Assembly (NCBI RefSeq): GCF_000473265.1
Contig: NZ_KI421511.1
Span: forward strand, 1,849,731 to 1,913,730
Direction of reading: 5' to 3'
DNA from: Amycolatopsis thermoflava N1165
Lineage (GTDB): Bacteria > Actinomycetota > Actinomycetes > Mycobacteriales > Pseudonocardiaceae
Length of the DNA: 64,000 nt
In this document: in pieces, positions 1 to 64,000 of the stretch
Numbering within the stretch: position 1 is the first letter of the stretch
Layout of the letters: each line of letters starts with the position of its first letter
The notes under the pieces: generated by a model
The model's input: the letters and a program-made list of their open reading frames with translations, nothing else
What the model was told of the DNA's origin: nothing
Databases searched by the model: none
Translations under genes and position numbers: made by a program

Positions 1-122
1 CCGGTCACCTCTGCGTGGATCCGGGTGCCGGCCGCGCCGATGAACTGGTGCGTGATCACCGGGGACGGGTACCGCCACCCGCACGCCCCGAAACTGTCGG
101 TGCCACGTGAGACGCTCCGCGG

Positions 123-431
123 GTGGACATCCTCTTCGACGCGGAGCTCTGGGTGTGGGACGCGCGGCGCGCCGACACCTGGACGTTCGTGAGCCTGCCC
201 GCCGACGCCTCGGACGAGATCAGCGACCTCACCGAGGGCAGCCGCCCGGGCTTCGGGTCCGTGCGGGTGCGCGCCCGGGTCGGCGCGACCACGTGGACGA
301 CCTCGGTCTTCCCGGACAAGGCGCGCGGCTGCTACGTGCTGCCGGTCAAACGCGCCGTCCGGGAAGCCGAGGGCCTGCACCCGGGCGACACCACGGCCGT
401 CACCCTCGAAGTCCTCACGAGGCCGGCGTGA
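123..431 (+). CDS. DUF1905 domain protein
   Basis: A 102-residue protein with the features of the DUF1905 family: FDAELWVWDARRADTWTFVSLP near the start, then a basic stretch and a region ending VLPVKRAVREAEGLHPGDT. The family is a small beta-barrel fold of unknown role, usually cytosolic. The start is GTG with no clear Shine-Dalgarno, chosen because the family begins at this point. It converges with the gcoB reductase gene and overlaps its 3' end by about 17 bases. Bases 1-122 hold no gene I can support, although one frame stays open from base 1 and could be the tail of an upstream gene. Confidence 0.75.
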   Translation: MDILFDAELWVWDARRADTWTFVSLPADASDEISDLTEGSRPGFGSVRVRARVGATTWTTSVFPDKARGCYVLPVKRAVREAEGLHPGDTTAVTLEVLTRPA

Positions 432-1419
432 ACTTCTCCCGGTGGATCCGCCGCGGCGACATGCGGCGCCGTTTGAACGCCTTGACCCCGGCCTCCACCA
501 TCGCCGGCGGGCCGCACAGCCACCCGGACCAGCCACGTCCACTGGGAACGTCCTCGACGAACGCGTCGGTCGGGAAACCGCTGCGGTACGCCGGATCCGG
601 CTCGTCCGACAGCACGGGCACGAACCGGAAACCCGGGTGCTGCTCCGCGATCTCGGCGAACCGGCCGAGGTCGTACAGGTCCGCCACGCCGCGCACCCCG
701 TGGTACAGCAGCACCTCGCGCGAGGGGTGCCGGGCCAGCGCGGTGCGGGCGATGCCGACCAGCGGCGCCAGCCCGGTGCCGCCGCCGATGAGCACCATCG
801 GGCCGCCGTCGTCCTCCTCCGGCGGCGGCAGGCGGAAGTCGCCCAGCGGGCCGGACGCCTCGACCCGGTCGCCGGCGGCGAGCCCGTCGAAGAGCCAGCC
901 GTCGGTGGCGATCCCGCCGGGCACGCGCCGGACGTGCAGCTCCAGCACCTTGTCCTCGTCGGCCGTGTTGGCCAGCGAGTACTGCCGGCGCGCGCCGGAG
1001 CCGGGCACGACCAGCTCCACGTACTGCCCGGCCTCGAACGCCAGCGGCTCGGCCAGGCCCAGCAGCACCCGGCGGGTGTCCCGCGCGATGTCGGCGACCT
1101 CCAGCACCGTGGCCGTCAGGTCGCGCAGCGGGTGCGTGACGCGCCCGGCGTCGGCGGTGCTGCGCACCTCCGTGTCGGCGAGCGGCCGGGCCTGGCAGGC
1201 GAGCGCCAGTCCGGCCGCGCGTTCCTCGGCGCTGAGGGTGTCCTCCGGCGCGGCGCCGTGGTCGACCTCGCCGGAGAGCACCTGGAGCTTGCAGGTGCCG
1301 CAGGTGCCCTGGTTGCACGAGTTGGGCATCCACACCCCGCCGCGCAGGAACGCCTCGAGCAGGGTCTGGCCGGGCTCGCAGTCGACCCGCCTGCCCCCGA
1401 CGCTGACCGCGAACGTCAC
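415..1419 (-). CDS. gcoB: GcoB-type guaiacol O-demethylase reductase (2Fe-2S, FAD, NADH)
   Basis: Three-domain electron-transfer protein of 334 residues that passes electrons from NAD(P)H through FAD and a 2Fe-2S cluster to the adjacent P450. The N-terminal plant-type ferredoxin domain has Cys35, Cys40, Cys43 and Cys75. The flavin domain has RQYS at 145-148, the nucleotide domain GGGTGLAP at 212-219, and the C-terminal part LCGPPAMVE. Domain order and length match GcoB of the Amycolatopsis guaiacol O-demethylase. The GTG start lies one base after the gcoA stop, with GGGAGGT overlapping the end of gcoA, so the two genes are co-transcribed and probably translationally coupled. Confidence 0.95.
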   Translation of the reverse strand: MTFAVSVGGRRVDCEPGQTLLEAFLRGGVWMPNSCNQGTCGTCKLQVLSGEVDHGAAPEDTLSAEERAAGLALACQARPLADTEVRSTADAGRVTHPLRDLTATVLEVADIARDTRRVLLGLAEPLAFEAGQYVELVVPGSGARRQYSLANTADEDKVLELHVRRVPGGIATDGWLFDGLAAGDRVEASGPLGDFRLPPPEEDDGGPMVLIGGGTGLAPLVGIARTALARHPSREVLLYHGVRGVADLYDLGRFAEIAEQHPGFRFVPVLSDEPDPAYRSGFPTDAFVEDVPSGRGWSGWLCGPPAMVEAGVKAFKRRRMSPRRIHREKFTPAS

Positions 1420-1420
1420 C

Positions 1421-2644
1421 TCACACCTCCCAGGTGACGTGCAGCGAGGTGGGGCCGCGGAAGCCCCAGCCCCAGAACTCGACGCCCTCGCGGGTGTCGC
1501 GCTCCAGGTTCGGGATGGCCTCGAACAGCTCCTCCAGCGCGATGCGCATGACGTGGTTGGCGAAGTAGATGCCCGCGCACGCGTGGTTGCCCGCGCCGAA
1601 GGCGAGGTGCGGCAGCGGCGGGCGGTGCAGGTCGTACTGCGAGGGCGCCTCGTACTTGCCGGTGTCGTGGTTGGCCGAGCCGTAGGACAGCATCACCGGG
1701 GTGCCTGCGGGGAGGTCGACGCCGGCGATGGTCACCGGTTTGGTGGAGATGCGGGCGGTGGCCGACCAGATCGGCGAGGTCCACCGCAGGCCCTCCGCGA
1801 TCGCCCGCGGGATCAGCGTGGGGTCGTCGACGACCTCTTCCAGCTGCTCGGGCCTGCTGAACAGGCCGACCAGGGTGGACGCCATGCCGTGGCCGGGCTC
1901 CTGCATCGCGCCGAGCAGGTACACGTAGATCGTCGGGTAGATGTACTCGCGGTCGCGGGTCTGGCCGGGCGGCATGCCGTCGTGCAGCCAGTGCGAGATG
2001 GCGCTGTCGTCGGGGTGCTCGATCCACCTGTCGATCAGCGGGTCGACCACGGCGCGGATCTCGGCCTTGGCCTGGTCGCCCTCGGCGAAGCCCTCGGGGT
2101 TGGCGAACTCGCCGTTCTCGTCGACGGCGGCGTTGGTGAAGGAGCGGTTCAGCTTGGCGAACCACTCGCGCAGCTTGTCCGAGTCGACCTCCTGCAGGCC
2201 GAGCAGGTCGCCGAGCGAGCGGACGCTGACCGGCTCGCAGTACTGCGCCACCAGTTCGGCGTGCCCGTCGTTCTCGAACCGCTCCAGGTAGCGGCGCGCG
2301 ATGGGCCGCACCAGGTCGTCGATCCAGCGGTCCACCTCGGCGGGCTGCAGGGCGGGCTCGACCATGGAGCGCAGGTCGGCGTGGATGTCGCCGTTGACGC
2401 CGATGATCGCCGGGTGCCCGAAGGTGCGGCCGCCGGCCGGGGTGATTACGGCCTCGAAGTCCGGGCTGGTCGCGACCTCGCGGCAGACCTCGGCGGTCGA
2501 GGCGACGTAGGACCCCAGAACCGGCACGAAGGCCAGCGGCGCCTCCGCGCGCAGCCGCTCGTACACCTCGTACGGGTTGCGCTCGAGCTGGGTCATGGTG
2601 ACCTCGTCGAGCCAGGCGAGATCGGGCCGTTCGGTCGTCGTCAT
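1421..2644 (-). CDS. gcoA: GcoA-type cytochrome P450, guaiacol O-demethylase (CYP255A)
   Basis: P450 of 407 residues that removes the O-methyl group of guaiacol-type lignin aromatics, giving catechol and formaldehyde. The haem motif [10 protein letters not shown] places the thiolate at Cys356; Phe75 and Phe169, known substrate-pocket residues of GcoA, fall at exactly these numbers when translation starts at ATG 2644. GGGAGG lies about eight bases upstream of that ATG, so I prefer it to an in-frame start 36 bases earlier. The I-helix reads GAMQEPGHG (245-253) instead of the usual acid-threonine pair. It forms an operon with gcoB and is divergent from an AraC regulator. Confidence 0.96.
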
Positions 2645-2718
2645 CGCGGTGTCCTCCCACGTCGTTGTCCGGGATGACACGGGAGGCTAGGCAGCCCTGA
2701 CCTGCGGCGCGACACGCT

Positions 2719-2746
2719 TCGCGCGGTCCCGGCACGGATCGCGCGG
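2719..2746. promoter_or_regulatory. Direct repeats in gcoA-gcoR intergenic region, candidate AraC operator
   Basis: TCGCGCGG occurs at 2719-2726 and 2739-2746, exactly 20 bases apart, with a weaker third copy (TCGCGACGG) at 2752. Direct half-sites two helical turns apart are typical of AraC-family activators. The repeats sit in the 139-base gap between the divergent P450 and AraC-type genes. Seen: the repeats and spacing. Inferred: binding by the adjacent regulator. Confidence 0.45.
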
Positions 2747-2783
2747 CCAGTTCGCGACGGGTGTCTCTGGTAACCTCCTGCGC

Positions 2784-3713
2784 ATGCCCGCACGGCGTAG
2801 TGCGCCGCCCCGGGACTGGCACCAGGCGTCCCGGAAGGTGGCGGAGGCGTATTTCCCGCACGAGCTGCAGCCGCTCGGCGGCGGCCGCGATCCGCGCCTG
2901 ACGCTGCGCACGCTCGACCTCGGGCCGGTGCTGGTGGGGCACGTCGGGTGGGGCGCCGATGTGCGGGTCGCGTGCGACTACCCCGGCGCCTATGAGATCA
3001 ACATGCCGCTGACCGGGCACCTGGAGAGCCGGGGCAGGTACGGGCCGGTGGTGTCGGTGTCCGGGCAGGCGACGGTGTTCCGTGCCGACACGCCCTCGCT
3101 GATCAGCCACTGGGACGCCACCTGCACGGTGCTGGGCGTGAAGTTCGACAGCGCGTGGCTGGATCGCGAGGCCGAGCGGGTGCTCGGCGGCGACCGGGTC
3201 ACGCTGCGCGGCGAGCTGCCGGACCAGCTCGACCTGGCCGCCGGGCAGGGGCGCGCGTGGCGTCAGCTGGTCGGCAGCCTGGCGGCGAACCTGCACGAGC
3301 CCGGCCTCCTTGGCGACGTCGTGCGCGACCAGCTGGCCGGCGCGCTCGCGGCGAGTTTCCTGCTGGCCGGGTGCCCGGAGGCCGGCGCGGGCCCGGCGCC
3401 GCGCCCGCGGGCGATCAACCGGGTGCTGGACCAGCTGCACGACGACCCGGGCCGCCCCTGGACGGCGGGCGACATGGCCGAGGTGGCGGGCACCAGTGTC
3501 CGGCGCCTGCAGGAGGGGTTCCGGCAGTGGGTGGGCTGCAGCCCGACCGAGTACCTGCTGGGGATCCGGCTGCAGCGGGCCGACGCGGACCTGGCCGCCT
3601 CCGGGAGCACGGTCAGCGAGGTGGCGGCGCGCTGGGGCTTCTCCAGCGCCAGCCGGTTCGCGGCCGCCTACCGGCGCCGCTACGGCGTGCCGCCCGCGCA
3701 GGCGCACCGCTGA
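2784..3713 (+). CDS. gcoR: AraC-family regulator, probable activator of gcoAB
   Basis: A 309-residue transcription factor. Residues about 30-200 resemble the AraC-binding-like sensor domain (INMPLTGHLESRGR, then a stretch around GVKFDSAWLDREAERVLG). The C-terminal third is a double helix-turn-helix AraC/XylS domain with WTAGDMAEVAGTSVRRLQEGF and the signature around YLLGIRLQRADADL and VAARWGFSSASRFAAAYRRRYG. It is divergent from gcoAB with paired direct repeats between, so it likely senses an aromatic methoxy compound and activates the operon. No strong Shine-Dalgarno precedes the ATG. The regulator role is inferred from position. Confidence 0.88.
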   Translation: MPARRSAPPRDWHQASRKVAEAYFPHELQPLGGGRDPRLTLRTLDLGPVLVGHVGWGADVRVACDYPGAYEINMPLTGHLESRGRYGPVVSVSGQATVFRADTPSLISHWDATCTVLGVKFDSAWLDREAERVLGGDRVTLRGELPDQLDLAAGQGRAWRQLVGSLAANLHEPGLLGDVVRDQLAGALAASFLLAGCPEAGAGPAPRPRAINRVLDQLHDDPGRPWTAGDMAEVAGTSVRRLQEGFRQWVGCSPTEYLLGIRLQRADADLAASGSTVSEVAARWGFSSASRFAAAYRRRYGVPPAQAHR

Positions 3714-4118
3714 ATGCGCTTTCCGCGCTCCTGGTGTTGATAGCGAAAACGCTGTCACCGGACTGCGCATCCCTCACCGGCCGACTGTCCTTTTCGGACT
3801 TATTTCGCCGTCGTGGCCTGTCATGTCCACTGAGGAAAATCAGACACCACCGCGCCGCGCGGACCGTGAGTCCTGCACGGTGTCGTCACGTTTTGCGTTA
3901 CAGCGCAAGAGCAATCTCACTCGCAGGTCTTGTACACGGTTAGATCAACCCGCCTGCACCAACCACGAGTAGCGGTGATGTAGTGTTCTGCGCCGGGTGA
4001 TCACTCGAATAGATGACGCTCCATGGTCGCCCGTTTTTCACGCCATGTTCTGACACTTCGTGGACGCGACGACGCGTTCACCGAGACCTCGTGCCTGCTG
4101 ACGGAGAAAGACGGACAA
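3714..4118. other. Intergenic region upstream of roadblock genes
   Basis: About 400 bases with no convincing gene. It probably holds the gcoR terminator and the promoter of the roadblock group; TTGTAC followed by TAGATC around 3923-3945 is a loose promoter candidate. Open frames here lack coding character. Confidence 0.4.
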
Positions 4119-4492
4119 GTGGTGGACTTCGACGCACTGGCCGCCGAACTGCGCGGCCTCCGCGACAGTGTCGCCGGGGTGACGGACACACGGTGGTCGC
4201 GGCGGTCGACGGGATCTGCATCTTCGCCGACGCGGACGAATCCATCGACCCCGCCAAGATCTCCGCGCTCGCCGCCGCCGACCTGGGCATCGCGCGCCAG
4301 GCCTCCGAGCTGGCCGGCCAGGGCTCGCTCAACCAGACCGTGGTGTTCAGCAGCGACGGCTACCTGGCCGTCTACGCCATCGGCCGGATCGCGCTGCTGG
4401 TGGTGCTCGGGGACAAGGGGCTCAACGTCGGGCGCCTGCTGTTCGAAACCCGGCCCGTCATCGACCGGATCGCGAAGATCCTGACCGCCTAG
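4119..4492 (+). pseudogene. Roadblock/LC7 domain protein, frameshifted by an AC dinucleotide
   Basis: The product resembles roadblock/LC7 proteins, which in actinomycetes act with small GTPases and sensor kinases. One frame gives VVDFDALAAELRGLRDSVAGVTDT from GTG 4119; the rest, VVAAVDGICIFADADES through RIAKILTA, is in another frame. The join is at about 4184-4191, where GGACACACGG would read GGACACGG in an intact gene. Removing one AC restores a continuous roadblock protein of about 123 residues. It may be a real inactivating mutation, slippage or a sequencing error. A GGAG about 12 bases upstream of GTG 4119 supports the start. Confidence 0.75.
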
Positions 4493-4529
4493 CCCGGCAG
4501 GAAAACCCAGTTCACAGGAGGAAACCGAC

Positions 4530-4904
4530 ATGATGAACATCGACACCGCGCTCAAGGAAGCCATGAGCATCACCGGGGCCCTCGGCGTCGCGCTGGTCGA
4601 CTACGAGAGCGGGATGTCGCTCGGCACCAGCGGTGGCGACGACTGGCTCGACCTGGACATCGCCGCGGCGGGCAACACCGAGGTCGTGCGGGCGAAGCTG
4701 CGGGTCATGTCGTCGCTGGGGCTCAACGACTCGATCGAGGACATCCTGATCACGCTGCACCGCCAGTACCACCTGATCCGGCTGCTGAACTCGCCCGGAT
4801 CGCGCAACTCCATGTTCCTCTACCTGGTGCTGGACCGGGAGCGCGCGAACCTGGCGCTGGCCCGGCACTACCTCAAGCAGATCGAGTCCGACCTGCAGGT
4901 CTAG
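4530..4904 (+). CDS. Roadblock-associated small conserved protein
   Basis: A 124-residue cytosolic protein beginning MMNIDTALKEAMSITGALG, with VALVDYESGMSLG, AAAGNTEVVRAKLRVM and a C-terminal helix RANLALARHYLKQIESDL. The alpha/beta pattern is compatible with a roadblock-like fold, and similar proteins sit beside roadblock genes in actinobacteria. AGGAGG lies seven bases before the ATG. The gene is 37 bases after the frameshifted roadblock gene and likely in the same transcript. No catalytic motif is visible; the precise role is unknown. Confidence 0.85.
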   Translation: MMNIDTALKEAMSITGALGVALVDYESGMSLGTSGGDDWLDLDIAAAGNTEVVRAKLRVMSSLGLNDSIEDILITLHRQYHLIRLLNSPGSRNSMFLYLVLDRERANLALARHYLKQIESDLQV

Positions 4905-4931
4905 CCCGCACTCGCACCAGAGGAGGGGGCG

Positions 4932-5570
4932 ATGACCGCAGGCGGCTCGAAGGCCGCGCTCGTCGTCGGCTCGGCGTTCCTGCACGACCTCGGTTCCCTG
5001 TTCCCGGTGGCGATGACCCTCACCGGCGACGAGCTGGTGTTCACGTTCGTGTCGCCCGGCGAGGTCGAGCAGTGGGCCGCGGAGCGGACGTCGACGGTCC
5101 TGGCCGGACGGGAGGCCCGTTTTTCCGTTGACACACAGGAAGAACGGGTCCTCGTCGAACTCACCGGGACGCGGATCCGCGCGCTGATCGTGCTCGCCGA
5201 CGACGTGACCGCGCCGCTGCCCGGCCGCTGGCGCGACCGGATGCCCATGACGGTGCGGCTCGCGCTGGAGGAGCTGGCCCGGATGCTCGCGCGGTGCCAC
5301 CACGCCGCGGGTGGCGCGGCGCCGCTGATCGACCTCGACCTCACCTACCGCCCCGATCCCGGCTACCACGAACGGCTCAGCCAGGCCCACGAAAGCGTGC
5401 GCCCGTTCATCGCGCCGGTCCGCCCGGTGCTGTCGCTGCGCTGGCGCTCGGCGACTCCGGGGCAGCGCAAGGCTTTCCTGGGTGAGCTGCCGGGCGGATC
5501 CGGACGCGGCTGGCTGCGCCGACGGCAGACGGTGCCGGTGATGGGGCTGGACCTGGAGGTCGTCCGCTGA
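4932..5570 (+). CDS. Conserved hypothetical protein, third gene of roadblock operon
   Basis: A 212-residue soluble protein I do not recognise. AGAGGAGGGGGCG precedes the ATG, a strong ribosome site. It follows the small roadblock-like gene by 27 bases and so likely belongs to the same operon. The sequence is alpha/beta with a conserved-looking core around ARMLARCHHAAGG and an Arg-rich C-terminus. No transmembrane segment, signal peptide or known active-site motif is seen. A role with the roadblock proteins is suggested by position only. Confidence 0.7.
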   Translation: MTAGGSKAALVVGSAFLHDLGSLFPVAMTLTGDELVFTFVSPGEVEQWAAERTSTVLAGREARFSVDTQEERVLVELTGTRIRALIVLADDVTAPLPGRWRDRMPMTVRLALEELARMLARCHHAAGGAAPLIDLDLTYRPDPGYHERLSQAHESVRPFIAPVRPVLSLRWRSATPGQRKAFLGELPGGSGRGWLRRRQTVPVMGLDLEVVR

Positions 5571-5576
5571 CTGTCG

Positions 5577-6182
5577 TCAGTGGACGGTGGCGAGGACGAG
5601 GTAGCGGTCCTCGCCGTCGTCGATGTCGTCCAGGCGCCAGCCGGCCGCGGTGAGGGCGGCGCGGATGTTCTGTTCGGCGCGGAGGTCGTCCGGGGTCAGC
5701 TCCCGGCCCTGCCGCCGCGCCAGCGCCGCCCGCCCGACGGGGTGGAACAAGGCGAGGCGCCCGCCGGGCCGGCACACGCGGGCGAGTTCCCGCAGCCCCG
5801 CGACCGGGTCGGGCAGGTGCGAAACCAGCCCGGCGGCGAAGACGGCGTCCAGGGCGCCGGTCTTCAGCGGCAGGTGCAGGGCGTCGCCGAGGAGCAGCGC
5901 CGCCACGCGGTGACGACCGCGGGCGGCCGCCTCGGCGAGCATCTCGGGGGTCACGTCGACGCCGAGGACCGTCCCCCCGGGGCCGACGGCGTCCCGCAGC
6001 TCCGGCAGGGCGCGCCCGGTGCCGCACGCGATGTCGGCGACGACCCCGCCTGCCGGCGGAGCCAGATCCGCGACGGCACGCCGGTAGCGGGGCCCGTCGT
6101 CGGGGAACTTCAGCTCCCAGGTCGCCGCGCGGGGCCCGAAGAAGGCCCGCGTCGCCGCGAGGCCGGTCGGTGGCACGCTCAT
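5577..6182 (-). CDS. Class I SAM-dependent methyltransferase
   Basis: A 201-residue Methyltransf_11/25-type enzyme. Motif I is VADIACGTGRALPEL (about 48-62), motif II GVDVTPEML, motif III LGDALHLPL and the post-core segment LARVCRPGGRLALFHPVG. The N-terminal ATRAFFGPRAATWELKFPDDGPRYRRAV is characteristic of small actinobacterial methyltransferases of unknown substrate. It converges with the roadblock operon, the stops being a few bases apart. Confidence 0.88.
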   Translation of the reverse strand: MSVPPTGLAATRAFFGPRAATWELKFPDDGPRYRRAVADLAPPAGGVVADIACGTGRALPELRDAVGPGGTVLGVDVTPEMLAEAAARGRHRVAALLLGDALHLPLKTGALDAVFAAGLVSHLPDPVAGLRELARVCRPGGRLALFHPVGRAALARRQGRELTPDDLRAEQNIRAALTAAGWRLDDIDDGEDRYLVLATVH

Positions 6183-6410
6183 GGGGGAAGCTTAGGCGCC
6201 GCGGCAGCAGCGAGGTCGCCACCACGCGGCCGCCCAGGGACAGGTCCACCGCCGCCGCTCCCCTCGACAGGCCAGCCCACGATTCGCCTCCCCGACGCCC
6301 CACCGGCCGGCGCCGCACCCAGCCGCCGCGGCCAACCAGCGGCGCCGCTCACCAGCAGCCCCCAGACCCCCGCGCCCCGGCACAGCCACCCCACCGCCAC
6401 CGTCACCAAC
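6183..6410. other. Pro/Gly-rich low-complexity intergenic DNA
   Basis: C-rich spacer between two minus-strand genes. Long frames here are made of Arg, Pro and Gly and look like compositional artefacts. No promoter or terminator stands out, and the stretch runs into the repeat that follows. Confidence 0.35.
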
Positions 6411-6626
6411 GGACCGCCGCGACGCCCGGAGCCGCCCAAGCCCGTGGCACCGCCTCCTTGGAACCGTTGAAGCACCCCACCGGCCGATCCCCCACCACCG
6501 CCGCCGTCACCCTCACCAATGGACCAGCCGCGACGCCCGGAGCCCCCCAAGCCCGCGGCAGCGCCCCTTTGACCCGTTGAAGCACCCACCACCAGCGGCA
6601 CCCTCACGAGTGGACCAGTCGCGACG
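6411..6626. repeat. 110-bp imperfect tandem repeat, about 2.2 copies
   Basis: GGACC(A)GCCGCGACGCCCGGAG begins at 6411 and again at 6521. In both copies it is followed by CCAAGCCCG and, 55 bases in, by CCGTTGAAGCACCC, a 110-base period. A third shorter copy (GGACCAGTCGCGACG at 6612) overlaps the last codons of the neighbouring gene. It looks like local duplication of that gene's 3' end followed by divergence. Confidence 0.6.
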
Positions 6627-7086
6627 GCCGGTCCGAGGCCGGCCACACGTAGGGCAGGTCGTCCGGCACGCCGTCGAAGAATCGCTTGTAGTGCCCGGGA
6701 TCCTTGTGCAGCAGCGCCGACTGGTGGCTGCGGTGGAAGTCCGGGTCGCCGAGCCACGGCGGCATCTCCCCCGCCTCCCGCAGCGCCTGCTCGTCCCGCG
6801 GCTGCGGCAGCCCGACCGCGCGCGCCAGGTCGTCGGTCAGCTTCACCGCGCACGTGTCGGTGTGCCCGGCCGCGCACCACACCCGGCACACCTCCAGCCC
6901 GTAGCGGGTCAGCGCCTCCTCGTAGCCGGTCCACATCTTCGCCGCCGGGTGGTGCCGCCACCCGTAGTTCGGCACCGTCAGCGCCCGCAGCACCTGCAGC
7001 GTCTCGACGCGCTGCTTGCCGAGGCGCCGCGTGTCCAGCACCTGCGCGGTTTCGGCGAACCCTGGGTAGGGCAGGAACGTCTGCAT
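6604..7086 (-). CDS. MSMEG_6728-family protein (pyrimidine-dimer glycosylase-like)
   Basis: A 160-residue protein starting MQTFLPYPGFAETAQVLDTRRLGKQRVE, the hallmark of the MSMEG_6728 family, related to the T4 endonuclease V/pyrimidine-dimer DNA glycosylase fold. Other family features are WRHHPAAKMWTGYEEAL and LGDPDFHRSHQSALLHKDPGHY. Its ATG follows directly after the stop of the upstream gene, so translation is coupled. DNA-repair activity is plausible from the fold but unproven. Confidence 0.85.
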   Translation of the reverse strand: MQTFLPYPGFAETAQVLDTRRLGKQRVETLQVLRALTVPNYGWRHHPAAKMWTGYEEALTRYGLEVCRVWCAAGHTDTCAVKLTDDLARAVGLPQPRDEQALREAGEMPPWLGDPDFHRSHQSALLHKDPGHYKRFFDGVPDDLPYVWPASDRPSRLVHS

Positions 7087-7530
7087 TCAGCCCACCTGCT
7101 CGTCCGGCGTCGCCTCGTGCCCGGCCACGCCCGGCGAGCGGCGCTCCCGTTTCAGTTCCGCCTCGAACAGGTGCCGCCGCCCGCCGGTCAGCTCGCGCGC
7201 CTGCCGTTCGAACGCGCGGAACGGCTGGTAGTAGGTGTCGTCGAAGTCCTCGACCACCTGGAACGTCCACCGTCCCGGCAGCACGTTGCGGCCGACCAGC
7301 TCGCGGGCGATGCGGTCGGCCAGCTCGTCGTGGCCGGCCTTGCGCAGCAGCTCGACGGCCTCGCCGACGGCGAAGTCGGTGGTTCCTGTCATGCGGTGGA
7401 ACTGGTAGAGGTGCCCGCGCGCGACCTCGAGGGTCTCGAGGGCCTCGGTGAGCTTGCCGACCGCCTCGACCGTCGCACGGTCGTAGCGGTCGGCCTCGGG
7501 GTTCTCGTCGTCGAGACGCGCGTCAGTCAT
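7087..7530 (-). CDS. Conserved hypothetical protein coupled to the MSMEG_6728 gene
   Basis: A 147-residue soluble helical protein starting at ATG 7530 (MTDARLDDENPEADRYDRAT). A segment LTEALETLEVARGHLYQFHRMTG is followed by FAVGEAVELLRKAGHDELADRIARELVGRNVLPGRW. I recall this type of protein in actinobacteria but know no function. Its TGA is immediately followed by the ATG of the MSMEG_6728-type gene, so the two are made together. A longer reading frame extends upstream but gives non-conserved sequence. Confidence 0.8.
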   Translation of the reverse strand: MTDARLDDENPEADRYDRATVEAVGKLTEALETLEVARGHLYQFHRMTGTTDFAVGEAVELLRKAGHDELADRIARELVGRNVLPGRWTFQVVEDFDDTYYQPFRAFERQARELTGGRRHLFEAELKRERRSPGVAGHEATPDEQVG

Positions 7531-7558
7531 GCGGGCGGGATACCCACCCCGAACCGTT

Positions 7559-8443
7559 TCACAACCGTTGCCGGGTGAGCACGGGTTCACGTTTCGCGCG
7601 CGAGACCGCCACCCCGGCCAGGCAGAGAACGCCGCCGGCCAGCGAGAGCCAGCCCGGGATCTCGCCGAGCACGGCCCACGACATCAGCACCACCACGGCC
7701 GGCACGGCGTAGGTGGTCGAGCCCATCTTCCCCGCGGTCGTGCGGGCGAGCGCGTACGCCCAGGTCGTGAAGGCGAGGGCGGTCGGGAACACGCCGAGGT
7801 AGAGCATGCTCAGGGTGGCTTCGGCGGGCGCGGTGGCGAGGTCGTCGACGAGCTGCCCGGCGAACGGCAGGCACGCGACGGCGCCGATCAGGCAGCCGAA
7901 GGTGGTGACCTGGAGGGCCGAGGCGTGCTTGAGGGCGGGTTTCTGGCTGACCACGCCACCCGCGTAGGTGATGGCCGCGAGCAGGCAGAGCACCACGCCG
8001 AGGACGGGCGCCTGGCCGCGGCCGGACATCGACAGTCCCACGACGACGGCGCCGGCGAAGGAGACGGCGAGCCCCGCGAGCAACCGTCCGGGGAAACCCT
8101 CGCGCAGCAGCCAACCGCCGAGCAGGGCGATCAGGATGGGGCCGACGTTGACCAGCATGGCCGCCGTGCCGGCGTCGACGAGTTGTTCGCCCCAGTTCAG
8201 GACGACCATGTAGGCGCCGAACCAGAGCACCCCCGCGGCCGCGATCCCCGGCCACGCCTCGCGTTTCGGCAGCCCTTCGCGCCGGATGACCAGGAAGACG
8301 AGGAGCGTGAGCGTGCCGGCGACGAGCCTGCCGAGGGCCAGCGCGCCCGGTGTGAAGTGCTCACCGGCCGCCCGGATGGCCACGAAGGCCGACGCCCAGA
8401 GCACGACGGTGGTGAGGGCCGCGACCATCGCGCGGCGGTCCAT
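7559..8443 (-). CDS. EamA/DMT-family membrane transporter
   Basis: About 294 residues with ten predicted transmembrane segments in two EamA repeats, starting MDRRAMVAALTTVVLWASAFVAIRAAG. The second half contains TTAGKMGSTTYAVPAVVVLMSWAVLGE, a typical second-repeat signature. Family members export metabolites or amino acids across the inner membrane; the substrate cannot be read here. ATG 8443 fits the family start better than upstream in-frame codons. It lies 22 bases after the YkvA-type gene on the same strand. Confidence 0.85.
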   Translation of the reverse strand: MDRRAMVAALTTVVLWASAFVAIRAAGEHFTPGALALGRLVAGTLTLLVFLVIRREGLPKREAWPGIAAAGVLWFGAYMVVLNWGEQLVDAGTAAMLVNVGPILIALLGGWLLREGFPGRLLAGLAVSFAGAVVVGLSMSGRGQAPVLGVVLCLLAAITYAGGVVSQKPALKHASALQVTTFGCLIGAVACLPFAGQLVDDLATAPAEATLSMLYLGVFPTALAFTTWAYALARTTAGKMGSTTYAVPAVVVLMSWAVLGEIPGWLSLAGGVLCLAGVAVSRAKREPVLTRQRL

Positions 8444-8465
8444 GCTGAGATCCACGCCCCGGACG

Positions 8466-8891
8466 CTATTCCCCGGACGTTTCGGTGTCCGGCGATTTTC
8501 CGCCACGGCGCCCGACGAGCCGGTCCAGCAGGTCACGGTTGCCGGGCCACGCCTCGTCGAGCACCTCCCGTGGCACGCGCCGCGCCGCGTACCGCAAGGC
8601 CAGCGCCACGACGACGACGTCGTCGAGCGGCCCGATGACCGGCAGGAACTCGGGGATCAGGTCGACCGGCGACAGCACCCAAAGCCCCGCGAACACCACG
8701 GCGACCTTCGCCCGCAGCGGCACGCGCGGATCCTTGCGGAGCCGCTTGACGGTGATCACACAGTCCGGCAGGAAGCGCGCGAGATCCCTGGCCAGCCCCG
8801 GTGGGAGTAGTTTCGGGAGGAAGATCAGCAGCACCCACGAGCCAAGCATGACCCCAGCCGCGATCAGGACGCCCGTGAGCCAGCCAGGCAC
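8466..8891 (-). CDS. YkvA-like DUF1232 membrane protein
   Basis: A 141-residue protein from GTG 8891, preceded by GAGGAG. An N-terminal transmembrane segment (VLIAAGVMLGSWVLLIFLPKLL) is followed by the DUF1232 core KVAVVFAGLWVLSPVDLIPEFLPVIGPLDDVVVVALALRYAARRVP. The SPVDLIPEFLPVIGPLDD block is the family signature. Function is unknown. It is upstream of and probably co-transcribed with the EamA transporter. Confidence 0.85.
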   Translation of the reverse strand: MPGWLTGVLIAAGVMLGSWVLLIFLPKLLPPGLARDLARFLPDCVITVKRLRKDPRVPLRAKVAVVFAGLWVLSPVDLIPEFLPVIGPLDDVVVVALALRYAARRVPREVLDEAWPGNRDLLDRLVGRRGGKSPDTETSGE

Positions 8892-9018
8892 TTTGCGCTC
8901 CTCCGAGTAGAACCCAAAGGAGCCTACCCGCCTCACCCTCTGTGACGGCCCGCTCTTATAGCGCACTGTTGATCACGCGCAGTCACCCACCCCCCGTGAA
9001 CCGGCGTCCGCGGATGGG

Positions 9019-10773
9019 CTACTCTTGTGCGCACAAGAGAAGAGCAGGTCCGAGTGGCGGAATGGCAGACGCGCTAGCTTGAGGTGCTAGTGCCCGTAAA
9101 GGGCGTGGGGGTTCAAGTCCCCCCTCGGACACAACCACTTCGCACACGGATGGTTGGGGCTGGGTTTCAGCCACCACCATCCGTGTTGTTTCGTTGTAGG
9201 TCAGTTTCAGGCCGAGCTGTCGGTAGACCTCCAGCTTGTCGCCCGGGTCTGCGTCGCGCAGCACCTGGAGCAGCCCGCCCATCGCGTCGACCAGCTGACG
9301 AATCTCGGCGGCGGTCATTCTCCGGTCCGCCCCCGACCGGGCGCCCGAGGCGGCCATCTGCGCCTCCAGCACCGCCTTCTCCTGCTGCACCTGCCTGGTC
9401 CACTTGGCCACCAGCGCCGGATCTGTGCCGGCTTCGAGCGCGGCCTGGTGCCGGGCGAGTTTCCGGTCGCACTCCGCCAGCGCCCGGCGCGTCTCGGCGC
9501 CAGCGGGAGCGTGATCCGGCTGCGACTCCTCCATCGCGGTGAGCGACTGTTCGATTCTGGCGGGCGCGAACACCTGGGCCAGCCAGGTGTCGAGCGGCAG
9601 CAGCAGCACATCCTCGCGCAGGTGCACCGTCAGCGGGTGGTCGAGCCGGTTGGCGAGGGCGTACTCGTTCGGGTAGCGGCAGCGGTAGTGGGCCCGCTCG
9701 CGGATCCAGTTGCCCTGCATGCGCCGCCCACAGCTCTCGTGGAACAGCAGGCCCTTGAGCGCATAGGGGTGCTTCTTCCGCTCGGTCACCCGACCTGTCG
9801 ACCGCGGGCCCCTTGAGGCCAGGCGAGCCTGCACCTGCTCGAAGGTCTCCCTGCTGATCAGCGCCGCATGGACCTTCTGGTCGGAGAAGACCCACTGGTC
9901 CCGCGGATTCCACGCCAGCCTGGTCCGATGCCCGAGCCCGACGTCCTCGACATCGATCAGAGACTCCTGCTTGCGCTGCTTGTTCCACACCTCGTGACCG
10001 GTGTAGCGCGGATTGGTCAGGATGGTCCGGACGGCGCTCTTCGACCACGCCACCCCCGACCTGTGCTGATTGCGGCCCCGGTCGTACGCCGACGGACATG
10101 GAATTCCGTCAGCAGTGAGCCGTTGCGCGATCGCGAAGACACCGATCCCCGACAGGTACTCGTGGAAGATCCGCTGCACGACCGGCGCCGTCTTTGGATC
10201 CGGCTCGAGCCGATGCAGCCGCTTGCCATCGCCCGCCTTCGCCGGGTTCGGATGCGGCCCGGCATCAGCCAGCCGATAGCCGTAAGGAGGGCGGCCACCC
10301 AGGTAACGGCCCTCCACCTGGGCCTGCGCCGCCATCGCCGACCGCACCCGGACCTTGATCCTGGTCCGCTCCCCCTTGCTCATCCCACCGAACACCGACA
10401 TCACCAGGTCGTGCGCCTCGGACTCCGGGTCGACCGCTCCCCCGACCTCCGGCACCCACAACCCCACCCCGTAATGCGCGAACACCGGAAACGTCAACCC
10501 GTACTGATTGCCATAGAACGCCCGCTGCGGCTCCCCGACCACCACCGCCTCGAACCCGCGATCCCGCCTCTTGAGCACCTCAAGCAATCGAGCAGCCTCC
10601 GGCCGCCGCTTCCACGGAATCGAACGGGACTGCCCCACATCGAAGAACTCCACGACGATCTCCCCGTGCCGCTCGACCAACGCCCGCGCCCGCGCCAACT
10701 GCCAGTTCCGCGAGGCGTCCGGATCCTGCTGATCCTCCGTCGACACCCGCCCGTAGAACGCAAACCTCATCAC
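9019..10773 (-). CDS. Large serine recombinase (integrase) of the integrative element
   Basis: A 584-residue site-specific recombinase. The N-terminal resolvase domain has FYGRVSTEDQQDP, with catalytic Ser at about residue 11, and an Arg-rich region SKGERTRIKVRVR. A Recombinase domain follows (GRPPYGYRL, IFHEYLSGIGVFAIAQRL, WSKSAVRTILTNPRYTGHEVW), then a degenerate zinc-ribbon (FHESCGRRMQGNW, YRCRYP) and a C-terminal helix. It should catalyse integration and excision. The last ~40 residues (SEGGLEPPRP onwards) are translated antisense through the tRNA, so the C-terminus is supplied by the host target. The GTG start overlaps the stop of the preceding small gene as TAGTG. Confidence 0.93.
   Translation of the reverse strand: MMRFAFYGRVSTEDQQDPDASRNWQLARARALVERHGEIVVEFFDVGQSRSIPWKRRPEAARLLEVLKRRDRGFEAVVVGEPQRAFYGNQYGLTFPVFAHYGVGLWVPEVGGAVDPESEAHDLVMSVFGGMSKGERTRIKVRVRSAMAAQAQVEGRYLGGRPPYGYRLADAGPHPNPAKAGDGKRLHRLEPDPKTAPVVQRIFHEYLSGIGVFAIAQRLTADGIPCPSAYDRGRNQHRSGVAWSKSAVRTILTNPRYTGHEVWNKQRKQESLIDVEDVGLGHRTRLAWNPRDQWVFSDQKVHAALISRETFEQVQARLASRGPRSTGRVTERKKHPYALKGLLFHESCGRRMQGNWIRERAHYRCRYPNEYALANRLDHPLTVHLREDVLLLPLDTWLAQVFAPARIEQSLTAMEESQPDHAPAGAETRRALAECDRKLARHQAALEAGTDPALVAKWTRQVQQEKAVLEAQMAASGARSGADRRMTAAEIRQLVDAMGGLLQVLRDADPGDKLEVYRQLGLKLTYNETTRMVVAETQPQPSVCEVVVSEGGLEPPRPLRALAPQASASAIPPLGPALLLCAQE
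9022..9039. promoter_or_regulatory. 18-bp perfect palindrome upstream of tRNA-Leu
   Basis: CTCTTGTGCGCACAAGAG is a perfect palindrome ending nine bases before the tRNA 5' end. It falls where the tRNA promoter or 5' leader should be and inside the final codons of the antisense recombinase frame. It could be an operator or part of the recombinase target; nothing decides between these. Confidence 0.4.
9048..9131 (+). tRNA. tRNA-Leu (anticodon GAG)
   Basis: The full cloverleaf is readable. Acceptor GTCCGAG pairs with CTCGGAC (9124-9130) with discriminator A. The anticodon stem CTAGC/GCTAG encloses the loop TTGAGGT with GAG at 9081-9083. A long variable arm typical of class II tRNAs follows, then a T-arm with GGTTCAAGT. 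CCA is not encoded. Its 3' end adjoins the recombinase gene and marks the left border of the integrated element. Confidence 0.95.
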
Positions 10774-10991
10774 TACGCCGCCTCCCGCTCCCCCGACACA
10801 CCCCGCGGCGACGCCGCCCGTACGCCGGCCCCACCATGCCCGCGCTTGCCAGCTACGTTGCGCACCAGCCGCAACAGCGCGCGTGCTGCGGCCGGCGACA
10901 GAACCGGCGACATCGGCGGCACAACCACGTGAACCTGCTCACCACCAGAACCGGCGGGCCGATGCGATCGGCGCTTCTTCCCCGCCGTCAT
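10773..10991 (-). CDS. Small basic protein coupled to the recombinase
   Basis: A 72-residue, very basic protein (MTAGKKRRSHRPAG) with a central hydrophobic helix PAAARALLRLVRNVAG. Its start overlaps the stop of an upstream tiny ORF as ATGA and its stop overlaps the recombinase start as TAGTG. That double overlap argues for a real, tightly coupled gene. It could be a recombination directionality or accessory factor; this is inference from position and charge only. Confidence 0.6.
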   Translation of the reverse strand: MTAGKKRRSHRPAGSGGEQVHVVVPPMSPVLSPAAARALLRLVRNVAGKRGHGGAGVRAASPRGVSGEREAA

Positions 10992-11143
10992 CGCCGCGCC
11001 TTCCGCAGCGCTTCCGCCCGGTCCGACGCCGCGCTAATCAGGCGATCAATAACCTCTGCTAGGGACGGACCAAACCCTTTCAGCAGCCCACCAAATGTTG
11101 ACCGACCTGAAATTCCGGGTACCAAAACATGCGACACGTCCAT
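10988..11143 (-). CDS. 51-residue ORF, first gene of the recombinase operon
   Basis: ATG at 11143 opens a 51-residue frame beginning MDVSHVLVPGISGRSTFG and ending in an amphipathic helix rich in Ala, Glu and Arg (AEVIDRLISAASDRAEALRK). A GGAG lies about nine bases upstream and the stop overlaps the next start as ATGA. Three genes in a row with overlapping stops and starts make this very likely translated. Function unknown; a DNA-binding or oligomerising helper is one guess. Confidence 0.6.
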   Translation of the reverse strand: MDVSHVLVPGISGRSTFGGLLKGFGPSLAEVIDRLISAASDRAEALRKARR

Positions 11144-11849
11144 ATCTACGCTCCGCAACTACGCCGACGTCAAGGACAGGCGTCAAGCCGCTCAGCCCTC
11201 GCTCACGAACACTCGATCTCCCATCCGGAACCACCACGGCCTGACACATTGAACTCCGCCAAAGCGGCAGCTCGGGGACACGCGGACCGGAGAAAAACAA
11301 AGGTCCCCTGACCGGTTGCTCATCTCGATAGGGTCGCTGAGCGGCATGTGGCTGGGTTACGACCAGCCGGCACGAGCGGTCAAGCCACCATCTCGACGAC
11401 TGCCGTCAGAACCTCGAAGGGGCCGTTTCACATCTCCGGCAACTGATCACTAAGCTGTGAACTATGTACGCCATACTGCGCTGACCTGCGGATACATAAC
11501 TTCTGCAGGTCAACAGGGTCGTTCGAGTCAGTTGATGCGCCTTCAGTACCGTCCGGCGCACCGCGCTGCTCCCAACCTGCTTCTCAAGACTGCTCGCCGG
11601 GGGGACAAGGCAGCAGCTGGCCGATGAAATCCATCGAGATCGAGATATCGGCAAGCCGCCCGGCGGTCTACCCTCACGGCCGACCTCCAGTGTCCGCAGT
11701 TTTGCCAGGTCAGGACAGCGCGACGTGCGGATTGGCGGCCGCCGCTAAGACGTCGTTGCGAAAACGTGAACTTCCCGGTCGTAACGCGGGGGGTTAATGC
11801 CCTGATTGTCGTATGGACATGATCGTCGCAGAAGCTGGAGGATCGGGTG
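11144..11849. other. 700-bp intergenic region between recombinase operon and ABC-3C operon
   Basis: No convincing gene on either strand. It must hold the recombinase promoter on the minus strand and the ABC-3C promoter on the plus strand. A perfect hairpin at 11482-11512 is listed separately. Open frames across the rest are arginine- and serine-rich and not coding-like. Confidence 0.5.
11482..11512. repeat. 8-bp perfect inverted repeat
   Basis: TGACCTGC at 11482-11489 and GCAGGTCA at 11505-11512, separated by 15 AT-richer bases. It could be an operator for a dimeric regulator, or a stem in a leader RNA. It is one of the few ordered features in this long gap. Confidence 0.4.
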
Positions 11850-13037
11850 ATGGCAGCCTCCACGCATGGCGCTGGCCCCAGTGCCGTGGGGTACCAGCAT
11901 CAGACGTGGTGGGCGCTTGTCGAACTGTTGCGCGCCGGCCCCGAGCGCCCCGATGCCGCGATCACCCTGGAGCTCCACGACGATGTGGCGTGGGAGGAGA
12001 ACGGTAGCCCGACCGAGTTGCTGCAGGTGAAGCACCATCAACGGGCTCAGCGGTCGTTGACCGACAGTTCTGTCGACGTGTGGCGGACGCTCAGAGTGTG
12101 GATGGATGAGGCGAACCCCGGCGACCCGGACGGTCCGAAGTTGGTCCTCGTCACGACGCAGACAGCCGGCGTAGGTTCCGCGATGGAGGCACTGCGACCT
12201 CGCGGGCGCAACGCCTCTGCCGCGCTCACTGCCCTGGAGAACATCGCCAGTACCTCGCGGAGCCAGGAAACTGACTCTTCGCGCAAGCAGTTCCTGGCAC
12301 TCAGCTCGTCAGAACGGCGGACGTTCGTCTCCCGGATCGTCGTGCTCGACGGCTCACCGTCGATCGATGACGCGTCGGAATCGGTCCGGATCCCGCTGCA
12401 CTGGACGCTGCCAATGGGACACGAGGACCTGTTCCTGAGCCTGGTGTGGCGATGGTGGGACCAGCAGGCGCTGGCGATGCTCCAGGGGCGGCTCGCCCGT
12501 GTGGATGTGAGTGCGGCCCAGCAGGCGATCGCGGAGATCCGCGACCGCTTCACCATGGACAACCTGCCGACCCTGGTTGAACTGGTCGGCCTGAACGTCG
12601 GCGATATCGAACGCGATCACGCGTCACACGCCTTCGTACACCAGATGCGCTGGGTGGATTACCCGCCGAAGAACTTGCAGAAGGCCATGATCGACTACTA
12701 CCGCGCGTACACCCAGACCGCGCGCTGGCTTGACGAGGACCTCATCGGGGTCGCAGACCTCACTCGATTCGAGCTCGAGCTCATCGACGAATGGGAACGC
12801 CAGTTCGAGTGGATGCTCGACGAGCTTGACCCTGACGCGGACGAGGCTGCCAAGAAGAAGGCCGGGAAGCTGCTGCTTCGGGAGCTGCTCGACCGGACCG
12901 GAATCACGATTCGCGCCAGGTACCAGGATCCGTTCTTCGCGCGCGGTCAACGTCACATGCTTGCCGACCGGGGCAAGGTTGGCTGGCATCCGGACTTCCA
13001 GGTGCGCCTGGAGCAGCTGCTTCAGGTCAGCGCATGA
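11850..13037 (+). CDS. ABC-3C system effector with N-terminal PD-(D/E)XK-like nuclease
   Basis: About 395 residues. The first 65 match the nuclease-like start of Cap4/ABC-3C effectors: GYQHQTWWALVELL, then ELHDDVAWE (Glu41, Asp44/45) and ELLQVKHH (Gln59, Lys61). These are the likely metal-binding and catalytic positions of a restriction-type nuclease. The remainder is helical with a Trp-rich segment and KKKAGKLLLRELLDRTGI near the end. GGAGG lies just upstream; GTG 11847 is an alternative start. It is followed by the middle component and the SMC-like ATPase, so it is probably the toxic effector released on sensing invasion. Confidence 0.78.
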   Translation: MAASTHGAGPSAVGYQHQTWWALVELLRAGPERPDAAITLELHDDVAWEENGSPTELLQVKHHQRAQRSLTDSSVDVWRTLRVWMDEANPGDPDGPKLVLVTTQTAGVGSAMEALRPRGRNASAALTALENIASTSRSQETDSSRKQFLALSSSERRTFVSRIVVLDGSPSIDDASESVRIPLHWTLPMGHEDLFLSLVWRWWDQQALAMLQGRLARVDVSAAQQAIAEIRDRFTMDNLPTLVELVGLNVGDIERDHASHAFVHQMRWVDYPPKNLQKAMIDYYRAYTQTARWLDEDLIGVADLTRFELELIDEWERQFEWMLDELDPDADEAAKKKAGKLLLRELLDRTGITIRARYQDPFFARGQRHMLADRGKVGWHPDFQVRLEQLLQVSA

Positions 13038-13082
13038 CCCACCCGGTGGCGCACAAATCGACCCTGACAGCGGAAGGATGCT

Positions 13083-13565
13083 ATGCCGAAGTGGGCTGAG
13101 CGATCGCCCGTGGCCGCCGCCATGTTGAATCCCGCGCTGATCGCTGCGATCCTCGCCGCGGCTGCCGAGGACTACCGCAAGGAATCTGGACGCGGGATGC
13201 CCTGGGAACTGGCTTTCATCGTCTCCCCCTTGGTGCTCCATCGGGCAACACGAGAAGCCTTGCCGAGCTCGATTCGAACACACCTGGCCAACTGGATATC
13301 AGCCAACCCCGCCCTGCACGCTGGGTTTCCGTCGCGCGCGAGGAACCTCACCGCGCCGATCAAGGAGGGCCTCCGATTCGGCCTGACCCACCACATCCTC
13401 ACTCTCGAAGGTGCAGTCCTCTTGGGACAGATCAAACGACCACGCGGCTTCTCGACTCCCGACGAACTCCGCGACCTCCTACGGCCCGCCCGCCTAACCG
13501 GCCGCTGGTTGTCGAAAGCTGATGCAACCTCAACCGTATTCGCCCTCTTCGGTGTGGCTCCCTGA
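13083..13565 (+). CDS. ABC-3C system middle component
   Basis: A 160-residue protein starting [19 protein letters not shown], matching the 'three component ABC system middle component' type: ERSPxxAxxLNPA, then [21 protein letters not shown] and a C-terminal helical region. It lies between the nuclease-like effector and the ATPase, its stop only five bases before the ATPase start. In these systems the middle component is thought to connect ATPase and effector; that role is predicted rather than shown. Confidence 0.78.
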
Positions 13566-13570
13566 TTATC

Positions 13571-15547
13571 ATGCAGATCAACGAGATCGTCCTGTACAAC
13601 GCCACTGGCGAGAAGCGCTCCGTCGAATTCACGCTGGGCGAGCTGAACATCGTCACCGGGGATTCGAAGACCGGTAAGAGTGCGTTGCTCGACATCGTCG
13701 AGTACTGCCTCGGCCGAGACACACTGCAGATGCCGGTTGGTCCTATCACGAGAACCGTCGTTTGGTACGCCACCCTCTTTGAACTCGGAGACGGCGGACG
13801 AGCCTTCGTCGCCCGGCCCGCACCTCAGCCGGGTAGGGCGTCGACACAGCGGGCAATGCTCGAGTTCGGAGCAGACCTGTCCGCGCCGGAATTCGCTGAT
13901 CTTGCCGTCAACGCCGACTCGCGCAGCGTTCGCGAGCAACTGGGCCGGCGCATCGGCATCGAAGAGAACTCCCATCAACCTCCTCCGGGTTCGTCCCGGC
14001 CGGCGCTCGAAGCGAACCTCGGCCACGCGGCGCTTCTCTGCTTCCAGCGCCAGAGCGAGATCGCGAACCGGGACCTCCTGTTCCACCGCCAGGGCGAACA
14101 GGGCATGACCCAAGCCCTCAAGGACACCATCCCGTACTTCATCGGCGCGGTACCGCGCGACCAGGCGCTCAAGCGCGCCCGGCTCGCAGCCGCTCGACGT
14201 CAACTGCGTTCGCTGCAGGCCCAGCACCAGCGAGCCCTCGAGGCCGCCGACTCAGCTGACGCTCGTCTCAACGAGTTGTGGAGTGAGGCCTACACCCTGG
14301 GCATGGTCAGCGACCGGGTCATGCCGGACCGCACCGTCGCGGTCGAGCGTTTGCGGACGGCCATCACGGCGAGCGACTACGCGCAGCCCGCCACGCCCGA
14401 ATTGATCAACCGGGAGGTCGAGCTCCAACGACGTCAAGAGTCGCTCCGAGACCAGCTTCGCGCCCTGAGCGCTGAACGAGCACTCCTCGTACAACAGGAT
14501 GACAGCGAGACGGACTACGCCTCCGCCGTACGGACTCAAGCCGCCAGGCTCACCAGTCTGAATCTGCTCGATTTCCAAGGCAGCGACGAGAGTGCTCGTG
14601 ACTCCGCTCCGTGTCCCGTTTGCGGCAACGAACTCGCGGAACCGGACCCGACCGCACGGGACCTCAAGCAGAGCCTCGATCAGCTGAACTCCGCCCTCGA
14701 GGGAATCGATGCGGCGCGTCCGGCACGACGCGCCGCGCTCGAACGAGTCGACGAACGGCTCGCTACCGTCCGAGCGGAACTACGTACGGCCGACGCAGCT
14801 GTCCGCGCGGTCCATTCCACCAACAACGCCACAGACAACCTACCCGACTCGACACGGCGCGACTTCGCCCGCGGGCGCATCCACGCCACACTCGCCGCCC
14901 TGCCCACGGGTTCGGCTTACCAACTGGAACGCCTCCGCGAGCAGGTCGAGTCCATGCAGGACCACATCTCCAGCCTTGAGGCCGAGCTCGACCCGGCTGA
15001 GGAGCGGGAACAACTCACCTCCCGGCTCGTCACCATCAGCCACGACATGACCAGGTGGGCGGAACAGCTCCGATTGGAGCACGGTGACGGCGGCAGTGTC
15101 CGCCTGGATCTCAACCGGCTCACCGTGGTCGCCGACACCGAGGCCGGTCCCGCGCCATTGCCACGGATCGGAAGCGGCGAGAACTGGATCGGCTACCACC
15201 TCGTCACCCACCTCGCACTCCACCGCTACTTCGTACGCCAGCAACGTCCGGTTCCCCGGCTACTCATGCTCGATCAACCCACCCAGGTCTGGTTCCGGTC
15301 AGAAGTCGACCAGAATTCCGGGACACCCGCCGGTGACAACGACCGAGAAGCAGCCCGGCGTCTCTTCCAACTGATTCATGACGTCACCGCCGAACTGGCC
15401 CCGCACATGCAGGTCATCGTCTGCGACCACGCCAACCTGTCCGAAGGCTGGTTCCAGCGATCGGTACGCCACAACTGGCGAGGAGACACGAAGCTGATTC
15501 CAAGCCATTGGCTTAGTGCCATCGATTCCGAGGACCAGGAGCAGTGA
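13571..15547 (+). CDS. DUF3732-type SMC/Rad50-like ATPase of the ABC-3C system
   Basis: A 658-residue ABC ATPase of the DUF3732 group. Walker A is GDSKTGKSA (30-38) within [26 protein letters not shown] long coiled-coil insertion is broken by a zinc-hook-like CPVCGNEL (348-355). The second half has a signature-like [12 protein letters not shown] (533-544) and Walker [10 protein letters not shown] (564-572). The family is the ATPase of three-component ABC conflict systems, probably sensing unusual DNA or DNA ends. Starts with ATG, no strong ribosome site, translationally coupled to the preceding gene. Confidence 0.88.
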
Positions 15548-15778
15548 CCTTCGAAGGGGCTGCCAAGCTGGACAGTCAGTGATTCTGAACGACTGTGCCA
15601 GGCGTGCGCGCCCAGGTGCTTGGCGTCCCAGCCCGCCGCCGACGCGGCAGCGGTCCCCAGTACCATTGGGCCGCCACCATCTCAACCGAACCGGACTGGA
15701 GCTGAGCGAGGCAGAGCAGCGCATCGTCGCCGCGCTGCGCGAGGGACACGCCAAAATCTGGCGTGGTCGCTAAGCACA

Positions 15779-15815
15779 CCAGCATGATGCTGGCGGCACA
15801 TCGAGTGCCGCCAGC
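15779..15815. terminator. Bidirectional hairpin terminator
   Basis: GCTGGCGGCAC (15789-15799) pairs perfectly with GTGCCGCCAGC (15805-15815) around a five-base loop. A second overlapping palindrome CCAGCATGATGCTGG covers 15779-15793. It sits between the ABC-3C operon on the plus strand and the minus-strand sigma/ImmA operon, where a shared terminator is expected. Confidence 0.7.
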
Positions 15816-15821
15816 AGTCTG

Positions 15822-15977
15822 TCACTTCTCGTTGCGGACGCCCTTGTGCTGGTTCGGGCTGCCGTTCAGGATGCGTCCCGTCTTGGTGTCCCGCTTGAAC
15901 CAGATGTCGCCGCGCTTGAACTCGCTGCGCTGTTTGACGGCTCCCTTGCGGTGGCCGTTTCCGGTGTTCTTGGCCAT
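15822..15977 (-). CDS. Small conserved basic protein (MAKNTGNGHRKGAV type)
   Basis: A 51-residue, Lys/Arg-rich protein starting MAKNTGNGHRKGAVKQRSEF and ending KGVRNEK. The family is widespread in bacteria and uncharacterised; proteins of this type share the MAKNTG.G.RKGAV start and the KRDTKTGR motif. GGAGGTGATCAAG before the ATG is an excellent ribosome site and fixes the start. It follows the metalloprotease gene by about 85 bases and is probably the last gene of that operon. Confidence 0.8.
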   Translation of the reverse strand: MAKNTGNGHRKGAVKQRSEFKRGDIWFKRDTKTGRILNGSPNQHKGVRNEK

Positions 15978-16062
15978 CTTGATCACCTCCATCCCGAGAG
16001 CCGGCAGGATTCGGTCCCATACCTGGGCTCTCACTACGTAGTCGAGATAGGCCGTGACCGAG

Positions 16063-17088
16063 TTAGTCCCGACACTCCACACAGAGTCCGTCCACAAGCA
16101 GTTGCGGCTGGTAATTCAAGGTGCACTTGCTGCACGGCTGCTCTCGAGCGGCGGCGCGCTGACACCGGCACTTCCCGCATATCGGGCAGAACGGCTCCCC
16201 GCAGTCTGGGCAGGGATAGCCGCGGACGGCCTGTTCGCCCTGGCAGCAGTGGATCGTCCTGATCGGACGCTGGTCGAACTCTCGCGGCTGATCGAGGTGG
16301 AGCTGCTCGCAGTTCCAGGTGTCGATGTCGGAGAAGATGGCGATGATGCGCTTGCCGTCGCTTACGGCGTCGACGTAGTAGTCCTCGCGCTCACCCCACG
16401 CCGTGCTCCAGAAGGTCTTTCTCGTCAGCTCGGATCCCGCCTGCATGGTCCGGAAGGGGTGCCCATCGGGGACGGCCTGCCCTGGCCACGGGATCACTAC
16501 CGGCCAGCCCGACTCGACATCGGGCTGCACGCTCGCGTACTGCACCGTTTCGTGATCGGCGATGACGACCGCGCCTACGTGCGGAAGCCTGCCGGCCAGC
16601 CCGATCGCACAAGCCGGGATACTGGCATGGCTCATGCGGTACAAAGCGAGCACGTGATGTGCCTGCAGGGAGCCCTGGTTGAGCACGAGGTCGACCGCGC
16701 TTGCCGGCAACACCAGTTGCTGCGCGATTCGATCACACAGTGTTTCCAGCAGCCGTCCCGGTTCGGGCTGGTCGGCAAGCCAGTCGTACAGCTCGTCCGC
16801 CTGCTCGACCAACCAGTGTCCGAGCTCGTGCGCCAAGGTGAAATTCTCGCGTCGGCTGAACGGCGTCGGCGCATACAAAATGACATCATCTCGCAGGAAC
16901 GACACCCCGTCGCAAACACCGCCGTCGCCGCGACGGCTCGACAGGTGCTCAGCTGCTCGAGCAGTCAGCCCCAGGTCACCTCGCAGCGTGCCGTGCGGGT
17001 CGGCCGCGAATCGAGCGCGCACTGCGGCATCGAGATGACAGACCGCGCGGTCGACGCATTCATCAAGATTCACGTTGTTCACCACCAC
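16063..17088 (-). CDS. ImmA/IrrE-type zinc metallopeptidase with C-terminal zinc ribbon
   Basis: A 341-residue protein. HELGH at 87-91 (FTLAHELGHWLVEQADEL) is the zincin active site of ImmA/IrrE peptidases, which cleave or inactivate partner repressors. The helical region after it (LETLCDRIAQQLVLPASAV) is typical of the family. The C-terminus has a Cys-rich module (CPDCGEPFCPICGKCRCQ, then CSKC and CVEC) able to bind zinc. The gene overlaps the end of an XRE-like regulator by 26 bases, the standard arrangement of a protease with its repressor substrate. Confidence 0.88.
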   Translation of the reverse strand: MVVNNVNLDECVDRAVCHLDAAVRARFAADPHGTLRGDLGLTARAAEHLSSRRGDGGVCDGVSFLRDDVILYAPTPFSRRENFTLAHELGHWLVEQADELYDWLADQPEPGRLLETLCDRIAQQLVLPASAVDLVLNQGSLQAHHVLALYRMSHASIPACAIGLAGRLPHVGAVVIADHETVQYASVQPDVESGWPVVIPWPGQAVPDGHPFRTMQAGSELTRKTFWSTAWGEREDYYVDAVSDGKRIIAIFSDIDTWNCEQLHLDQPREFDQRPIRTIHCCQGEQAVRGYPCPDCGEPFCPICGKCRCQRAAAREQPCSKCTLNYQPQLLVDGLCVECRD

Positions 17089-17734
17089 CCTCCAACGCGG
17101 CTACCAACGCCTCCAATGACGCCAACAGCTGTTCGACATCTGGTCGATCACCTCGGTGAACAGTGGCCAGAGCCCGAGACTTCAGGGTCGACGCCGCGAG
17201 GCCAGGAGACACAGCCCGGATCTGCGTCCACCGCTGCACCAACCTGCCGAATCGCGGTGATTCGCTCAGCGCGGTCAGTATCTCGTGCCCGCCGGTTTCC
17301 GCTCGGCTGACCGTGAGCAGGTCCGGCTCCGTTCCCGTCTCCTCCGCGATAGCCTTGATCAAGGCGGGGGGCACATCAGCCGCGGACTGGTTCTCCCAGC
17401 GGAAGACATCCCGCCTTTCGACATCCCATCCACGGGCGCTGAGCCGGTCAGCCAGCGCACCCGGTTTGAGATTGGCGTTGCGCCGGGCACGAGCCAACGC
17501 CTCGCGATCAAGGGCGTAACGAGGATCCGGTACCAGGCCCAGCATGGCCGCGACCGGATCATCCTCGAGGGGCGGCGCACCGTGCCCTGCTTCCCACAGC
17601 AACTCTGCCACGTCGACGAGCGACTGGACCTCCACGCGCTGCTCGTCGGTCAGACCGGGCAGCTCACCAGTCGCGGAACGCGCTCGCGTCTCCAGAAACT
17701 TGGCGATCACCTCATCACTCTTGTCGTCGGTCAT
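17063..17734 (-). CDS. XRE-like regulator, probable substrate of the adjacent peptidase
   Basis: A 223-residue protein with a divergent helix-turn-helix in the middle: REALARARRNANLKPGALADRLSARGWDVERRDVFRWENQ. The flanking helices are acidic and the C-terminus ends in LEQLLASLEALVAALEGG. Its start overlaps the sigma-factor stop as ATGA, and its end overlaps the ImmA-type gene. By analogy with ImmR/ImmA it may be a repressor or anti-sigma-like partner removed by proteolysis. The anti-sigma idea is inference. Confidence 0.78.
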   Translation of the reverse strand: MTDDKSDEVIAKFLETRARSATGELPGLTDEQRVEVQSLVDVAELLWEAGHGAPPLEDDPVAAMLGLVPDPRYALDREALARARRNANLKPGALADRLSARGWDVERRDVFRWENQSAADVPPALIKAIAEETGTEPDLLTVSRAETGGHEILTALSESPRFGRLVQRWTQIRAVSPGLAASTLKSRALATVHRGDRPDVEQLLASLEALVAALEGGGEQRES

Positions 17735-18267
17735 GCGGCACCTCCTTGCTCATCGAGGTAGAGTCGCAACTCCTCCAGCGCGCGCCTGGCCATCTGGCTG
17801 ACCCGGCCAGGCGATACGCCCAGCTCAACCGCCACGTCATCACGGGGCCGCCCCAAGGCGATGTACTCCCATGCCACTCTCCGGTGCCGATCGTCGAGAA
17901 CCGCCAGTCCGTCCCAGACCACTGCTCCCAGTCGTTCCCGGTCGATCCGCTCAGCAGCGTCCTCGGCGATGTCGACCGTGTCCGCATGGTCATGTTCGGG
18001 ACCGAACTCGGGTCCGGCATGGCGCGCCGCAGCCGAACGGAGCAGGTCGAGAGCCTTACGCTTGGCCGCCGTCACCATGACCGCTTCCCAGTTCCGCACC
18101 CCCGCCGGAGGCGCGCTGATGAGAGACGTCATCGCCTCGCTGACGGCGTCGTTCGCTCGATCGGCGAGCCCGGCCTCACGCAACACTGACGCCGCGACCC
18201 GGTGCATGGCATCCTTGTGCCGCTGGTACAGCGCTGCCCAGTCTGGTTGAGCCACCAGATCACCCAA
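17731..18267 (-). CDS. ECF-type RNA polymerase sigma factor
   Basis: A 178-residue sigma-70 family protein. Region 2 is ALYQRHKDAMHRVAASVLREAGLADRANDAVSEAMTSLI and region 4 is LDDRHRRVAWEYIALGRPRDDVAVELGVSPGRVSQMARRALEELR, a clear helix-turn-helix for the -35 element. It heads the operon sigma, XRE-like regulator, ImmA-type protease and a small basic protein, with overlapping stops and starts. This suggests stress-triggered control of element genes. Confidence 0.85.
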   Translation of the reverse strand: MGDLVAQPDWAALYQRHKDAMHRVAASVLREAGLADRANDAVSEAMTSLISAPPAGVRNWEAVMVTAAKRKALDLLRSAAARHAGPEFGPEHDHADTVDIAEDAAERIDRERLGAVVWDGLAVLDDRHRRVAWEYIALGRPRDDVAVELGVSPGRVSQMARRALEELRLYLDEQGGAA

Positions 18268-18412
18268 TCATCTCGGCCATCGGAAAACCGAACATCTCTC
18301 ACCTCCGGTTGTCGCGGCCAGCTGCCACGCGGCCGGCTCACCACGTAGTCGAGAGAGGGCGACGGCGCGCTAACGGGCCCTTCGCACACCCGGCAGTGGG
18401 CGCGTCGCCGAA

Positions 18413-18950
18413 TCAGAGCTGGGTCCAACGCCGGTCGAGGACTAGTTTGGCCGTCGCAGTGCGGTCTGCCAGTGCTTACATTGCGCTTGCCGCCTCGAAA
18501 GCAGTAGACGGTGGGCTCGGCGACGTGAGGCGAGCCTCGGCGAGCAGTGGTCCCCTGAAGGCGAAGGTGCGCCGGCTCGCGCCAGTTTGCGCGCCGCACG
18601 GACGCGATGTTTAGCAGCAGGCGGTTCACCTTGACTATCAGACCCGGAGCGAGACTGCGCGGGCAAGTCGGTGAAGTGGCCGCCGCCCACCGGGTCCAGG
18701 ACGGTGTCCACGCCGCGGCCGTCCGTCCGGCGGAGCTCCTCCCGGCAGACACTCGACCAGCACCACGTGGTCGGCGCTGCGGACTTGGCCACCCTCGAAC
18801 TTCCGGGCGTCGCTGACCACGGCGACTGATCGCAATCCCCAGGCGCGGCACAGGTGCACTGCCGCGGCGGTGGCCAGGGCGTGGCGACGGTCATCGAGCG
18901 GCTCAGCTGCCCCGGATCGTGCCGGTAACGCAGGACTGCTGTCCGGCCGC
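18413..18950 (-). pseudogene. Decayed MDR-family (quinone oxidoreductase-like) dehydrogenase
   Basis: Pieces of one medium-chain dehydrogenase are spread over three frames on the minus strand: ALATAAAVHLCRAWGLRSVAVVSDARKFEGG (about 18800-18890), then GRGVDTVLDPVGGGHFTDL, then RSLAPGLIVKVNRLLLNIASV, then FEAASAM followed by a TAA and ALADRTATAKLVLDRR. Order and motifs match the nucleotide-binding and C-terminal parts of NADPH:quinone reductase-like proteins. The N-terminal catalytic part is missing. Several frameshifts and the stop show it is dead. Confidence 0.75.
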
Positions 18951-19413
18951 AACAGCTTCCTCGAGGCAACGCCGGACGAACTCCACAGCTACTTCGACGT
19001 CACGCCGTCGGCGCCCTGCTCATGGTGCAAGCATGCTTCCCTCATCTTCGCAACAGCGACCACCGCGGGCGATCATCAACGTCGCCTCCGGCAACCTTCT
19101 TGACCGGCGACCCCAGACGACTCGCCTACGTCGCCAGCAACGGCGCCCTGATCGGCATGGCCGGCGTCATGGCCCGCGATCTCGGCGAGCACCGCATCAC
19201 CGTCAACGCCGTCGTGCCCGCGCAAGTCGCCGCCCCCGACACACGCGCCCACTCTGGCGACGACGTCGTGCACGCACCGTGTCCCAGCAAGCCATCCAGG
19301 ACTACGTCATCCCCGACGACTTCGCCGGCCTGGTCGCGTTCCTCGCCTCCCCCAACGGCGCCCTCATAGCCGGCCAATGCCTCGTCCACGACGGTGGAGG
19401 CCTCCTGCCTTAG
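18918..19413 (+). pseudogene. Decayed short-chain dehydrogenase/reductase (SDR)
   Basis: An SDR coding sequence broken by frameshifts: NAGLLSGRNSFLEATPDELHSYF, then HLRNSDHRGRS..., then LAYVASNGALIGMAGVMARDLGEHRITVNAVVPAQVAAPDTRAHSGDD, then SQQAIQDYVIPDDFAGLVAFLASPNGALIAGQCLVHDGGGLLP to the stop at 19413. The catalytic YxxxK is YVASN, with Asn in place of Lys. The N-terminal TGxxxGIG is absent. It meets the MDR remnant head to head at about 18918-18950, a junction of two degraded genes. Confidence 0.75.
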
Positions 19414-19469
19414 CGGCGCGAATCCAGCACTGCCAGCGCTTCGGGTCGAGGAGCCCGTTGGCTCAGTAG

Positions 19470-19718
19470 CTAGGACGACCGGGCGCTGGCTTCGCGGACG
19501 AAGGTTCCCTTCGACGGGATAGTGACCACAAGCCCCTCCTCCCGGAGGAGCTGAGTCGCATGGCGAAGGGTGCCAAGTGCGACCCCAAGTTCCGCTGCCA
19601 GGCGCCGTTCGGCCGGAAGCGGTGTGTTGGGCGCGAGTTCGCCGGATTCGATGCGGGCTTTGAACTGCTCGAAAACCACCCGATAGAGATAATGCGGCGT
19701 TCGCTGTTCTTCCGTCAT
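19470..19718 (-). CDS. Short GntR-type DNA-binding protein
   Basis: An 82-residue protein that is only a GntR winged helix: YRVVFEQFKARIESGELAPNTPLPAERRLAAELGVALGTLRHATQLLREEGLVVTIPSKGTFVR. The usual ligand-binding domain is absent. Such mini-GntR proteins are common on actinomycete mobile elements. GGAG lies a few bases before the ATG. It is divergent from a DUF5753-type regulator 275 bases away. Confidence 0.85.
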   Translation of the reverse strand: MTEEQRTPHYLYRVVFEQFKARIESGELAPNTPLPAERRLAAELGVALGTLRHATQLLREEGLVVTIPSKGTFVREASARSS

Positions 19719-19992
19719 CGCCGACTCCGGCGAACGCGCCCCCAGCCGTTCTCTTCGTTGAGTGCGACTTTCACACGCTGGGGCATCGCATGGCGAGGGC
19801 GACGGTTCTTTTTACCGTCACAAGCCGCAGGAGAAGCATCACCGCAGATACGCAAAATCCATCGCCACATCATTCTTCCCTTCAGGTTAGTGCGTTATTG
19901 CGCACCAACAGACCGTGCAGTGCGCGCACCAGAAGGGGCAATAGCCCATATAGGTCGTTCTGATAGAGATCTCTCTCGGTACTCTTGACTTC
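19719..19992. promoter_or_regulatory. Divergent promoter region with small inverted repeats
   Basis: Gap between the divergent GntR and XRE genes. GTGCG-TTATTG-CGCAC around 19889-19904 is a small inverted repeat, TGCGCGCA lies nearby and AGAGATCTCT near 19968 is a palindrome. These are reasonable operator candidates for the two flanking regulators. No -10/-35 pair is convincing. Confidence 0.35.
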
Positions 19993-20835
19993 ATGCCGAG
20001 ACACCCCGACATGGCGAAGCAGCTCGACAACCGGCCGCTGGCACGTCTTCTGCGCTCGCATTGGCTGGCACTCGCCCCTCGGCCTACCACCCGCATGGTT
20101 GGCGACCAGCTCGGCGTCTCCCATACCACGGTGAGCCGATGGCTCGACGGCACACTCCTTCCCACCGTAGACCAAACGAAGGCACTCGCCGACGCCCTCG
20201 GAATCACGGGCAGAGCGCGCGCGGACCTGCTCCACGTCGCGGAGTGGGTGAATCCACACCGTGTCACTCATGGGTTTTTCGGCATTTCCAATCAGACTGC
20301 TCGCGCATTGGAGCTCGAGGAGCAAGCCACTTCCATCTCTGAATGGTCACCACTGCGCGTTCCAGATCTGTTGCAAGTGGATGATTACGCTCGCCGCAGC
20401 ACCGGCGATGTGGGCGAGGTGACATCCAGAATTGGACGTCAAAATGCCCTGTTCCAGGACGGGCAGACGAGGTATGAGGCTTTCCTCGGCGTGCCAGCAC
20501 TCACCTGGCGGGTCGGCGGAGTGAACGTCATGGCGAAGCAGGTCGAGCGGTTGATCGACTTGTTCGACCACCAGCCGACTTCGGTGCGACTCGTAATCGA
20601 GAGCCCGGACTGGCACGACGGCCAGCTCGGCCCTTTCACGCTCTACGACGGCGAGGACGGCCAGGGCGCCGTCGTGATTCACCACGTCGGAGCGGTCACC
20701 CTCCTGACCGATCACGATCTCGTCGAACGCTACCGACAACTCAGGACCGAGCTCGAACAACTTGCGCTTACCCCGACGAACACACGCCGGCATCTTGAGG
20801 ATGTGCTGCAGGAGGTGAGAAACACATCGCCTTAA
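19993..20835 (+). CDS. XRE-family regulator with DUF5753-like C-terminal domain
   Basis: A 280-residue protein. The N-terminal helix-turn-helix is MVGDQLGVSHTTVSRWLDGTLLPTVDQTKALADALG. The C-terminal two-thirds has the DUF5753 pattern: LELEEQATSISEWSPLRVPDLLQVDDYAR, then RQNALFQDGQTRYEAFLGVPALTWRVGG and VRLVIESPDWHDGQLGPFTLYD. Such regulators often pair with DUF397-type proteins, but none is adjacent here. ATG 20011 (MAKQLDN) is an alternative start; neither has a strong ribosome site. Confidence 0.85.
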   Translation: MPRHPDMAKQLDNRPLARLLRSHWLALAPRPTTRMVGDQLGVSHTTVSRWLDGTLLPTVDQTKALADALGITGRARADLLHVAEWVNPHRVTHGFFGISNQTARALELEEQATSISEWSPLRVPDLLQVDDYARRSTGDVGEVTSRIGRQNALFQDGQTRYEAFLGVPALTWRVGGVNVMAKQVERLIDLFDHQPTSVRLVIESPDWHDGQLGPFTLYDGEDGQGAVVIHHVGAVTLLTDHDLVERYRQLRTELEQLALTPTNTRRHLEDVLQEVRNTSP

Positions 20836-20871
20836 GACGAACCGCAGTCAGTCGTTGCGGGGTCGTAGGGC

Positions 20872-21159
20872 TTAGGCCGGGACGAGCTGGTCGACAACTT
20901 CGAGCTTGTTTCGCCGGGCGTCTGCGCAGGGGATCTCGAAGTCGACAACGCCCAGCCAGTCTCCCTTCGCGGTGGCGAACCAGCCCGTCAGGCGGCCAGG
21001 CACCTCGCCGGTCATGTCCAGTCCGCTGACGACGGTGTGTACGGGTGCTCCCGGGACTCGCACGTAGATGGCGTCCAGCCGAACCCAGACCGGGGTGATG
21101 ACCGGGACTCGCCCGTGGTCGGCGTCGCCGGTGAACCGCGTGTACGGGCTGTGCAGCAT
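20872..21159 (-). CDS. Small conserved hypothetical protein
   Basis: A 95-residue beta-rich protein (RFTGDADHGRVPVITPVWVRLDAIYVRVPGAPVHTVVSGLDMTGEVPGRLTGWFATAKGDWLGVVDFEIP). Not recognised by function, although I believe similar proteins occur in mobile DNA of Pseudonocardiaceae. Last gene of a minus-strand run with the kinase-like gene; its start is ten bases after the stop of the gene before it. No signal peptide or transmembrane segment. Confidence 0.65.
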   Translation of the reverse strand: MLHSPYTRFTGDADHGRVPVITPVWVRLDAIYVRVPGAPVHTVVSGLDMTGEVPGRLTGWFATAKGDWLGVVDFEIPCADARRNKLEVVDQLVPA

Positions 21160-21168
21160 CCGCAGGCC

Positions 21169-21486
21169 CTACGTCCAGCCGAGCGGCGTCGACTCCGGCC
21201 GATACCGGCGGCCCAGGTAGGGCTGGTCGTCGAGCTCCGCCCGCACGGCCACCGGTCCCGCGGCGCCGAAGCGCCATGCCGCCGGAGAAGCGCCCTCGGC
21301 TCGGCACGTCTGGCACTCGACAGTAATTCCAGCTCCACCGACGACAGCTCGATAACCCGTCGCAGCGAGGGAATGTCGCCCCGCCCGGCACGTCGCGGGC
21401 AGGACGACGAGCCGGTCACCGTGCGAGTCGACGCGGTAGTGGACGAGGCCGTCATGCCGCTCACCGCTCAGACCCTCCACGCTCAT
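21169..21486 (-). CDS. Conserved hypothetical protein with CxxC
   Basis: A 105-residue protein (MSVEGLSGERHDGLVHYRVDSHGDRLVVLPATC) with a later VECQTCRAE. CxxC plus an earlier CRAGRH suggests a small metal site, but not strongly. The start overlaps the end of the kinase-like gene by 26 bases, so it belongs to that operon. Function unknown. Confidence 0.6.
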   Translation of the reverse strand: MSVEGLSGERHDGLVHYRVDSHGDRLVVLPATCRAGRHSLAATGYRAVVGGAGITVECQTCRAEGASPAAWRFGAAGPVAVRAELDDQPYLGRRYRPESTPLGWT

Positions 21487-22405
21487 GCCATGAGGCTAAC
21501 ACGTCATCGAACTGGTGTTCGAGAACCGTGCTTCTGTTGAGGCGGTGTGCCGCCCAGGCGCGGGCGGCCGGGACGAGGGTGCGCCACAGGTCGCGGCGCT
21601 GCTGCGCGGCCTGGTACTGCCAGATGCCCCAGATCTCGACCGCCAGCGCCGTACGGACGGCCGATGGAGTTCGTTGCCACACCGGAAGCGCCTCGGCCCA
21701 CTCCTCGGCGGCTGATGGCGTGTGACCGGCGGTGATCAGCCGGGCGATGAGGAACGCCACGTCGACCGCCGCTGATCCGGTGCGCGACCACGCCCAGTCG
21801 ATGATCATGGCTCGGCGCCCGGAGACGAGGATGTTGAGCGAGTGCAGGTCGGTGTGCACCAGGTCGTGCCCGTCGGCGGCCTCGACCGCTCGCGCCTCCC
21901 ACGTTATAAGCTGCTCAGGTACCGACAGCCCGGGTGGCGGGTTCTTGGCGAGCCGTCGCCAGGGCGCGAGTCGTGCCCACTGGTCTGCCAGCCGAGGCGC
22001 GGCTGCTGGGCAGTCGGCGAGGTCTCGTCCCAGCGCTGCCACGGCGGCGGCCACCACGGGCAGGTCGGGTGAGCCGGGTGCGAGGTCGGCGTGGGCGCCC
22101 ATGACGCGGTCGAAGCCGAGTAGCAGCCAGCCATCGGCTTCGATGCGCCAGCGCAGTCGCGGTGCGATGGCCGAGGGCAACCACGGGTTGATGTCCGCCT
22201 CGTGGCGGTGCATCGCGCCGCGTTTGGCCTCGGCATCGGCGATGCCCTTGCAGAACACGACTCCGCCGGAGCGCAGGTGCAAGGTGGCTGAAAAATCCGA
22301 GTTGCGTCCCGCCGAGGGGATCTCGGCGCGCGCGACCAGCCCAGCCTTGCGTTCGATCGCGGCTCGCACCGTGGCGGGGAGCTCGTCCCAGGTGCTGCGA
22401 GGCAT
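21461..22405 (-). CDS. Aminoglycoside-phosphotransferase-fold kinase
   Basis: About 314 residues from ATG 22405 with GGGAG seven bases upstream. The catalytic loop is HDLVHTDLHSLNILV and the metal-binding segment AMIIDWAWSRTGSAAVDVAFLIARLI, the Brenner/APH pattern. The N-lobe region LRSGGVVFCKGIADAEAKRGAMHRHEADINPWLP should bind ATP. The substrate may be an antibiotic, nucleoside or sugar; the sequence cannot decide. Divergent from an XRE regulator and HD hydrolase across a palindromic promoter. Confidence 0.82.
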   Translation of the reverse strand: MPRSTWDELPATVRAAIERKAGLVARAEIPSAGRNSDFSATLHLRSGGVVFCKGIADAEAKRGAMHRHEADINPWLPSAIAPRLRWRIEADGWLLLGFDRVMGAHADLAPGSPDLPVVAAAVAALGRDLADCPAAAPRLADQWARLAPWRRLAKNPPPGLSVPEQLITWEARAVEAADGHDLVHTDLHSLNILVSGRRAMIIDWAWSRTGSAAVDVAFLIARLITAGHTPSAAEEWAEALPVWQRTPSAVRTALAVEIWGIWQYQAAQQRRDLWRTLVPAARAWAAHRLNRSTVLEHQFDDVLASWHERGGSER

Positions 22406-22419
22406 CGTGGAACTCCCTG

Positions 22420-22884
22420 TCAGTCGCGGGCCGGCGGCGGGTCGTCGTGGCAGCCATTGTGGCAACCGGTGCACCCGGCCGCCTGCGGCCACAGCTCGGA
22501 GTCGAGCGTGAAGCCCGCGGCCTCGATCGCCCCCACCGTCCGTGCCACCGTCCCGCGGGCGGTATCCCCGCTGGCGGCCGGGTCGTGGTCCGCAGTAGGC
22601 ACGTGGTGCAGGAACCGGCCGGCGATCCGCTCGCAGAAGGCCGCGTAGTCGCGGGTGTGCAGGACGAAGGTGTGCCAGCCGATGTCCACCAGTTCGCTGG
22701 GCGCGAGCGGGTCACCGGTGTTGCGGGCGCACGCGGCCAGGAAGGCCAGCGCCTGCTCCATGATGCGTTCGGCCACGCCGCGCTCGAGGTCGTGCTCGGC
22801 GACGATCCGGTTCACCAACTGCTCGAACAGAGCGGGCTCGACCAGAGACCGGCCGGTCATCGGGGTGCTCAGTACTGCTGTCAA
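22420..22884 (-). CDS. Conserved hypothetical protein upstream of the kinase gene
   Basis: A 154-residue protein starting at TTG 22884 with AGGAGG five bases upstream. It contains RIVAEHDLERGVAERIMEQALAFLAACARNTGDPLAPSELVDIGWHTFVLHTRDYAAFCERIAGRFLHHVP, a type also seen within glycine-rich domain (GRDP-like) proteins. The C-terminus has CTGCHNGCH, a possible metal or haem-like cysteine/histidine cluster. First gene of a four-gene minus-strand operon. Function unknown. Confidence 0.75.
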   Translation of the reverse strand: MTAVLSTPMTGRSLVEPALFEQLVNRIVAEHDLERGVAERIMEQALAFLAACARNTGDPLAPSELVDIGWHTFVLHTRDYAAFCERIAGRFLHHVPTADHDPAASGDTARGTVARTVGAIEAAGFTLDSELWPQAAGCTGCHNGCHDDPPPARD

Positions 22885-22904
22885 CGTGTCCTCCTTCGGC
22901 GTGT

Positions 22905-22925
22905 GCGATCACTCGCCGTGATCGC
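22905..22925. promoter_or_regulatory. Perfect operator-like palindrome in divergent promoter
   Basis: GCGATCAC (22905-22912) and GTGATCGC (22918-22925) flank five bases. It lies 21 bases upstream of the minus-strand start at 22884 and 93 bases upstream of the XRE gene. Size and symmetry fit a helix-turn-helix dimer site; binding by the adjacent XRE protein is the simplest guess. Confidence 0.55.
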
Positions 22926-23017
22926 TTGGGAACACGTTACGATCGGGGCGGCCGCGGCAGAACGGACTGCCAGTACGGGTTGCGGCAGCGACGGAGGCTC
23001 GACCTGGGGGCGAACGC

Positions 23018-24139
23018 ATGGCGAGGGCGTCACGAACACCGACCGGCAGTCAGGGATCACGCTGCCTGGGCGTCGTGGCGGGGTTCGTGCTCAAACTCGC
23101 CCGCCAATCCGCGGGCGCGACGCAAGACCAGTTCGCCGAGGCCGCAGGCGTCGACGTCACAACGGTGCAGGGCTGGGAATCCGGCCGAAGGCCCCTCGCC
23201 GCGATGCAGACCCGGGACTTCCTCCGACTCCGGTCCACCCTGACCCGGCTCGGCGCGCCGGCATCCGTGGGCCGGCATCTGCACGAGGCCATCGAAGCCG
23301 ACGTCGTCCTCGCCGCGGCCGTCGACGCCGGTCCGGCCTGGCTGGACCCGGCGCAGCATCCCCTGGCCGACAACGTGCATCGCCGGTCACTGACCAACTT
23401 GATCACCTGGCCGATCACCGGAATCCTGCCCGAGCAACTCCGCCCGCTGGCAGTACCCGCTCGCCGACGGGGACCAACAGCGTCGCAACCCGTGCTCTAC
23501 CCAGATGAGCGAGCACGCTTCTTCGACCACCTGCTCACCATCGCCGACCGCGCCTGCGGCACCGACCAAGCCCTGCTGCGCCGCCAAGCGGTCTACCTGC
23601 TCAGCTTCGACCAGCGGCCCGCGAGCGTCGACTGGCTCCGCGGCGAGTGGGCACGCGCCAGCCGCCAGACCATCCACACCGACAACGTCAACCGGCTGCT
23701 GGAAACCCGCTCCGCCTCGGTCGCGCTGGCCGGCCGCGGCGACGGCGACGTGCTGCGCCACTTCACCACCGCCATGACCACAGGCTCGACCCCGGACGTG
23801 GCGAACCTGAACTACTGGGCCTACTGGATCGGCGAACTGCGCGAGGACCACATCGACGACGCCTTCATGCTGCACGCCGACCCCCGCTCCTGGGGCGGCG
23901 TGCACCTGCTGGAACACCTCACCCGCCGGGTCGCACCGTCCTCGCCCCACCTACCGCTCAACCTGCACACCCTGTTCACGTTGATAGCCTCACGCCCGTC
24001 ACTGCTGACCGACTGGCCCCACCTGCGCCCACCGCTCGAGGAGGCCGTCGAGGTGGGCCTGTCCACCGACGAACTCACCCGCGCCGAGCGGGACCAGTTC
24101 GCCGGCCTGCACTACGCCCTCCGCATCGCCGACCGATAG
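23018..24139 (+). CDS. XRE-family transcriptional regulator
   Basis: A 373-residue protein with an N-terminal helix-turn-helix: LKLARQSAGATQDQFAEAAGVDVTTVQGWESGRRPLAAMQ. The long remaining part is helical (RLGAPASVGRHLHEAIEADVVLAAAV, YLLSFDQRPASVDWLRGEWARASRQ, LNYWAYWIGELREDHIDDAFML) and resembles sensor parts of Streptomyces XRE regulators. It is followed by an HD-domain gene with an 11-base gap, so these two are co-expressed. The ATG has a G-rich sequence upstream. Confidence 0.85.
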   Translation: MARASRTPTGSQGSRCLGVVAGFVLKLARQSAGATQDQFAEAAGVDVTTVQGWESGRRPLAAMQTRDFLRLRSTLTRLGAPASVGRHLHEAIEADVVLAAAVDAGPAWLDPAQHPLADNVHRRSLTNLITWPITGILPEQLRPLAVPARRRGPTASQPVLYPDERARFFDHLLTIADRACGTDQALLRRQAVYLLSFDQRPASVDWLRGEWARASRQTIHTDNVNRLLETRSASVALAGRGDGDVLRHFTTAMTTGSTPDVANLNYWAYWIGELREDHIDDAFMLHADPRSWGGVHLLEHLTRRVAPSSPHLPLNLHTLFTLIASRPSLLTDWPHLRPPLEEAVEVGLSTDELTRAERDQFAGLHYALRIADR

Positions 24140-24150
24140 GAGAACCACGC

Positions 24151-24708
24151 GTGTCAGACGCCAGCGCCATCGCCAGCTTCGGCTACGAGCTCGGCATCCT
24201 CAAACGGATCCGGCGCTCGGGCTGGTGGCACGCCGGCGTCCGCGACCCCGAATCCGTCGCCGAGCACTCCCTGCGCGTCGCCCAGCTCGCCGGACTCCTT
24301 GCCGCCGAAGAAGGTGCCGACCCCGCCCGCGCCGCCTACCTCGCCCTCTGGCACGACACCCAGGAAACCCGCACCGGCGACCTCCCCCACACCGTCAAGC
24401 CCTACCTCACCAAACCCGACCCCAAGCAAATCACCACCGACCAAACCGCCGGGCTGCCCGACGCCGCCCGCGCCTCCGTCCGGGACGCCGTCGACGAGTA
24501 CGAGACGGCCGAAACCCTGGAATCCCGGTGCGCCCGCGATGCCGACAAGCTCGAGATGCTCCTCCAAGCGGTCGAGTACCGCGAGGTCGGCGTTCAGCGC
24601 GTCCAGGGCTGGATCGACAGCGCGCTCAAGGGCCTGTCCACTGCAACCGCCCAGCTGGTCGCCGAAGCAGCCACCTCGCTCTCACCGCTTGCATGGCGGG
24701 ACCGGTGA
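24151..24708 (+). CDS. HD-domain phosphohydrolase (YfbR/5'-nucleotidase-like)
   Basis: A 185-residue enzyme from GTG 24151 with AGGAGA ten bases before. Metal ligands of the HD fold are visible: the first His in VAEHSLRVAQLA, the His-Asp pair in YLALWHDTQETRTGDLPHTVKPYL, and the last Asp in RCARDADKLEMLLQAVEYREVG. The family removes phosphate from nucleotides or related compounds. It is co-transcribed with the XRE regulator and divergent from the APH-fold kinase, hinting at opposed phosphorylation and dephosphorylation of one small molecule. Confidence 0.88.
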   Translation: MSDASAIASFGYELGILKRIRRSGWWHAGVRDPESVAEHSLRVAQLAGLLAAEEGADPARAAYLALWHDTQETRTGDLPHTVKPYLTKPDPKQITTDQTAGLPDAARASVRDAVDEYETAETLESRCARDADKLEMLLQAVEYREVGVQRVQGWIDSALKGLSTATAQLVAEAATSLSPLAWRDR

Positions 24709-24737
24709 GCCCGGCGGAACCACGATAATCACGAATA

Positions 24738-24809
24738 GAATTTGGCAACCCCTCGTGGAATAACGAAGTGGGTTACTCGGGGAATCTGCCAACGGATTAT
24801 TCCAAATTC
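24738..24809. terminator. Nested competing inverted repeats between convergent genes
   Basis: GAATTTGG (24738-24745) can pair with CCAAATTC (24802-24809), and TGGAATAA (24756-24763) can pair with TTATTCCA (24797-24804). The two pairings use overlapping bases and exclude each other. The stretch is AT-rich compared with its surroundings and separates the HD gene from the convergent prepilin peptidase gene. A terminator is likely; a recombination site is possible. Confidence 0.45.
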
Positions 24810-24810
24810 C

Positions 24811-25446
24811 CTAGGGTGCGAGGCCGCACAGGATTGTCACCCACGCGCTCAGCACAAGATAGGGCCCCAAAGGCATTGGGGCGTCACGGGCCACCTGCCC
24901 CGTGGCACGCAACACAAGGCGTGCGATTCCAGCAAGCAGCCACCCCAGCACGGTGGCGGCCAGGACGGCGCCCCAGCTCTGCCATCCCAACACGAGGCCA
25001 AGGAGCCCGGCGAGCTTGACCTCTCCGGCGCCGAGGCCGCCGAGTGCGAGGGCGAGCGCGAGATAGCAAGCGGCTAGAACAACCATCCCGACCGCCGCCC
25101 GGAGCAAGTCGGCGTACCCCGCCGCAAGTACAGCCCCAAGGGCGAAACTCGCCCCCACCGCGAGGATGCCCACGACAATCAGCACACCGGGCAGGCGCTG
25201 CTCGACGACATCGAACAGCGCCAAGACCACTGACACCACCGCGAACGAGCTGTATGCCACCAGGTCGATCCCCCAGCCGAACCGCCAGCCCGCCGCGCCG
25301 AACAGCGCGGCCGTCACACCAGCTGAGACAACCCGCTCGCCCACGCCGAGCGCTCTCGTCCGCACCAAAGCTCGGGAGCCCAACGCGACCGCCGCCCCGG
25401 CGCACCCGCCGACGGCAGCCCAGCCAGTCAAGGCAAGCGAATTCAT
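24811..25446 (-). CDS. Prepilin peptidase (A24 family, TadV-like)
   Basis: A 211-residue membrane protein with about seven transmembrane segments. The two catalytic aspartate regions of A24 peptidases are VLALFDVVEQRLPGVLIVVG (Asp in FDVVEQRLP) and LGGLGAGEVKLAGLLGL; the second motif has Glu (GAGEVK) where most have Asp (GxGDxK). The enzyme should process the Flp-type prepilin encoded downstream on the other strand. Divergent from the pilus operon that starts at 25681. Confidence 0.85.
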   Translation of the reverse strand: MNSLALTGWAAVGGCAGAAVALGSRALVRTRALGVGERVVSAGVTAALFGAAGWRFGWGIDLVAYSSFAVVSVVLALFDVVEQRLPGVLIVVGILAVGASFALGAVLAAGYADLLRAAVGMVVLAACYLALALALGGLGAGEVKLAGLLGLVLGWQSWGAVLAATVLGWLLAGIARLVLRATGQVARDAPMPLGPYLVLSAWVTILCGLAP

Positions 25447-25634
25447 CGGACACCCCGGCGATCGACGCAGGCAAAGACCTCGCGATTCCTAGCCGCCATA
25501 AATACCGGACGCAAGCCTCGAATGTTCCCATCACGCGTCCGAAAGGGTGAATCTTTCTTGGTTGGAGCCATGCCGACCTCAAAGTCAGTGCGGCATTGCC
25601 GTTGCGCCCGCAGGGGGACAGTGGTGTAGAAAGT

Positions 25635-25657
25635 TTGATCTGGTGAACAGTGATCAA
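25635..25657. promoter_or_regulatory. Inverted repeat upstream of the pilus locus
   Basis: TTGATC (25635-25640) and GATCAA (25652-25657) separated by 11 bases, 24 bases before the first pilus-locus gene. The spacing puts half-sites about 1.6 turns apart. It may be an operator for the divergent prepilin peptidase/pilus promoters. Confidence 0.35.
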
Positions 25658-25680
25658 CCGGTAGTGGTGGGGGTGCCACG

Positions 25681-26268
25681 GTGCAGGGGAGAACACGTCG
25701 CTCCGTGAGCGGATGGGCGGTCACGGGTCTGGCCGGTCTCATGCTGCTCGCGGCGTGCACCCCTGACGATCCGGCAACCGTCGCGTCCGCGCCGTCGACT
25801 GCCGCCCCTGCACCCTCGACTGCCGTGAGCACCAGTCCTTCCCCGATGGATGAGGACAAGGCGAAGCAGGACGCGCTGACGGCATACCGGGCGATGTGGG
25901 AGGACTTCGTTCAGGCCGGGACGACATCGGATTGGCAATCGCCGAAGCTTGGGGATCACGCGACCGGCCTCGCGCTGACGAACCTGTCGCGCGGTCTTTA
26001 CGCCGACCACTACAACGGCCTGGTGACCAAGGGACAGCCGATCCTCAACCCGACGGTGTCCTCGGCCGAGCCTGCGGACGATCCGGTGAAGATCATCGTG
26101 TCCGACTGCGGTGACTCGTCGAACTGGCTCAAGTACCGGGCCGACAACGGTCAGCTCGCGGACGACGAGCCCGGAGGCCGGCATGCGATCAACGCGATCG
26201 TGGAGAAGCAGGCCGACGGCTCGTGGAAGGTCACCGACTACGGCGTGCACGACGCGGGGACGTGCTGA
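25681..26268 (+). CDS. Secreted lipoprotein, first gene of the pilus locus
   Basis: A 195-residue protein from GTG 25681. The signal ends in a lipobox (GLMLLAAC, Cys about 26), followed by a Thr/Pro/Ser-rich linker and a folded domain DALTAYRAMWEDFVQAGTTSDWQSPKLGDHATGLALTNLSRGL...GSWKVTDYGVHDAGTC. This resembles small mycobacterial-type SnoaL/NTF2-like lipoproteins that sit in secretion loci. Lipid-anchored outside the membrane; role in pilus assembly inferred from position. Confidence 0.78.
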   Translation: MQGRTRRSVSGWAVTGLAGLMLLAACTPDDPATVASAPSTAAPAPSTAVSTSPSPMDEDKAKQDALTAYRAMWEDFVQAGTTSDWQSPKLGDHATGLALTNLSRGLYADHYNGLVTKGQPILNPTVSSAEPADDPVKIIVSDCGDSSNWLKYRADNGQLADDEPGGRHAINAIVEKQADGSWKVTDYGVHDAGTC

Positions 26269-26270
26269 CG

Positions 26271-27278
26271 ATGCGCCGCACCGCTGTCGTCGCCGGGGTC
26301 TTCACCGCAGCCGTGCTCGGCCTTGCCTCTCCTGCCGTTGCCGGGGGCGGCTGGGGAAGCACGACCTGCAGTCAAACGCCCACGCCCGCTTGTGAACTCG
26401 GCGCCGGCACCAGCAGCACTCCGGGGAAGGCTCCTGGAGCCGGTGCTCCCAACGCCGGTCGTCCTGGTGGGGGGACCAAGCCAGGCAACGGAAAACCCGC
26501 GAACCCCGGAGACACGATCACCGGTGGCGACGCCAACATGGCGAGCTGCTCGTATGTGAAGAGCGACTACCAGCCGCCCAGCGGTGGCACGTTTCCCGTG
26601 GCGCACACGCCTCACCGGAGCACGGGCGGCATCGTCCCGGTGGCAAGGCCGCGCCCTGCACCGGCGCAAGCCGCGCAGCCGGGGCAAGGGCCAGGCGCCT
26701 GGTACGTGTGGAAATGCTCGGGAGAAGGCTCAGCGGACACGTTGTACCGGCCTCCGGTGTGGATAGCCGATGGGGAGCAGCCCGGCGCGGCGCAGCTGCC
26801 GTCGCCCGAAGAGCTGGCCCAGATGGCACGCCGTCAGCTGCGGTTGCCCTCGCCAACGATCTCCGCGAACCCGGCCGGCGACCAGCTGGTGAACCTGCCC
26901 ACCTGGATGTGGTTGTCCAGCGGCTGGGATTTGGTGTCGGCGACCGCCTCGGTGCCCGGTGTTTCGGTGACGGCGACGGCGACACCCGGCTCGGTGACCT
27001 GGTCGATGGGCGATGGCTCGACCGTCGTCTGCAATGGCGCCGGGACGCCCTACGCCGCCGGCGGCGATCCGGCGGCCCCTTCACCGGACTGCGGTCACGT
27101 GTACCGCCGCTCGTCGGCAGCACAGCCGGGACAGGCGTTCGGCATAACCGCGACCGTGCACTGGACGGTCAGCTGGTCCGGCGCCGGCCAGGGCGGGACG
27201 TTCCCGGACATGACCACGACGAGCACCACGAGCTTCCGCGTAGCCGAGTCACAGGCGTTGAACAACGGAGGCGGCTGA
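26271..27278 (+). CDS. Secreted protein with PKD-like domain
   Basis: A 335-residue protein with an N-terminal signal peptide (MRRTAVVAGVFTAAVLGLASPAVAGG), a Gly/Pro-rich linker and a C-terminal beta-rich part: VSVTATATPGSVTWSMGDGSTVVCNGAGTPYAAGG...CGHVYRRSSA. TWSMGDGSTVVC..G and CGHVY resemble PKD folds. The ATG is three bases after the lipoprotein stop, so the genes are coupled. It probably acts at the cell surface with the pilus. Confidence 0.78.
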   Translation: MRRTAVVAGVFTAAVLGLASPAVAGGGWGSTTCSQTPTPACELGAGTSSTPGKAPGAGAPNAGRPGGGTKPGNGKPANPGDTITGGDANMASCSYVKSDYQPPSGGTFPVAHTPHRSTGGIVPVARPRPAPAQAAQPGQGPGAWYVWKCSGEGSADTLYRPPVWIADGEQPGAAQLPSPEELAQMARRQLRLPSPTISANPAGDQLVNLPTWMWLSSGWDLVSATASVPGVSVTATATPGSVTWSMGDGSTVVCNGAGTPYAAGGDPAAPSPDCGHVYRRSSAAQPGQAFGITATVHWTVSWSGAGQGGTFPDMTTTSTTSFRVAESQALNNGGG

Positions 27279-27361
27279 CCGCCCGGCATCCGACCAGGAC
27301 CACTCGCTGATTCCCTTCGGCGACGTGGCGCACTACCCCCTTGCCTCACGGAGGTACCGGA

Positions 27362-28048
27362 GTGAGCACCAACACCACGAACCGCCCGGACACCGCAGCC
27401 GGCCCGTGGGTCAGCAGCGGCAAGAACGTTCCACGGTTCCGCGGAACCGGCCGCCGCCGCAGTCTCCCGCACCTGCTTCTGGGTGTGCTCCTCGTACTAG
27501 CCTGCGCGGGCGGATTCGTGCTGTTCTCGCTCGACTCGGGCGACCGGCAGGCAGTTCTCGCCCTGGCCCGCGATGTTCCGGTGGGCCACGTGCTCACAGC
27601 GCAGGACCTCCGCCAGGTCAACCTCGCTCTCGATCCCGGGGTGGCCGCCATCGGGGTGGATCAAGCAGCGACGGTGGTCGGGAGGCCGATGGCGACGAGC
27701 TTGACGGCCGGCGCGTTGCTGACCCCGCGCTCGGTCGGTGACCCCCTGGTCCCGGGCACTGGTCAGGCGATCGCCGCTCTGGCGCTCAAGCCTGGTCAGT
27801 TCCCGCCGGAAGTCGCCCCGGGCGCGCGTGTCTCCGTGGTGTTCGTGCCTGCGCAGTCCGGGACGGCGGCGAGTCTGCCCGTGGAGGGCGGAATGGTCTG
27901 GCCCGCGGTGGTGACCACCGTGGTCGGCACCCCGAACGACCAGACGACTGTGGTGTCAGTTCAACTGACCGAGGCCGCTGCACGTCAGGTCGCCGCGGTT
28001 CCGGCCGGGCAGTTGTCGGTCGTGATGCTCGCCGCGGGAGGACGCTGA
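27362..28048 (+). CDS. SAF-domain protein (CpaB/RcpC-like)
   Basis: A 228-residue membrane-anchored protein from GTG 27362 with GGAGGT eight bases upstream. A transmembrane helix (HLLLGVLLVLACAGGFVLFSL) precedes a SAF domain: VLALARDVPVGHVLTAQDLRQVNLALDPGVAAIGVDQAATVVGRPM. CpaB/RcpC proteins are periplasmic or cell-wall components of Tad pilus machines. The stop overlaps the ATG of the TadZ-like gene (TGATG). Confidence 0.85.
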   Translation: MSTNTTNRPDTAAGPWVSSGKNVPRFRGTGRRRSLPHLLLGVLLVLACAGGFVLFSLDSGDRQAVLALARDVPVGHVLTAQDLRQVNLALDPGVAAIGVDQAATVVGRPMATSLTAGALLTPRSVGDPLVPGTGQAIAALALKPGQFPPEVAPGARVSVVFVPAQSGTAASLPVEGGMVWPAVVTTVVGTPNDQTTVVSVQLTEAAARQVAAVPAGQLSVVMLAAGGR

Positions 28049-28905
28049 TGCTGGTCTCCGTCCTGTCACTGAAGGGGTCCCCTGGCGTGACGACGTTCGC
28101 CGTGGCCCTGGCCGCGCGCTGGCCGGGACCGTCGCGCGCGCTGGTGGTCGAGGCTGACCCTTCGGGCGGGGACCTTGCCCTCCGGTTCTCGCTGGCCTCG
28201 ACGCCCGGGCTCGTCAGCTTGGCAGCCGCCGCGCGCCGCGGCGGTGATGCCGACCTCGTTTGGCAGCACACGCAGGAACTCCGCGGTGGGCTGCGTGTGA
28301 TCGCCGCTCCCCCGGATGCCGAGCAGACGCGCGCTGCGCTGGCAGCCCTTGCCCAGCATCCGGCCAGCGGTCTCGAGCTGCTCCGCCAGGCTGCCAACCA
28401 GCCTGGGGTGGTGGTGATCGTGGACTGCGGTCGCGTGGATCCCGGCTCGCCGGGTGTACCGATCGCCCGGTCCTGCGATGCGATGGTTCTCCTGTCACGT
28501 GCTCATGCCGACGACCTCGCGCACCTGCCACGGCGACTGCCCACCGTGGCCCGGTGGACTCCGAATCCCGTGTTTCTCCTGGTCGGCCCGGGCTACTCCG
28601 AGGCCGAGGTCGCCCGCGAACTCGGGGTGCCGCCACTGGGTCGGGTGCCTCACGACGTACGCGGTGCCGCCGTGTTGTGTGGCCGGCCGGCCACACGGCG
28701 TTGGGGGCCCGCTCGTTCCGCGCTCGGGCAGTTCGCGCAGAAGGTCGCCGGCGAACTCGCCACCCGGCAGAGCCCGACCGCGCCGGAGCCAGCCCAGCTG
28801 CACACACCGATCCCGGCGCTGCAGATGGTCCCGGGTGTCCCGCCTGCCGCTGTCTCGCCCAACGGTGTGCGCCCGGCGCCCTTCGCCGGAGGACAGAGGC
28901 CATGA
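28048..28905 (+). CDS. TadZ/CpaE-like MinD/ParA ATPase
   Basis: A 285-residue protein with MinD/ParA order: VSVLSLKGSPGVTTFAVALAARWPG at the start, VVEADPSGGDLALRF, and VVIVDCGRVDPGSP. The deviant Walker A is KGSPGVTT (normally KGGxGKTT, so Lys is lost at the usual position). TadZ proteins position the pilus machine at the membrane, and many have weakened ATPase motifs. It overlaps the previous stop and the next start (ATGA), in the usual Tad order. Confidence 0.85.
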   Translation: MLVSVLSLKGSPGVTTFAVALAARWPGPSRALVVEADPSGGDLALRFSLASTPGLVSLAAAARRGGDADLVWQHTQELRGGLRVIAAPPDAEQTRAALAALAQHPASGLELLRQAANQPGVVVIVDCGRVDPGSPGVPIARSCDAMVLLSRAHADDLAHLPRRLPTVARWTPNPVFLLVGPGYSEAEVARELGVPPLGRVPHDVRGAAVLCGRPATRRWGPARSALGQFAQKVAGELATRQSPTAPEPAQLHTPIPALQMVPGVPPAAVSPNGVRPAPFAGGQRP

Positions 28906-30314
28906 CGCCGCCGACCGCACGGGAGCAGACGCTCAACGGGTCGGGCGTGAGTAAGTCGCCGACGAGTTGGCCCGTCGGGGAGCCGCCGGACGCGGTGAGC
29001 CGGTTACGCCGGTATCTGCGTGAGCAACTGAACGCCGAGCTGCCTCAGCGGGTTGCTGACCAGCAGGACCGCACCGGCAGCACTGCCACTCGCGAGGCGC
29101 GCCGCGAGCTGGCGCGCGGGATCATCGACGACGCGCTGCGACGGCACACGGAGAACGAGTTGGCCGCCGGGCGGGAGTTGCTTCCACGCGACGTCGAGCA
29201 GCGAGTGGTGACCGAAGTCGTCAACGAGCTGTTTGGCATGGCGGGGTTGCAGCCGTTGCTGGACGACCCGACGGTGGAGACTATCAACGCGAACCGTTAT
29301 GACCGCGTTTTCGTGCAGTACAACGACGGACGCCGTGCTCGCGTCGGTCCGATCGCATCGTCCAATGAGGAGCTGACCGATCTGGTCCGGCTGCTGGCGG
29401 CACGCGCTAGCAGTCAGGAACGGCGGTTCGACCAGGGATCTCCGGCGGTCAACCTCCAGCTTCCCGGTGGAGAACGGCTGTTCGCTGTGATGGGGCTGAC
29501 GGCCGGCGGGGTGACCGCCCTGTCGATCCGGCGGCATGGCTACCTCACCGTCACCTTGCGGGACCTCCGTCGGCGCGGGACTCTCGACCCCGGTCTGGAG
29601 CAGTTCCTGCGGACGCTGGTCAAAGCCCGCAAGAACATCCTGATCACCGGCGGCACCGGAGCCGGGAAGACCACCCTGCTGCGGGCGCTGGCCTCCGAGA
29701 TGGATCCGATGGAACGGATCGTCACCATCGAGGACGCCTTCGAGCTCGGTCTCGACCACGACCCCGACATCCACGCCGACGTCACTGCCTTCCAAGCCCG
29801 TGAGCCGAACGTCGAAGGCGAGGGAGCGATCTCCCAGGCCGAGCTCGTGCGCTGGGGGCTGCGGATGAGCCCGGACCGCGTCATCGTCGGGGAGATCCGC
29901 GGGCCGGAGGTCATCCCGATGTGCAATGCGATGTCCCAGGGCAACGACGGGTCGATGGCCACGCTGCATGCGTCCAGCTCGCGGATCGCGTTCACCCGCC
30001 TCGCTTCCTACGCCGCTCAAGGCGTGGAACGGCTCCCGCTGGAAGCTACGAACCTGCTGGTGGCCTCGGCGGTGCACTTCGTCGTGCACCTGGCTCGTGC
30101 CGGCGACCGGCGAACCCGGGTGGTGTCCTCGATCCGCGAGGTCGTCGGCGCCGATGGCCCGCAGGTCATCTCCAACGAGATCTACCGTCCCGGTCCGGAT
30201 CGCCGCGCTCGTCCTGTTGCCGGCGCCCTGCGCACTGACACCCTCGATGACCTGGTCGACGCCGGATTCGACCCCGGCGTGCTGGAAAACCCTGAGGGCT
30301 GGTGGGGGCCATGA
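28902..30314 (+). CDS. tadA: Tad/CpaF secretion ATPase
   Basis: A 470-residue hexameric ATPase that powers pilus assembly. Walker A is GGTGAGKTT (250-258), the Asp box TIEDAFEL about 275-282, Walker B RVIVGEIRG (326-334) and the His box GNDGSMATLHASS (347-359). The N-terminal part (VEQRVVTEVVNELFGMAGLQPLLDDPTVETINAN) is typical of the CpaF/TadA subfamily. It overlaps the TadZ-like gene and the TadB gene by four bases each, so the block is one translationally coupled operon. Confidence 0.94.
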   Translation: MTPPTAREQTLNGSGVSKSPTSWPVGEPPDAVSRLRRYLREQLNAELPQRVADQQDRTGSTATREARRELARGIIDDALRRHTENELAAGRELLPRDVEQRVVTEVVNELFGMAGLQPLLDDPTVETINANRYDRVFVQYNDGRRARVGPIASSNEELTDLVRLLAARASSQERRFDQGSPAVNLQLPGGERLFAVMGLTAGGVTALSIRRHGYLTVTLRDLRRRGTLDPGLEQFLRTLVKARKNILITGGTGAGKTTLLRALASEMDPMERIVTIEDAFELGLDHDPDIHADVTAFQAREPNVEGEGAISQAELVRWGLRMSPDRVIVGEIRGPEVIPMCNAMSQGNDGSMATLHASSSRIAFTRLASYAAQGVERLPLEATNLLVASAVHFVVHLARAGDRRTRVVSSIREVVGADGPQVISNEIYRPGPDRRARPVAGALRTDTLDDLVDAGFDPGVLENPEGWWGP

Positions 30315-31207
30315 CCGCCACCCTCAGCGCGACCACGGCGATCGCGGCGCTGCTCGGCGCCGGAACCGGGCTCGGACTCTTACTGGTCGTCCTCGCCTTA
30401 CGGGGGGCCGACCCTCGCCTCCCCCGGCGTGTCCGGCGCCGCGAAGATGCCGCAGACCCGCGGCGCTCGCTCCGGCTTGCTCTCGCGGTGGCCGCCGGAC
30501 TGGTAGCCGGCCTCGTCACCGGCTGGCTGGTCGGCGGCATCCTCGCCGGGCTCGCCTGCTGGGCGCTGCCACAAGTTCTCGGCCGCGACTCCGAGCACGC
30601 CCGTCGGATCGCTCGCATCGAAGCTGTCGCGACCTGGGCGGAGATGCTGCGTGACACGCTGTCTGCCGCAGCTGGGTTGGAGCAGGCCATCCTCGCTACC
30701 GCGCCGTTGGCCCCGCCGGCGATCCGTCGTGAGGTTGGTGAGCTCGCGGCGGGGATCGAGGCCGGCGACCGGCTCGCTCCAGCCTTGCGGCGGCTCGGTG
30801 AGCGGCTGGACGACCCCGTAGGCGACCTGGTGATCGCCGCCTTGCTGCTGGCCGCCGAGCAGCAGACCCGCCAGCTGGCGGACTTGCTCGGGTCGCTGGC
30901 CGAGGCGGCCCGCGGCCAGGCTTCGATGCGGATGCGTGTGGAGGCCGGGCGGGCCCGCACTCGCACGTCGGTCCGGGTGATCGTCGGCACCACGTTGGCC
31001 TTCGCGGTGGCGGTGGTGCTGCTCAACCGTGGCTACATGGGCGCCTACGACAGTGCCACCGGCCAGATTGTTTTGCTGATGATCGGCGGGTTGTTCGCAG
31101 CCGGGTTCGCCTGGCTGAGTCGCATCGCGCGCATGCCGCAACCTGACCGGTTCCTCGCCGCGCCGACGACCGAGGACGGGCGAGTGGTCATCGGGAGGCA
31201 GGAGTGA
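30311..31207 (+). CDS. tadB: TadB-like inner-membrane platform protein
   Basis: A 298-residue type II secretion F-type protein. N-terminal transmembrane helices surround LRLALAVAAGLVAGLVTGWLVGG. The T2SSF domain contains RIEAVATWAEMLRDTLSAAAGLEQAI and, after LAEAARGQASMRMRVEAGRARTRTSVRVIVG, a C-terminal membrane segment. It should form the membrane platform with TadC. Start and stop overlap neighbours. Confidence 0.9.
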   Translation: MTATLSATTAIAALLGAGTGLGLLLVVLALRGADPRLPRRVRRREDAADPRRSLRLALAVAAGLVAGLVTGWLVGGILAGLACWALPQVLGRDSEHARRIARIEAVATWAEMLRDTLSAAAGLEQAILATAPLAPPAIRREVGELAAGIEAGDRLAPALRRLGERLDDPVGDLVIAALLLAAEQQTRQLADLLGSLAEAARGQASMRMRVEAGRARTRTSVRVIVGTTLAFAVAVVLLNRGYMGAYDSATGQIVLLMIGGLFAAGFAWLSRIARMPQPDRFLAAPTTEDGRVVIGRQE

Positions 31208-32106
31208 GCACGTTGATCATCTCCCTCGCACTCGGCGCCGGGCTTGGCATCGGGTTCTGGGCAGTCGCGGTCTACCTGTTCCCGCCGCGGCCAGCCTTGA
31301 GGCTCGTTCTGGCTCACGCTACCGAACCACCGCGACCGGAGCCGATCCTCGCTACCGGGAACGCCGGCTGGGCGGCACGCCTCGGCCGGCCCGCGGTCGC
31401 GCCATTGCGTGCCCTTGGCCTGCCCGGACCACGTCTCACACGCGACCTCACGGTGATCGGCCGCTCGAGCTCGACCCATCTCGCGGAGAAGGCCACCCTC
31501 GCGGTGGCCGGCCTGGTGCTGCCCACCCTGTTGGGCGGGATACTCACGGTCGCCGGGCTCGGTCTCGGTGTCGGGCTCCCGGTCATCGCCGGACTCGTGC
31601 TCGCCGCGGCGGGATTCGTCCTTCCCGACCTTCAGGTCCGCTCGGAAGCCGCGAAACTCCGGGCTGGGTTCCGCCATGCGCTGTCGGCCAACCTCGACCT
31701 CGTGTGGATCACTCTCGCCGGTGGCGCTGGGGTCGACAGCGCACTGGGTGACTCCGTCGCGATCGGCCGCGGCTGGGCCTTCGCGCAGATCCGACGAGCA
31801 CTGGACACCGCCCGCCTGACCCGCACCACACCGTGGGCAGCCCTGCGCCAGCTGGGCGAGGAACTCGACGTGACCGAACTGGCCGAGCTCGCCGCATCGG
31901 TCAGCCTGGCCGGCACCGAGGGTGCCAAGGTTCGCACCTCCTTGGCCGCCAAAGCACAGGCCCTGCGCACCCACCAGATCACCGAAGCCGAGGGCGACGC
32001 TCAAGCGGCAACCGAACGCATGTCGCTGCCGGTCATGGCGTTGTTCCTCGGGTTCCTCGCCTTCATCGCCTATCCCGCGCTGGTCCAAGTCCTCAATGGT
32101 CTGTGA
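31204..32106 (+). CDS. tadC: TadC-like inner-membrane platform protein
   Basis: A 300-residue membrane protein with the second T2SSF domain of the pair: AEKATLAVAGLVLPTLLGGIL, FRHALSANLDLVWITLAGGAGVDSALGDSV, LGEELDVTELAELAASVSLAGTEGAKVRTSLAAKAQALRTHQITEAEGDAQAATERMSLPVMALFLGFLAFIAYPALVQVL. The last part is the typical TadC ending. It partners with TadB under the TadA ATPase and overlaps tadB by four bases. Confidence 0.9.
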   Translation: MSTLIISLALGAGLGIGFWAVAVYLFPPRPALRLVLAHATEPPRPEPILATGNAGWAARLGRPAVAPLRALGLPGPRLTRDLTVIGRSSSTHLAEKATLAVAGLVLPTLLGGILTVAGLGLGVGLPVIAGLVLAAAGFVLPDLQVRSEAAKLRAGFRHALSANLDLVWITLAGGAGVDSALGDSVAIGRGWAFAQIRRALDTARLTRTTPWAALRQLGEELDVTELAELAASVSLAGTEGAKVRTSLAAKAQALRTHQITEAEGDAQAATERMSLPVMALFLGFLAFIAYPALVQVLNGL

Positions 32107-32140
32107 CCGCGTTGAATTCGACTCACGATTGGAGACTCTG

Positions 32141-32329
32141 ATGCCCTCACAGTGGGAGACCTTGTGGACCGTCGTCCGGGCTCGGGTGGAGCTGCTGCGC
32201 CGGGAGCCGGACGCGGGGTATTCGACCGAAACGGTGCTCGTCACGGCACTGCTGGTCGTCGCCGCCATCGCGGTGCTCGCGATCATCGTCGCCAAGGTCA
32301 CCTCCAAGGCGAACAGCATCGACATGTGA
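32141..32329 (+). CDS. Flp-type pilin/small TM pilus subunit
   Basis: A 62-residue protein from ATG 32141, with GGAG six bases upstream. A charged N-terminal leader (PSQWETLWTVVRARVELLRREPDAGYSTE) precedes one hydrophobic helix (VLVTALLVVAAIAVLAIIVAKV) and a short tail KANSIDM. The leader/hydrophobic layout is that of Flp/DUF4244-type actinobacterial prepilins, with processing likely around GYSTE by the peptidase at 24811. This is the best major-pilin candidate in the locus. Confidence 0.82.
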   Translation: MPSQWETLWTVVRARVELLRREPDAGYSTETVLVTALLVVAAIAVLAIIVAKVTSKANSIDM

Positions 32330-32333
32330 CGCC

Positions 32334-32780
32334 ATGAACCGCAGGCAAACCCTCCGCGCAGAACCGAGTCCCTGGCGCATACGGCTCCGCAGGGCGCTGG
32401 CGAGCGATCGTGGCTCGGTGAGCGCTGAGCTGGTGATCGCCACTCCCCTGCTGTTGCTGGTGCTGCTGGCCATCGTGCAGTTCGCTCTGTGGTCGCACGC
32501 GACGCACATCGCCCAAGCGGCCGCCGCACAAGGGCTGGCGACCGCGCGCTCACAAAACGGGACGGCCGCAGCGGGGACGGCCAGCGCGCAACAACTCCTC
32601 GGCCAGCTCGGGAATGGTCCACTGCGCGGCGCCGCCGTCTCGACCGACCGTGGCCCAGCAGCCGCCGCGGTCCGGATTTCCGGGACAGCCACCTCGGTGG
32701 TGCCGTTCTTGACGCTGCCGGTGCATGCCGAAGCCGCCGGACCTGTCGAACGGTTCGTTCCGGACGAGACGAGCGGATGA
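32334..32780 (+). CDS. TadE-like minor pilin
   Basis: A 148-residue protein: a basic N-terminus, then DRGSVSAELVIATPLLLLVLLAIVQFALWSHATHIAQAAAAQGL, the TadE signature (G-S-x-x-E-L plus hydrophobic helix). The rest should be extracytoplasmic and beta-rich. TadE proteins are minor or pseudo-pilins processed by the same peptidase. It starts four bases after the pilin stop. Confidence 0.88.
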   Translation: MNRRQTLRAEPSPWRIRLRRALASDRGSVSAELVIATPLLLLVLLAIVQFALWSHATHIAQAAAAQGLATARSQNGTAAAGTASAQQLLGQLGNGPLRGAAVSTDRGPAAAAVRISGTATSVVPFLTLPVHAEAAGPVERFVPDETSG

Positions 32781-32784
32781 CTTG

Positions 32785-33279
32785 ATGACGAGAGCCCGTG
32801 AGCGATCACTAGAGCGCCGAATCGGCATCCGCGCGAGCTGGGCCTCCTGGTGGCGAGGCGACGGCGGGTCGGTCGCGTCCGAAGTCACCCTCGTGGCCCC
32901 GTTGCTGATCATGCTCCTGGTGTTCGTCGGCGTCGTCATCCACCGCGGTGTGGACGCACGGATCCGCATTGACGACGCCGCCCATCAGGCGGCCCGTGCT
33001 GCGAGCATCGAGCGCACCACCGCGGCCGCGACCCGTGCTGCCCAGTCCACCGCCGCCGCGACCCTGGCCGACGCAGGTGTCGCTTGCCGGTCCTTCACGG
33101 CGACCACCTCGACCAATGGACTGCGTCCTGGCGGCACTGTCGTGGTGACCGTCGTGTGCGACGTCGACTTCGGCGACGCCCTCATGCTCGGCGTGCCCGG
33201 CGGCAAGCGGTTGAGCGCCACCGCGATCGAGCCAGTCGACGTCTGGCGCTCTACCTTGAACACCGGGGCGCCGTCATGA
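32785..33279 (+). CDS. TadE/TadF-like minor pilin
   Basis: A 164-residue protein from ATG 32785. GGSVASEVTLVAPLLIMLLVFVGVVIHRGVDARIRIDDAAHQAARAASI is again the pilin-like E-plus-hydrophobic-helix motif, followed by an extracytoplasmic domain with CRSF and VVCDVDFGD, perhaps a disulfide pair. The ATG is shortly after the previous stop and its end overlaps the next start (ATGA). Confidence 0.85.
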   Translation: MTRARERSLERRIGIRASWASWWRGDGGSVASEVTLVAPLLIMLLVFVGVVIHRGVDARIRIDDAAHQAARAASIERTTAAATRAAQSTAAATLADAGVACRSFTATTSTNGLRPGGTVVVTVVCDVDFGDALMLGVPGGKRLSATAIEPVDVWRSTLNTGAPS

Positions 33280-33728
33280 TGTCCGGACATCCCGGCCCGG
33301 CGAGTGGGACCGGCTGGTGGCGGGCGGACGAAGGCCGCGTGTCCGCCTTCGTCGTCGTGCTGGTGTCCGCCATCCTCGCGCTGGCCGGCCTGACCCTCGA
33401 CGGCGGCCTCGCGCTCGCCGCCAAGGTCCGGGCGAACGGACAAGCCGAATCCGCTGCGCGCGCCGGCGCGCAGGCCATCGATCTCACCGCCTACCGGAGC
33501 AGCGGCACACTCCGCTTGATACCCACGCAAGCCATCGCCAGGGCGCAAGCCCACCTGGCTGCCGAAGGCGCCAGCGGGACGGTCATGATCTCCGGCGACA
33601 CCGTCACGGTGACCGTGACCGCCGCACACCCAACCCGGCTGCTCGGGCTGATCGGGATCACTTCCCTGGCCGTGCACGGCCAGGGAAGTGCGCACCCTCA
33701 GCGCGGAATCACTGCTGTTCAACCATGA
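33276..33728 (+). CDS. TadG-like pilus assembly protein
   Basis: A 150-residue protein: short basic N-terminus, DEGRVSAFVVVLVSAILALAGLTLDGGLALAAKVRANGQAESAARAGAQAIDL, the TadG/TadE N-terminal membrane motif, then TYRSSGTL-like and a beta-rich tail ending LAVHGQGSAHPQRGITAVQP. It overlaps the preceding gene by four bases. A 32-bp perfect palindrome lies within its last codons. Confidence 0.85.
   Translation: MMSGHPGPASGTGWWRADEGRVSAFVVVLVSAILALAGLTLDGGLALAAKVRANGQAESAARAGAQAIDLTAYRSSGTLRLIPTQAIARAQAHLAAEGASGTVMISGDTVTVTVTAAHPTRLLGLIGITSLAVHGQGSAHPQRGITAVQP
33659..33690. repeat. 32-bp perfect palindrome inside the tadG-like gene
   Basis: CACTTCCCTGGCCGTG (33659-33674) is followed with no spacer by its exact reverse complement (33675-33690). 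It encodes the protein around SLAVHGQGSA, so the DNA symmetry is additional to the coding constraint. No T-run follows. It could act as an attenuator before the next two genes, a cruciform, or a protein site. Confidence 0.75.
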
Positions 33729-33745
33729 CGGAAAGGGGAGTGATC

Positions 33746-34147
33746 ATGCCAACCGATGACGAGGTCGAGCACCGCATCGAAGACGTCGACGCCCCGCGTA
33801 CTGCAAGGCGGAAAGCGGCCGCGCAGCAGGTGAACCAGCTTGCCCAGCGCCGAGCCGCGATCGTCGCCCAGCTCGAGGACGTCGATGGGCAACTCGGCGA
33901 GATCGTCGCTGATGCCGAGGACGTCATCAGCATCGACGAGCTGGCGCGGTTCACGGACCTGAAGGTCTCAGACCTCACGCAGTGGGTCGCCGGCCGCAAG
34001 CCCACCCGGAGCAAGCGAAAGAAGGCGACCCCGAGCAAGGCAGGCACTCGTTCCCGGAGTTCGTCTCAGGCGAGCGGACAACCGGGTGGTTCGGCGGCCT
34101 CGCCGGTCGCTGGAACCCGCGATCTCAAGGTCGCTCAGCTCACGTAA
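33746..34147 (+). CDS. Small acidic/basic coiled protein after the Tad genes
   Basis: A 133-residue protein from ATG 33746 (AAGGGGAG upstream). The first half is a predicted coiled coil (RTARRKAAAQQVNQLAQRRAAIVAQLEDVDGQLGEIVADAEDVISIDELARF), then LTQWVAGRKPTRSKRKKATPSK and a Ser/Gly-rich tail. An in-frame ATG at 33725 is an alternative. Cytosolic, function unknown; possibly a DNA-binding or scaffold factor of the pilus/BTAD unit. Confidence 0.7.
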   Translation: MPTDDEVEHRIEDVDAPRTARRKAAAQQVNQLAQRRAAIVAQLEDVDGQLGEIVADAEDVISIDELARFTDLKVSDLTQWVAGRKPTRSKRKKATPSKAGTRSRSSSQASGQPGGSAASPVAGTRDLKVAQLT

Positions 34148-34156
34148 GCGAGTCCT

Positions 34157-36826
34157 ATGCCTGGCATGTCGATGCGTAGAGCTGGCGCCGTTGTCGTCGT
34201 GACGATCAGGGTGCTTCGCGGGTTGCTCGCCGCAATGGTCCTGCTTGCTCTGCTCGGCGGTCTGCCGTGGGCGCTCATCCGATTCGTCGGGTGGCCCCTG
34301 CCGGACCACCTGCCGACCTTGGCGGAGATCGAAGGCGTTTTGCTCGGACCCATGACCGCAACCTTCCTGCTGAGCTTCCTCGCCTGCCTCAGCTGGGTGG
34401 TTTGGGCGCTGTTCGCGGTGGACGTGGCTCGCTGCGCCGTCGACATGGTGCGCGGCATGCGCGTTCCCGACGTGGTTGCAGCCGGCCCAGTCCGCCGGGC
34501 TAGCGCTGCTCTCGTCGGTGCGATCCTGATCGCGATCGTGGGTCAACGCTTCGACCAGGGCGTCACCACGGGTACGAACTTGAGCGCCGAGTTCGTCGCC
34601 GCCTCCGACGTGAGGGTCGTCGCCTATGAGCAGAACAACGCCGAGGAGGCTGTCACGGCGAGGACCGTGGTGGCCCTTGCGCCGGACCCGAAAACCGGCG
34701 TGCACGACTCGCTGTGGCGCATCGCCGAGCGCACGCTCGGAGACGGCAAACGCTGGCCGGAGATCTTCGACCTCAACCGAGGCAAACCGCAGCCCAACGG
34801 AGGCTTCTTCGACCGGCCCAGCTTGATTTTCCCCGGCGAGGAGTTCAGGTTGCCAGCTGCCGCGAGCAGCCCAACGGAGATCAAGCCTCCGTCCACGGCG
34901 GATCCCGCGGAAGAGCCAGCGCACCGCAGCCCCGAACCGAAGCCGCCCGTCCACGACATGCAGCCGCCTCCCTCAGGTGCGGCGGGGTTCCGGTGGGGCG
35001 ATGAGCTGTTCGTCGGACTCGGACTCGCGTCCGCGATCAGCACAGCGTTGCTCATCGCGCGACGCCGGCGCCGCCGCCGCTACCGACCCGGCAGCGGCGA
35101 CCGTAGTGACCTGCCCGTCGCGCCGGTGGTGTACCAGCTACGCCTGGCCCATCTGCGAGCCACCCAGGAGGACGAGTCGGACGCGCCCGCCAACGAGTTG
35201 CCGAACGGGCCGGAACCGCTGCACGCGCAGGACAGCACTCTGCCCGTCGGCATACGAGACGGCCGAGAGCTCGCGTTGGACCTCGCCGCGGTCCGCGGAC
35301 TCGGCCTCATCGGCGAGGGCGCACCAGCTGCGGCACGGGCACTGCTCGTCGCCGCCAGCACGGCCTCCGGGACGCGCGTGATCTGCCCAGCTGAGGACGC
35401 GGAGGCCCTGCTGGGCAATCACGCGGACCAGGACCTCCTGCCGACAGGCGTGCAGCTGACCGGCGATCTTGATGCCGCCCTGGACGACCTCGAAGCCGAG
35501 ACGCTGTCCCGCGCCCGCCAGACCGCCGATACCCATCCACCATCATTGCCACCCATCCTGCTCATCGCTCGGACGCCGGAACGCAACCGAGAACGGGTGC
35601 AGGCGGTTCTGGACAACGGCTCGGGCTTCGGCGTGACCGGGGTGCTGCTGGGCCAGTGGCCCGCCGGCGTCACTACTTACGTTCGAGACGACGGCACCGT
35701 TTCCGCCACCAATCCCGGCCCAGGCGAACGACTCCGCGGCACGCGCATGTTCCGCGTCGGCGACGACCACCTCGCCGACTTGCTAGCCCTGCTTCGCCAA
35801 GCCGACACACCGCACGGAGACGACCAGCGGACAACTCTGCCCGAGCAGGAGTCCGATCTCGAGCTCGCCGCGGGGAAGCGCGCCGGGGAACAGCCCGACG
35901 CAGGGCTGGAGATTCTCGGGGCGACAGCCGGCTCTGCTGATCCGGCCGTCGTTCCCCTCGTTTCATCTCAACAGCGCGCGACCGGACACCAGCAGGACTC
36001 GCTCGCGCCGCTGCGAGTCACCGTTCTGGGCCCGGTCCGGGTGTGGTGGCGACCCCAGCCCCCGCCTGCCGCTGAGGTCGTCGAGAACGAGGTCACCTCT
36101 GCATTCCAGCCCCGGGTGCGTGAACTGCTGGTGTTCTTGGCGCTGCACCCGGACGGCGTCAGCCGTGAGGCACTGACCGCGGCCCTGTGGCCGGCAAGTC
36201 CCCCCGAGAAGACGACCAACTCCCTGAACACGAGCCTGAGCCGCCTCCGGCGGGCAGTCAGCGCCGCCACCAGTGGCGAACTCACTGACGTGATACTGGC
36301 CGGCGAAGGCCGCTACCGCCTCAATCCCGCCCTGGTCGAAGTCGACTACCACTGCTTCGCCGCCGCAGTGGCTTCGCGGCGCGCGGCCACGACCCAGCAG
36401 GACCGGATCGACGCCAACCGCCGCACGGTCGAGAGTTATACCGGTCCCCTCGCCGACGGCATGAGTACGGAATGGATCGAGACCGCCCGGGAATCCATCC
36501 GCCGTGACGCCATCGACGCCGTCGCGGCGCTCGCAAGAGCCCTGGTCGACCAGGACCCCCAGCAGACCTTGGACCTCCTTGAGATCGCCCGCGCCTTCGA
36601 CCCGCACAACGAGCTGATCTACCGCGACATCATGCGCCTGCAGGAACGCCTCGGTCAGGTCGACGCGATCCCGCGGACCCTGACGCTGCTCTCCACTCGC
36701 CTCGCCGAGGTCGACGAAGAACCCAGCCCGGAAACGATCGGCCTGGCTGACCGGTTGCAACGCCGCCACGAAGTCCACGCAGAAGCCGTCGCAACACCCG
36801 CAACCGGATACAACAAAGCCGGGTGA
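34157..36826 (+). CDS. Membrane LysM protein with C-terminal BTAD transcriptional activator domain
   Basis: An 889-residue multidomain protein. N-terminal transmembrane helices span about 10-40 and 70-125. A LysM-like module follows at about 190-235 (GVHDSLWRIAERTLGDGKRWPEIFDLNRGKPQ), then a Pro-rich linker and another membrane segment (FVGLGLASAISTALLIARRRRRRR). The C-terminal third is cytoplasmic: an OmpR-like winged helix (ELLVFLALHPDGVSREALTAALWPASPPEKTTNSLNTSLSRLRRAV) and a BTAD domain. Such proteins are common next to actinobacterial Tad loci and may link wall state to transcription. The ribosome site is weak; nearby in-frame ATGs are possible starts. Confidence 0.85.
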   Translation: MPGMSMRRAGAVVVVTIRVLRGLLAAMVLLALLGGLPWALIRFVGWPLPDHLPTLAEIEGVLLGPMTATFLLSFLACLSWVVWALFAVDVARCAVDMVRGMRVPDVVAAGPVRRASAALVGAILIAIVGQRFDQGVTTGTNLSAEFVAASDVRVVAYEQNNAEEAVTARTVVALAPDPKTGVHDSLWRIAERTLGDGKRWPEIFDLNRGKPQPNGGFFDRPSLIFPGEEFRLPAAASSPTEIKPPSTADPAEEPAHRSPEPKPPVHDMQPPPSGAAGFRWGDELFVGLGLASAISTALLIARRRRRRRYRPGSGDRSDLPVAPVVYQLRLAHLRATQEDESDAPANELPNGPEPLHAQDSTLPVGIRDGRELALDLAAVRGLGLIGEGAPAAARALLVAASTASGTRVICPAEDAEALLGNHADQDLLPTGVQLTGDLDAALDDLEAETLSRARQTADTHPPSLPPILLIARTPERNRERVQAVLDNGSGFGVTGVLLGQWPAGVTTYVRDDGTVSATNPGPGERLRGTRMFRVGDDHLADLLALLRQADTPHGDDQRTTLPEQESDLELAAGKRAGEQPDAGLEILGATAGSADPAVVPLVSSQQRATGHQQDSLAPLRVTVLGPVRVWWRPQPPPAAEVVENEVTSAFQPRVRELLVFLALHPDGVSREALTAALWPASPPEKTTNSLNTSLSRLRRAVSAATSGELTDVILAGEGRYRLNPALVEVDYHCFAAAVASRRAATTQQDRIDANRRTVESYTGPLADGMSTEWIETARESIRRDAIDAVAALARALVDQDPQQTLDLLEIARAFDPHNELIYRDIMRLQERLGQVDAIPRTLTLLSTRLAEVDEEPSPETIGLADRLQRRHEVHAEAVATPATGYNKAG

Positions 36827-36858
36827 CCACGAGTGCGCCACGGCGGGATGATCCTCGT

Positions 36859-37380
36859 TCAGGCCGGCCTCGACGGAAAATCGTCATCGCCCTCGTCCGC
36901 GGACGGCCCGCCATGCGGACCGTGCTCGCGGCTGTATTTCTGGGCCTGGGCCAACAAGTCAGAGTGCGCCCGAGTCCAGGCGATCAGCGGCTCCGCTGCC
37001 TCGAGCGCCTCGACGACAGCCGGATTCAAAGAGTATTCGACCTCCGGCGGAAAAGACTTCGTACTGCGTTCCCGGACGACCAACCCCTGCATGCGCATCT
37101 TTTTCAGGGTCCGCGCCAGAATGCTATCGTGCAGGACGGGGTGTTTATCCGTCCAGTTCTCGTCGATGAAATACGAGTTGACCGTGGAAAGAATATCTAC
37201 CCGACGCAGCGGGCCATCTCGGAGTGCCACGACTATCGCCGGCACCCACTTGTCCCCGAACAGGTTCCTCAAGTCGTACAGGCCCCGCAGGACCCCGTCG
37301 TCTCGCTCCGCCACCACGCCTCCCCACGTGTGCCGACCCGGACCGTCGAGGTACCGACTCACCCTCGTCGACGAGGGCAC
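36859..37380 (-). CDS. HxlR-like winged-helix regulator
   Basis: A 173-residue protein with an HxlR-type winged helix: LRNLFGDKWVPAIVVALRDGPLRRVDILSTVNSYFIDENWTDKHPVLHDSILARTLKKMRMQGLVVRERSTKSFPPEVEYSLNPAVVEALEAAEPLIAWTRAHSDLLAQA. It is convergent with the LysM-BTAD gene and divergent from the MoxR/VWA module across a 600-base gap, so it probably regulates that region. No ligand-binding domain is visible. Confidence 0.82.
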   Translation of the reverse strand: MPSSTRVSRYLDGPGRHTWGGVVAERDDGVLRGLYDLRNLFGDKWVPAIVVALRDGPLRRVDILSTVNSYFIDENWTDKHPVLHDSILARTLKKMRMQGLVVRERSTKSFPPEVEYSLNPAVVEALEAAEPLIAWTRAHSDLLAQAQKYSREHGPHGGPSADEGDDDFPSRPA

Positions 37381-37995
37381 CTCGACAAGCCCACGCTACG
37401 CCAAACGGAGCAACGCGCCCAACCGTAGAACTACTCAATCCACGCTCACCGGGCACTGACGATCAGCAGCCGAGCTGGCGCAGCAGGGGCGGACCAGACG
37501 AGGATCACCTGGGGGATCAACATGGGGCTCACATCAGGGCTCCGATTAGAGCGCCATCCCCCCGCGACGCGAAAGCACCTGGTCAGGGCACCATCAGGGG
37601 ATCCGGTGGCACCCCAGACTCGACCCGCCGCAAGGCGGTCAGCACATCAGGGCCGGCCAGGCGGGACAGGACGGCGGGCCAGCCGGTCCCCGCCGCAGGC
37701 GTCGTTCACCCTCCCACTTCATATTTCGCATATAAATGAACAGCCAGCGGTTCAATTTAACCCTCTTTATAAACATACCAATTCAACCATTGCGACGACA
37801 TGGACAGACCTCTGACCAGCGCAAACAGGGCGAAGGGTGGGAGAAATTGTGCCAATTCGACAGGGTTCGAAAACGCAGGAAAAGAGTCTCGAAAAAGCAC
37901 GGCCGAACCTATTGCGCACGGGCCGCATGTCGAGTCATAATTGATTTGTCGCCGGGGAAACCGGAAATCATCCGCAGAACCTGAATGGGGGAACC
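37381..37995. promoter_or_regulatory. Long AT-richer leader before the MoxR-VWA module
   Basis: A 615-base gap without a gene. CATCAGGG occurs three times (37532-37539, 37592-37599, 37645-37652). From about 37720 to 37990 the DNA becomes clearly AT-richer than anything nearby, with TTCATATTTCGC, CTTTATAAAC and AATTGATTTG stretches. Candidate roles are promoter plus operators, oriT or a replication site; nothing identifies which. Confidence 0.5.
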
Positions 37996-38241
37996 ATGGA
38001 CACCACACCATTTGTCTGGAATGAGCCCGATGGCAGCACCGTGACCGCGTACCGAATCGCTTTCGACGGTCGGAAAATGACGGTGTACGGCCCCGACGGT
38101 CCGCGTACCCGGACCCGCCGGAACCGTGGCGGTTACGCCACTGCGGCCATGTTGCGGGCCATGGGATACACGGACCTGATGGTGGTTTGTCCATTCGGGA
38201 CCAGCGACGAATTTCCGTGCACCACGTTGGCCGAATCGTAA
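37996..38241 (+). CDS. Small conserved hypothetical protein
   Basis: An 81-residue protein (MDTTPFVWNEPDGSTVTAYRIAFDGRKMTVYGPDGPRTRTRRNRGGYATAAMLRAMGYTDLMVVCPFG). GGGGGA lies just before the ATG. It opens the MoxR-VWA gene row. No motif is recognised and no membrane segment is present. Confidence 0.75.
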   Translation: MDTTPFVWNEPDGSTVTAYRIAFDGRKMTVYGPDGPRTRTRRNRGGYATAAMLRAMGYTDLMVVCPFGTSDEFPCTTLAES

Positions 38242-38268
38242 CCCGCGATCCATCGAAAGGAGCCCGCC

Positions 38269-39495
38269 ATGACCGCCCCCATGTCGCCTGGCACGGTATC
38301 GGCCACCCCCGCAGCCGGGTCCGGGACCACTTCCCGGCTGCGCAACGGCGAACTGCGCGCGATGGTCGCGCGGGTCCTGGCCGACAACCACGGCACGCCG
38401 TTGACCCCGCGCGCGATCGCGGCCAAACTCGGCGGCCGCTCGTCGGGTGCGGTCGGGAACGCGCTGAAAGCGTTGGCCGACCAGGGGCACGCCTTCACGG
38501 CATCGGCCGCACCGCTGACCTACGGCGCGACCGCGACCACCGATACCGTCGCCGCAGCCACCATCACTCCCGCGCCCCCACGGCCACCCGCCACCACCCG
38601 GGCGGCCCGTCCGAACAGGACCACCACGGCACCGGCCCCCGCTGCAGCCCCGGCAGCCACGCCACCCACCCCGGCCCCGGCGCCGGTCACCGGCCCGGTG
38701 ACCCGTCCGAACGGCACCCCGTACCACCCCCGGTTGTTGTCCGGGATGCCGGACGTGGTCGCGTTGCGGAAACTGCGGGACGCCGGAATTCCCGCCCTGA
38801 TGTACGGCCCGCCCGGTACCGGGAAGACGTCGGTGGTCGAGGCCGCGTTCCCCGACCTGCTGACCGTGCAGGGCGACGGCGACACCACGGTCGCCGACCT
38901 GGTCGGCGAATACGCCCAGACCGTGGACGAGAACGGGACCGTGCGCTACACGTTCATCCACGGCCCGCTGGTCCGCGCGATGCGTGAGGGCCGGACCCTG
39001 TTCATCGACGACGCCACCCTGATCCCCCCGACCGTGCTAGCCGTGGTCTACCCCGCGATGGACGGCCGCCGCCAAATCATCATCAAAGCCAACGGGGGCG
39101 AGATCATCGACGCCGCGCCCGGGTTCTACGTGGTCGCCGGGCACAACCCCGGCGTGCACGGCGCGGTGCTCACCGACGCCCTGTCATCCCGGTTCGCCGC
39201 CCAGATCCACGTGTCCACCGACTACGACCTCGCCGCGCAGCTCAAGATCGACAAGCGCGCAGTGAAGATCGCCCGGAATCTCGCCACCCGGCACGCCAAC
39301 GGCGAAACCGGGTGGGCGCCCCAGCTTCGCGAGCTTCTGGCGTTCCAAAAGATCGCCGACGTACTCGGCGTCGAGGCCGCCGCCGGGAACCTGGTCGGTA
39401 CCGCCCCGGAAGAGGACCGCGCCACCGTCGCCGCCGTGGTGCGCCAAGTGTTCGGCAAAGACCTCGCCCCGCTCGCCCTCGGCACGCGCATCTGA
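38269..39495 (+). CDS. MoxR-type AAA ATPase with N-terminal winged helix
   Basis: A 408-residue protein. Residues 26-85 form a winged helix (LRAMVARVLADNHGTPLTPRAIAAKLGGRSSGAVGNALKAL). A Pro/Ala/Thr-rich linker leads to an AAA core: Walker A GPPGTGKTS (180-188), Walker B LFIDDATL (244-251), and sensor-like GHNPGV. MoxR ATPases remodel partner proteins, usually with a VWA protein, which here is the next gene, 28 bases downstream. The same winged-helix type recurs in the protein at 42825. Confidence 0.88.
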   Translation: MTAPMSPGTVSATPAAGSGTTSRLRNGELRAMVARVLADNHGTPLTPRAIAAKLGGRSSGAVGNALKALADQGHAFTASAAPLTYGATATTDTVAAATITPAPPRPPATTRAARPNRTTTAPAPAAAPAATPPTPAPAPVTGPVTRPNGTPYHPRLLSGMPDVVALRKLRDAGIPALMYGPPGTGKTSVVEAAFPDLLTVQGDGDTTVADLVGEYAQTVDENGTVRYTFIHGPLVRAMREGRTLFIDDATLIPPTVLAVVYPAMDGRRQIIIKANGGEIIDAAPGFYVVAGHNPGVHGAVLTDALSSRFAAQIHVSTDYDLAAQLKIDKRAVKIARNLATRHANGETGWAPQLRELLAFQKIADVLGVEAAAGNLVGTAPEEDRATVAAVVRQVFGKDLAPLALGTRI

Positions 39496-39523
39496 CCGCG
39501 ACTTCTGTCCGAAAGGGACTGTC

Positions 39524-41272
39524 ATGAGCAATCACCTCGCCGACCCCGCCGCCGCCGGTACCGCCGTGTTCCCGGCCCGCCCGGAATGGCTCACCCTGTC
39601 CGCCGCCCTGGCCGACGAGGTCCCGGTCATCGCCGACCGCGACGACCTGCTGGTCACCATCGCGCCGGGTGCGGGCGGCGGCGCGGCAGCCTGTTTCTAC
39701 CCCGGTCCGGCGCTGATCGAGGTCGATGGCAATAACCTCAAGGTCGACCCCACCACCGTCGACCCGGCCAACATCGGCGACCGCACCCGCTACGCCGCCA
39801 CCTGGGGCGCACTCACCCACGAATGCGGCCACGCCAAACACACCGCCTGGGACCCACCCGAGGACGCACCGGCCGGGGTGGTCGAGGCCGCGATGCTGCT
39901 GGAGGAAGCACGCATGGAAGCCGCGCAGATCCGCCGCCGCCCGGATGACCGGCACTGGCTGCGCGCGTGCGTGAAGGAGCTCGTCGCCGATGACCTGCAC
40001 CTGTTCGCCGACCCGGCCACCGCCCCACAGATGACCTCCGCCGACGCCGCCCGCTCCGCCGCACTGTTGCTCGCGCGGGCCGATGGCGCTGTGCTGACCG
40101 AGGTCGAGGTCGCCCCGCTCGCCCGGGTGATCGAGAACGTACTCGGCCCGGACACACTGGGAAAGCTGCGGGCGGTGTGGCAGGCAGCGCTGCACACGGC
40201 CGATGACGACGGCGAGACCATGCTCGACCTTGGGCGTCAATGGTGCGGGATCCTCGCCACCGATCCCAACCAGCCCACTCCGCCCGGCACCTCGGGGACG
40301 CCGAACGGCACCGGATCACCCGCCCCGGGCACGAAGTCGCCGATGGCGGAGGCGATCGCCACCGTGCTGGACAACGTGGCCGCCAACGTCGCCCGGCAGC
40401 AACCGCCAGAGGACCCGGCCGCACGTGCGGCCGCCGCGCAGGAGCGCGAGAAGGCGGCCCAGCAGGAGGCCGACCGCGCTGCCCGGAAGACGTTCCGGCC
40501 CGGCGGACCCAGGGACGGCCGCACCGCACTGGCCGGGACCCGGCCACCGACCCAGGAGGAGCGCACTGCCGCCCGCGTGCTCGCCCGTGCCCTGGACAGC
40601 GCGGGGGCGCGCGAGCGGAGCGCGGTCAAGACGACCTCGGTGGTCCCGCCGGGGCGGTTGCGGATGCGCGGCGCGCTGGCCGCCGACGCTCAGCGCGCGG
40701 CCGGGGCCGTGCCCACCGCCGAGCCGTTCACCCGCATCACCCGTGCCGCGACCCCCACTCCACCGCTCCGTCTCGGCATCGCCTGCGACGTGTCCGGAAC
40801 CATGCGCTGGGCTCGCGATCACGTCGCCTCCGCCGCCTGGATCCTCGCCACCGCCGCCCGCCACACCCGCGTGCCCGCCGACACCGCCACCGTGATCTTC
40901 GGCAACCACGTGCGGCCCCTGACCCACCCAGGCCGAACCCCGGCCGTGGTGACCGAGTTCAAGTCCGACGACAACTGGGAAGACATCCCCACCGCCATCG
41001 CCGCCCTCGACGGCGCGCTCGGCCTGTCCAGCCCCGGCGCAGCCCGGCTGCTGGTCATCGTGTCCGACGGCCAATTCCGGGACCAGCCACGGACCGAAGG
41101 CCAGAAGCGGCTTAACCGGCTACGCGCCGCCGGGTGCGCGGTGCTGTGGCTGACCACCAACAAGAGCGACACGCCGCTCGACGGGGCACGCGTGCACCTG
41201 CTCACCGGCCCCGCCACCACCGCCCAGGCCATCGGACGCGCCGCCACCGCTGCCCTGCGCGCCGCCCTCTGA
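39524..41272 (+). CDS. Zincin-like and VWA-domain protein, partner of the MoxR ATPase
   Basis: A 582-residue protein with two parts. The N-terminal half has a metalloprotease-like motif HECGH (99-103) and an acidic helix LLEEARMEAAQ (125-135) that could give the third zinc ligand. A helical, Pro/Gly-rich middle follows. The C-terminal VWA domain starts LRLGIACDVSGTMRWARDH, with the metal-ion site DVSGT (422-426), and later VIVSDGQF and LWLTTNKSDTP. MoxR plus VWA protein is a known chaperone-like pair; fusion of the VWA to a zincin-like domain is unusual. A ribosome site (GAAAGGGA) precedes the ATG. Confidence 0.87.
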   Translation: MSNHLADPAAAGTAVFPARPEWLTLSAALADEVPVIADRDDLLVTIAPGAGGGAAACFYPGPALIEVDGNNLKVDPTTVDPANIGDRTRYAATWGALTHECGHAKHTAWDPPEDAPAGVVEAAMLLEEARMEAAQIRRRPDDRHWLRACVKELVADDLHLFADPATAPQMTSADAARSAALLLARADGAVLTEVEVAPLARVIENVLGPDTLGKLRAVWQAALHTADDDGETMLDLGRQWCGILATDPNQPTPPGTSGTPNGTGSPAPGTKSPMAEAIATVLDNVAANVARQQPPEDPAARAAAAQEREKAAQQEADRAARKTFRPGGPRDGRTALAGTRPPTQEERTAARVLARALDSAGARERSAVKTTSVVPPGRLRMRGALAADAQRAAGAVPTAEPFTRITRAATPTPPLRLGIACDVSGTMRWARDHVASAAWILATAARHTRVPADTATVIFGNHVRPLTHPGRTPAVVTEFKSDDNWEDIPTAIAALDGALGLSSPGAARLLVIVSDGQFRDQPRTEGQKRLNRLRAAGCAVLWLTTNKSDTPLDGARVHLLTGPATTAQAIGRAATAALRAAL

Positions 41273-41291
41273 CACCGCAAGGAGGTGCCCC

Positions 41292-41849
41292 ATGGACACC
41301 GGACCCGATCCGTTCCCCGATCCGGACCGCGCGACGTGGTGCGCGCTCAGCGAGGTCGTCGGCGACCGCTACCGGATCTCGATCGCCACCGCACCAGGCC
41401 ACTGGGCGGAATGCACCTTCCCGGCCACCGCCGACATGACCCACCCCCGGGCCGTGACCACCGCAGTCGAACGCTTCACCGGCCGCCACGTAACCACCGT
41501 GACCCCGGGCCGCCCCCAGGGCGACGGCTGCCCCAGCTTCCGGCTCACCCTAGGAGAGGAGATCAATGCCATGACCCAGACACCCGACACCGAGATCGTC
41601 GTTCGCACCTTCACCGAGAACGGCTGCATCATCACCGCCGTCATCGCCGACCCCGCCGACGCACAACAGACCCTGTACGGCACCGTCACCCGTGACGGGC
41701 TGCTGGTCGGCAGCTACTACTGCGCCGACCGCGTCTGGCAGCGCGACTGGCGCATCGTGGTCCCCGGCAACCAGCAGATCTGCCTCGGCTCCGAAAGCGA
41801 GGCGGTGTACGTGCTCACCACTGCCGGATCGGAAGGGGCGGGACAGTGA
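41292..41849 (+). CDS. Hypothetical protein of the MoxR-VWA module
   Basis: A 185-residue protein in a tight row of genes, 19 bases after the VWA gene. The first part (YRISIATAPGHWAECTFPATADMTHPRAVTTAVERFTGRHVTT) and second part (TPDTEIVVRTFTENGCIITAVIADPADAQQTLYGTV) look like two similar beta-rich domains. A strong ribosome site (GGAGAGGAG) before an internal ATG at 41571 suggests a second product or a former separate gene. Its stop overlaps the next start (ATGA-type). Function unknown. Confidence 0.65.
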   Translation: MDTGPDPFPDPDRATWCALSEVVGDRYRISIATAPGHWAECTFPATADMTHPRAVTTAVERFTGRHVTTVTPGRPQGDGCPSFRLTLGEEINAMTQTPDTEIVVRTFTENGCIITAVIADPADAQQTLYGTVTRDGLLVGSYYCADRVWQRDWRIVVPGNQQICLGSESEAVYVLTTAGSEGAGQ

Positions 41850-42643
41850 CACGCGTAGAGCTGCAGCGGTTGCCCCGCAGTGTCCGCGCAGCCATCGAGA
41901 AGTTCGAGTCCCTGTTCGCGATCGGGATTTGGCGGGACTTCCCGCACGTAACCCAGGGCGAGCTTCGACTGACGTTCGAGGCCGGCTGGGATCCCGAGTC
42001 CGTGTCGCGAGCGTTCGCCAGAACATTGCTGGAGCACCAGGTCGACGGCGAGGTGTTCCTGACCTACGGCGACGAGTCCGCCCGTCACAGCGCGGGCGGT
42101 GACCACTGGTGGGTGCGCATCGTGCTGCCTGATCATCGGGAACTCAACATCGACTGGACGGCCCGCCAGTTCTACAACCTCGAGCAGCCGCACTCGCCAC
42201 AGCACCAGGACCTTCCCTGCCCACTGGTCTGGCAGAGCGATCAGCCCGGCGAGTCCGTGCACCCGGTCACCGGGACGTACCTACTCCTCAGGACGGAACG
42301 GGTTGGCATCGAAGATTCGTGCGGGGACGTCCGCGATTCCCGAACCGGCTTACCCCGCGTGCTCTCCAGCAAGTGCCGCACGTGCATCTTCCGCCCGGGC
42401 AATCCGATGCACCTGGAGGACGGTTACCGCGACCGGATGGTCCACGAGGCGCTGGCGAGGGGAAGCTGGATCGTCTGCCACGACACCCTGCCCGCGACCG
42501 GCGCACCCATCGGCGCACAAGCCATCTGCCGCGGCTTTTGGGACGCGCACGGCCCGGATTCCCTCGGCTGCCGCGTCACCGCCGCTTTGGGCGGCCCCAT
42601 TTATGCACCCCCGCCCACCGAGCATGCCCAACCGAACAGCTAG
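41846..42643 (+). CDS. Papain-like plus cysteine-cluster protein
   Basis: A 265-residue protein. The first half has DHWWVRIVLPDHRELNIDWTARQFYNLEQPHSPQ; His and Asp in this pattern resemble papain-like/transglutaminase toxins of the BTLCP type (H..., then IDxTARQF). The second half has KCRTCIFRPGNPMHL, then WIVCHDTLP and AICRGFWD, a four-Cys set that could bind zinc or iron-sulfur; similar modules occur in actinophage proteins. It overlaps the preceding gene. A role as effector of the MoxR-VWA module is a guess. Confidence 0.65.
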   Translation: MTRVELQRLPRSVRAAIEKFESLFAIGIWRDFPHVTQGELRLTFEAGWDPESVSRAFARTLLEHQVDGEVFLTYGDESARHSAGGDHWWVRIVLPDHRELNIDWTARQFYNLEQPHSPQHQDLPCPLVWQSDQPGESVHPVTGTYLLLRTERVGIEDSCGDVRDSRTGLPRVLSSKCRTCIFRPGNPMHLEDGYRDRMVHEALARGSWIVCHDTLPATGAPIGAQAICRGFWDAHGPDSLGCRVTAALGGPIYAPPPTEHAQPNS

Positions 42644-42695
42644 ACGGAGCGACCGTCCACAAGAGACTTCCATGGGATTTCCATATCACGCTTGA

Positions 42696-42710
42696 CTTCA
42701 TGGGATGAAG
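42696..42710. promoter_or_regulatory. Small perfect hairpin before the winged-helix gene
   Basis: CTTCAT-GGG-ATGAAG at 42696-42710, preceded by a related CTTCCATGGGA. It sits in a 180-base gap upstream of the regulator gene at 42825 and downstream of the papain-like gene. Candidate operator or end of transcript. Confidence 0.35.
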
Positions 42711-42824
42711 GAAGCGTCCATAGACGTGTAGCCCGATCACACCGGCCGCGCACCGGGGGCTACACCGCCCCGGCCGGGGCATGACCCACCGCACTGATCA
42801 CACACGAGTGAATCGAGGGAAGTC

Positions 42825-43532
42825 ATGTCCAGCAAGAACCGCAACCGCCCGCCCCGCGGGACCGACCCCGCCGCCCACACGGATGCACCGGCGGGCCGCA
42901 CCGACAACGAAGACAGGCTGTGGGCCGCCCTGCACGCGCATCCCCACAGCGCCGTGACTGAGCTGGCCACCCTGGCCAAGATCGGACGGTCGACCGCGCA
43001 GAAGATCCTCGCCCGATGGGCCGCCGACGGCAGCGTGACCCGTACCCCGGGGATCGCCGAGGGAGGCCGACGCGCCCCCGACTCGTGGGCGATCACCGAA
43101 GCGCCGCTCCCTGAGGTCAGCACCAGCACAGACTCGGCGGCGACCACCACCGAGTCGCACCCGCCGGCCCGCGAGGCCGCCCGGGAAAGCAGCCACGAGG
43201 CGGACAAAGAGGACGCAACGCCAGGCAGCGGCACCTCGGCGGAGGAGACCGCGCGCGGCACCAACCCGCCCCTCGACGACGGGCAGAAGGCTGACCGGCT
43301 CGCACCTGGAGCGCTACGCGGCATGGTCGAGGACTACCTGCGCGACCACCCCGACGACGAGTTCGGCCCCACAGCAATTGCCAAGGCGCTGGGAGGGAAG
43401 TCCTCCGGGGCGGTGAGCAACGCGCTGGACAAGCTGGTCCTCGACGGCACCGCCGTGCGGACCAAGGACAAGCCAAGGCGTTTCCGGCTCGCGCCTGACA
43501 ACGACGCTCCGTCCCAGGCATCAATGAACTAG
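42825..43532 (+). CDS. Two-winged-helix regulator of the MoxR-VWA region
   Basis: A 235-residue protein with two winged helices. One is near the N-terminus (LWAALHAHPHSAVTELATLAKIGRSTAQKILARWAADGSV). The C-terminal one, LRGMVEDYLRDHPDDEFGPTAIAKALGGKSSGAVSNALDKLVLDGTAVR, is plainly related to the N-terminal domain of the AAA ATPase at 38269. A Ser/Thr/Glu-rich linker joins them. The shared domain suggests that both proteins bind the same kind of DNA site. The gene ends before a strong terminator. Confidence 0.8.
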   Translation: MSSKNRNRPPRGTDPAAHTDAPAGRTDNEDRLWAALHAHPHSAVTELATLAKIGRSTAQKILARWAADGSVTRTPGIAEGGRRAPDSWAITEAPLPEVSTSTDSAATTTESHPPAREAARESSHEADKEDATPGSGTSAEETARGTNPPLDDGQKADRLAPGALRGMVEDYLRDHPDDEFGPTAIAKALGGKSSGAVSNALDKLVLDGTAVRTKDKPRRFRLAPDNDAPSQASMN

Positions 43533-43547
43533 ACAGAGCCGACCGGA

Positions 43548-43589
43548 AACGGGTGGTGTCCTAGCGGATCCGCTAGGACACCACCCGTT
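43548..43589. terminator. 42-bp perfect palindrome, convergent terminator
   Basis: A perfect 42-base palindrome centred on CCTAGCGGATCCGCTAGG, with outer arms AACGGGTGGTGT and ACACCACCCGTT. It lies between two convergent genes (stop at 43532, stop at 43650) and ends in a T/G-rich run. A bidirectional factor-independent terminator is the natural reading. Confidence 0.75.
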
Positions 43590-43649
43590 GTGGTCTTCGG
43601 ATTGGACGCGATCAAGCGAGATCGATTTCCGGCCGCAGGAACCCGCTCA

Positions 43650-45032
43650 TCATCGCCGCAGGAGACGGTCGAAGAACTCCGAGACAGTGTCGGTGATGCG
43701 ACCTTTCGTGAGTTCGTAGCCGCTGAAGCGGTAGACCTCGTAACCGGATAACCGGAGATCACGATCGCCGCGGGTCGTCTCGCTGTAGATGCGCGGGCTC
43801 GGCTGGTGGTCAGCAGTCGCGTAGTGTTGCTCTCCATCCACTTCCAGCACCACTCTTCTGAGCCCGGGCAACAGCATCAGGAAGTCGATGCGTTGGTTGA
43901 GGTAAGCGTCCTCGCCTCGTTGTCGCCGGGCCACTGGGTCCCAGTGCAGCCAGACCTCTGGCAGCAGCGCATAGAGTGGGTCGCGGTCCTTCGCGTATTC
44001 GTAATACGTGGTCAGGAAAGCGCGTTGGGCTGGTGAGGCGTTGGTACAGGCCTGCACCAGCCGACGCCAGAGGTCACCCTTGGCCTGACCGGCCGGGATC
44101 TCCCGGCGATGCGACCACCACGACTCGAGATCATGCCAGGTAAGACCGCCTTGCCCCACCGGCACATCGTAGGCAAGCACCTTGTCCTCGCCAGTGAGTA
44201 CCTCAATGCTTTGGTCGAGAACGTCGCTGACCCGCAGCTCGGGCTTACCATGCTGGCCGGCGAAGAGGATGAGTTGAGTCGGGCGAGGACGTGTGCCGAC
44301 AGTCACGACAGCGAAATCCGGGTAGCCGTCCACGGTGCCGGACTCGATGACCTGCAAACCGGCACGGTTGAGGATCGGCAGAATCGCCGCAGCCAACTTC
44401 CGCTGTCGCGCTTCGTCTGGGTTGACAGAACTCGATAGCAGCCCCTCAAGGAACAGCACGAACCGGCGACCTCCGCCGTCCAGAGCACCGATCTCCTTAA
44501 AGAACTGAACCGTCGTCCAGTCGCCCGGGTTCCGGATCATGTGCCGGACGACTGGCTCGTAGGGATCCGTCCAGTCGAACGACCAGTTCGACGAGGGCAG
44601 CACCCAGTATCGCTTCACCAGAGCCATAAGCCCGTCGCCTTCCAGCCAGATCTCGCCGCATGCGTCCAACGCCTCGGCGACTTCACGGCGGATCCTGGCC
44701 GTGATCGGCGGCCAGTCCTCCCGTGACCAGAGAAGGTCCTCCACTCGGCTTCGCAGCTCGGGCGACAGGCCACCGCGTTCTAGGAAGCGCGCGCACACGG
44801 AGTCATATTGGCTTGGCGGGGTAGCAAGGAAAGCCTGGTCGAGCCGTTGCCTCTTGGACAGCGACTCCGCGTTTTCAACCTGCGACGGTTCCGGATGCTC
44901 CGAAGGGATTGCCAGCCCCAGTGTCGCGCCGACCATGTCCAGATCGACGTGCCGGAGGGGATGCAGCGTCGCGACGAGCTCGCGGACCAACTCTTCGGCC
45001 TCGACGTCTACCCCAACTTTGCCGGTCGGCAC
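43650..45032 (-). CDS. AbiJ-like N-terminal domain with C-terminal DUF559/Vsr-type endonuclease
   Basis: A 460-residue protein from GTG 45032, which has a GGGGGGAG before it. The central part (FVLFLEGLLSSSVNPDEARQRKLAAAILPILNRAGLQV) resembles AbiJ_NTD3, a domain of abortive-infection proteins. The C-terminus has the restriction-like motif QRIDFLMLLPGLRRVVLEVDGEQHYA...GDRDLRLSGYEVYRFSGYEL: Asp, Glu-x-Asp and the final Arg region fit a DUF559/Vsr-like nuclease. A phage-defence toxin that cuts nucleic acid is the best guess. Convergent with the winged-helix regulator. Confidence 0.75.
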   Translation of the reverse strand: MPTGKVGVDVEAEELVRELVATLHPLRHVDLDMVGATLGLAIPSEHPEPSQVENAESLSKRQRLDQAFLATPPSQYDSVCARFLERGGLSPELRSRVEDLLWSREDWPPITARIRREVAEALDACGEIWLEGDGLMALVKRYWVLPSSNWSFDWTDPYEPVVRHMIRNPGDWTTVQFFKEIGALDGGGRRFVLFLEGLLSSSVNPDEARQRKLAAAILPILNRAGLQVIESGTVDGYPDFAVVTVGTRPRPTQLILFAGQHGKPELRVSDVLDQSIEVLTGEDKVLAYDVPVGQGGLTWHDLESWWSHRREIPAGQAKGDLWRRLVQACTNASPAQRAFLTTYYEYAKDRDPLYALLPEVWLHWDPVARRQRGEDAYLNQRIDFLMLLPGLRRVVLEVDGEQHYATADHQPSPRIYSETTRGDRDLRLSGYEVYRFSGYELTKGRITDTVSEFFDRLLRR

Positions 45033-45336
45033 TTCAGTCTCCCCCCGGACAACGCACGGACACAAGATCTGGTTCAGACGATCTCACCAGTATGCTCGGG
45101 TCACTTGAAAACCCGACAAGCACACGGTTCTCACCATCACGTCATCGTGGCCCTTGGCCAACGTTGAGCTAGAACCCACCATCGGCTATGGCCAGGCTTG
45201 GGTTGGGCGAAGTTGCGGTGGCGGAGATCGGGCGGCCCGGTGCGGTTGCACCGCGGAGCATCGGCCCGGCCGGGGTCGCATATAAGACGCGCAACTTGCC
45301 CCTGTTGATCAAGGGACGGCGACGGGAAGGCGGGGG
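45033..45336. other. Intergenic region upstream of the AbiJ-like gene
   Basis: 304 bases with no gene I can support. It contains the minus-strand promoter of the AbiJ-like gene and the 3' end of the HNH gene. TTGATCAA in CCTGTTGATCAAGGG near 45302-45316 is a small palindrome. Nothing else stands out. Confidence 0.35.
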
Positions 45337-45867
45337 CTAGTCCGCCTGCCGTGGGCGGAGGTCGGGCCCGTTGAACTCGAACTGGCGAGCGCCGGACTCA
45401 GCCCACGCCTGGGCGAACAGGCGGCCATTATCCGTCAGCCGATAGACGTCCGCGGGGACGCCTTCCGCTACATCGTCCCGGACCCACTCGATGTAGCCGT
45501 CGGCGTTTAGGAAGCGCACGCACGGTGCCCACCTCTTCGAGTGGCTGAAGTGGGTGCCGTGGTGTTGCGCGAACAGACTTAGAATCTTGATCTCCGTACC
45601 TGTGTACCGATCATTCTCCCAGGCAAGTCGAGCCTTTAGCACGCGAAGGTCCTGGGTCGTGACGGTTCCCTTCGTGTGCTTCCGGTGACAGGTCGGACAG
45701 AGCATGATCTGATTACCGAATGAGTCGTCATGAGTCTTCGAATAGTCGACCAGGTGCGCCCGGTCGAGCTCAGTCTCACGGCACTGCGGCATGGGGCACC
45801 GGTAGCCGACCTCAAGTTTGAGATCACGCTCAAGCGCGGTCGGGATGGTAGGACGTCCGACTGACAT
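45337..45867 (-). CDS. HNH endonuclease with C-terminal winged-helix-like region
   Basis: A 176-residue protein. The HNH motif is spread over RCPMPQCRETELDRAHLVDYSKTHDDSFGNQIMLCPTCHRKHTKGTV, with paired cysteines around it, as in zinc-stabilised HNH nucleases. The second half (SLFAQHHGTHFSHSKRWAPCVRFLNADGYIEWVRDDVAEGVPADVYRLTDNGRLFAQAW) looks like a winged helix. It acts on DNA, probably in defence or element biology. Confidence 0.82.
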   Translation of the reverse strand: MSVGRPTIPTALERDLKLEVGYRCPMPQCRETELDRAHLVDYSKTHDDSFGNQIMLCPTCHRKHTKGTVTTQDLRVLKARLAWENDRYTGTEIKILSLFAQHHGTHFSHSKRWAPCVRFLNADGYIEWVRDDVAEGVPADVYRLTDNGRLFAQAWAESGARQFEFNGPDLRPRQAD

Positions 45868-46085
45868 AGTGACCAGGATATCGAGAGTCCAAGCACGGCC
45901 AAACCTCCGACACGCAGCTTCGATTGACGAGCACCGGTGGCGATCTGGACGGATCCCATGCGTCTCGGCACAACCTTACCCGCCACGTCCGCGCGTTCGG
46001 CATCGACTCACGGACAGGCCGCGGCTGTGCCCTGCTAGGCCCCGTCCGCGAACTCCCGCCGACCATTGCCGGCGAGCTGTCGGCT
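45868..46085. other. Short gap without a gene
   Basis: A C/G-rich stretch upstream of the HNH gene and downstream of the conjugation operon. No open frame has coding character and no hairpin is prominent. Confidence 0.3.
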
Positions 46086-46313
46086 CTACCCCAGTACCGC
46101 CTTCATGTCGGCCGAGGTCGCTGGCAGTGGAGTGGGCGCGCTGTGGGCGCGGCTAGTTTGTCTGGCCGCCATCAGCCCGCGGGGCTCCGTTACTGCCGAC
46201 GCCACCCTCAGCTCCATCGCATCGAGTACCGTGTCCGCCGCATTCGATGGCACCGCCGCGTCGGCCACCACCAGGTGCGCCGCGCCCACCGACATCGGCA
46301 GGTCGAACCACAT
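46086..46313 (-). CDS. Small ORF at the end of the conjugation operon
   Basis: A 75-residue frame starting ATG 46313, two bases after the stop of the lytic enzyme gene. It begins MWFDLPMSVGAAHLVVADAAVPSNA and continues with TVLDAMELRVASAVTEPRGLMAARQ and a Ser/Pro-rich tail. Immediate coupling and balanced composition argue it is translated. Function unknown; homology not checked. Confidence 0.5.
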   Translation of the reverse strand: MWFDLPMSVGAAHLVVADAAVPSNAADTVLDAMELRVASAVTEPRGLMAARQTSRAHSAPTPLPATSADMKAVLG

Positions 46314-46315
46314 TC

Positions 46316-47305
46316 TCAATACATCGAGACGTGGATGTGGTCGTAGTGGCAGCCGGTGACGTTGGCCGGATCCGGGCAGCCATACGCGTCGGATTGGTAG
46401 GGCTGCCACGTGGGGTTGTCGGCCGACCAGTACTGGCCCTGCCAGATCAGGTACCGCACGCCGAGCACGGGCTGGTGGGCGATCAGCCACTCGGTGATCC
46501 GCCACCCCTCGCTCACCGCCTGCGGATCGCCGGGTTCGAGCAGGATGTCGCACGCGCGGCCCTGCGGGTGATCGGAGCTGGGGTTCGCGGGGCGCGCCTC
46601 GTAGCAGCCGAGGCCATCGCCTGTCATCGCGCCCGCCTGCAAGGCCCGGACGAGAGCGAGCGTGCGAGGCGTGATGCGGCCGCGGCTGGTGGGGTCGGGC
46701 TCGGTGGCCTGCTCGGAGGGCCAGCTGGTGCGCAGCTGTCCAGGGGCCGTGATGGCCGTGCAGGTGACGCCGTTGAGAGCGCCCACGACCTGACGGGCGG
46801 CGTGCTCGTGCTGGGCATAGGCGTTGGGGTAGGCGGAGCGTTGCACGGCCTGCGCGGCGCCGGTGACGCTCATCTGTTGCCAGTTAGGCACGGCCAACAG
46901 GTGCTCGTAGAACTGGGCGGCGGCGTAGCTGGGGTTGAGGATCTGCGCCGGGGTGCCCCAGCCTTGCGAGGGCCGTTGCTGGAAGAGGCCGAGACTGTCC
47001 CGGTCCCCGTAGTCCAGGTTACGCAGCCGGGACTCCTGCATGGCCGCGGCGACGGCGATCACCCACCCGTACTCGGGCACTCGCATCTGCTTGCCGACGG
47101 CGACGATGGTGGCGGCGTTGGCAAGCTCTTCGGGGCCGTATCCCGCGACTCCGGTCGCGGGGCTGGCACCGGCGGGAGCACAGTCAGCACCGCCACCGCT
47201 GGTGAACAGGGAGGCGACCACACCGGCGGCGGCAGCGCCGATCAGCACCGGAATGAGCAGCACCACGACCGCCGCGACCGCCGCCGTCTTGACTGAAGCC
47301 GTCAC
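46316..47305 (-). CDS. VirB1-like lytic enzyme with second peptidase-like domain
   Basis: A 329-residue exported protein from GTG 47305 with a signal anchor (AAVAAVVVLLIPVLIGAAAAGVVASLF). The first domain is lytic-transglycosylase-like: ELANAATIVAVGKQMRVPEYGWVIAVAAAMQESRLRNLDYGDRDSLGLFQQRPSQGWGTPAQI. The C-terminal part ends RACDILLEPGDPQ...YGCPDPANVTGCHYDHIHVSMY, with the HxxxxD and HxH pattern of D-Ala-D-Ala (M15-type) enzymes. It should open peptidoglycan for the conjugation channel. Last well-supported gene of the T4SS operon. Confidence 0.87.
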   Translation of the reverse strand: MTASVKTAAVAAVVVLLIPVLIGAAAAGVVASLFTSGGGADCAPAGASPATGVAGYGPEELANAATIVAVGKQMRVPEYGWVIAVAAAMQESRLRNLDYGDRDSLGLFQQRPSQGWGTPAQILNPSYAAAQFYEHLLAVPNWQQMSVTGAAQAVQRSAYPNAYAQHEHAARQVVGALNGVTCTAITAPGQLRTSWPSEQATEPDPTSRGRITPRTLALVRALQAGAMTGDGLGCYEARPANPSSDHPQGRACDILLEPGDPQAVSEGWRITEWLIAHQPVLGVRYLIWQGQYWSADNPTWQPYQSDAYGCPDPANVTGCHYDHIHVSMY

Positions 47306-47311
47306 CTGCGC

Positions 47312-48313
47312 CTACCGCCGTGACGGGGGCGGCATCGGCGAGGGCGGAGGCGGCACCGGACCGGGCGCGGTGTCGTCCGCAGCGACCGGTGGCGGGAGGC
47401 CGGGCCAGGCGTCGGCGAGGCCGGCGAGTGTCCGTCGGCGCAACGGCCCTCGAGGGTCGAGGGGAAGCCATACCTCGTCGGCGGGGCTCGGGTGTGCGGC
47501 GGCCGGGTCGAGCAGATCGGCCGCCGCGGTCGCGACGGGCACGGTGCACGGCTCGGCCAGCTGACCCTGGGCTCGGGCCAGCACGCGGCGGGCGTTGACC
47601 TCCCGACGCGAGTTCGGCAGCCACACCAGCACGGGGGTGGTGATGCCGCTGGCTTCCGCGAGGGCGGCATAACCGGACAGTTTCCCGGCAAGCTTCGCCA
47701 GAGGCTCGGTGCCGAAGTCAAACTCCAGGAACCACTCGATCTGCCGGTCCCCCTGCTCCCACCGGCCGTAGGCGTCGGGCCGGACGAGGTCGCCGAAGTG
47801 ACGGCCGCACCGTGTCTCGGACCACCAGGCCGTCAACACGCCCTGCTCGTGGCGGGCACGGGCGACGAGGGTGGTGAACCACTCATTCACCCCGACGGTG
47901 TGTGCGAGCCGCAGGCTGTGCGCGACGGCGAAGACACGCTCGTGCCGGTAGCCCATCTCCTTGACGTCCCGGCCGTCCTCCGCCGCGAGCACCGTGGCGC
48001 CGGCCGGGGCGAGCACGTAATGCATCGGCGCTGTCCCGACGGTGACGAACGGCTGGAAGCGGTCCACCACGCCCCACAGGTAGAGCTCGCGCAGCCGCTG
48101 GCGTCCTGACCTGAAGCTGGGAAACGCGAGGGCGGTGACCTGGTGCGAGGTCAGGACCCGGTGCTCCCACAGCATGCGGGCGATCCATTTGTCCCGGGGC
48201 GTCAGCCGCACCGCCAGCGCAGCCTGGTGATCGGCCGAATTCGCGACGCGCGGGCTCGGGCGAGCGGGCTTGTGTCCGCGCAACGCTCGCTGGGGAGTCG
48301 GGTTGGTGATCAA
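47312..48313 (-). CDS. Replication-relaxation family protein
   Basis: A 333-residue protein. I start it at TTG 48313, which has GGAGG five bases upstream, although a longer in-frame TTG exists at 48325. The core LTPRDKWIARMLWEHRVLTSHQVTALAFPSFRSGRQRLRELYLWGVVDRF is a winged helix typical of the Replic_Relax family, often followed by RQIEWFLEFDFGTEPLAKLAGKLSGYAAL, a nuclease-like strand pattern. These proteins accompany actinobacterial conjugation loci and plasmid transfer. The C-terminus is Pro-rich. A role in DNA processing is inferred. Confidence 0.85.
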   Translation of the reverse strand: MITNPTPQRALRGHKPARPSPRVANSADHQAALAVRLTPRDKWIARMLWEHRVLTSHQVTALAFPSFRSGRQRLRELYLWGVVDRFQPFVTVGTAPMHYVLAPAGATVLAAEDGRDVKEMGYRHERVFAVAHSLRLAHTVGVNEWFTTLVARARHEQGVLTAWWSETRCGRHFGDLVRPDAYGRWEQGDRQIEWFLEFDFGTEPLAKLAGKLSGYAALAEASGITTPVLVWLPNSRREVNARRVLARAQGQLAEPCTVPVATAAADLLDPAAAHPSPADEVWLPLDPRGPLRRRTLAGLADAWPGLPPPVAADDTAPGPVPPPPSPMPPPSRR

Positions 48314-48345
48314 GGTCGCCTCCAACGAGGTCCAAGTGGATGGGT

Positions 48346-50881
48346 TCAGCTGCGCCGGCGGGGATCAGCGCTGCGTGCGCGGGTGACTCGCTCGCTGCGG
48401 TTGGCCGGTGCCGCGCTGCCCGGCGACTTACCGCTCGGCCGCGTGGTGCTGAGCGTGGCGCGACGAGCGGCGGCGCGGATCTCGCGTGCGCGACCGGGAA
48501 CCGGTGGCGGCAGCGGCAGGGTGCGAAGGGTGAACGGCTGTGCCTCCTCGCCGTTCAGGACGAGTCGGGCGGCGGCGTGGTAGGCGCCGAGGTGGGCCAG
48601 GTCGTGGTCGGAGAGCCGTGGCGCGGTGTGGCGGGCCAGCTCACGTGCGTCTTCTGGCGAGGCGTTGAAGAAAATCTTGCTGCGTGCGTTGGTCGAGATG
48701 CCTTCGCGGAGTTCGCGGGGAAGCTGGCCGAGGTGCTGGTGCGCCAGCGTCATCGAGGTTCGGAACCCGCGGGCCTCGGCGAGCATGTCCTCGATCGGAT
48801 AGGGCAGGTTGAGGAAGTTGTGGCACTCGTCGATCACCAGGCTCGCGTCCCTGCGACGACGCTGAGGGATGCGCGCGCGGCCGGTGATGGCCTGCCAGGT
48901 GCGCGCCACGACCAGCGACCCGACCAACCGGGTGGTCTCCTCCCCCAACGAGCCCTTCGGGATGCGCACCAGGCAGATGCCACCGTCGAGCACCTCGCTG
49001 AGGTCGACTGTGGAGTGTCCTCCCGCGATGGCGGCGCGGACGAAGGGGCGCAGCAGGAAGGCGCGGAGCTTGTTCATCAACGGGCTGATGACCTGTGAGC
49101 GGGCCGAGTCGGTCAGCTCCTCATACCAGGACCAGAAGCTCCGCAGGACAGGATCGGTGATGCCGGCGGTGACGCGGCCGCGGAAGGCTTCGTCGGCCAG
49201 CAGTTTCGGCAGGTCCGCGAGGGTGGCGACGCCTTCCTGGGACCGGAGGGTCAGGCATGCCGCGCGCATCACGTCGTCGGTGCGCGGGCCCCAGAAGGCC
49301 GAGTAGACCCGGCGGAACACGGAGACGAGGTTGTCAACCATCAGGTCGGTTTCGCCGCCGTCGAGCGGGTTGAGGCATGGTGGGCGGGCCTTGCTGTCGG
49401 CGTCGAAGAGCACGACCCGGTCGGACGCGGAGCGGGGCAGCCGGGACAGGACGTCGGTGACGAGATCGCCCTTGGGATCGATCAGGACGGTTCCGCGACC
49501 GGCCTCGGCGTCGGCCAGGACGATCGTGCCCAGCAAGGTCGATTTGCCGGAGCCGGTCGCGCCGAGCACGTGCAGATGGTGTCGGGCGTCGGGGACTCGC
49601 AGGGCGACGGGCCGTTCGTGGCCGGTGTCGGTGACGCCGAGCGGTTTGGCTTCGGGCCCTGGTACGGCGATGCCAGGTGGGGGGCGCAATAGCCCGGGCT
49701 CCGGCGCGCTGCAGCCCGGGGATGGCCTCGTCGGTGGGGAGGTGGGCTATCGCGGCCAGCTCGGGCACCGACAGCAGGTCGCCTCGTGCCAGGAACCGGG
49801 AGTCGATGACCTGCCCGGGGCGGCGGAGGCGGTGTCGCGTGTAGTGGTTGTGCTCGGTGTAGGAGGCGAACGACGCGGCGAGGGCATGGGCGCGACCGCG
49901 GGCGACCTCTCGGGCTGCGCTGACCGCGTCGGCGTCGGCACTTGCGGGGAGGATGGTGGCGACGGCGTAGCGGACGACGGTCTCGAACTGGCTGCCGCGC
50001 TGCTTGGCGACGATGGCCCGGTTTTGTGCCGCGTACTCAAGCGAGGTTTGCGGGTCGCTGTGCAGAGCACCGGTCTTCGTGCGATGCAGTGTTGCGCGGC
50101 GGGTTCGTGGCATCCCAGGTGTGACGGCGTCCAGCAGGCGGCCGACCAGCCGCACGGAACTGCCGGTGTGGACCTGCCGGGCGGCGCGGCGGGCTCGTTG
50201 GACGCGGCGCCCGGTGACCGGGCGGGCCAGGACCTGTACGCAGGCGCGCTCGTTGCGCCCCAGTCCGACCGGCGCGCCGATGAGTGCGCGGATCGGGTCG
50301 GCCTCGAAGGCCGTGCGAATAGGCAGGGCTTCCGACCGCGCGAGCCGCAACTCGCCGCCGACCATGAGGCGCCGCTCGCCGTCGCGCGGAACAGGCAGTG
50401 GCGGCTCAGCAGGCCGCACCCGGGTGTGGGCGCCGGGCCACGCGGCCTCGACGGCACGCTCGACGAGGCCGGGTGGGATGACGCCGGGCACCCACAACCG
50501 GATCGCGACCCCTGCCTCGGAGAACACGTACTCGCAGGCAACGTGCGGTTGTCCGGTGAGTGCCTGTCGCCAGCCGGGCCGCAGGAGGCCCACGAGGTTG
50601 GACCACAGCGCGGCGCCGCCGGCTGGATCGATGGTGGGCGGGGCGAGCACGGTGACTTGACGTGCGTCGGCGACGAGTCGCTCGTGACACCGTCGCGCCC
50701 ACCACCTTCGCCCGGCGAGGAGCGTCGCGACCAGCATGGTGAGCACCGGCACGGCGATCGGGCCATCATCCATGGCGAGCTCGCGGAGTCGGCTCAGCAC
50801 GGCGACCAGCGCACCGCCAGGGTCGCGCAGGTAGTGCTCTAGCCAATCGATGGAAGCGGGATGTTTCTGCGCTATCCACAT
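48346..50881 (-). CDS. Type IV coupling ATPase (VirD4/TraG-like), apparent frameshift
   Basis: A full-length reading of about 845 residues requires one frame change. The 5' part (50881 to about 49690) encodes a membrane segment near the start and ends SVPELAAIAHLPTDEAIPGLQRAGARAIAPP. The 3' part continues PPPGIAVPGPEAKPLG and has Walker A LGATGSGKSTLL, RGTVLIDPKGDLVTDVL and Walker B SLVIDECHNFLNLP plus AEARGFRTSMTLAHQHLGQLP. The change falls in a six-base run (G6 on the plus strand, 49679-49684); deleting one base joins them. It may be a sequencing error, slippage or a real break. ATG 50881 has GGGAGAAGAG upstream. Confidence 0.85.
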
Positions 50882-50900
50882 AGGACTCTTCTCCCTGCGA

Positions 50901-52766
50901 TCAAGTGGCATCGAGGCTGATCTCCTCGCCCTCGACGGGCTGAGGACCGAGGTCGACGAACGCGGCAGCCTGGTCGTCGTCCTGGTCGACGAGTTCTGCC
51001 GGATCGCTGGTGATTAAGTAGTGCTCCGTCGGCGACGCCACGCTTTGGAAGGCCACGCGCTGGGTTCCGGTCGACAGCAGTCCCTGGCCGCGGTCGGCTG
51101 CGAGCAGGAACTGGCGTTCTCCGGCGGAGAGGGTGAAGGTCCGGGCGATCTCGTCGATGGCTTGCGGGGCTTGCCGAAGCAGGATCTGGGTCGCTGCGTT
51201 GGCCACGACGGCTTTGCCGAGATCGGTGCCCAAGACGTCGTCGACATCCTGGGTCGCCACCGTCAGACCGGCCCAATACTTGCGGAAGGCTTTGGCCGAA
51301 CGAAACAAGAACTCGGCACCAGCCTTGTCCTGCAGCAACAGCCATGCCTCGTCCACCGCCACCATCCGCGGCCGGCGGATCGCGGGGTTCGACACTCGCC
51401 GCCAGATGACGTCGAGCGTGAGCAGCGTGCCGATCGCTTTCAGCTCGTCGGGCAGATCCCGGAGGCTGAACACCACCAGGTGTCCCTCGGGTTGAACGGT
51501 GCTGGGCCCGTCGAAGAGCTGCTTGAACGCGCCCTCGACGAACGGGTGCAGCCGCGCGGCAAGCTCGCGGCCGGCGGTGTCCTCGGAGCTCGCGAGCTGA
51601 TCTCGCAGTGTGCGCAGCTCGGGTGAGGGGCGGGTCCAGGTGCGGGGATCGGCGGTGACGCCCACGCTCTGGTACGTCGCGGCGATCGCGCGGTCCAGCG
51701 CGGCCCGCTCCGCCGCCGACGGTTCACCGCCGAGGAGAACTTCGACCACGGTGTGCAGGAACAGGCTGCGCCGAACGAGCGCGTCCTTCGGTGCGGTGCG
51801 TCGTCCGTCCGGCCGCGTGTGGATAGGCAAATCGAACGGGTTGAGCCGAACTCCGGGCACGCCGAGGTGGACGGTGGTTCCCCCGACGGCGGCCGCGAGC
51901 CGGGCATACTCGTCCTCCGGATCGACAACAGCGACCTCGATCCCGCGGTACAACGAGCGCAGCAACTCGAGCTTGACCAGGTAGGACTTCCCTGCGCCGG
52001 AGCGGCCCAGGATCACGGCGTTGTGGTTGTGCATCCCGGCGCCGAACCGGTCCCAATGCACCAGCCCCTGGGAGCCGATGTTGTAGCCGTAGAGCACCCC
52101 AGCCGGTGCTGCGACCGACGTCGGATCGGGTGCGGGCAGGTCCGGGCTGGTGAACGGGAACCCGGCCGACAACGCCGCGGTGTCGAAGGTGCGGCGCATG
52201 CCGATCAGGTCCAAGCCCAGCGGCAGGGTCGACACCCACCCCTGGAGGCTGCGGTAGGTGGTGTGCTTGGCGTCCAGCAGCAGGCTGGCGCACAGCGACC
52301 GCAGTGCCGCGACTTCCTCGGCGAGCGCGCTCTGGGAGGTGGCGTGGATGGTCAGGTACAGCCCGACGCGGAACAGCTTGCCCTCACCGCGGGCGACCCG
52401 GGAGGACAGGTCGTAGGCGTCCTCGGTGGCGGCCTCGACGTGCGGGTCGAACAGCCGGCCGTGCTCGGCGGTGTGGCGTCGCCCGGCCTCCAGCTTGGCG
52501 AGCTGCTTCTTCAACCGGGCGGCGGCGGTGGCCGGGTCGATCGGCTCGACGTGCACGGAGACGTCCAAGCGACCGGGGTACGTCAGCAGCGGAGCCAGCC
52601 AGCCGGGGTGCACCTCGCGCGGGTAGCCGATGACCGCGAAGCTGGCGACCCATTCGCCGCCGACCTCCAGGTGCCGCGCCCCCACCGACAGGGCGTCCGG
52701 CGTGAATGCGGCTGCGGCCGGGGAAGCCGGTTGGCCAGGCCGACGGTGGTGGCTGCGATGGCGCAT
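50901..52766 (-). CDS. VirB4-like conjugation ATPase
   Basis: A 621-residue ATPase. Walker A is LGRSGAGKSY (253-262) after GHWDRFGAGMHNHNAVI-type sequence, and Walker B is RPRMVAVDEAWLLL around residue 460. N-terminal parts (ARHLEVGGEWVASFAVIGYPREVHPGWLAPLLTYPGRLDVSVHVEPIDPATAAARLKKQLAKLEAGRRH) match VirB4/TraC-type proteins. It powers assembly of the T4SS channel. ATG 52766 shares a base with the stop of the PrgI gene and has GAGGGGAG upstream, confirming the start. Confidence 0.92.
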   Translation of the reverse strand: MRHRSHHRRPGQPASPAAAAFTPDALSVGARHLEVGGEWVASFAVIGYPREVHPGWLAPLLTYPGRLDVSVHVEPIDPATAAARLKKQLAKLEAGRRHTAEHGRLFDPHVEAATEDAYDLSSRVARGEGKLFRVGLYLTIHATSQSALAEEVAALRSLCASLLLDAKHTTYRSLQGWVSTLPLGLDLIGMRRTFDTAALSAGFPFTSPDLPAPDPTSVAAPAGVLYGYNIGSQGLVHWDRFGAGMHNHNAVILGRSGAGKSYLVKLELLRSLYRGIEVAVVDPEDEYARLAAAVGGTTVHLGVPGVRLNPFDLPIHTRPDGRRTAPKDALVRRSLFLHTVVEVLLGGEPSAAERAALDRAIAATYQSVGVTADPRTWTRPSPELRTLRDQLASSEDTAGRELAARLHPFVEGAFKQLFDGPSTVQPEGHLVVFSLRDLPDELKAIGTLLTLDVIWRRVSNPAIRRPRMVAVDEAWLLLQDKAGAEFLFRSAKAFRKYWAGLTVATQDVDDVLGTDLGKAVVANAATQILLRQAPQAIDEIARTFTLSAGERQFLLAADRGQGLLSTGTQRVAFQSVASPTEHYLITSDPAELVDQDDDQAAAFVDLGPQPVEGEEISLDAT

Positions 52767-53929
52767 CAGAACTGCTCCCCTCGCTCGTCCTCGTAGTCCC
52801 AGTCGTCCTCGCCCCACGCGGGCTCGTCCTCTGCACGTGCATCCGCACGCCACCGGGCGGCGTCGTCATCCGCCGGGTCCGAAGCGGTAGTGATGACCTC
52901 ATCCGCGCCGGCGAGCCCGGCTGATGGGGGCAAGAGGCTGTCGGGGTTGCACGCCGAGGCCAGCACCGCGGTGGCCTGCCCCGCGTCGAGCGGGGTCACC
53001 GTGATCCCGGCCGGGGACAGCAGCTCCACGACTTCGGTGAGGCGGCGAACCAGGCGCGACTCGGCCGCTCGTCGTGCGGCAGCGTCGGCCTGGCCGGGCG
53101 TCCGGTTGCGGCGGCCCTGCAGAGCGGCCAGCGCCCCGGGGCCGCCGAGTCCGTCAGGAGGGTCGGCTGCGGCGAGCGGTTCCCGCAGCACGAGCAGCAC
53201 CTGCCGCCGCAGCAGATCGGACTCCTGCCCGAGCTGGACCAGGTAGTCGGCATGCTCAACCGCGGCCGCTTCCAACGCCGGGTGCGGCAGGCCACCCGCG
53301 CGCTCGCGCAGCTCGGCGATCTGAGCGGAGAGGTCGAGACGCTCGGTGCGCACCAGCACCTGGACCGGGGCGGTCAGTGAGTGCAGGTAGCGCCCGAACG
53401 AGGCGACCAGTGCCTCCTGCTCGGCCGGTGTCCGGAGCGCGAAGTTCACCGTGCTCCCGACGGCGACGACCGCCAACCCGTCCGGGCCCAGGTCCACCAC
53501 GCCGGTCTCCGTGACTGCCTCAGCCGGCAGGCGCAGCGCGGACGGCGAAACGGGTTCAGCCTCGGACGCTGGCCCGCGGCGGCCGGCTCCCTGGTCCGCG
53601 TTCGCGGTGAGCCACGCGGGCGCCGGACGCACGCCTTCCGGCGCGGCGACGCGGTATCGCGGGGAGAGTCGCTGGCGGATCGCAGCGACCAGGAGCTTGT
53701 CCAGCGGGACACCATCGCGCTTGCCCAGGGCGAGCATCACCGACGCCACACCGACCGGAACCGCGAAGGCGGCGAACAGCGGGATCGGCAAGAACGCGCG
53801 CGTGGCGAGCCACACCAGGTACAGCGCCGCTCCGGCCGCAGCGAGGATGCCCAGCTGGCGCGAGGTGAGCGGTCCGAGCACGCGGTCGTGCATGTCGACG
53901 TCGGCGGGAATGCGAACGGGTTCGGTCAT
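52766..53929 (-). CDS. PrgI/VirB3-like membrane protein
   Basis: A 387-residue protein. The N-terminal part, MTEPVRIPADVDMHDRVLGPLTSRQLGILAAAGAALYLVWLATRAFLPIPLFAAFAVPVGVASVMLALGKRDGVPLDKLL, is the PrgI family hallmark with two transmembrane helices. The C-terminal domain resembles the PrgI-associated region with EQEALVASFGRYLHSLTAPVQVLVRTERLDLSAQIAELRE. It anchors VirB4 at the membrane. Stop and VirB4 start overlap as TGATG. Confidence 0.9.
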   Translation of the reverse strand: MTEPVRIPADVDMHDRVLGPLTSRQLGILAAAGAALYLVWLATRAFLPIPLFAAFAVPVGVASVMLALGKRDGVPLDKLLVAAIRQRLSPRYRVAAPEGVRPAPAWLTANADQGAGRRGPASEAEPVSPSALRLPAEAVTETGVVDLGPDGLAVVAVGSTVNFALRTPAEQEALVASFGRYLHSLTAPVQVLVRTERLDLSAQIAELRERAGGLPHPALEAAAVEHADYLVQLGQESDLLRRQVLLVLREPLAAADPPDGLGGPGALAALQGRRNRTPGQADAAARRAAESRLVRRLTEVVELLSPAGITVTPLDAGQATAVLASACNPDSLLPPSAGLAGADEVITTASDPADDDAARWRADARAEDEPAWGEDDWDYEDERGEQF

Positions 53930-56067
53930 GACTTGCTACCTCCTGGCTTGCGCCGTCGCACGTTCGTCGGCGGTGGCGGGGTCACGCGCGGGGGCGGCGT
54001 CTTGGCGGGCTTGGGGAGGTCGAGCGGGAGTCGCAACTGCCGTCCGGCCTTCGGTGCACGTGGCTTGGGCGGTGGTGGCGGCGCGGGCTTGGGCGGCACG
54101 TGTTTCAGGCCGTCCACGGGCAGCGGGTACTGACCGGACCGAGTCGGTCGGTTGCCCTCGTAGGGGTCAAAGGGCAGCGGCGGCTGGACCACGCGCCGGC
54201 CGGTTCCGCGACGAGCAGGAGGCGGTGGCGGGCTCGGCCGGGCCACCTTGCGCAGGCCGTCCAGCGGCAGTGGGTATTGGCCGGACCGGAGCGGCCGATT
54301 GCCCTGGTAGGGGTCGAACGGCAGCTCGAGTTGTTTCCCGGTGCGCCCGCGAGGCGCCCGTCGACCGCTCGTTCCCGCAGCTCCCGTGGCCGCTGAAGGT
54401 GGCGCTGCGCGCGCAACGTCGAAGGGCAGGCGGTACTGCCCGTCGCGGCCGAGCACCGGCTTGTTCTCGGGCCAGTCATCACCCAGCGGCAGCGCCAGTT
54501 GACGACCGGGATTGCGCGGTGGTGGTTTCGGCTCCGGAGTGTTCTTCGGTTTGGGCTTGGGCCGGGTCCGGCGCAGGCCCGGCAGCGGCAACACGTACTG
54601 CCCGCCCGCGGTGGTCCTCGGCTCCGCTGAGCGCGTGGACGAGCTGCCAAGGCTGTTGCCACCGCCGGTAGCTCGGGGCCTCCGGGGCTTTCCACCGCCC
54701 CCGCCCAGAAGCCCGAACGTCTTGTAGGCGAGGAAGCCCCGGACAAGGGATCCGATCAGGCTGCGACCGCCTCCGCCGCGGATCGAGCCCAGGATCCAGA
54801 ACGGGATTTTGAGCAGGATGTACATCAGCGCGAGAGCGACGAGCAGGTTGATCAGCCCGGAGGCGGTCGGCCCGAACACGGTGAATCCGCCGGGGGTGAA
54901 GAACACCTTCAACGCGGTGATCAGGGTCAGGCTTTGGCCGAGCTGGATCGCGAGGCAGCCGCCGTAGGCTTTCCACCACCAGTAGGCGATGCCCTCGGTC
55001 TGCGGCAGGGCGTGGAACATCAGCGCCAGCGGCGCGGCGACGATGAGGATGATCGTCAACGCGACTCGCACGACGTAGGTCACCAGCAGCGCGACGAGCA
55101 AACCGGCCAGGACGAGTCCGATGAAGACGATCCACATGCCGCCTTTGAGTGAGCCTATGACGAGGTTGCGCAGAGCCGCACCGGCGGCACTCGCGTCGAG
55201 CCCGCCGCCCATGATGGCGGCGACGAGGGCGTTGGCGATCTGGATGCCCTTGGTGGCCACCCACAGGCTCAACGCACCGGCCAGGAACCCCACCACGAGG
55301 CGCGGCGCGATCTCCTTGGCCGAGTGCCGGGTCTGGACCGTCTGATAGCCCATCACGACGACACCCGCGATGAGAATCAGCAGGGCGTAGGAGACGAGCA
55401 GGATCTGCCAGGAGTTGTCCCACAGCTCACCCACCCGCGGCAGCGAGTCCGGCGTCGGGGTGGTCAGCAGCGTCTTGGACAGCAGTTCGAGCAGCGGGTT
55501 GAGCGCGCTCTCGACGATGCCGCGGAAGAACCCGTCGATCACGTCGGTGATGCAGGCGCCAATGTTCGTGAGGCCGCAGTCGTCGCCCGTCTCCTCGCCC
55601 GGAACGGGCTGTTCTGCACCGGGCGCCGTGGGCGGCGTGCTAGTGCCGGGATGCGGGATGCAGCCCTCACCGGTGCACGGCGGAGCGGACGAGGTCGGCG
55701 ACGACGGAAGGCACCCGTCCTGCAGCGAACCGGGGAAGCAGGTGACCGAGGTCGCCGCTCCGGTGGGAAGGGGCAGGGGCACCTCGGGCAGCGACGGTGC
55801 TGTCGCCGGCGCGGGCATGGAGCACAGCGGCAATCCGGGTTCGCATGGCTCGACAGTCGGAAGCGGCAGTGGTTGCGCGGCAGCCGACGGCGCCATCGAC
55901 GAGCCGGGGTTGAGCGCAGCGACGGCAAGCGTGCCACCGAACAGAACGACGAGGCTCACCGCCAGCCCCACCAACGCCCGGCCACGAGTCAGCTTGGGTA
56001 ACCGCACCTTCCGGCGTGATGGCGGAGCGGCGAGTTCCCGACCGTCCGGCGTGTTCGAGGGGCGCAT
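53926..56067 (-). CDS. VirB6/TrbL-like channel protein with repetitive C-terminal tail
   Basis: A 713-residue protein from ATG 56067 (GGGGGCGTGAG upstream). After one anchor helix and a Pro/Cys-rich outer region comes a membrane core with at least six helices (ILLVSYALLILIAGVVVMGY, IVFIGLVLAGLLVALLVTYVV, IILIVAAPLALMF, SGLINLLVALALMYILLKIPFWILGSI), the TrbL/VirB6 type. The last ~220 residues are a cytoplasmic tail with repeated QLxLPFDPYxGNRP and SGQYPLPxDGL units, at about five places. The membrane part forms the T4SS pore; the tail's role is unknown. It overlaps the PrgI start by four bases. Confidence 0.88.
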   Translation of the reverse strand: MRPSNTPDGRELAAPPSRRKVRLPKLTRGRALVGLAVSLVVLFGGTLAVAALNPGSSMAPSAAAQPLPLPTVEPCEPGLPLCSMPAPATAPSLPEVPLPLPTGAATSVTCFPGSLQDGCLPSSPTSSAPPCTGEGCIPHPGTSTPPTAPGAEQPVPGEETGDDCGLTNIGACITDVIDGFFRGIVESALNPLLELLSKTLLTTPTPDSLPRVGELWDNSWQILLVSYALLILIAGVVVMGYQTVQTRHSAKEIAPRLVVGFLAGALSLWVATKGIQIANALVAAIMGGGLDASAAGAALRNLVIGSLKGGMWIVFIGLVLAGLLVALLVTYVVRVALTIILIVAAPLALMFHALPQTEGIAYWWWKAYGGCLAIQLGQSLTLITALKVFFTPGGFTVFGPTASGLINLLVALALMYILLKIPFWILGSIRGGGGRSLIGSLVRGFLAYKTFGLLGGGGGKPRRPRATGGGNSLGSSSTRSAEPRTTAGGQYVLPLPGLRRTRPKPKPKNTPEPKPPPRNPGRQLALPLGDDWPENKPVLGRDGQYRLPFDVARAAPPSAATGAAGTSGRRAPRGRTGKQLELPFDPYQGNRPLRSGQYPLPLDGLRKVARPSPPPPPARRGTGRRVVQPPLPFDPYEGNRPTRSGQYPLPVDGLKHVPPKPAPPPPPKPRAPKAGRQLRLPLDLPKPAKTPPPRVTPPPPTNVRRRKPGGSKS

Positions 56068-56071
56068 CGGC

Positions 56072-56443
56072 TCACGCCCCCACGATGCCTTTGAGCACCT
56101 CGACGACCAGCGGGGCGAGCGCGGCCAGAACGTAGCCGATGCCGGCGGCCTTGAACGCCTCCTTCGCCTTCTCCTGCTCCCCCGGGTCGCCGCCACCGAA
56201 CACGCGCCGGACACCGCCGATGGTGAGGAACACCGTCGCCAGCCCGGCGAGGATGCCCATCAGCCAGTTGCGGATATTGTTGAGAACTTCCTCCACGCTG
56301 CCCGCGAGCGCGAGCACCACGGTCTCCCCGTGAGAGATCGCACCAGAGGTCAGCAGAGCGAGCACGACGAGTTCGGCCAGCAGCAGCGCCCGGCGGCGCC
56401 AGCGGCGCCTGCGCGGCAGGCGAGGGTTTCGGGTCAGGCGCAT
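56072..56443 (-). CDS. VirB2/TrbC-like conjugation pilin
   Basis: A 123-residue protein from ATG 56443 with GGGAGAG eight bases upstream. A basic leader (RLTRNPRLPRRRRWRRR) precedes a signal-like helix (ALLLAELVVLALLTSGAIS), then two hydrophobic helices (NWLMGILAGLATVFLTIGGVRRVFGGGDPGEQEKAKEAFKAAGIGYVLAALAPLVVEVLKGIV). The layout is that of TrbC/VirB2 pilins in actinobacterial T4SS. Its end is four bases before the VirB6-like start. Confidence 0.85.
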   Translation of the reverse strand: MRLTRNPRLPRRRRWRRRALLLAELVVLALLTSGAISHGETVVLALAGSVEEVLNNIRNWLMGILAGLATVFLTIGGVRRVFGGGDPGEQEKAKEAFKAAGIGYVLAALAPLVVEVLKGIVGA

Positions 56444-57444
56444 CGCGGCTCTCCCGGAGTCGAGCCCGGCCGCCGCTGCGGCTGCTCGGGCGAAGGGGTG
56501 GTGTTCACACGGGAGGCTGGTCCCGTCCCGCACCCCTGAACTCCGGAAGACGCACCCTGGGGGGACACATGAGCGCTCGTTTTCTTGCCCGCCCGCGCGC
56601 GCAGAGCGGTTACGCCGGGTGATGGTTGGGCGTGGGTGATGGCCACCGTGTCGGCCACCCGAGTCGTGAGATCGCCGTCGCGATGGGCGGTGCCCGCGTC
56701 ACGGCGAAGGTCCTCGCGGAGGTACGCGACGAGACGCCGCTCGGCCCGTTGCCGAGCCTTCTTCGCGGCTTGATACGACACGTCGCGCTCAGCCGCGGCA
56801 TCGGCCAGCGGCACTCCTTCCAACCGGGTGGCGCCGATCAGCTCGGCCTCCGCTGCGGTAATCGCGCCCTCGGCCACCGCGCGGGCAAGAACGAAATCGG
56901 GGTGCCCCCACGGCGGCGGCAGCAGCGTCGAACGGAAGCCGTGACCGGATGGCACGGGGGCATCCAGCGCCTCGCGGACGCACGCGTGCCCGGCGCGGTA
57001 GGCAGCCCACCGAAGCCGGAGCATGATGCGCGGCCTGCGCAGGTCGATCGTCTCGAGCTCGGCGACGAATCCGGCGAGCACCGCCGCATGGATGTCACTG
57101 GGATCGCCGGCGAACCTCGCCGACAGGGTGGCGGCGATCGAGGTCAGCGCGGGCAGCGCGACGCCCACCGCGCCGACCGTCCAAGTGCCACCTTCGGTGC
57201 GCGCCAGCAACACCAGGTGCGCCCACACCGCGTCCCGCAACGTCTGCGGACAACGACGCCGGAGCAGCCGGTCACGCAGCTCGTTGAGCGGCACACGCCG
57301 CCGCGGCAACCCGGCGAACAACCGGCCATCGACCGCCACCGGATGGTCCCCGGTGACCAGCCACTCGAACGCCGCGCGGGCGGCGTCCAACGGCATCGCA
57401 GAACGCTCGAAACCCGAGCGCGGAACGGCATCACGTGAATTCAT
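56434..57444 (-). CDS. Sigma-factor-like protein at the head of the T4SS operon
   Basis: A 336-residue protein from ATG 57444 with GGGAG eight bases upstream. The fold resembles sigma-70 regions: a helical region with LRRRCPQTLRDAVWAHLVLLARTEGG and later AVAEGAITAAEAELIGATRLEGVPLADAAAERDVSYQAAKKARQRAERRLVAYL, a region-4-like helix-turn-helix. The C-terminus is disordered and Pro/Ser-rich. It heads the T4SS operon and overlaps the pilin start by ten bases, so it may control transfer genes. Assignment as a true sigma factor is not certain. Confidence 0.7.
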   Translation of the reverse strand: MNSRDAVPRSGFERSAMPLDAARAAFEWLVTGDHPVAVDGRLFAGLPRRRVPLNELRDRLLRRRCPQTLRDAVWAHLVLLARTEGGTWTVGAVGVALPALTSIAATLSARFAGDPSDIHAAVLAGFVAELETIDLRRPRIMLRLRWAAYRAGHACVREALDAPVPSGHGFRSTLLPPPWGHPDFVLARAVAEGAITAAEAELIGATRLEGVPLADAAAERDVSYQAAKKARQRAERRLVAYLREDLRRDAGTAHRDGDLTTRVADTVAITHAQPSPGVTALRARAGKKTSAHVSPQGASSGVQGCGTGPASRVNTTPSPEQPQRRPGSTPGEPRCA

Positions 57445-57549
57445 CAAGTGACTCCCAAACGGGCCGGAACAACGACCCGCCCAGGAGGCCACAAGAGGTG
57501 TTACCAACCGCTGACCGAAGTGGCACCGGACAAGTACTGACGACAAACG

Positions 57550-57587
57550 GACGATCTTCAACCCGTCACATCGAAGATCGTCTTCGA
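57550..57587. promoter_or_regulatory. Overlapping operator-like inverted repeats
   Basis: GACGATCTTC (57550-57559) and GAAGATCGTC (57573-57582) form a 10-base perfect inverted repeat with a 13-base spacer. The second arm also forms TCGAAGA-TCG-TCTTCGA (57571-57587). The two symmetric sites share bases, so binding to one would exclude the other. Good candidate for element-wide control of transfer. Confidence 0.55.
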
Positions 57588-57659
57588 CCGACCCCTGTAC
57601 TCCCTCAAGATCAGATGCGCCGCCCTGTAATTGCCTTCTACCTGCACCTTTTCCACACC

Positions 57660-57678
57660 GGTACTAGATCGGTACCAG
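57660..57678. promoter_or_regulatory. Direct repeat, one helical turn apart
   Basis: GGTACTAG at 57660-57667 and GGTACCAG at 57671-57678, period 11 bases. They lie on the same face of the helix, midway between the two divergent operons. Candidate binding site for an activator or repressor. Confidence 0.4.
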
Positions 57679-57892
57679 TTTGGTCAGCGCTCGAATCCGC
57701 CACGGCCACGGTGCCGCCGCATCTCGATGCCCCGGGATAAATCCACCTGATTACGCACCGAGCTCACTATTTGCCGGCCCGCGGATAAAGGTTCCCCAAG
57801 ACGTGTCCCCGCCAAGCGGTTCTTTCGGAGTTCAGGGGTGTCATCAGCGCCACGCACAAACGGACGCGCTCGCCTTCTCCGAGGGGATACCC

Positions 57893-58930
57893 GTGACCAC
57901 GCCCGACCGTCCCGGCCGCCGCACACCCCGCAAGCGATCCGACTCGACGCACCCGTCCTCGACCCGCGCCGGTCGACGCCGCATCAGCGACCGCAGGCCC
58001 TGGCCAACCGCCCCGACCACCACTCGGCCCAGCCCCGGCAAGCCCGCGAACACCACTCGCCGCTCGCGTTCACACGGCGTCGCTCCGATCCCAACTCCCG
58101 CGACCGTGTGGCCTGCCGGTTCGTCCGCCATCGACCTCAATGCGACATGGCCCGCGGCCCTCATCAATCGGGTCGTCACCGCGTTCAGCACGCCCGGCGC
58201 GCGGGTCGTCCTACTCCCCTGGCCGTCGCCACCGGGGCCGCGTCCGAAGCTCACACCCGTGGGTCCTGGCGGCGTCATCGACCGCGCTCCCGACGCCGAT
58301 CCGGATGCCGAACTCACCGATGCGCTGCACGCCGTCGAACGCCTCGGCCGAACCGCTCACATCGAACGCGTGTCACACCCGGCGACGACCGGCACGTCGA
58401 ATTCAGCACCCTCTTGGGCGGACCTGATCGGAGGCACCGATCCGACTCCGGAGCTGGTCCCTACCACCTCGGCAGTCACCGCAGACGACGACGTGACGGG
58501 GGACGAGACGAAGCACAGCAGTGGTGATGATCTGATCATTTCGAGCTTGCGGCCCGGGCTCTCCGGCGACCACTCCGCCGATCTCATCGCACTGTTCGCA
58601 GCCCGTCGGCTCCGGCTCGGCGGCATCTTCGTGGTGCTCACGCACTGTGACTGGACAACCGGCCAGCTCACCGACCCGACCGGAGCCGTTGTCGCGGCCG
58701 GACAGAACGCCGACTTGCTCTACCTCCAACACATCGTCGCCGTCCACACGCCCGTCCGGGACGGCCGATTCCGCCTCCCCGACGAGCACCCGGACCGCGT
58801 CGGCGATAGCACCCGCGCGCGGCACCGGGCGCGAGTGCGCGGGCTGCCGCTCCCGCATCACCGCATCCACTCCGACGTCCTCGTCTTCACCCAGGCCCAC
58901 GACCACCGGTCACAGGTCGACGACACCTGA
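57893..58930 (+). CDS. Methyltransferase-like companion protein
   Basis: A 345-residue protein from GTG 57893 with GAGGGGA upstream. The first ~80 residues are Arg/Pro/Thr-rich. The ordered part has AIDLNATWPAALINRVVTAFSTPGARVVLLPWP, DDLIISSLRPG and LFAARRLRLGGIFVVLTHCDWTTGQLTDPTGAVVAAGQNADLLYLQHIVAVHTP, which looks like a degenerate Rossmann methylase lacking a clear SAM motif. It sits directly before the DNA methyltransferase gene, perhaps as its partner. Function unknown. Confidence 0.65.
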   Translation: MTTPDRPGRRTPRKRSDSTHPSSTRAGRRRISDRRPWPTAPTTTRPSPGKPANTTRRSRSHGVAPIPTPATVWPAGSSAIDLNATWPAALINRVVTAFSTPGARVVLLPWPSPPGPRPKLTPVGPGGVIDRAPDADPDAELTDALHAVERLGRTAHIERVSHPATTGTSNSAPSWADLIGGTDPTPELVPTTSAVTADDDVTGDETKHSSGDDLIISSLRPGLSGDHSADLIALFAARRLRLGGIFVVLTHCDWTTGQLTDPTGAVVAAGQNADLLYLQHIVAVHTPVRDGRFRLPDEHPDRVGDSTRARHRARVRGLPLPHHRIHSDVLVFTQAHDHRSQVDDT

Positions 58931-58981
58931 CGCACACGCGCTGGACCCGACCTCACCCGTCATCGCCAGGAAGGCGCACCC

Positions 58982-60025
58982 ATGACAAACGAAAGCCGTA
59001 GCCCGGCCACGTACGGCCCTGCCGACGAGCCGACGCAACCCATCCCCCGCACGCTCATCGACGCGCTCGACCACCCCGACGACGAGGCGGGTGCCCAACC
59101 GGATTCACGCGACCTCTCGGTGTGGACCACCGCGCAGGTGTCGCCCGCAACCCAACGCAAGGGCAAGTACACGCCCGAGTCGACTGCACATCCGGCCAAG
59201 ATGCTGCCCGACGTCGCCCGCCACGCCATCGAGCACTACACCCGTCCGGGCGAGCTGGTGCTCGACCCGATGTGCGGCATCGGCACGACGCTCGTCGAAG
59301 CCGTGCACCTCGGCCGCCGCGCGGTCGGGGTGGAGTACGAACCCCACTGGGTCGCGGTCAGCCGATCGAATCTCGAGCTGGCACGCGAAGAGGGCATCGA
59401 CCACGACGCGCGCGTCATCCAGGGCGACGCTCGCCAGCTGCTGACGCTGCTGCCGCAGGAGTACGTCGGCCAGGCCGCGCTCGTAGTGACCTCCCCGCCC
59501 TACGGGCCGTCGACCCACGGGCGCGTGGCCGTCGCACCCAGCGAAGGCATCCAGAAGTACTGGCACCGCTACGGCAGCGCCCTCGACCGTGGCAACCTCG
59601 CCAACATCGGTCACCACCGGCTGCTCGCCGGGTTCACCCGAATCCTCGCCGGCCTGCGCACCTTCCTCCGGCCCGGCGGCCACGTCGTCATCACCATCCG
59701 CCCCTGGCGCGAGCACTCCGAACTCATCGACCTGCCCGCCCAGATCCTCGCCTGCGGCCAAGCAGCCGGACTCATCCCGACCGAGCGCAACGTTGCGCTA
59801 CTCGCGCGCGCCGCAGAGACCGACCTGATCGCCCGCGGCAGCTTCTTCCAACGCGACTTCATCCGAAAACAACGCGAAGCCGGACTCCCCCTGCACCTCA
59901 TCGCCCACGAAGACGTCGTCGTCTTTCGCACCGCGCTCCACCACAGGGCCGCACCATTCTCCGCAACCGTGACCAAGCTGCGTTCGCGCCGGAGTCGGTC
60001 CCGCAACACCGGGCGGGCGGCATGA
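58982..60025 (+). CDS. DNA methyltransferase (SPPY motif)
   Basis: A 347-residue SAM-dependent methylase. Motif I is LVLDPMCGIGTTLVEAV (DPMCGIGTT at 95-103), the next strand GVEYEPHWVAVSR, and the catalytic motif IV TSPPYGP at 170-176. This order (I before IV) is that of gamma-type or TRM11-like N-methylases. It probably modifies N4-C or N6-A in DNA, protecting element or host from a nuclease. Its stop overlaps an ATG for the next small frame (ATGA). Confidence 0.88.
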   Translation: MTNESRSPATYGPADEPTQPIPRTLIDALDHPDDEAGAQPDSRDLSVWTTAQVSPATQRKGKYTPESTAHPAKMLPDVARHAIEHYTRPGELVLDPMCGIGTTLVEAVHLGRRAVGVEYEPHWVAVSRSNLELAREEGIDHDARVIQGDARQLLTLLPQEYVGQAALVVTSPPYGPSTHGRVAVAPSEGIQKYWHRYGSALDRGNLANIGHHRLLAGFTRILAGLRTFLRPGGHVVITIRPWREHSELIDLPAQILACGQAAGLIPTERNVALLARAAETDLIARGSFFQRDFIRKQREAGLPLHLIAHEDVVVFRTALHHRAAPFSATVTKLRSRRSRSRNTGRAA

Positions 60026-60276
60026 CCAGTCGCCCTACTCTCACCGCCACGCCACAAGCGTTACGACCGCCGTCGCTCCGCGCCGGGGTTCAGAGCACGA
60101 CCGTGCTCCTGTTCGCCTGCAAAGGCCCCCCGGATCGACGTCGCCAACACCTGACCCAGAACTCCGACCGTGCTGGCTATGACCGGGCGATCCGGCGCCC
60201 CTGGAGCCATGTCCTCACCAGGAGGTCATGGAGAAGTCGGAGTCACGGTGCCGCGCCGCATGGCCACTGGGGCTGA
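60022..60276 (+). CDS. Possible small ORF after the methyltransferase gene
   Basis: An 84-residue frame starting MTSRPTLTATPQALRPPSLRAG whose ATG overlaps the methyltransferase stop as ATGA. The second half is rich in Arg, Ser and Trp and less convincing. Coupling supports it, composition does not; it may be only a read-through of intergenic DNA. Confidence 0.3.
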   Translation: MTSRPTLTATPQALRPPSLRAGVQSTTVLLFACKGPPDRRRQHLTQNSDRAGYDRAIRRPWSHVLTRRSWRSRSHGAAPHGHWG

Positions 60277-60332
60277 CCCTCGCGTTGGTGATCTATCCTT
60301 TCCACGGGGAGACCAAACCAATAAGGACCGAC
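60277..60332. promoter_or_regulatory. Promoter candidate before the 60333 gene
   Basis: CGCGTTGGTGATCTATCCTTTCC and following bases give a loose -35/-10-like pair (TTGGTG, then TATCCT), 38-45 bases before GTG 60333, followed by an AAGGA six bases before the start. It supports separate transcription of this gene. Confidence 0.35.
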
Positions 60333-62489
60333 GTGGGCTCGACGAAGAAGCGACCTTCAACGCGGAAGAGGCCTCAGACCAGGGTCGCAGATCCGGAACC
60401 GTACCTGGGTTCGACAGCCATCGAATTCAGTCGCGTTGACGCCCGTGGGGTGCGCACCGCGCGGCGGCCACACGGTGAAACCCTCGCCAGGTTCCAGCAA
60501 GCCGCGCTCAGACAAGCCGCCGAGGCAGAGCGGCGGCTCCTCGCCCTGGTCGACAGAATACGTGCCGTCGCGGATGGCGGAGATGCTCTGCGCCTGTACA
60601 GCAGCGTCACGCTCCTCCAGCGGATGAGACGCACCATGCCCGGCCACCTCGGCTTCGGGGCCGACGCGATGGCGGAGTTCTTCGGCGGGTTGGTAACGGC
60701 GATGCCTGTCGAGCAGGTCCTCGCACGGCATGGCGCAGAGCCCGATCTCCAGTCACTCTGGACGCTGGACGCCCTGCTTCGCGAGTACGCCATCGCGCAG
60801 ATGCGGATTGGCGAAGGCAAACTCGTGCAGGAGGGGGCCAGCAACCAGCTTGACCGTGCCCGGCATCTACTCGAGTTTGAAAACCAGTTCGACCGGATGC
60901 TGGGATACCCGGCCCAGCTCCGAGTGATCTACACCTCCATCACCGACCGCCTCTCCGATCGGTCACAAAGCGCACTCGGCTTCGCGTTGAAAGACGCGCT
61001 CATAGTCGCCGACGCCTACGGGGAAGTCCTCGTCGAGCGTGAGCTCGCTGTCGCGGAACGCCTTCAGCCGCTCCTCGACCAGATTCCGCGGAAGGCGCCA
61101 CAAGATGACCTTGTAGAGCACCTCGGACGTCACCTGGCCGGCATGGCCACCTTCGCGTCAGCACCGGTCGAGGACCTCGTCGAGCTACTGACCGAACGCA
61201 CGGGAATCCCTCGTGGCCAACTCTCCCGACTACTCGGCGCCATGACGACGCAGCTGGGTAGCCAGCCAACCTTCACCAGCCTGTTCGAGACCAACGTCCT
61301 GCGCCGCCGACCGATCATCGGACTACCGGACGGGCGGAAGCTCTGGGCCTCACCTGGCGATTTCATGCACCTCGCACTCGACTGGGCGGCCGACGTCTGC
61401 AGCCAGAATCTCGCGCTGCTCCGTGCCTTCGACAAACGGCGGCAGGACGCGTGCGAAGAGCTCGCGCATCAAGCACTCCTCGAAGTATTCGGCGCCGAGC
61501 ACGTCCATCGCAGTGCTACGTACCCAGCTGACGGGCAGCGGCCGGACGTCGACGTCCTGGTGGCCACTCCTGGTGGCTCTATCGTCGTGGAGGCAAAAGC
61601 CGGGCGATTCACCGATCCAGCCCGGCGGGGCGCACCCGAGCGGGTCAGGAAGAAGTCGCGAGAATTCATAGATAAGGCCCTCGACCAGAACGCGCGGACA
61701 ATCCGCCACCTTCAGCAGGGTGCGGAAGACCTCCGCGACAAGGACAAGCGTCCGCTGACTATCCCGAACGCGCCGCACATCACCTCGGTGATCGTCATGC
61801 TGGACCGCGTGGACCCCTTCGCCACCCACCTGCCAGACGGGGGCAAGCGGGGAGACATCCCTGCCGACGGCACCTGGTTGGTGAACCTCGCCGACCTCTT
61901 GATGGTTGCCGACATTCTGCGTCACCCCGCCGAGTTCTACGCGTACGCGGAACTGCGGGCTCGGATCAACAAGCTGGGCGGCCCGACGATCCTCGTCGAA
62001 ACAGAAGCGCTCGGACTCTGGTGTGAAAAACGTATCCAAGCTGTCCGCCCCGGCGAGGGCGAGGTGATGACCCTGAGCACCACCTCGCAGCTCATGAACG
62101 ACTACTACACCCGGGACAGCGATGACCCTGACCAACCTTCGTCAAGGCCGACCAGTGGCGTTCCAGCCGAAGTACTGGAGGCGCTGACCAACGTAATGGA
62201 ACAACGACCCGGTCATTGGCACTCTCTCACCGTCGAGGCGTTGTCCGTACCCCCGACTCGGTGGTCGCCATTGGTAAAGGCACTCAAGACCGCACGAGCG
62301 GAGAGACAGTCCCGAAAGGGACGCAAGCACGTCCGGCGGGCATCGACAGGTCTTCGCCTAACAGACAACCTCACCGTATGCATTGTCGACGACAACAATG
62401 CTCGCGCTCTAGGAGAGGAACGCCCTGACCTCCTGGCCATCTCCGTATCGCCTCCAGACGGCCTTCGCCACCCGCAAGACGGTGCGTGA
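60333..62489 (+). CDS. Large protein with PD-(D/E)XK-type nuclease domain
   Basis: A 718-residue protein from GTG 60333 (AAGGA upstream). N-terminal helical part: ETLARFQQAALRQAAEAERRLLALVDRIRA... The middle has LGAMTTQLGSQPTFTSLFETNVLRRRPIIGL, and at about 440 to 475 HRSATYPADGQRPDVDVLVATPGGSIVVEAKAGRF, the PD-x-D-x-V...VEAKAG core of a restriction-type nuclease. Another region is LNVADLLMVADILRHPAEFYAYAELRARI. The gene follows the methyltransferase pair, so restriction-modification or defence is plausible. I do not know its family by name. Confidence 0.7.
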   Translation: MGSTKKRPSTRKRPQTRVADPEPYLGSTAIEFSRVDARGVRTARRPHGETLARFQQAALRQAAEAERRLLALVDRIRAVADGGDALRLYSSVTLLQRMRRTMPGHLGFGADAMAEFFGGLVTAMPVEQVLARHGAEPDLQSLWTLDALLREYAIAQMRIGEGKLVQEGASNQLDRARHLLEFENQFDRMLGYPAQLRVIYTSITDRLSDRSQSALGFALKDALIVADAYGEVLVERELAVAERLQPLLDQIPRKAPQDDLVEHLGRHLAGMATFASAPVEDLVELLTERTGIPRGQLSRLLGAMTTQLGSQPTFTSLFETNVLRRRPIIGLPDGRKLWASPGDFMHLALDWAADVCSQNLALLRAFDKRRQDACEELAHQALLEVFGAEHVHRSATYPADGQRPDVDVLVATPGGSIVVEAKAGRFTDPARRGAPERVRKKSREFIDKALDQNARTIRHLQQGAEDLRDKDKRPLTIPNAPHITSVIVMLDRVDPFATHLPDGGKRGDIPADGTWLVNLADLLMVADILRHPAEFYAYAELRARINKLGGPTILVETEALGLWCEKRIQAVRPGEGEVMTLSTTSQLMNDYYTRDSDDPDQPSSRPTSGVPAEVLEALTNVMEQRPGHWHSLTVEALSVPPTRWSPLVKALKTARAERQSRKGRKHVRRASTGLRLTDNLTVCIVDDNNARALGEERPDLLAISVSPPDGLRHPQDGA

Positions 62490-62621
62490 GGAGTGGGACG
62501 CAGACTTGCTTGCGGTACGGGAGTTGTGGCAACACCGCTGCGCACGTCGCGCCAAATTTCACGCACGATCCTGGACAAAACGCCTGCGTCTCACTTGGAA
62601 TACTTGACGAAGTTGCGCCTA
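62490..62621. other. Gap before the insertion sequence
   Basis: About 130 bases with no gene, joining the nuclease gene to the IS left end. Nothing notable is seen. Confidence 0.3.
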
Positions 62622-63290
62622 GGGCGTGTCCTGTAGGGGTTGTGACCTGCGGTAGTTGATCATGACCGCGTGGTGGGTCGTGGTGAACTGACCGAGAAGA
62701 CCTGGGCCCGGATCGAATCCCTGCTACCGCCGGTCGCGGAAGGGGGATGCGCCACCGGATGGATCGACGCCCTCGCCGTCGACGGGGGAAGCCCTCGGCC
62801 GCTCCCGAGGTGGACTGACCAGCAAGATCCACCTCGCGGTGGACGGGCGCGGTCTGCCCATGTCGATCGTCCTCACCGCCGGGCAGGCCGGGGACAACCC
62901 GCACCTGCTGCGGCTGCTGGACCAGATCAACGTCGGCCGGGACGGACCGGGCCGGCCCCGCACCCACCCGGACCGAGTGATCGCCGACAAGGCCTACTCG
63001 CATCCCTCCACCCGGGCCGCGCTGCGCCAGCGGCGGATCCCGTTCACCTGCCCCGAACGCCGCGACCAGGTCCAGCATCGCCGCGCCAAGGGCGCGGCCG
63101 GTGGCCGCCCACCCGCGTTCGACCAGGCCATCTATGCCAAGCGGAACGTCGTCGAGCGCTGCTTCAACCGGCTCAAGCAGTTTCGGGACCTGGCCACCCG
63201 CTACGCCAAACGCGCCGCCTACTACCGCGCCGAGATCATCATCGCCTCGATCGTGTTGTGGCTGCGTACAGACCTACAGGACACGGCCTA
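62622..63290. mobile_element. IS5-type insertion sequence, internally deleted
   Basis: Left end GGGCGTGTCCTGTAGGG at about 62622 and right end with CTACAGGACACGGCC (63274-63288) are inverted repeats, GG(G/C)CGTGTCCTGTAGG. CTA flanks both ends and may be the target duplication. Between them is a shortened transposase gene. An intact element of this group is roughly 400 bases longer, so it has lost its middle. Confidence 0.75.
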
Positions 63291-63291
63291 A
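62670..63291 (+). pseudogene. IS5-family DDE transposase remnant
   Basis: The N-terminus is in one frame (VVGRGELTEKTWARIESLLPPV from GTG 62670). It then breaks off. The C-terminal part in another frame, GEALGRSRGGLTSKIHLAVDGRGLPM to WLRTDLQDTA, includes the DDE region (VIADKAYS, ERCFNRLKQFRDLATRYAKRAAYYRA). Roughly 110 residues between are missing and the frame changes, so it cannot be functional. Confidence 0.85.
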
Positions 63292-63790
63292 GCCGGTAAG
63301 CCGGACCGCGGAGGCTGTCCTTTCCATCAGCGACAGGTCAAGCGGTCGTCTCGACACAACCAACAGACTCGCCGCGCTCCCACACATACGGCTCGAACGA
63401 GCTGGACAAGGCACTGAAAATTACGCCGCAGTTCGTCATCGCGCCGCCGACAGCCCCACCGGTCGGCCAGGACGGTCATCGCGGCACGGTCGGGTGCCAA
63501 GCGCGGAGACAATCGAGCTTCTTGGTTCGCGGGGCGGTCACCGTGCCTGTACGCCACCTCCGCCTGCGGGGTGCTTCGCCTGGTCTGATGGCCACGGTGA
63601 CGGTCAGCGCACTTCCCATGAGTGCGATGCCGCGCGGCCCGTTCCCGGTCTCGTCCTCGCCGATGCTGCCTGGCAGCTGAACTCCGCAGCGCAGGTCCGC
63701 ATTCGCCGCTTCGTGGCCGGCACGTGTCTGTGAGACGGATCGCAGATACTACTATGTCCAACAGTTTGATGCCCTACTAATCTTCGAGGC
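63291..63790. other. 500-bp region between the IS and the final gene
   Basis: No gene I can support. Open frames on both strands are Arg/Ser/Pro-rich. A terminal part (63640-63735) reads PVPGLVLADAAWQLNSAAQVRIRRFVAGTCL in one frame, which could be a fragment, but I do not recognise it. The right end of the integrated element may lie here, but no copy of the tRNA 3' end was found. Around 63750-63785 the DNA is AT-richer and should hold the promoter of the next gene. Confidence 0.4.
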
Positions 63791-64000
63791 ATGGACATCT
63801 CGAAGGTGGGCGTGGTCGGCGGTGGCCTGATGGGGTCGGGCATCGCCGAGGTGTGTGCGCGGGCTGGACTCGACGTGGTCGTCGCGGAGGTCGGTGAAGC
63901 GGCTCTGGCCGCGGCGCGGGAGCGCATCGGCAAGTCGCTGGACCGCGCGGTGCGAGCCGGGAAGCTGTCGGCGGCCGACGGTGCCTCGGCGAGTGCTCGC
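63791..64000 (+). CDS. 3-hydroxybutyryl/3-hydroxyacyl-CoA dehydrogenase, N-terminal part
   Basis: The first 70 residues of a PaaH/FadB2-type NAD-dependent dehydrogenase that oxidises 3-hydroxyacyl-CoA. The nucleotide-binding motif is VGVVGGGLMGSGIAEVCARAGLDVVVAEV near the start, with helix ALAAARERIGKSLDRAVRAGKL after it. The gene runs off the window. It looks like ordinary chromosomal metabolism, so the integrated element should end before it. ATG 63791 is chosen by family homology; GAGG lies close upstream. Confidence 0.88.
   Translation, partial: MDISKVGVVGGGLMGSGIAEVCARAGLDVVVAEVGEAALAAARERIGKSLDRAVRAGKLSAADGASASAR

Follow-up and report, generated by a model that had tools for sequence, protein, structure and literature searches.

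In MoxR-VWA pairs, the AAA+ protein is expected to form a ring, and the VWA partner to dock on that ring via its VWA domain. One such pair is known from group 2.2 jumbo phages, where a MoxR AAA+ protein accompanies a vWA protein with an N-terminal metallopeptidase domain, and the accessible part of that account proposes a role in virion assembly (Iyer et al. 2021, PMC7824862). MoxR-vWA ternary conflict systems add a third partner to the core pair, and their VMAP type is described as widespread in actinobacteria in the available passages of Kaur et al. (2020, PMC7159879). A third example is NorQ-NorD, to which the accessible text assigns remodelling and the insertion of metal into NO reductase via NorD (PMC13036017). 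Among integrative elements, ICEBs1 encodes ImmA, which cleaves ImmR (PMC6540685, accessible portion), and T4SS-type ICEs of actinobacteria are described, in the available sections of Ghinet et al. (2011, PMC3218068), as carrying integrase, VirB4-like and coupling-protein genes.

Here we compare with these systems a pair of genes, B and C, from a window of 64,000 nucleotides (the whole stretch of Amycolatopsis thermoflava N1165 DNA that was analysed). By description, B-C resembles the jumbo-phage pair in consisting of a MoxR AAA+ protein and a vWA protein with an N-terminal metallopeptidase domain (PMC7824862, accessible part), and the phage-type architecture is present in full, with a MoxR gene adjoining a gene whose product joins an N-terminal HExxH domain to vWA. 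Unlike the phage-borne pair, the window pair sits among T4SS-type transfer genes, and B carries a winged helix common to a regulator, whereas the accessible jumbo-phage description mentions none (PMC7824862). With the ternary conflict systems, as outlined in the available passages, B-C shares the core MoxR-vWA pair, but the peptidase domain of C is N-terminal and constant rather than a variable C-terminal effector (PMC7159879); a Pfam search of A-F for recognisable forms of a third partner (VMAP, iSTAND, FtsH or beta-propeller) gave no match. The likeness to ImmA-ImmR, as far as the accessible account of that system goes, is one of functional analogy, in that an element-encoded metalloprotease would act on the element's own DNA-binding regulator. 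ImmA is a small protein of the M78/IrrE type that is not known to carry AAA+ or VWA domains, and C differs from it in having no match to PF06114. The architecture of the pair is known from jumbo phages; its setting in T4SS-type elements and its winged-helix link are new.

Gene content and the B-C pair

Within the 8.7-Mb host genome, the region from 37996 to 43532 of the window holds six open reading frames, all on the plus strand, which we call A to F. A (81 aa; 37996-38241) is a small frame between a promoter-like stretch and B, and has a relative in just 2 of 29 loci. B (408 aa; 38269-39495) joins a winged helix (residues 26-89) through a linker to a MoxR-type AAA+ ATPase (AAA_5, E 2.1e-17). 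C (582 aa; 39524-41272) combines a predicted N-terminal zincin-like domain (HECGH at residues 99-103, EEARME at 127-132) with a C-terminal VWA domain, whose VWA_CoxE match (E 3.6e-6) is just above the family cut-off; its best relatives are from Amycolatopsis sacchari (95%) and A. deserti (94%). D (185 aa; 41292-41849), of which residues ~98-177 recur near C in some relatives, and E (265 aa; 41846-42643), which ends in a Cys/His domain (C-x2-C ... CH ... C), are, like A, without a family match above cut-off in a Pfam search. F (235 aa; 42825-43532) is a regulator with a MarR/TrmB-type N-terminal winged helix (MarR_2, E 9.1e-7) and a C-terminal winged helix of the B type (residues 161-224). The gaps are 27 bases between A and B, 28 between B and C and 19 between C and D; D and E overlap by 4 bases, and 181 bases separate E from F. 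These assignments agree with the original prediction, made from the DNA letters, of an AAA ATPase with its own DNA-binding domain, a VWA protein fused to an HECGH domain with its glutamate correctly numbered as Glu100, and a regulator that repeats the winged helix of the ATPase.

The same prediction treated the genes as a set kept together, which held for B and C but not for the remainder. A tblastn search with the window genes placed B immediately 5' of C in 28 of 29 loci of named genomes, and the sole exception (L037) has C as a fragment only. Beyond the two loci with a relative of A, relatives of D were found in 15 of 29 loci (mostly partial) and of E in 3 of 29, while F is near but variable in strand. 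B-C is thus a kept pair, and the six-gene set is not. With its adjoining MoxR-type (AAA_5) and VWA genes, B-C also has the gene layout of a MoxR AAA+/VWA cochaperone pair. In a class-wide sample, C matched 16 of 296 genomes, fragments counted. In a wider set of 13 stretches, C could not be read as a single frame in L063, L065 and L074, nor could B in L066 and L072, the last being a near relative from the window's own family and probably the same locus as L034. Two copies among the loci look damaged, namely B in L019 and C in L027.

NCBIfam matches of B were far below cut-off, and a defence-family search of A-F returned nothing strong (best E 0.00045). The PADLOC matches were set aside as too weak: A with E2 (0.0079), B with MkoA (0.002) and IetA (0.0096), and F with PDC-M05A (0.00045).

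The zincin-like and VWA domains of C

Conservation of the HECGH motif among homologues had been proposed as a test, and the HExxH frame was kept throughout with the inner two letters free. HECGH itself occurs in 28 of 29 near relatives, the remaining one being a fragment; HExxH occurs in 10 of the 13 stretches of the wider search (one of them the near relative; C unreadable in the other 3) and in 26 of 28 viral contigs (C unreadable in the other 2). Both HExxH and EExRxE carry on into plasmid, phage and viral-contig relatives. Across 24 diverse C sequences, with identity down to 25%, His99, Glu100, His103, Glu127, Glu128, Arg130 and Glu132 are invariant, and the same residues are invariant in a separate set of 12 sequences that includes plasmid and phage members.

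In a structural model of this domain (pLDDT 86.9), a helix and three strands precede the HExxH helix, which is followed by the EExRxE helix. The two motifs thus fall on successive modelled helices, with a glutamate on the second as candidate ligand, as in gluzincins, and the N-terminal domain of C is modelled as having a zincin-like layout. Zinc peptidases, as judged from titles and partly from recall, made up 46 of the 50 structural neighbours listed, IrrE and BlaR1 among them, every match being weak. PF06114 (ImmA/IrrE, M78) was absent both from the matches of C and from the families that a set of 24 N-terminal domains gave in a listing. Sequence searches for solved relatives of C gave none at E 1 and, in another search, nine chance-level rows with no peptidase among them. 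C is a putative protease, with a candidate substrate considered below.

The VWA part of C is closest to the NorD VWA by Foldseek, with the Rea1/MDN1 MIDAS also among the best matches; in VIA-align, many other VWA domains tie with Rea1. We know of no winged helix or HExxH domain in NorD. C ends soon after its VWA domain in 16 aligned rows, the window's included, and no variable effector domain C-terminal to the VWA was seen in these rows; 2 rows have an insert near the end.

Genomic setting, shared winged helix and conserved DNA

To the left of B-C, a large serine recombinase gene (9019-10773, minus strand) overlaps tRNA-Leu (9048-9132) at the candidate left end of the element, and the element backbone continues with two T2SSF-type membrane proteins (30302-32106, plus strand) and a BTAD-type protein (34157-36826, plus strand; BTAD E 2.5e-7, LysM match below cut-off) that has a relative in 24 of 29 loci. 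To the right, a stretch of transfer genes (46316-52853, minus strand) comprises a lytic-enzyme-like gene (46316-47305), Replic_Relax (47312-48325), a TraG-type gene (48346-49689), whose frame is shorter than in the 26 best other rows, and a VirB4/TraG P-loop gene (50901-52853); Replic_Relax (PF13814) is the only relaxase candidate among the genes scanned. The tRNA probe detected no second attachment site or right element end, its single other match (83% over 76 bases) lying elsewhere. Two defence-related loci also lie in the region, Lamassu LmuA-LmuC-LmuB (11847-15547), defence cargo 23 kb away from B-C, and a gene for an AbiJ_NTD3 protein (43650-45065). The element carries the integrase, VirB4-like and coupling-protein genes of a T4SS-type ICE, and in this respect is like the actinobacterial elements of Ghinet et al., at least as described in the sections available; MoxR is absent from the main text of that paper as far as accessible (PMC3218068). 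Among the open-access papers listed and the passages available, there was no description of a MoxR/peptidase-VWA pair in conjugative elements.

A second element in the host carries a C that is 61% identical, with its backbone in the same order; lytic-enzyme-like, Replic_Relax and TraG-type genes adjoin this pair too, again in unchanged order, and in both elements B-C lies on the strand opposite to the transfer genes. Among 100 family genomes, a TraG relative lies within 60 kb of C in 20 of 24 copies (19 within 25 kb), and a relative of F does so in 23 of 24 (22 within 25 kb). These 24 copies correspond to 26 of 31 C rows (two copies being in two pieces) and to 20 of 22 genomes tallied; the rows left out were G065:C55 twice, G082 twice and G030, and an F split into pieces was counted once. 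Viewed from TraG, C lies within 60 kb of 20 of the 27 best-scoring rows (70-100% identity) versus none of the next 31 (55-70% identity), the 58 rows counted being those of 81 that remained after 19 below 55% identity and 4 partial ones (G065 twice, G029, G050) were dropped. One of those 31 rows, in G082, does have a distant match 2.6 kb off, confined to the VWA part (34%). Among the 13 stretches of the wider set, each at most 20 kb long and two of them contigs of less than 9 kb, T4SS relatives were found in 5, a BTAD or T2SSF backbone in 3 and either in 7, so that the pair has T4SS neighbours outside the window's family as well; VirB4- and TraG-type genes precede the pair on the same strand in L066, L067, L069 and L073, with Replic_Relax also present in the last three. 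That B-C is backbone of T4SS-type integrative elements of actinomycetes, with a link to their transfer genes, is well supported, and the elements that carry it are probably conjugative.

The winged helix of B (residues 26-89) and residues 161-224 of F are 40.6% identical over 64 positions, with a common core SSGAVxNAL. That the two belong together was the strongest part of the original prediction, and the host genome reinforced it: when nine domains of this type were used as queries, four places scored strongly (E 1.3e-29 to 3.8e-20), namely the B and F genes of the two elements, and one further place weakly (E 3.7e-4), with 150 of 253 candidates scored and a profile that included the window's own two domains. 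Across 30 elements, among them those of the window and the second host locus, the B/F winged-helix profile picks up both genes in 22 to 23; in the others, F was not seen in the DNA stretch covered. Partner-specific covariation was not detected among the 22 compared of the 23 F-bearing elements (F of L017 being dropped), and, against a tighter link, the winged helix of B does not resemble its own F more than it resembles the Fs of other elements; the B row of L017 in the winged-helix consensus may be its F. F lies on the strand opposite to C in 19 of 22 further elements that have it, and on the same strand in the window.

A relative of B is present in 27 of 28 viral contigs, several of which are near-copies of each other, and the viral pair is mostly without the winged helix, which is present on the B relatives of integrative elements and on only two of these 27 (L081 and L103). 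A quick tree built from 51 AAA domains requires 2 changes of the winged-helix trait, a number as low being reached in none of 500 shuffles, and the 16 rows without the trait cluster together (SH-aLRT 100) once the very long branch L108 is set aside; L081 is placed among the element copies, and the position of L103 is ambiguous. The winged helix is thus a mark of the actinomycete lineage.

Between A/B and a divergent HxlR-type regulator gene (36859-37380, minus strand; HxlR E 2.5e-7; relative in 15 of 29 loci) on its far side lies an intergenic block (37502-37654) whose sequence conservation extends across genera. It consists of GGGGATCA-like repeats (37502-37555), GGGGATCC..CCCAGACTCG (37597-37622), a short inverted repeat CCGCC-GCAA-GGCGG (37625-37638) and CACATC (from 37643 on). 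The window's copy was placed by exact match. With up to 2 mismatches allowed, its core recurs in 24 of 29 rows; a variant form in the window, L009 and L019 escapes the common-form pattern. That pattern occurs at 24 places (18 of the places being exact matches) in 20 of the 100 genomes, against 17 for the reversed control, both at 2 mismatches or fewer. Of the 24 places, 18 lie 1.8-4 kb upstream of a C copy, and 18 of 24 C copies have the common-form block within 5 kb. Our claim for the block is based on its position near C, because the raw number of places is weak against the reversed control. It may serve as an operator array or, alternatively, as an origin of transfer, and elements without C may keep it. 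Single-strand DNA folding of four block copies was not clearly above shuffles (z 0.31, 0.50, -1.31 and -0.39); a hairpin was accordingly dropped, and we claim sequence conservation only. Before A-B-C, a promoter-like stretch (37879-37953, plus strand) with a AAGAGTCT box and the hexamers TTGCGC and CATAAT 18 bp apart, presumably a promoter, recurs at 5 mismatches or fewer in 16 of 29 rows, that of the window among them. A case of the block being kept in the absence of C is G007, in which the block, F and TraG share one contig.

A possible role in element control

To our knowledge, T4SS-type integrative elements of actinomycetes are little studied, and we know of no account of how they are switched on. 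The winged helix common to the motor B and the regulator F suggests an element-control switch rather than anti-phage defence. We tentatively favor, at a confidence somewhat short of probable, the general reading that B-C is a DNA-directed AAA+/metalloprotease machine, a core part of the element that acts on the element's own control. A more specific form, an operator-tethered, ATP-powered metalloprotease switch in which B lands on F sites via its F-type winged helix and C cuts or strips F, is possible if doubtful. In the favored scheme, which is also the simplest, the winged helix of B would carry the AAA+ ring to the binding sites of F, most likely in the 37.5-37.95 kb block, and C would dock on the ring via its VWA domain, in the manner of NorD on NorQ. 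Pulling powered by ATP would then free or expose a DNA-bound protein, most likely F, the first candidate substrate; the zincin domain of C would cut the exposed protein, and the resulting release of repression would start excision or transfer. The outline would be that of ImmA removing ImmR in ICEBs1, with the difference of being ATP-powered and operator-tethered. The original description of the module as NTP-driven and protease-based fits this predicted anatomy of a MoxR AAA+ protein and a VWA partner with HExxH...EExRxE and a modelled zincin-like domain.

An assembly role, which is the main rival to the control switch, would have B-C remodel and trim a structural or DNA-processing protein of the T4SS or relaxosome while the winged helix merely holds the pair at the element DNA. 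The occurrence of both proteins in phage and viral relatives, the virion assembly proposed in print for the jumbo-phage pair (PMC7824862, accessible part) and the same-strand position of the pair after VirB4/TraG-type genes in L066, L067, L069 and L073 are consistent with such a task, but expression control is favored by the winged helix that B has in common with F and by the conservation of the upstream DNA, and the pair runs opposite to the transfer genes in the window and the second element; we consider this role to be on the unlikely side. It is quite unlikely that B-C only strips proteins off DNA, with the zincin domain as a scaffold, because a scaffold would not need a catalytic-type glutamate to be as strictly conserved as its zinc ligands, which is what is seen for Glu100 in actinomycete elements, plasmids and phages; the accessible text does describe MoxR-VWA pairs as remodelling targets and inserting metals (PMC13036017). 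For metal or cofactor insertion, in which B-C would load metal into an element-encoded enzyme with the HExxH domain as carrier, one can cite the NorD and Rea1/MDN1 MIDAS matches of the VWA part and a phage relative annotated "cobalamin biosynthesis protein". We take that annotation to reflect resemblance, the window genes traced include no metalloenzyme that stays next to the pair, and the winged helix would be left unexplained; we consider this role very improbable.

The original prediction of a conflict or surveillance module, in which B-C would sense invaders and kill or arrest the cell or cut invader proteins, draws on the MoxR-vWA pairs that form the cores of proposed conflict systems (PMC7159879, available passages) and on the Lamassu and AbiJ_NTD3 genes in the region. 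The tie of the pair to one TraG group (20 of 27 versus 0 of 31 rows) is not what cargo would show, a Pfam search of A, D, E and F matched no VMAP, iSTAND, FtsH or propeller partner, the 16 aligned rows have no variable region after the VWA apart from the insert near the end in 2, and the pair is also found on viral contigs. With no strong defence match besides, this part of the prediction is not supported: we consider such a role improbable, and a stand-alone conflict system was rejected as first choice on neighbourhood and genome counts. The findings extend the occurrence of a MoxR/peptidase-VWA machine from phages to conjugative-type elements, caution against taking every actinomycete MoxR-VWA pair for a conflict system, and make the switching of T4SS-type integrative elements in these bacteria directly testable via the pair, the shared winged helix and the conserved DNA block. 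If the proposed switch is true, a single DNA-reading domain would serve the lock as well as its opener, and conjugative elements would have a new control mode built from a phage-shared machine.

Among the accompanying genes, E had been called papain-like, an identity that is unsupported by Pfam, NCBIfam or PHROG (no match in any of the three) or by a survey of homologues; the C-terminal half of E is instead the Cys/His domain, which is common to HAD-domain proteins. Ten of the 33 homologues of E carry HAD PF18143, and the Cys/His pattern is largely kept in 31 aligned rows.

Probable cargo of the integrative element

Three genes at 11847-15547 match LmuA, LmuC and LmuB, in that order (E 2.2e-60, 4.5e-8 and 4.8e-129, respectively), and constitute a Lamassu defence system, which is probably cargo carried close to the left end of the T4SS-type integrative element. 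A gene near this system (16063-17088) matches capP (E 6.8e-16), together with an M78/IrrE match that falls below the cut-off.

Further genes lie between F, the winged-helix regulator, and the transfer genes, namely one encoding an AbiJ_NTD3 protein (43650-45065; E 1.5e-36) and one encoding an HNH protein (45337-45867). Because the start-to-start distance between C, the zincin-like VWA protein, and F ranges from 2 to 15 kb in 22 of 23 cases among relatives, this interval, with its AbiJ_NTD3 and HNH genes, looks like a cargo spot. On the right side of the window, a DNA methylase adjoins a protein with a NERD match below the cut-off (58982-62489), and the pair is a possible restriction-type cargo.

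Transfer genes

The TraG-type frame in the 48346-50900 region of the window encodes 447 aa, compared with open frames of 829-1089 aa in the 26 other best TraG-type matches from the sampled family genomes; the short frame could reflect either a broken gene in the window or a misreading of it. The lytic-enzyme-like protein at 46316-47305, which matches phage tape-measure (E 3.1e-49) and endolysin (E 1.5e-20) families, is possibly a wall-opening component of the transfer system.

Relatives of B, C and E in other settings

Two viral contigs (L099 and L100) each encode a pair of B, the MoxR-type ATPase, and C, as well as a relative of E, the protein with a C-terminal Cys/His domain. One homologue found with E (P0162, 256 aa) is related to it across 21% of the query and also contains VWA domains. 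On a Streptomyces plasmid (L076, 10516-13716), a WGR-domain gene is directly followed by a B copy lacking the winged helix and a C copy.
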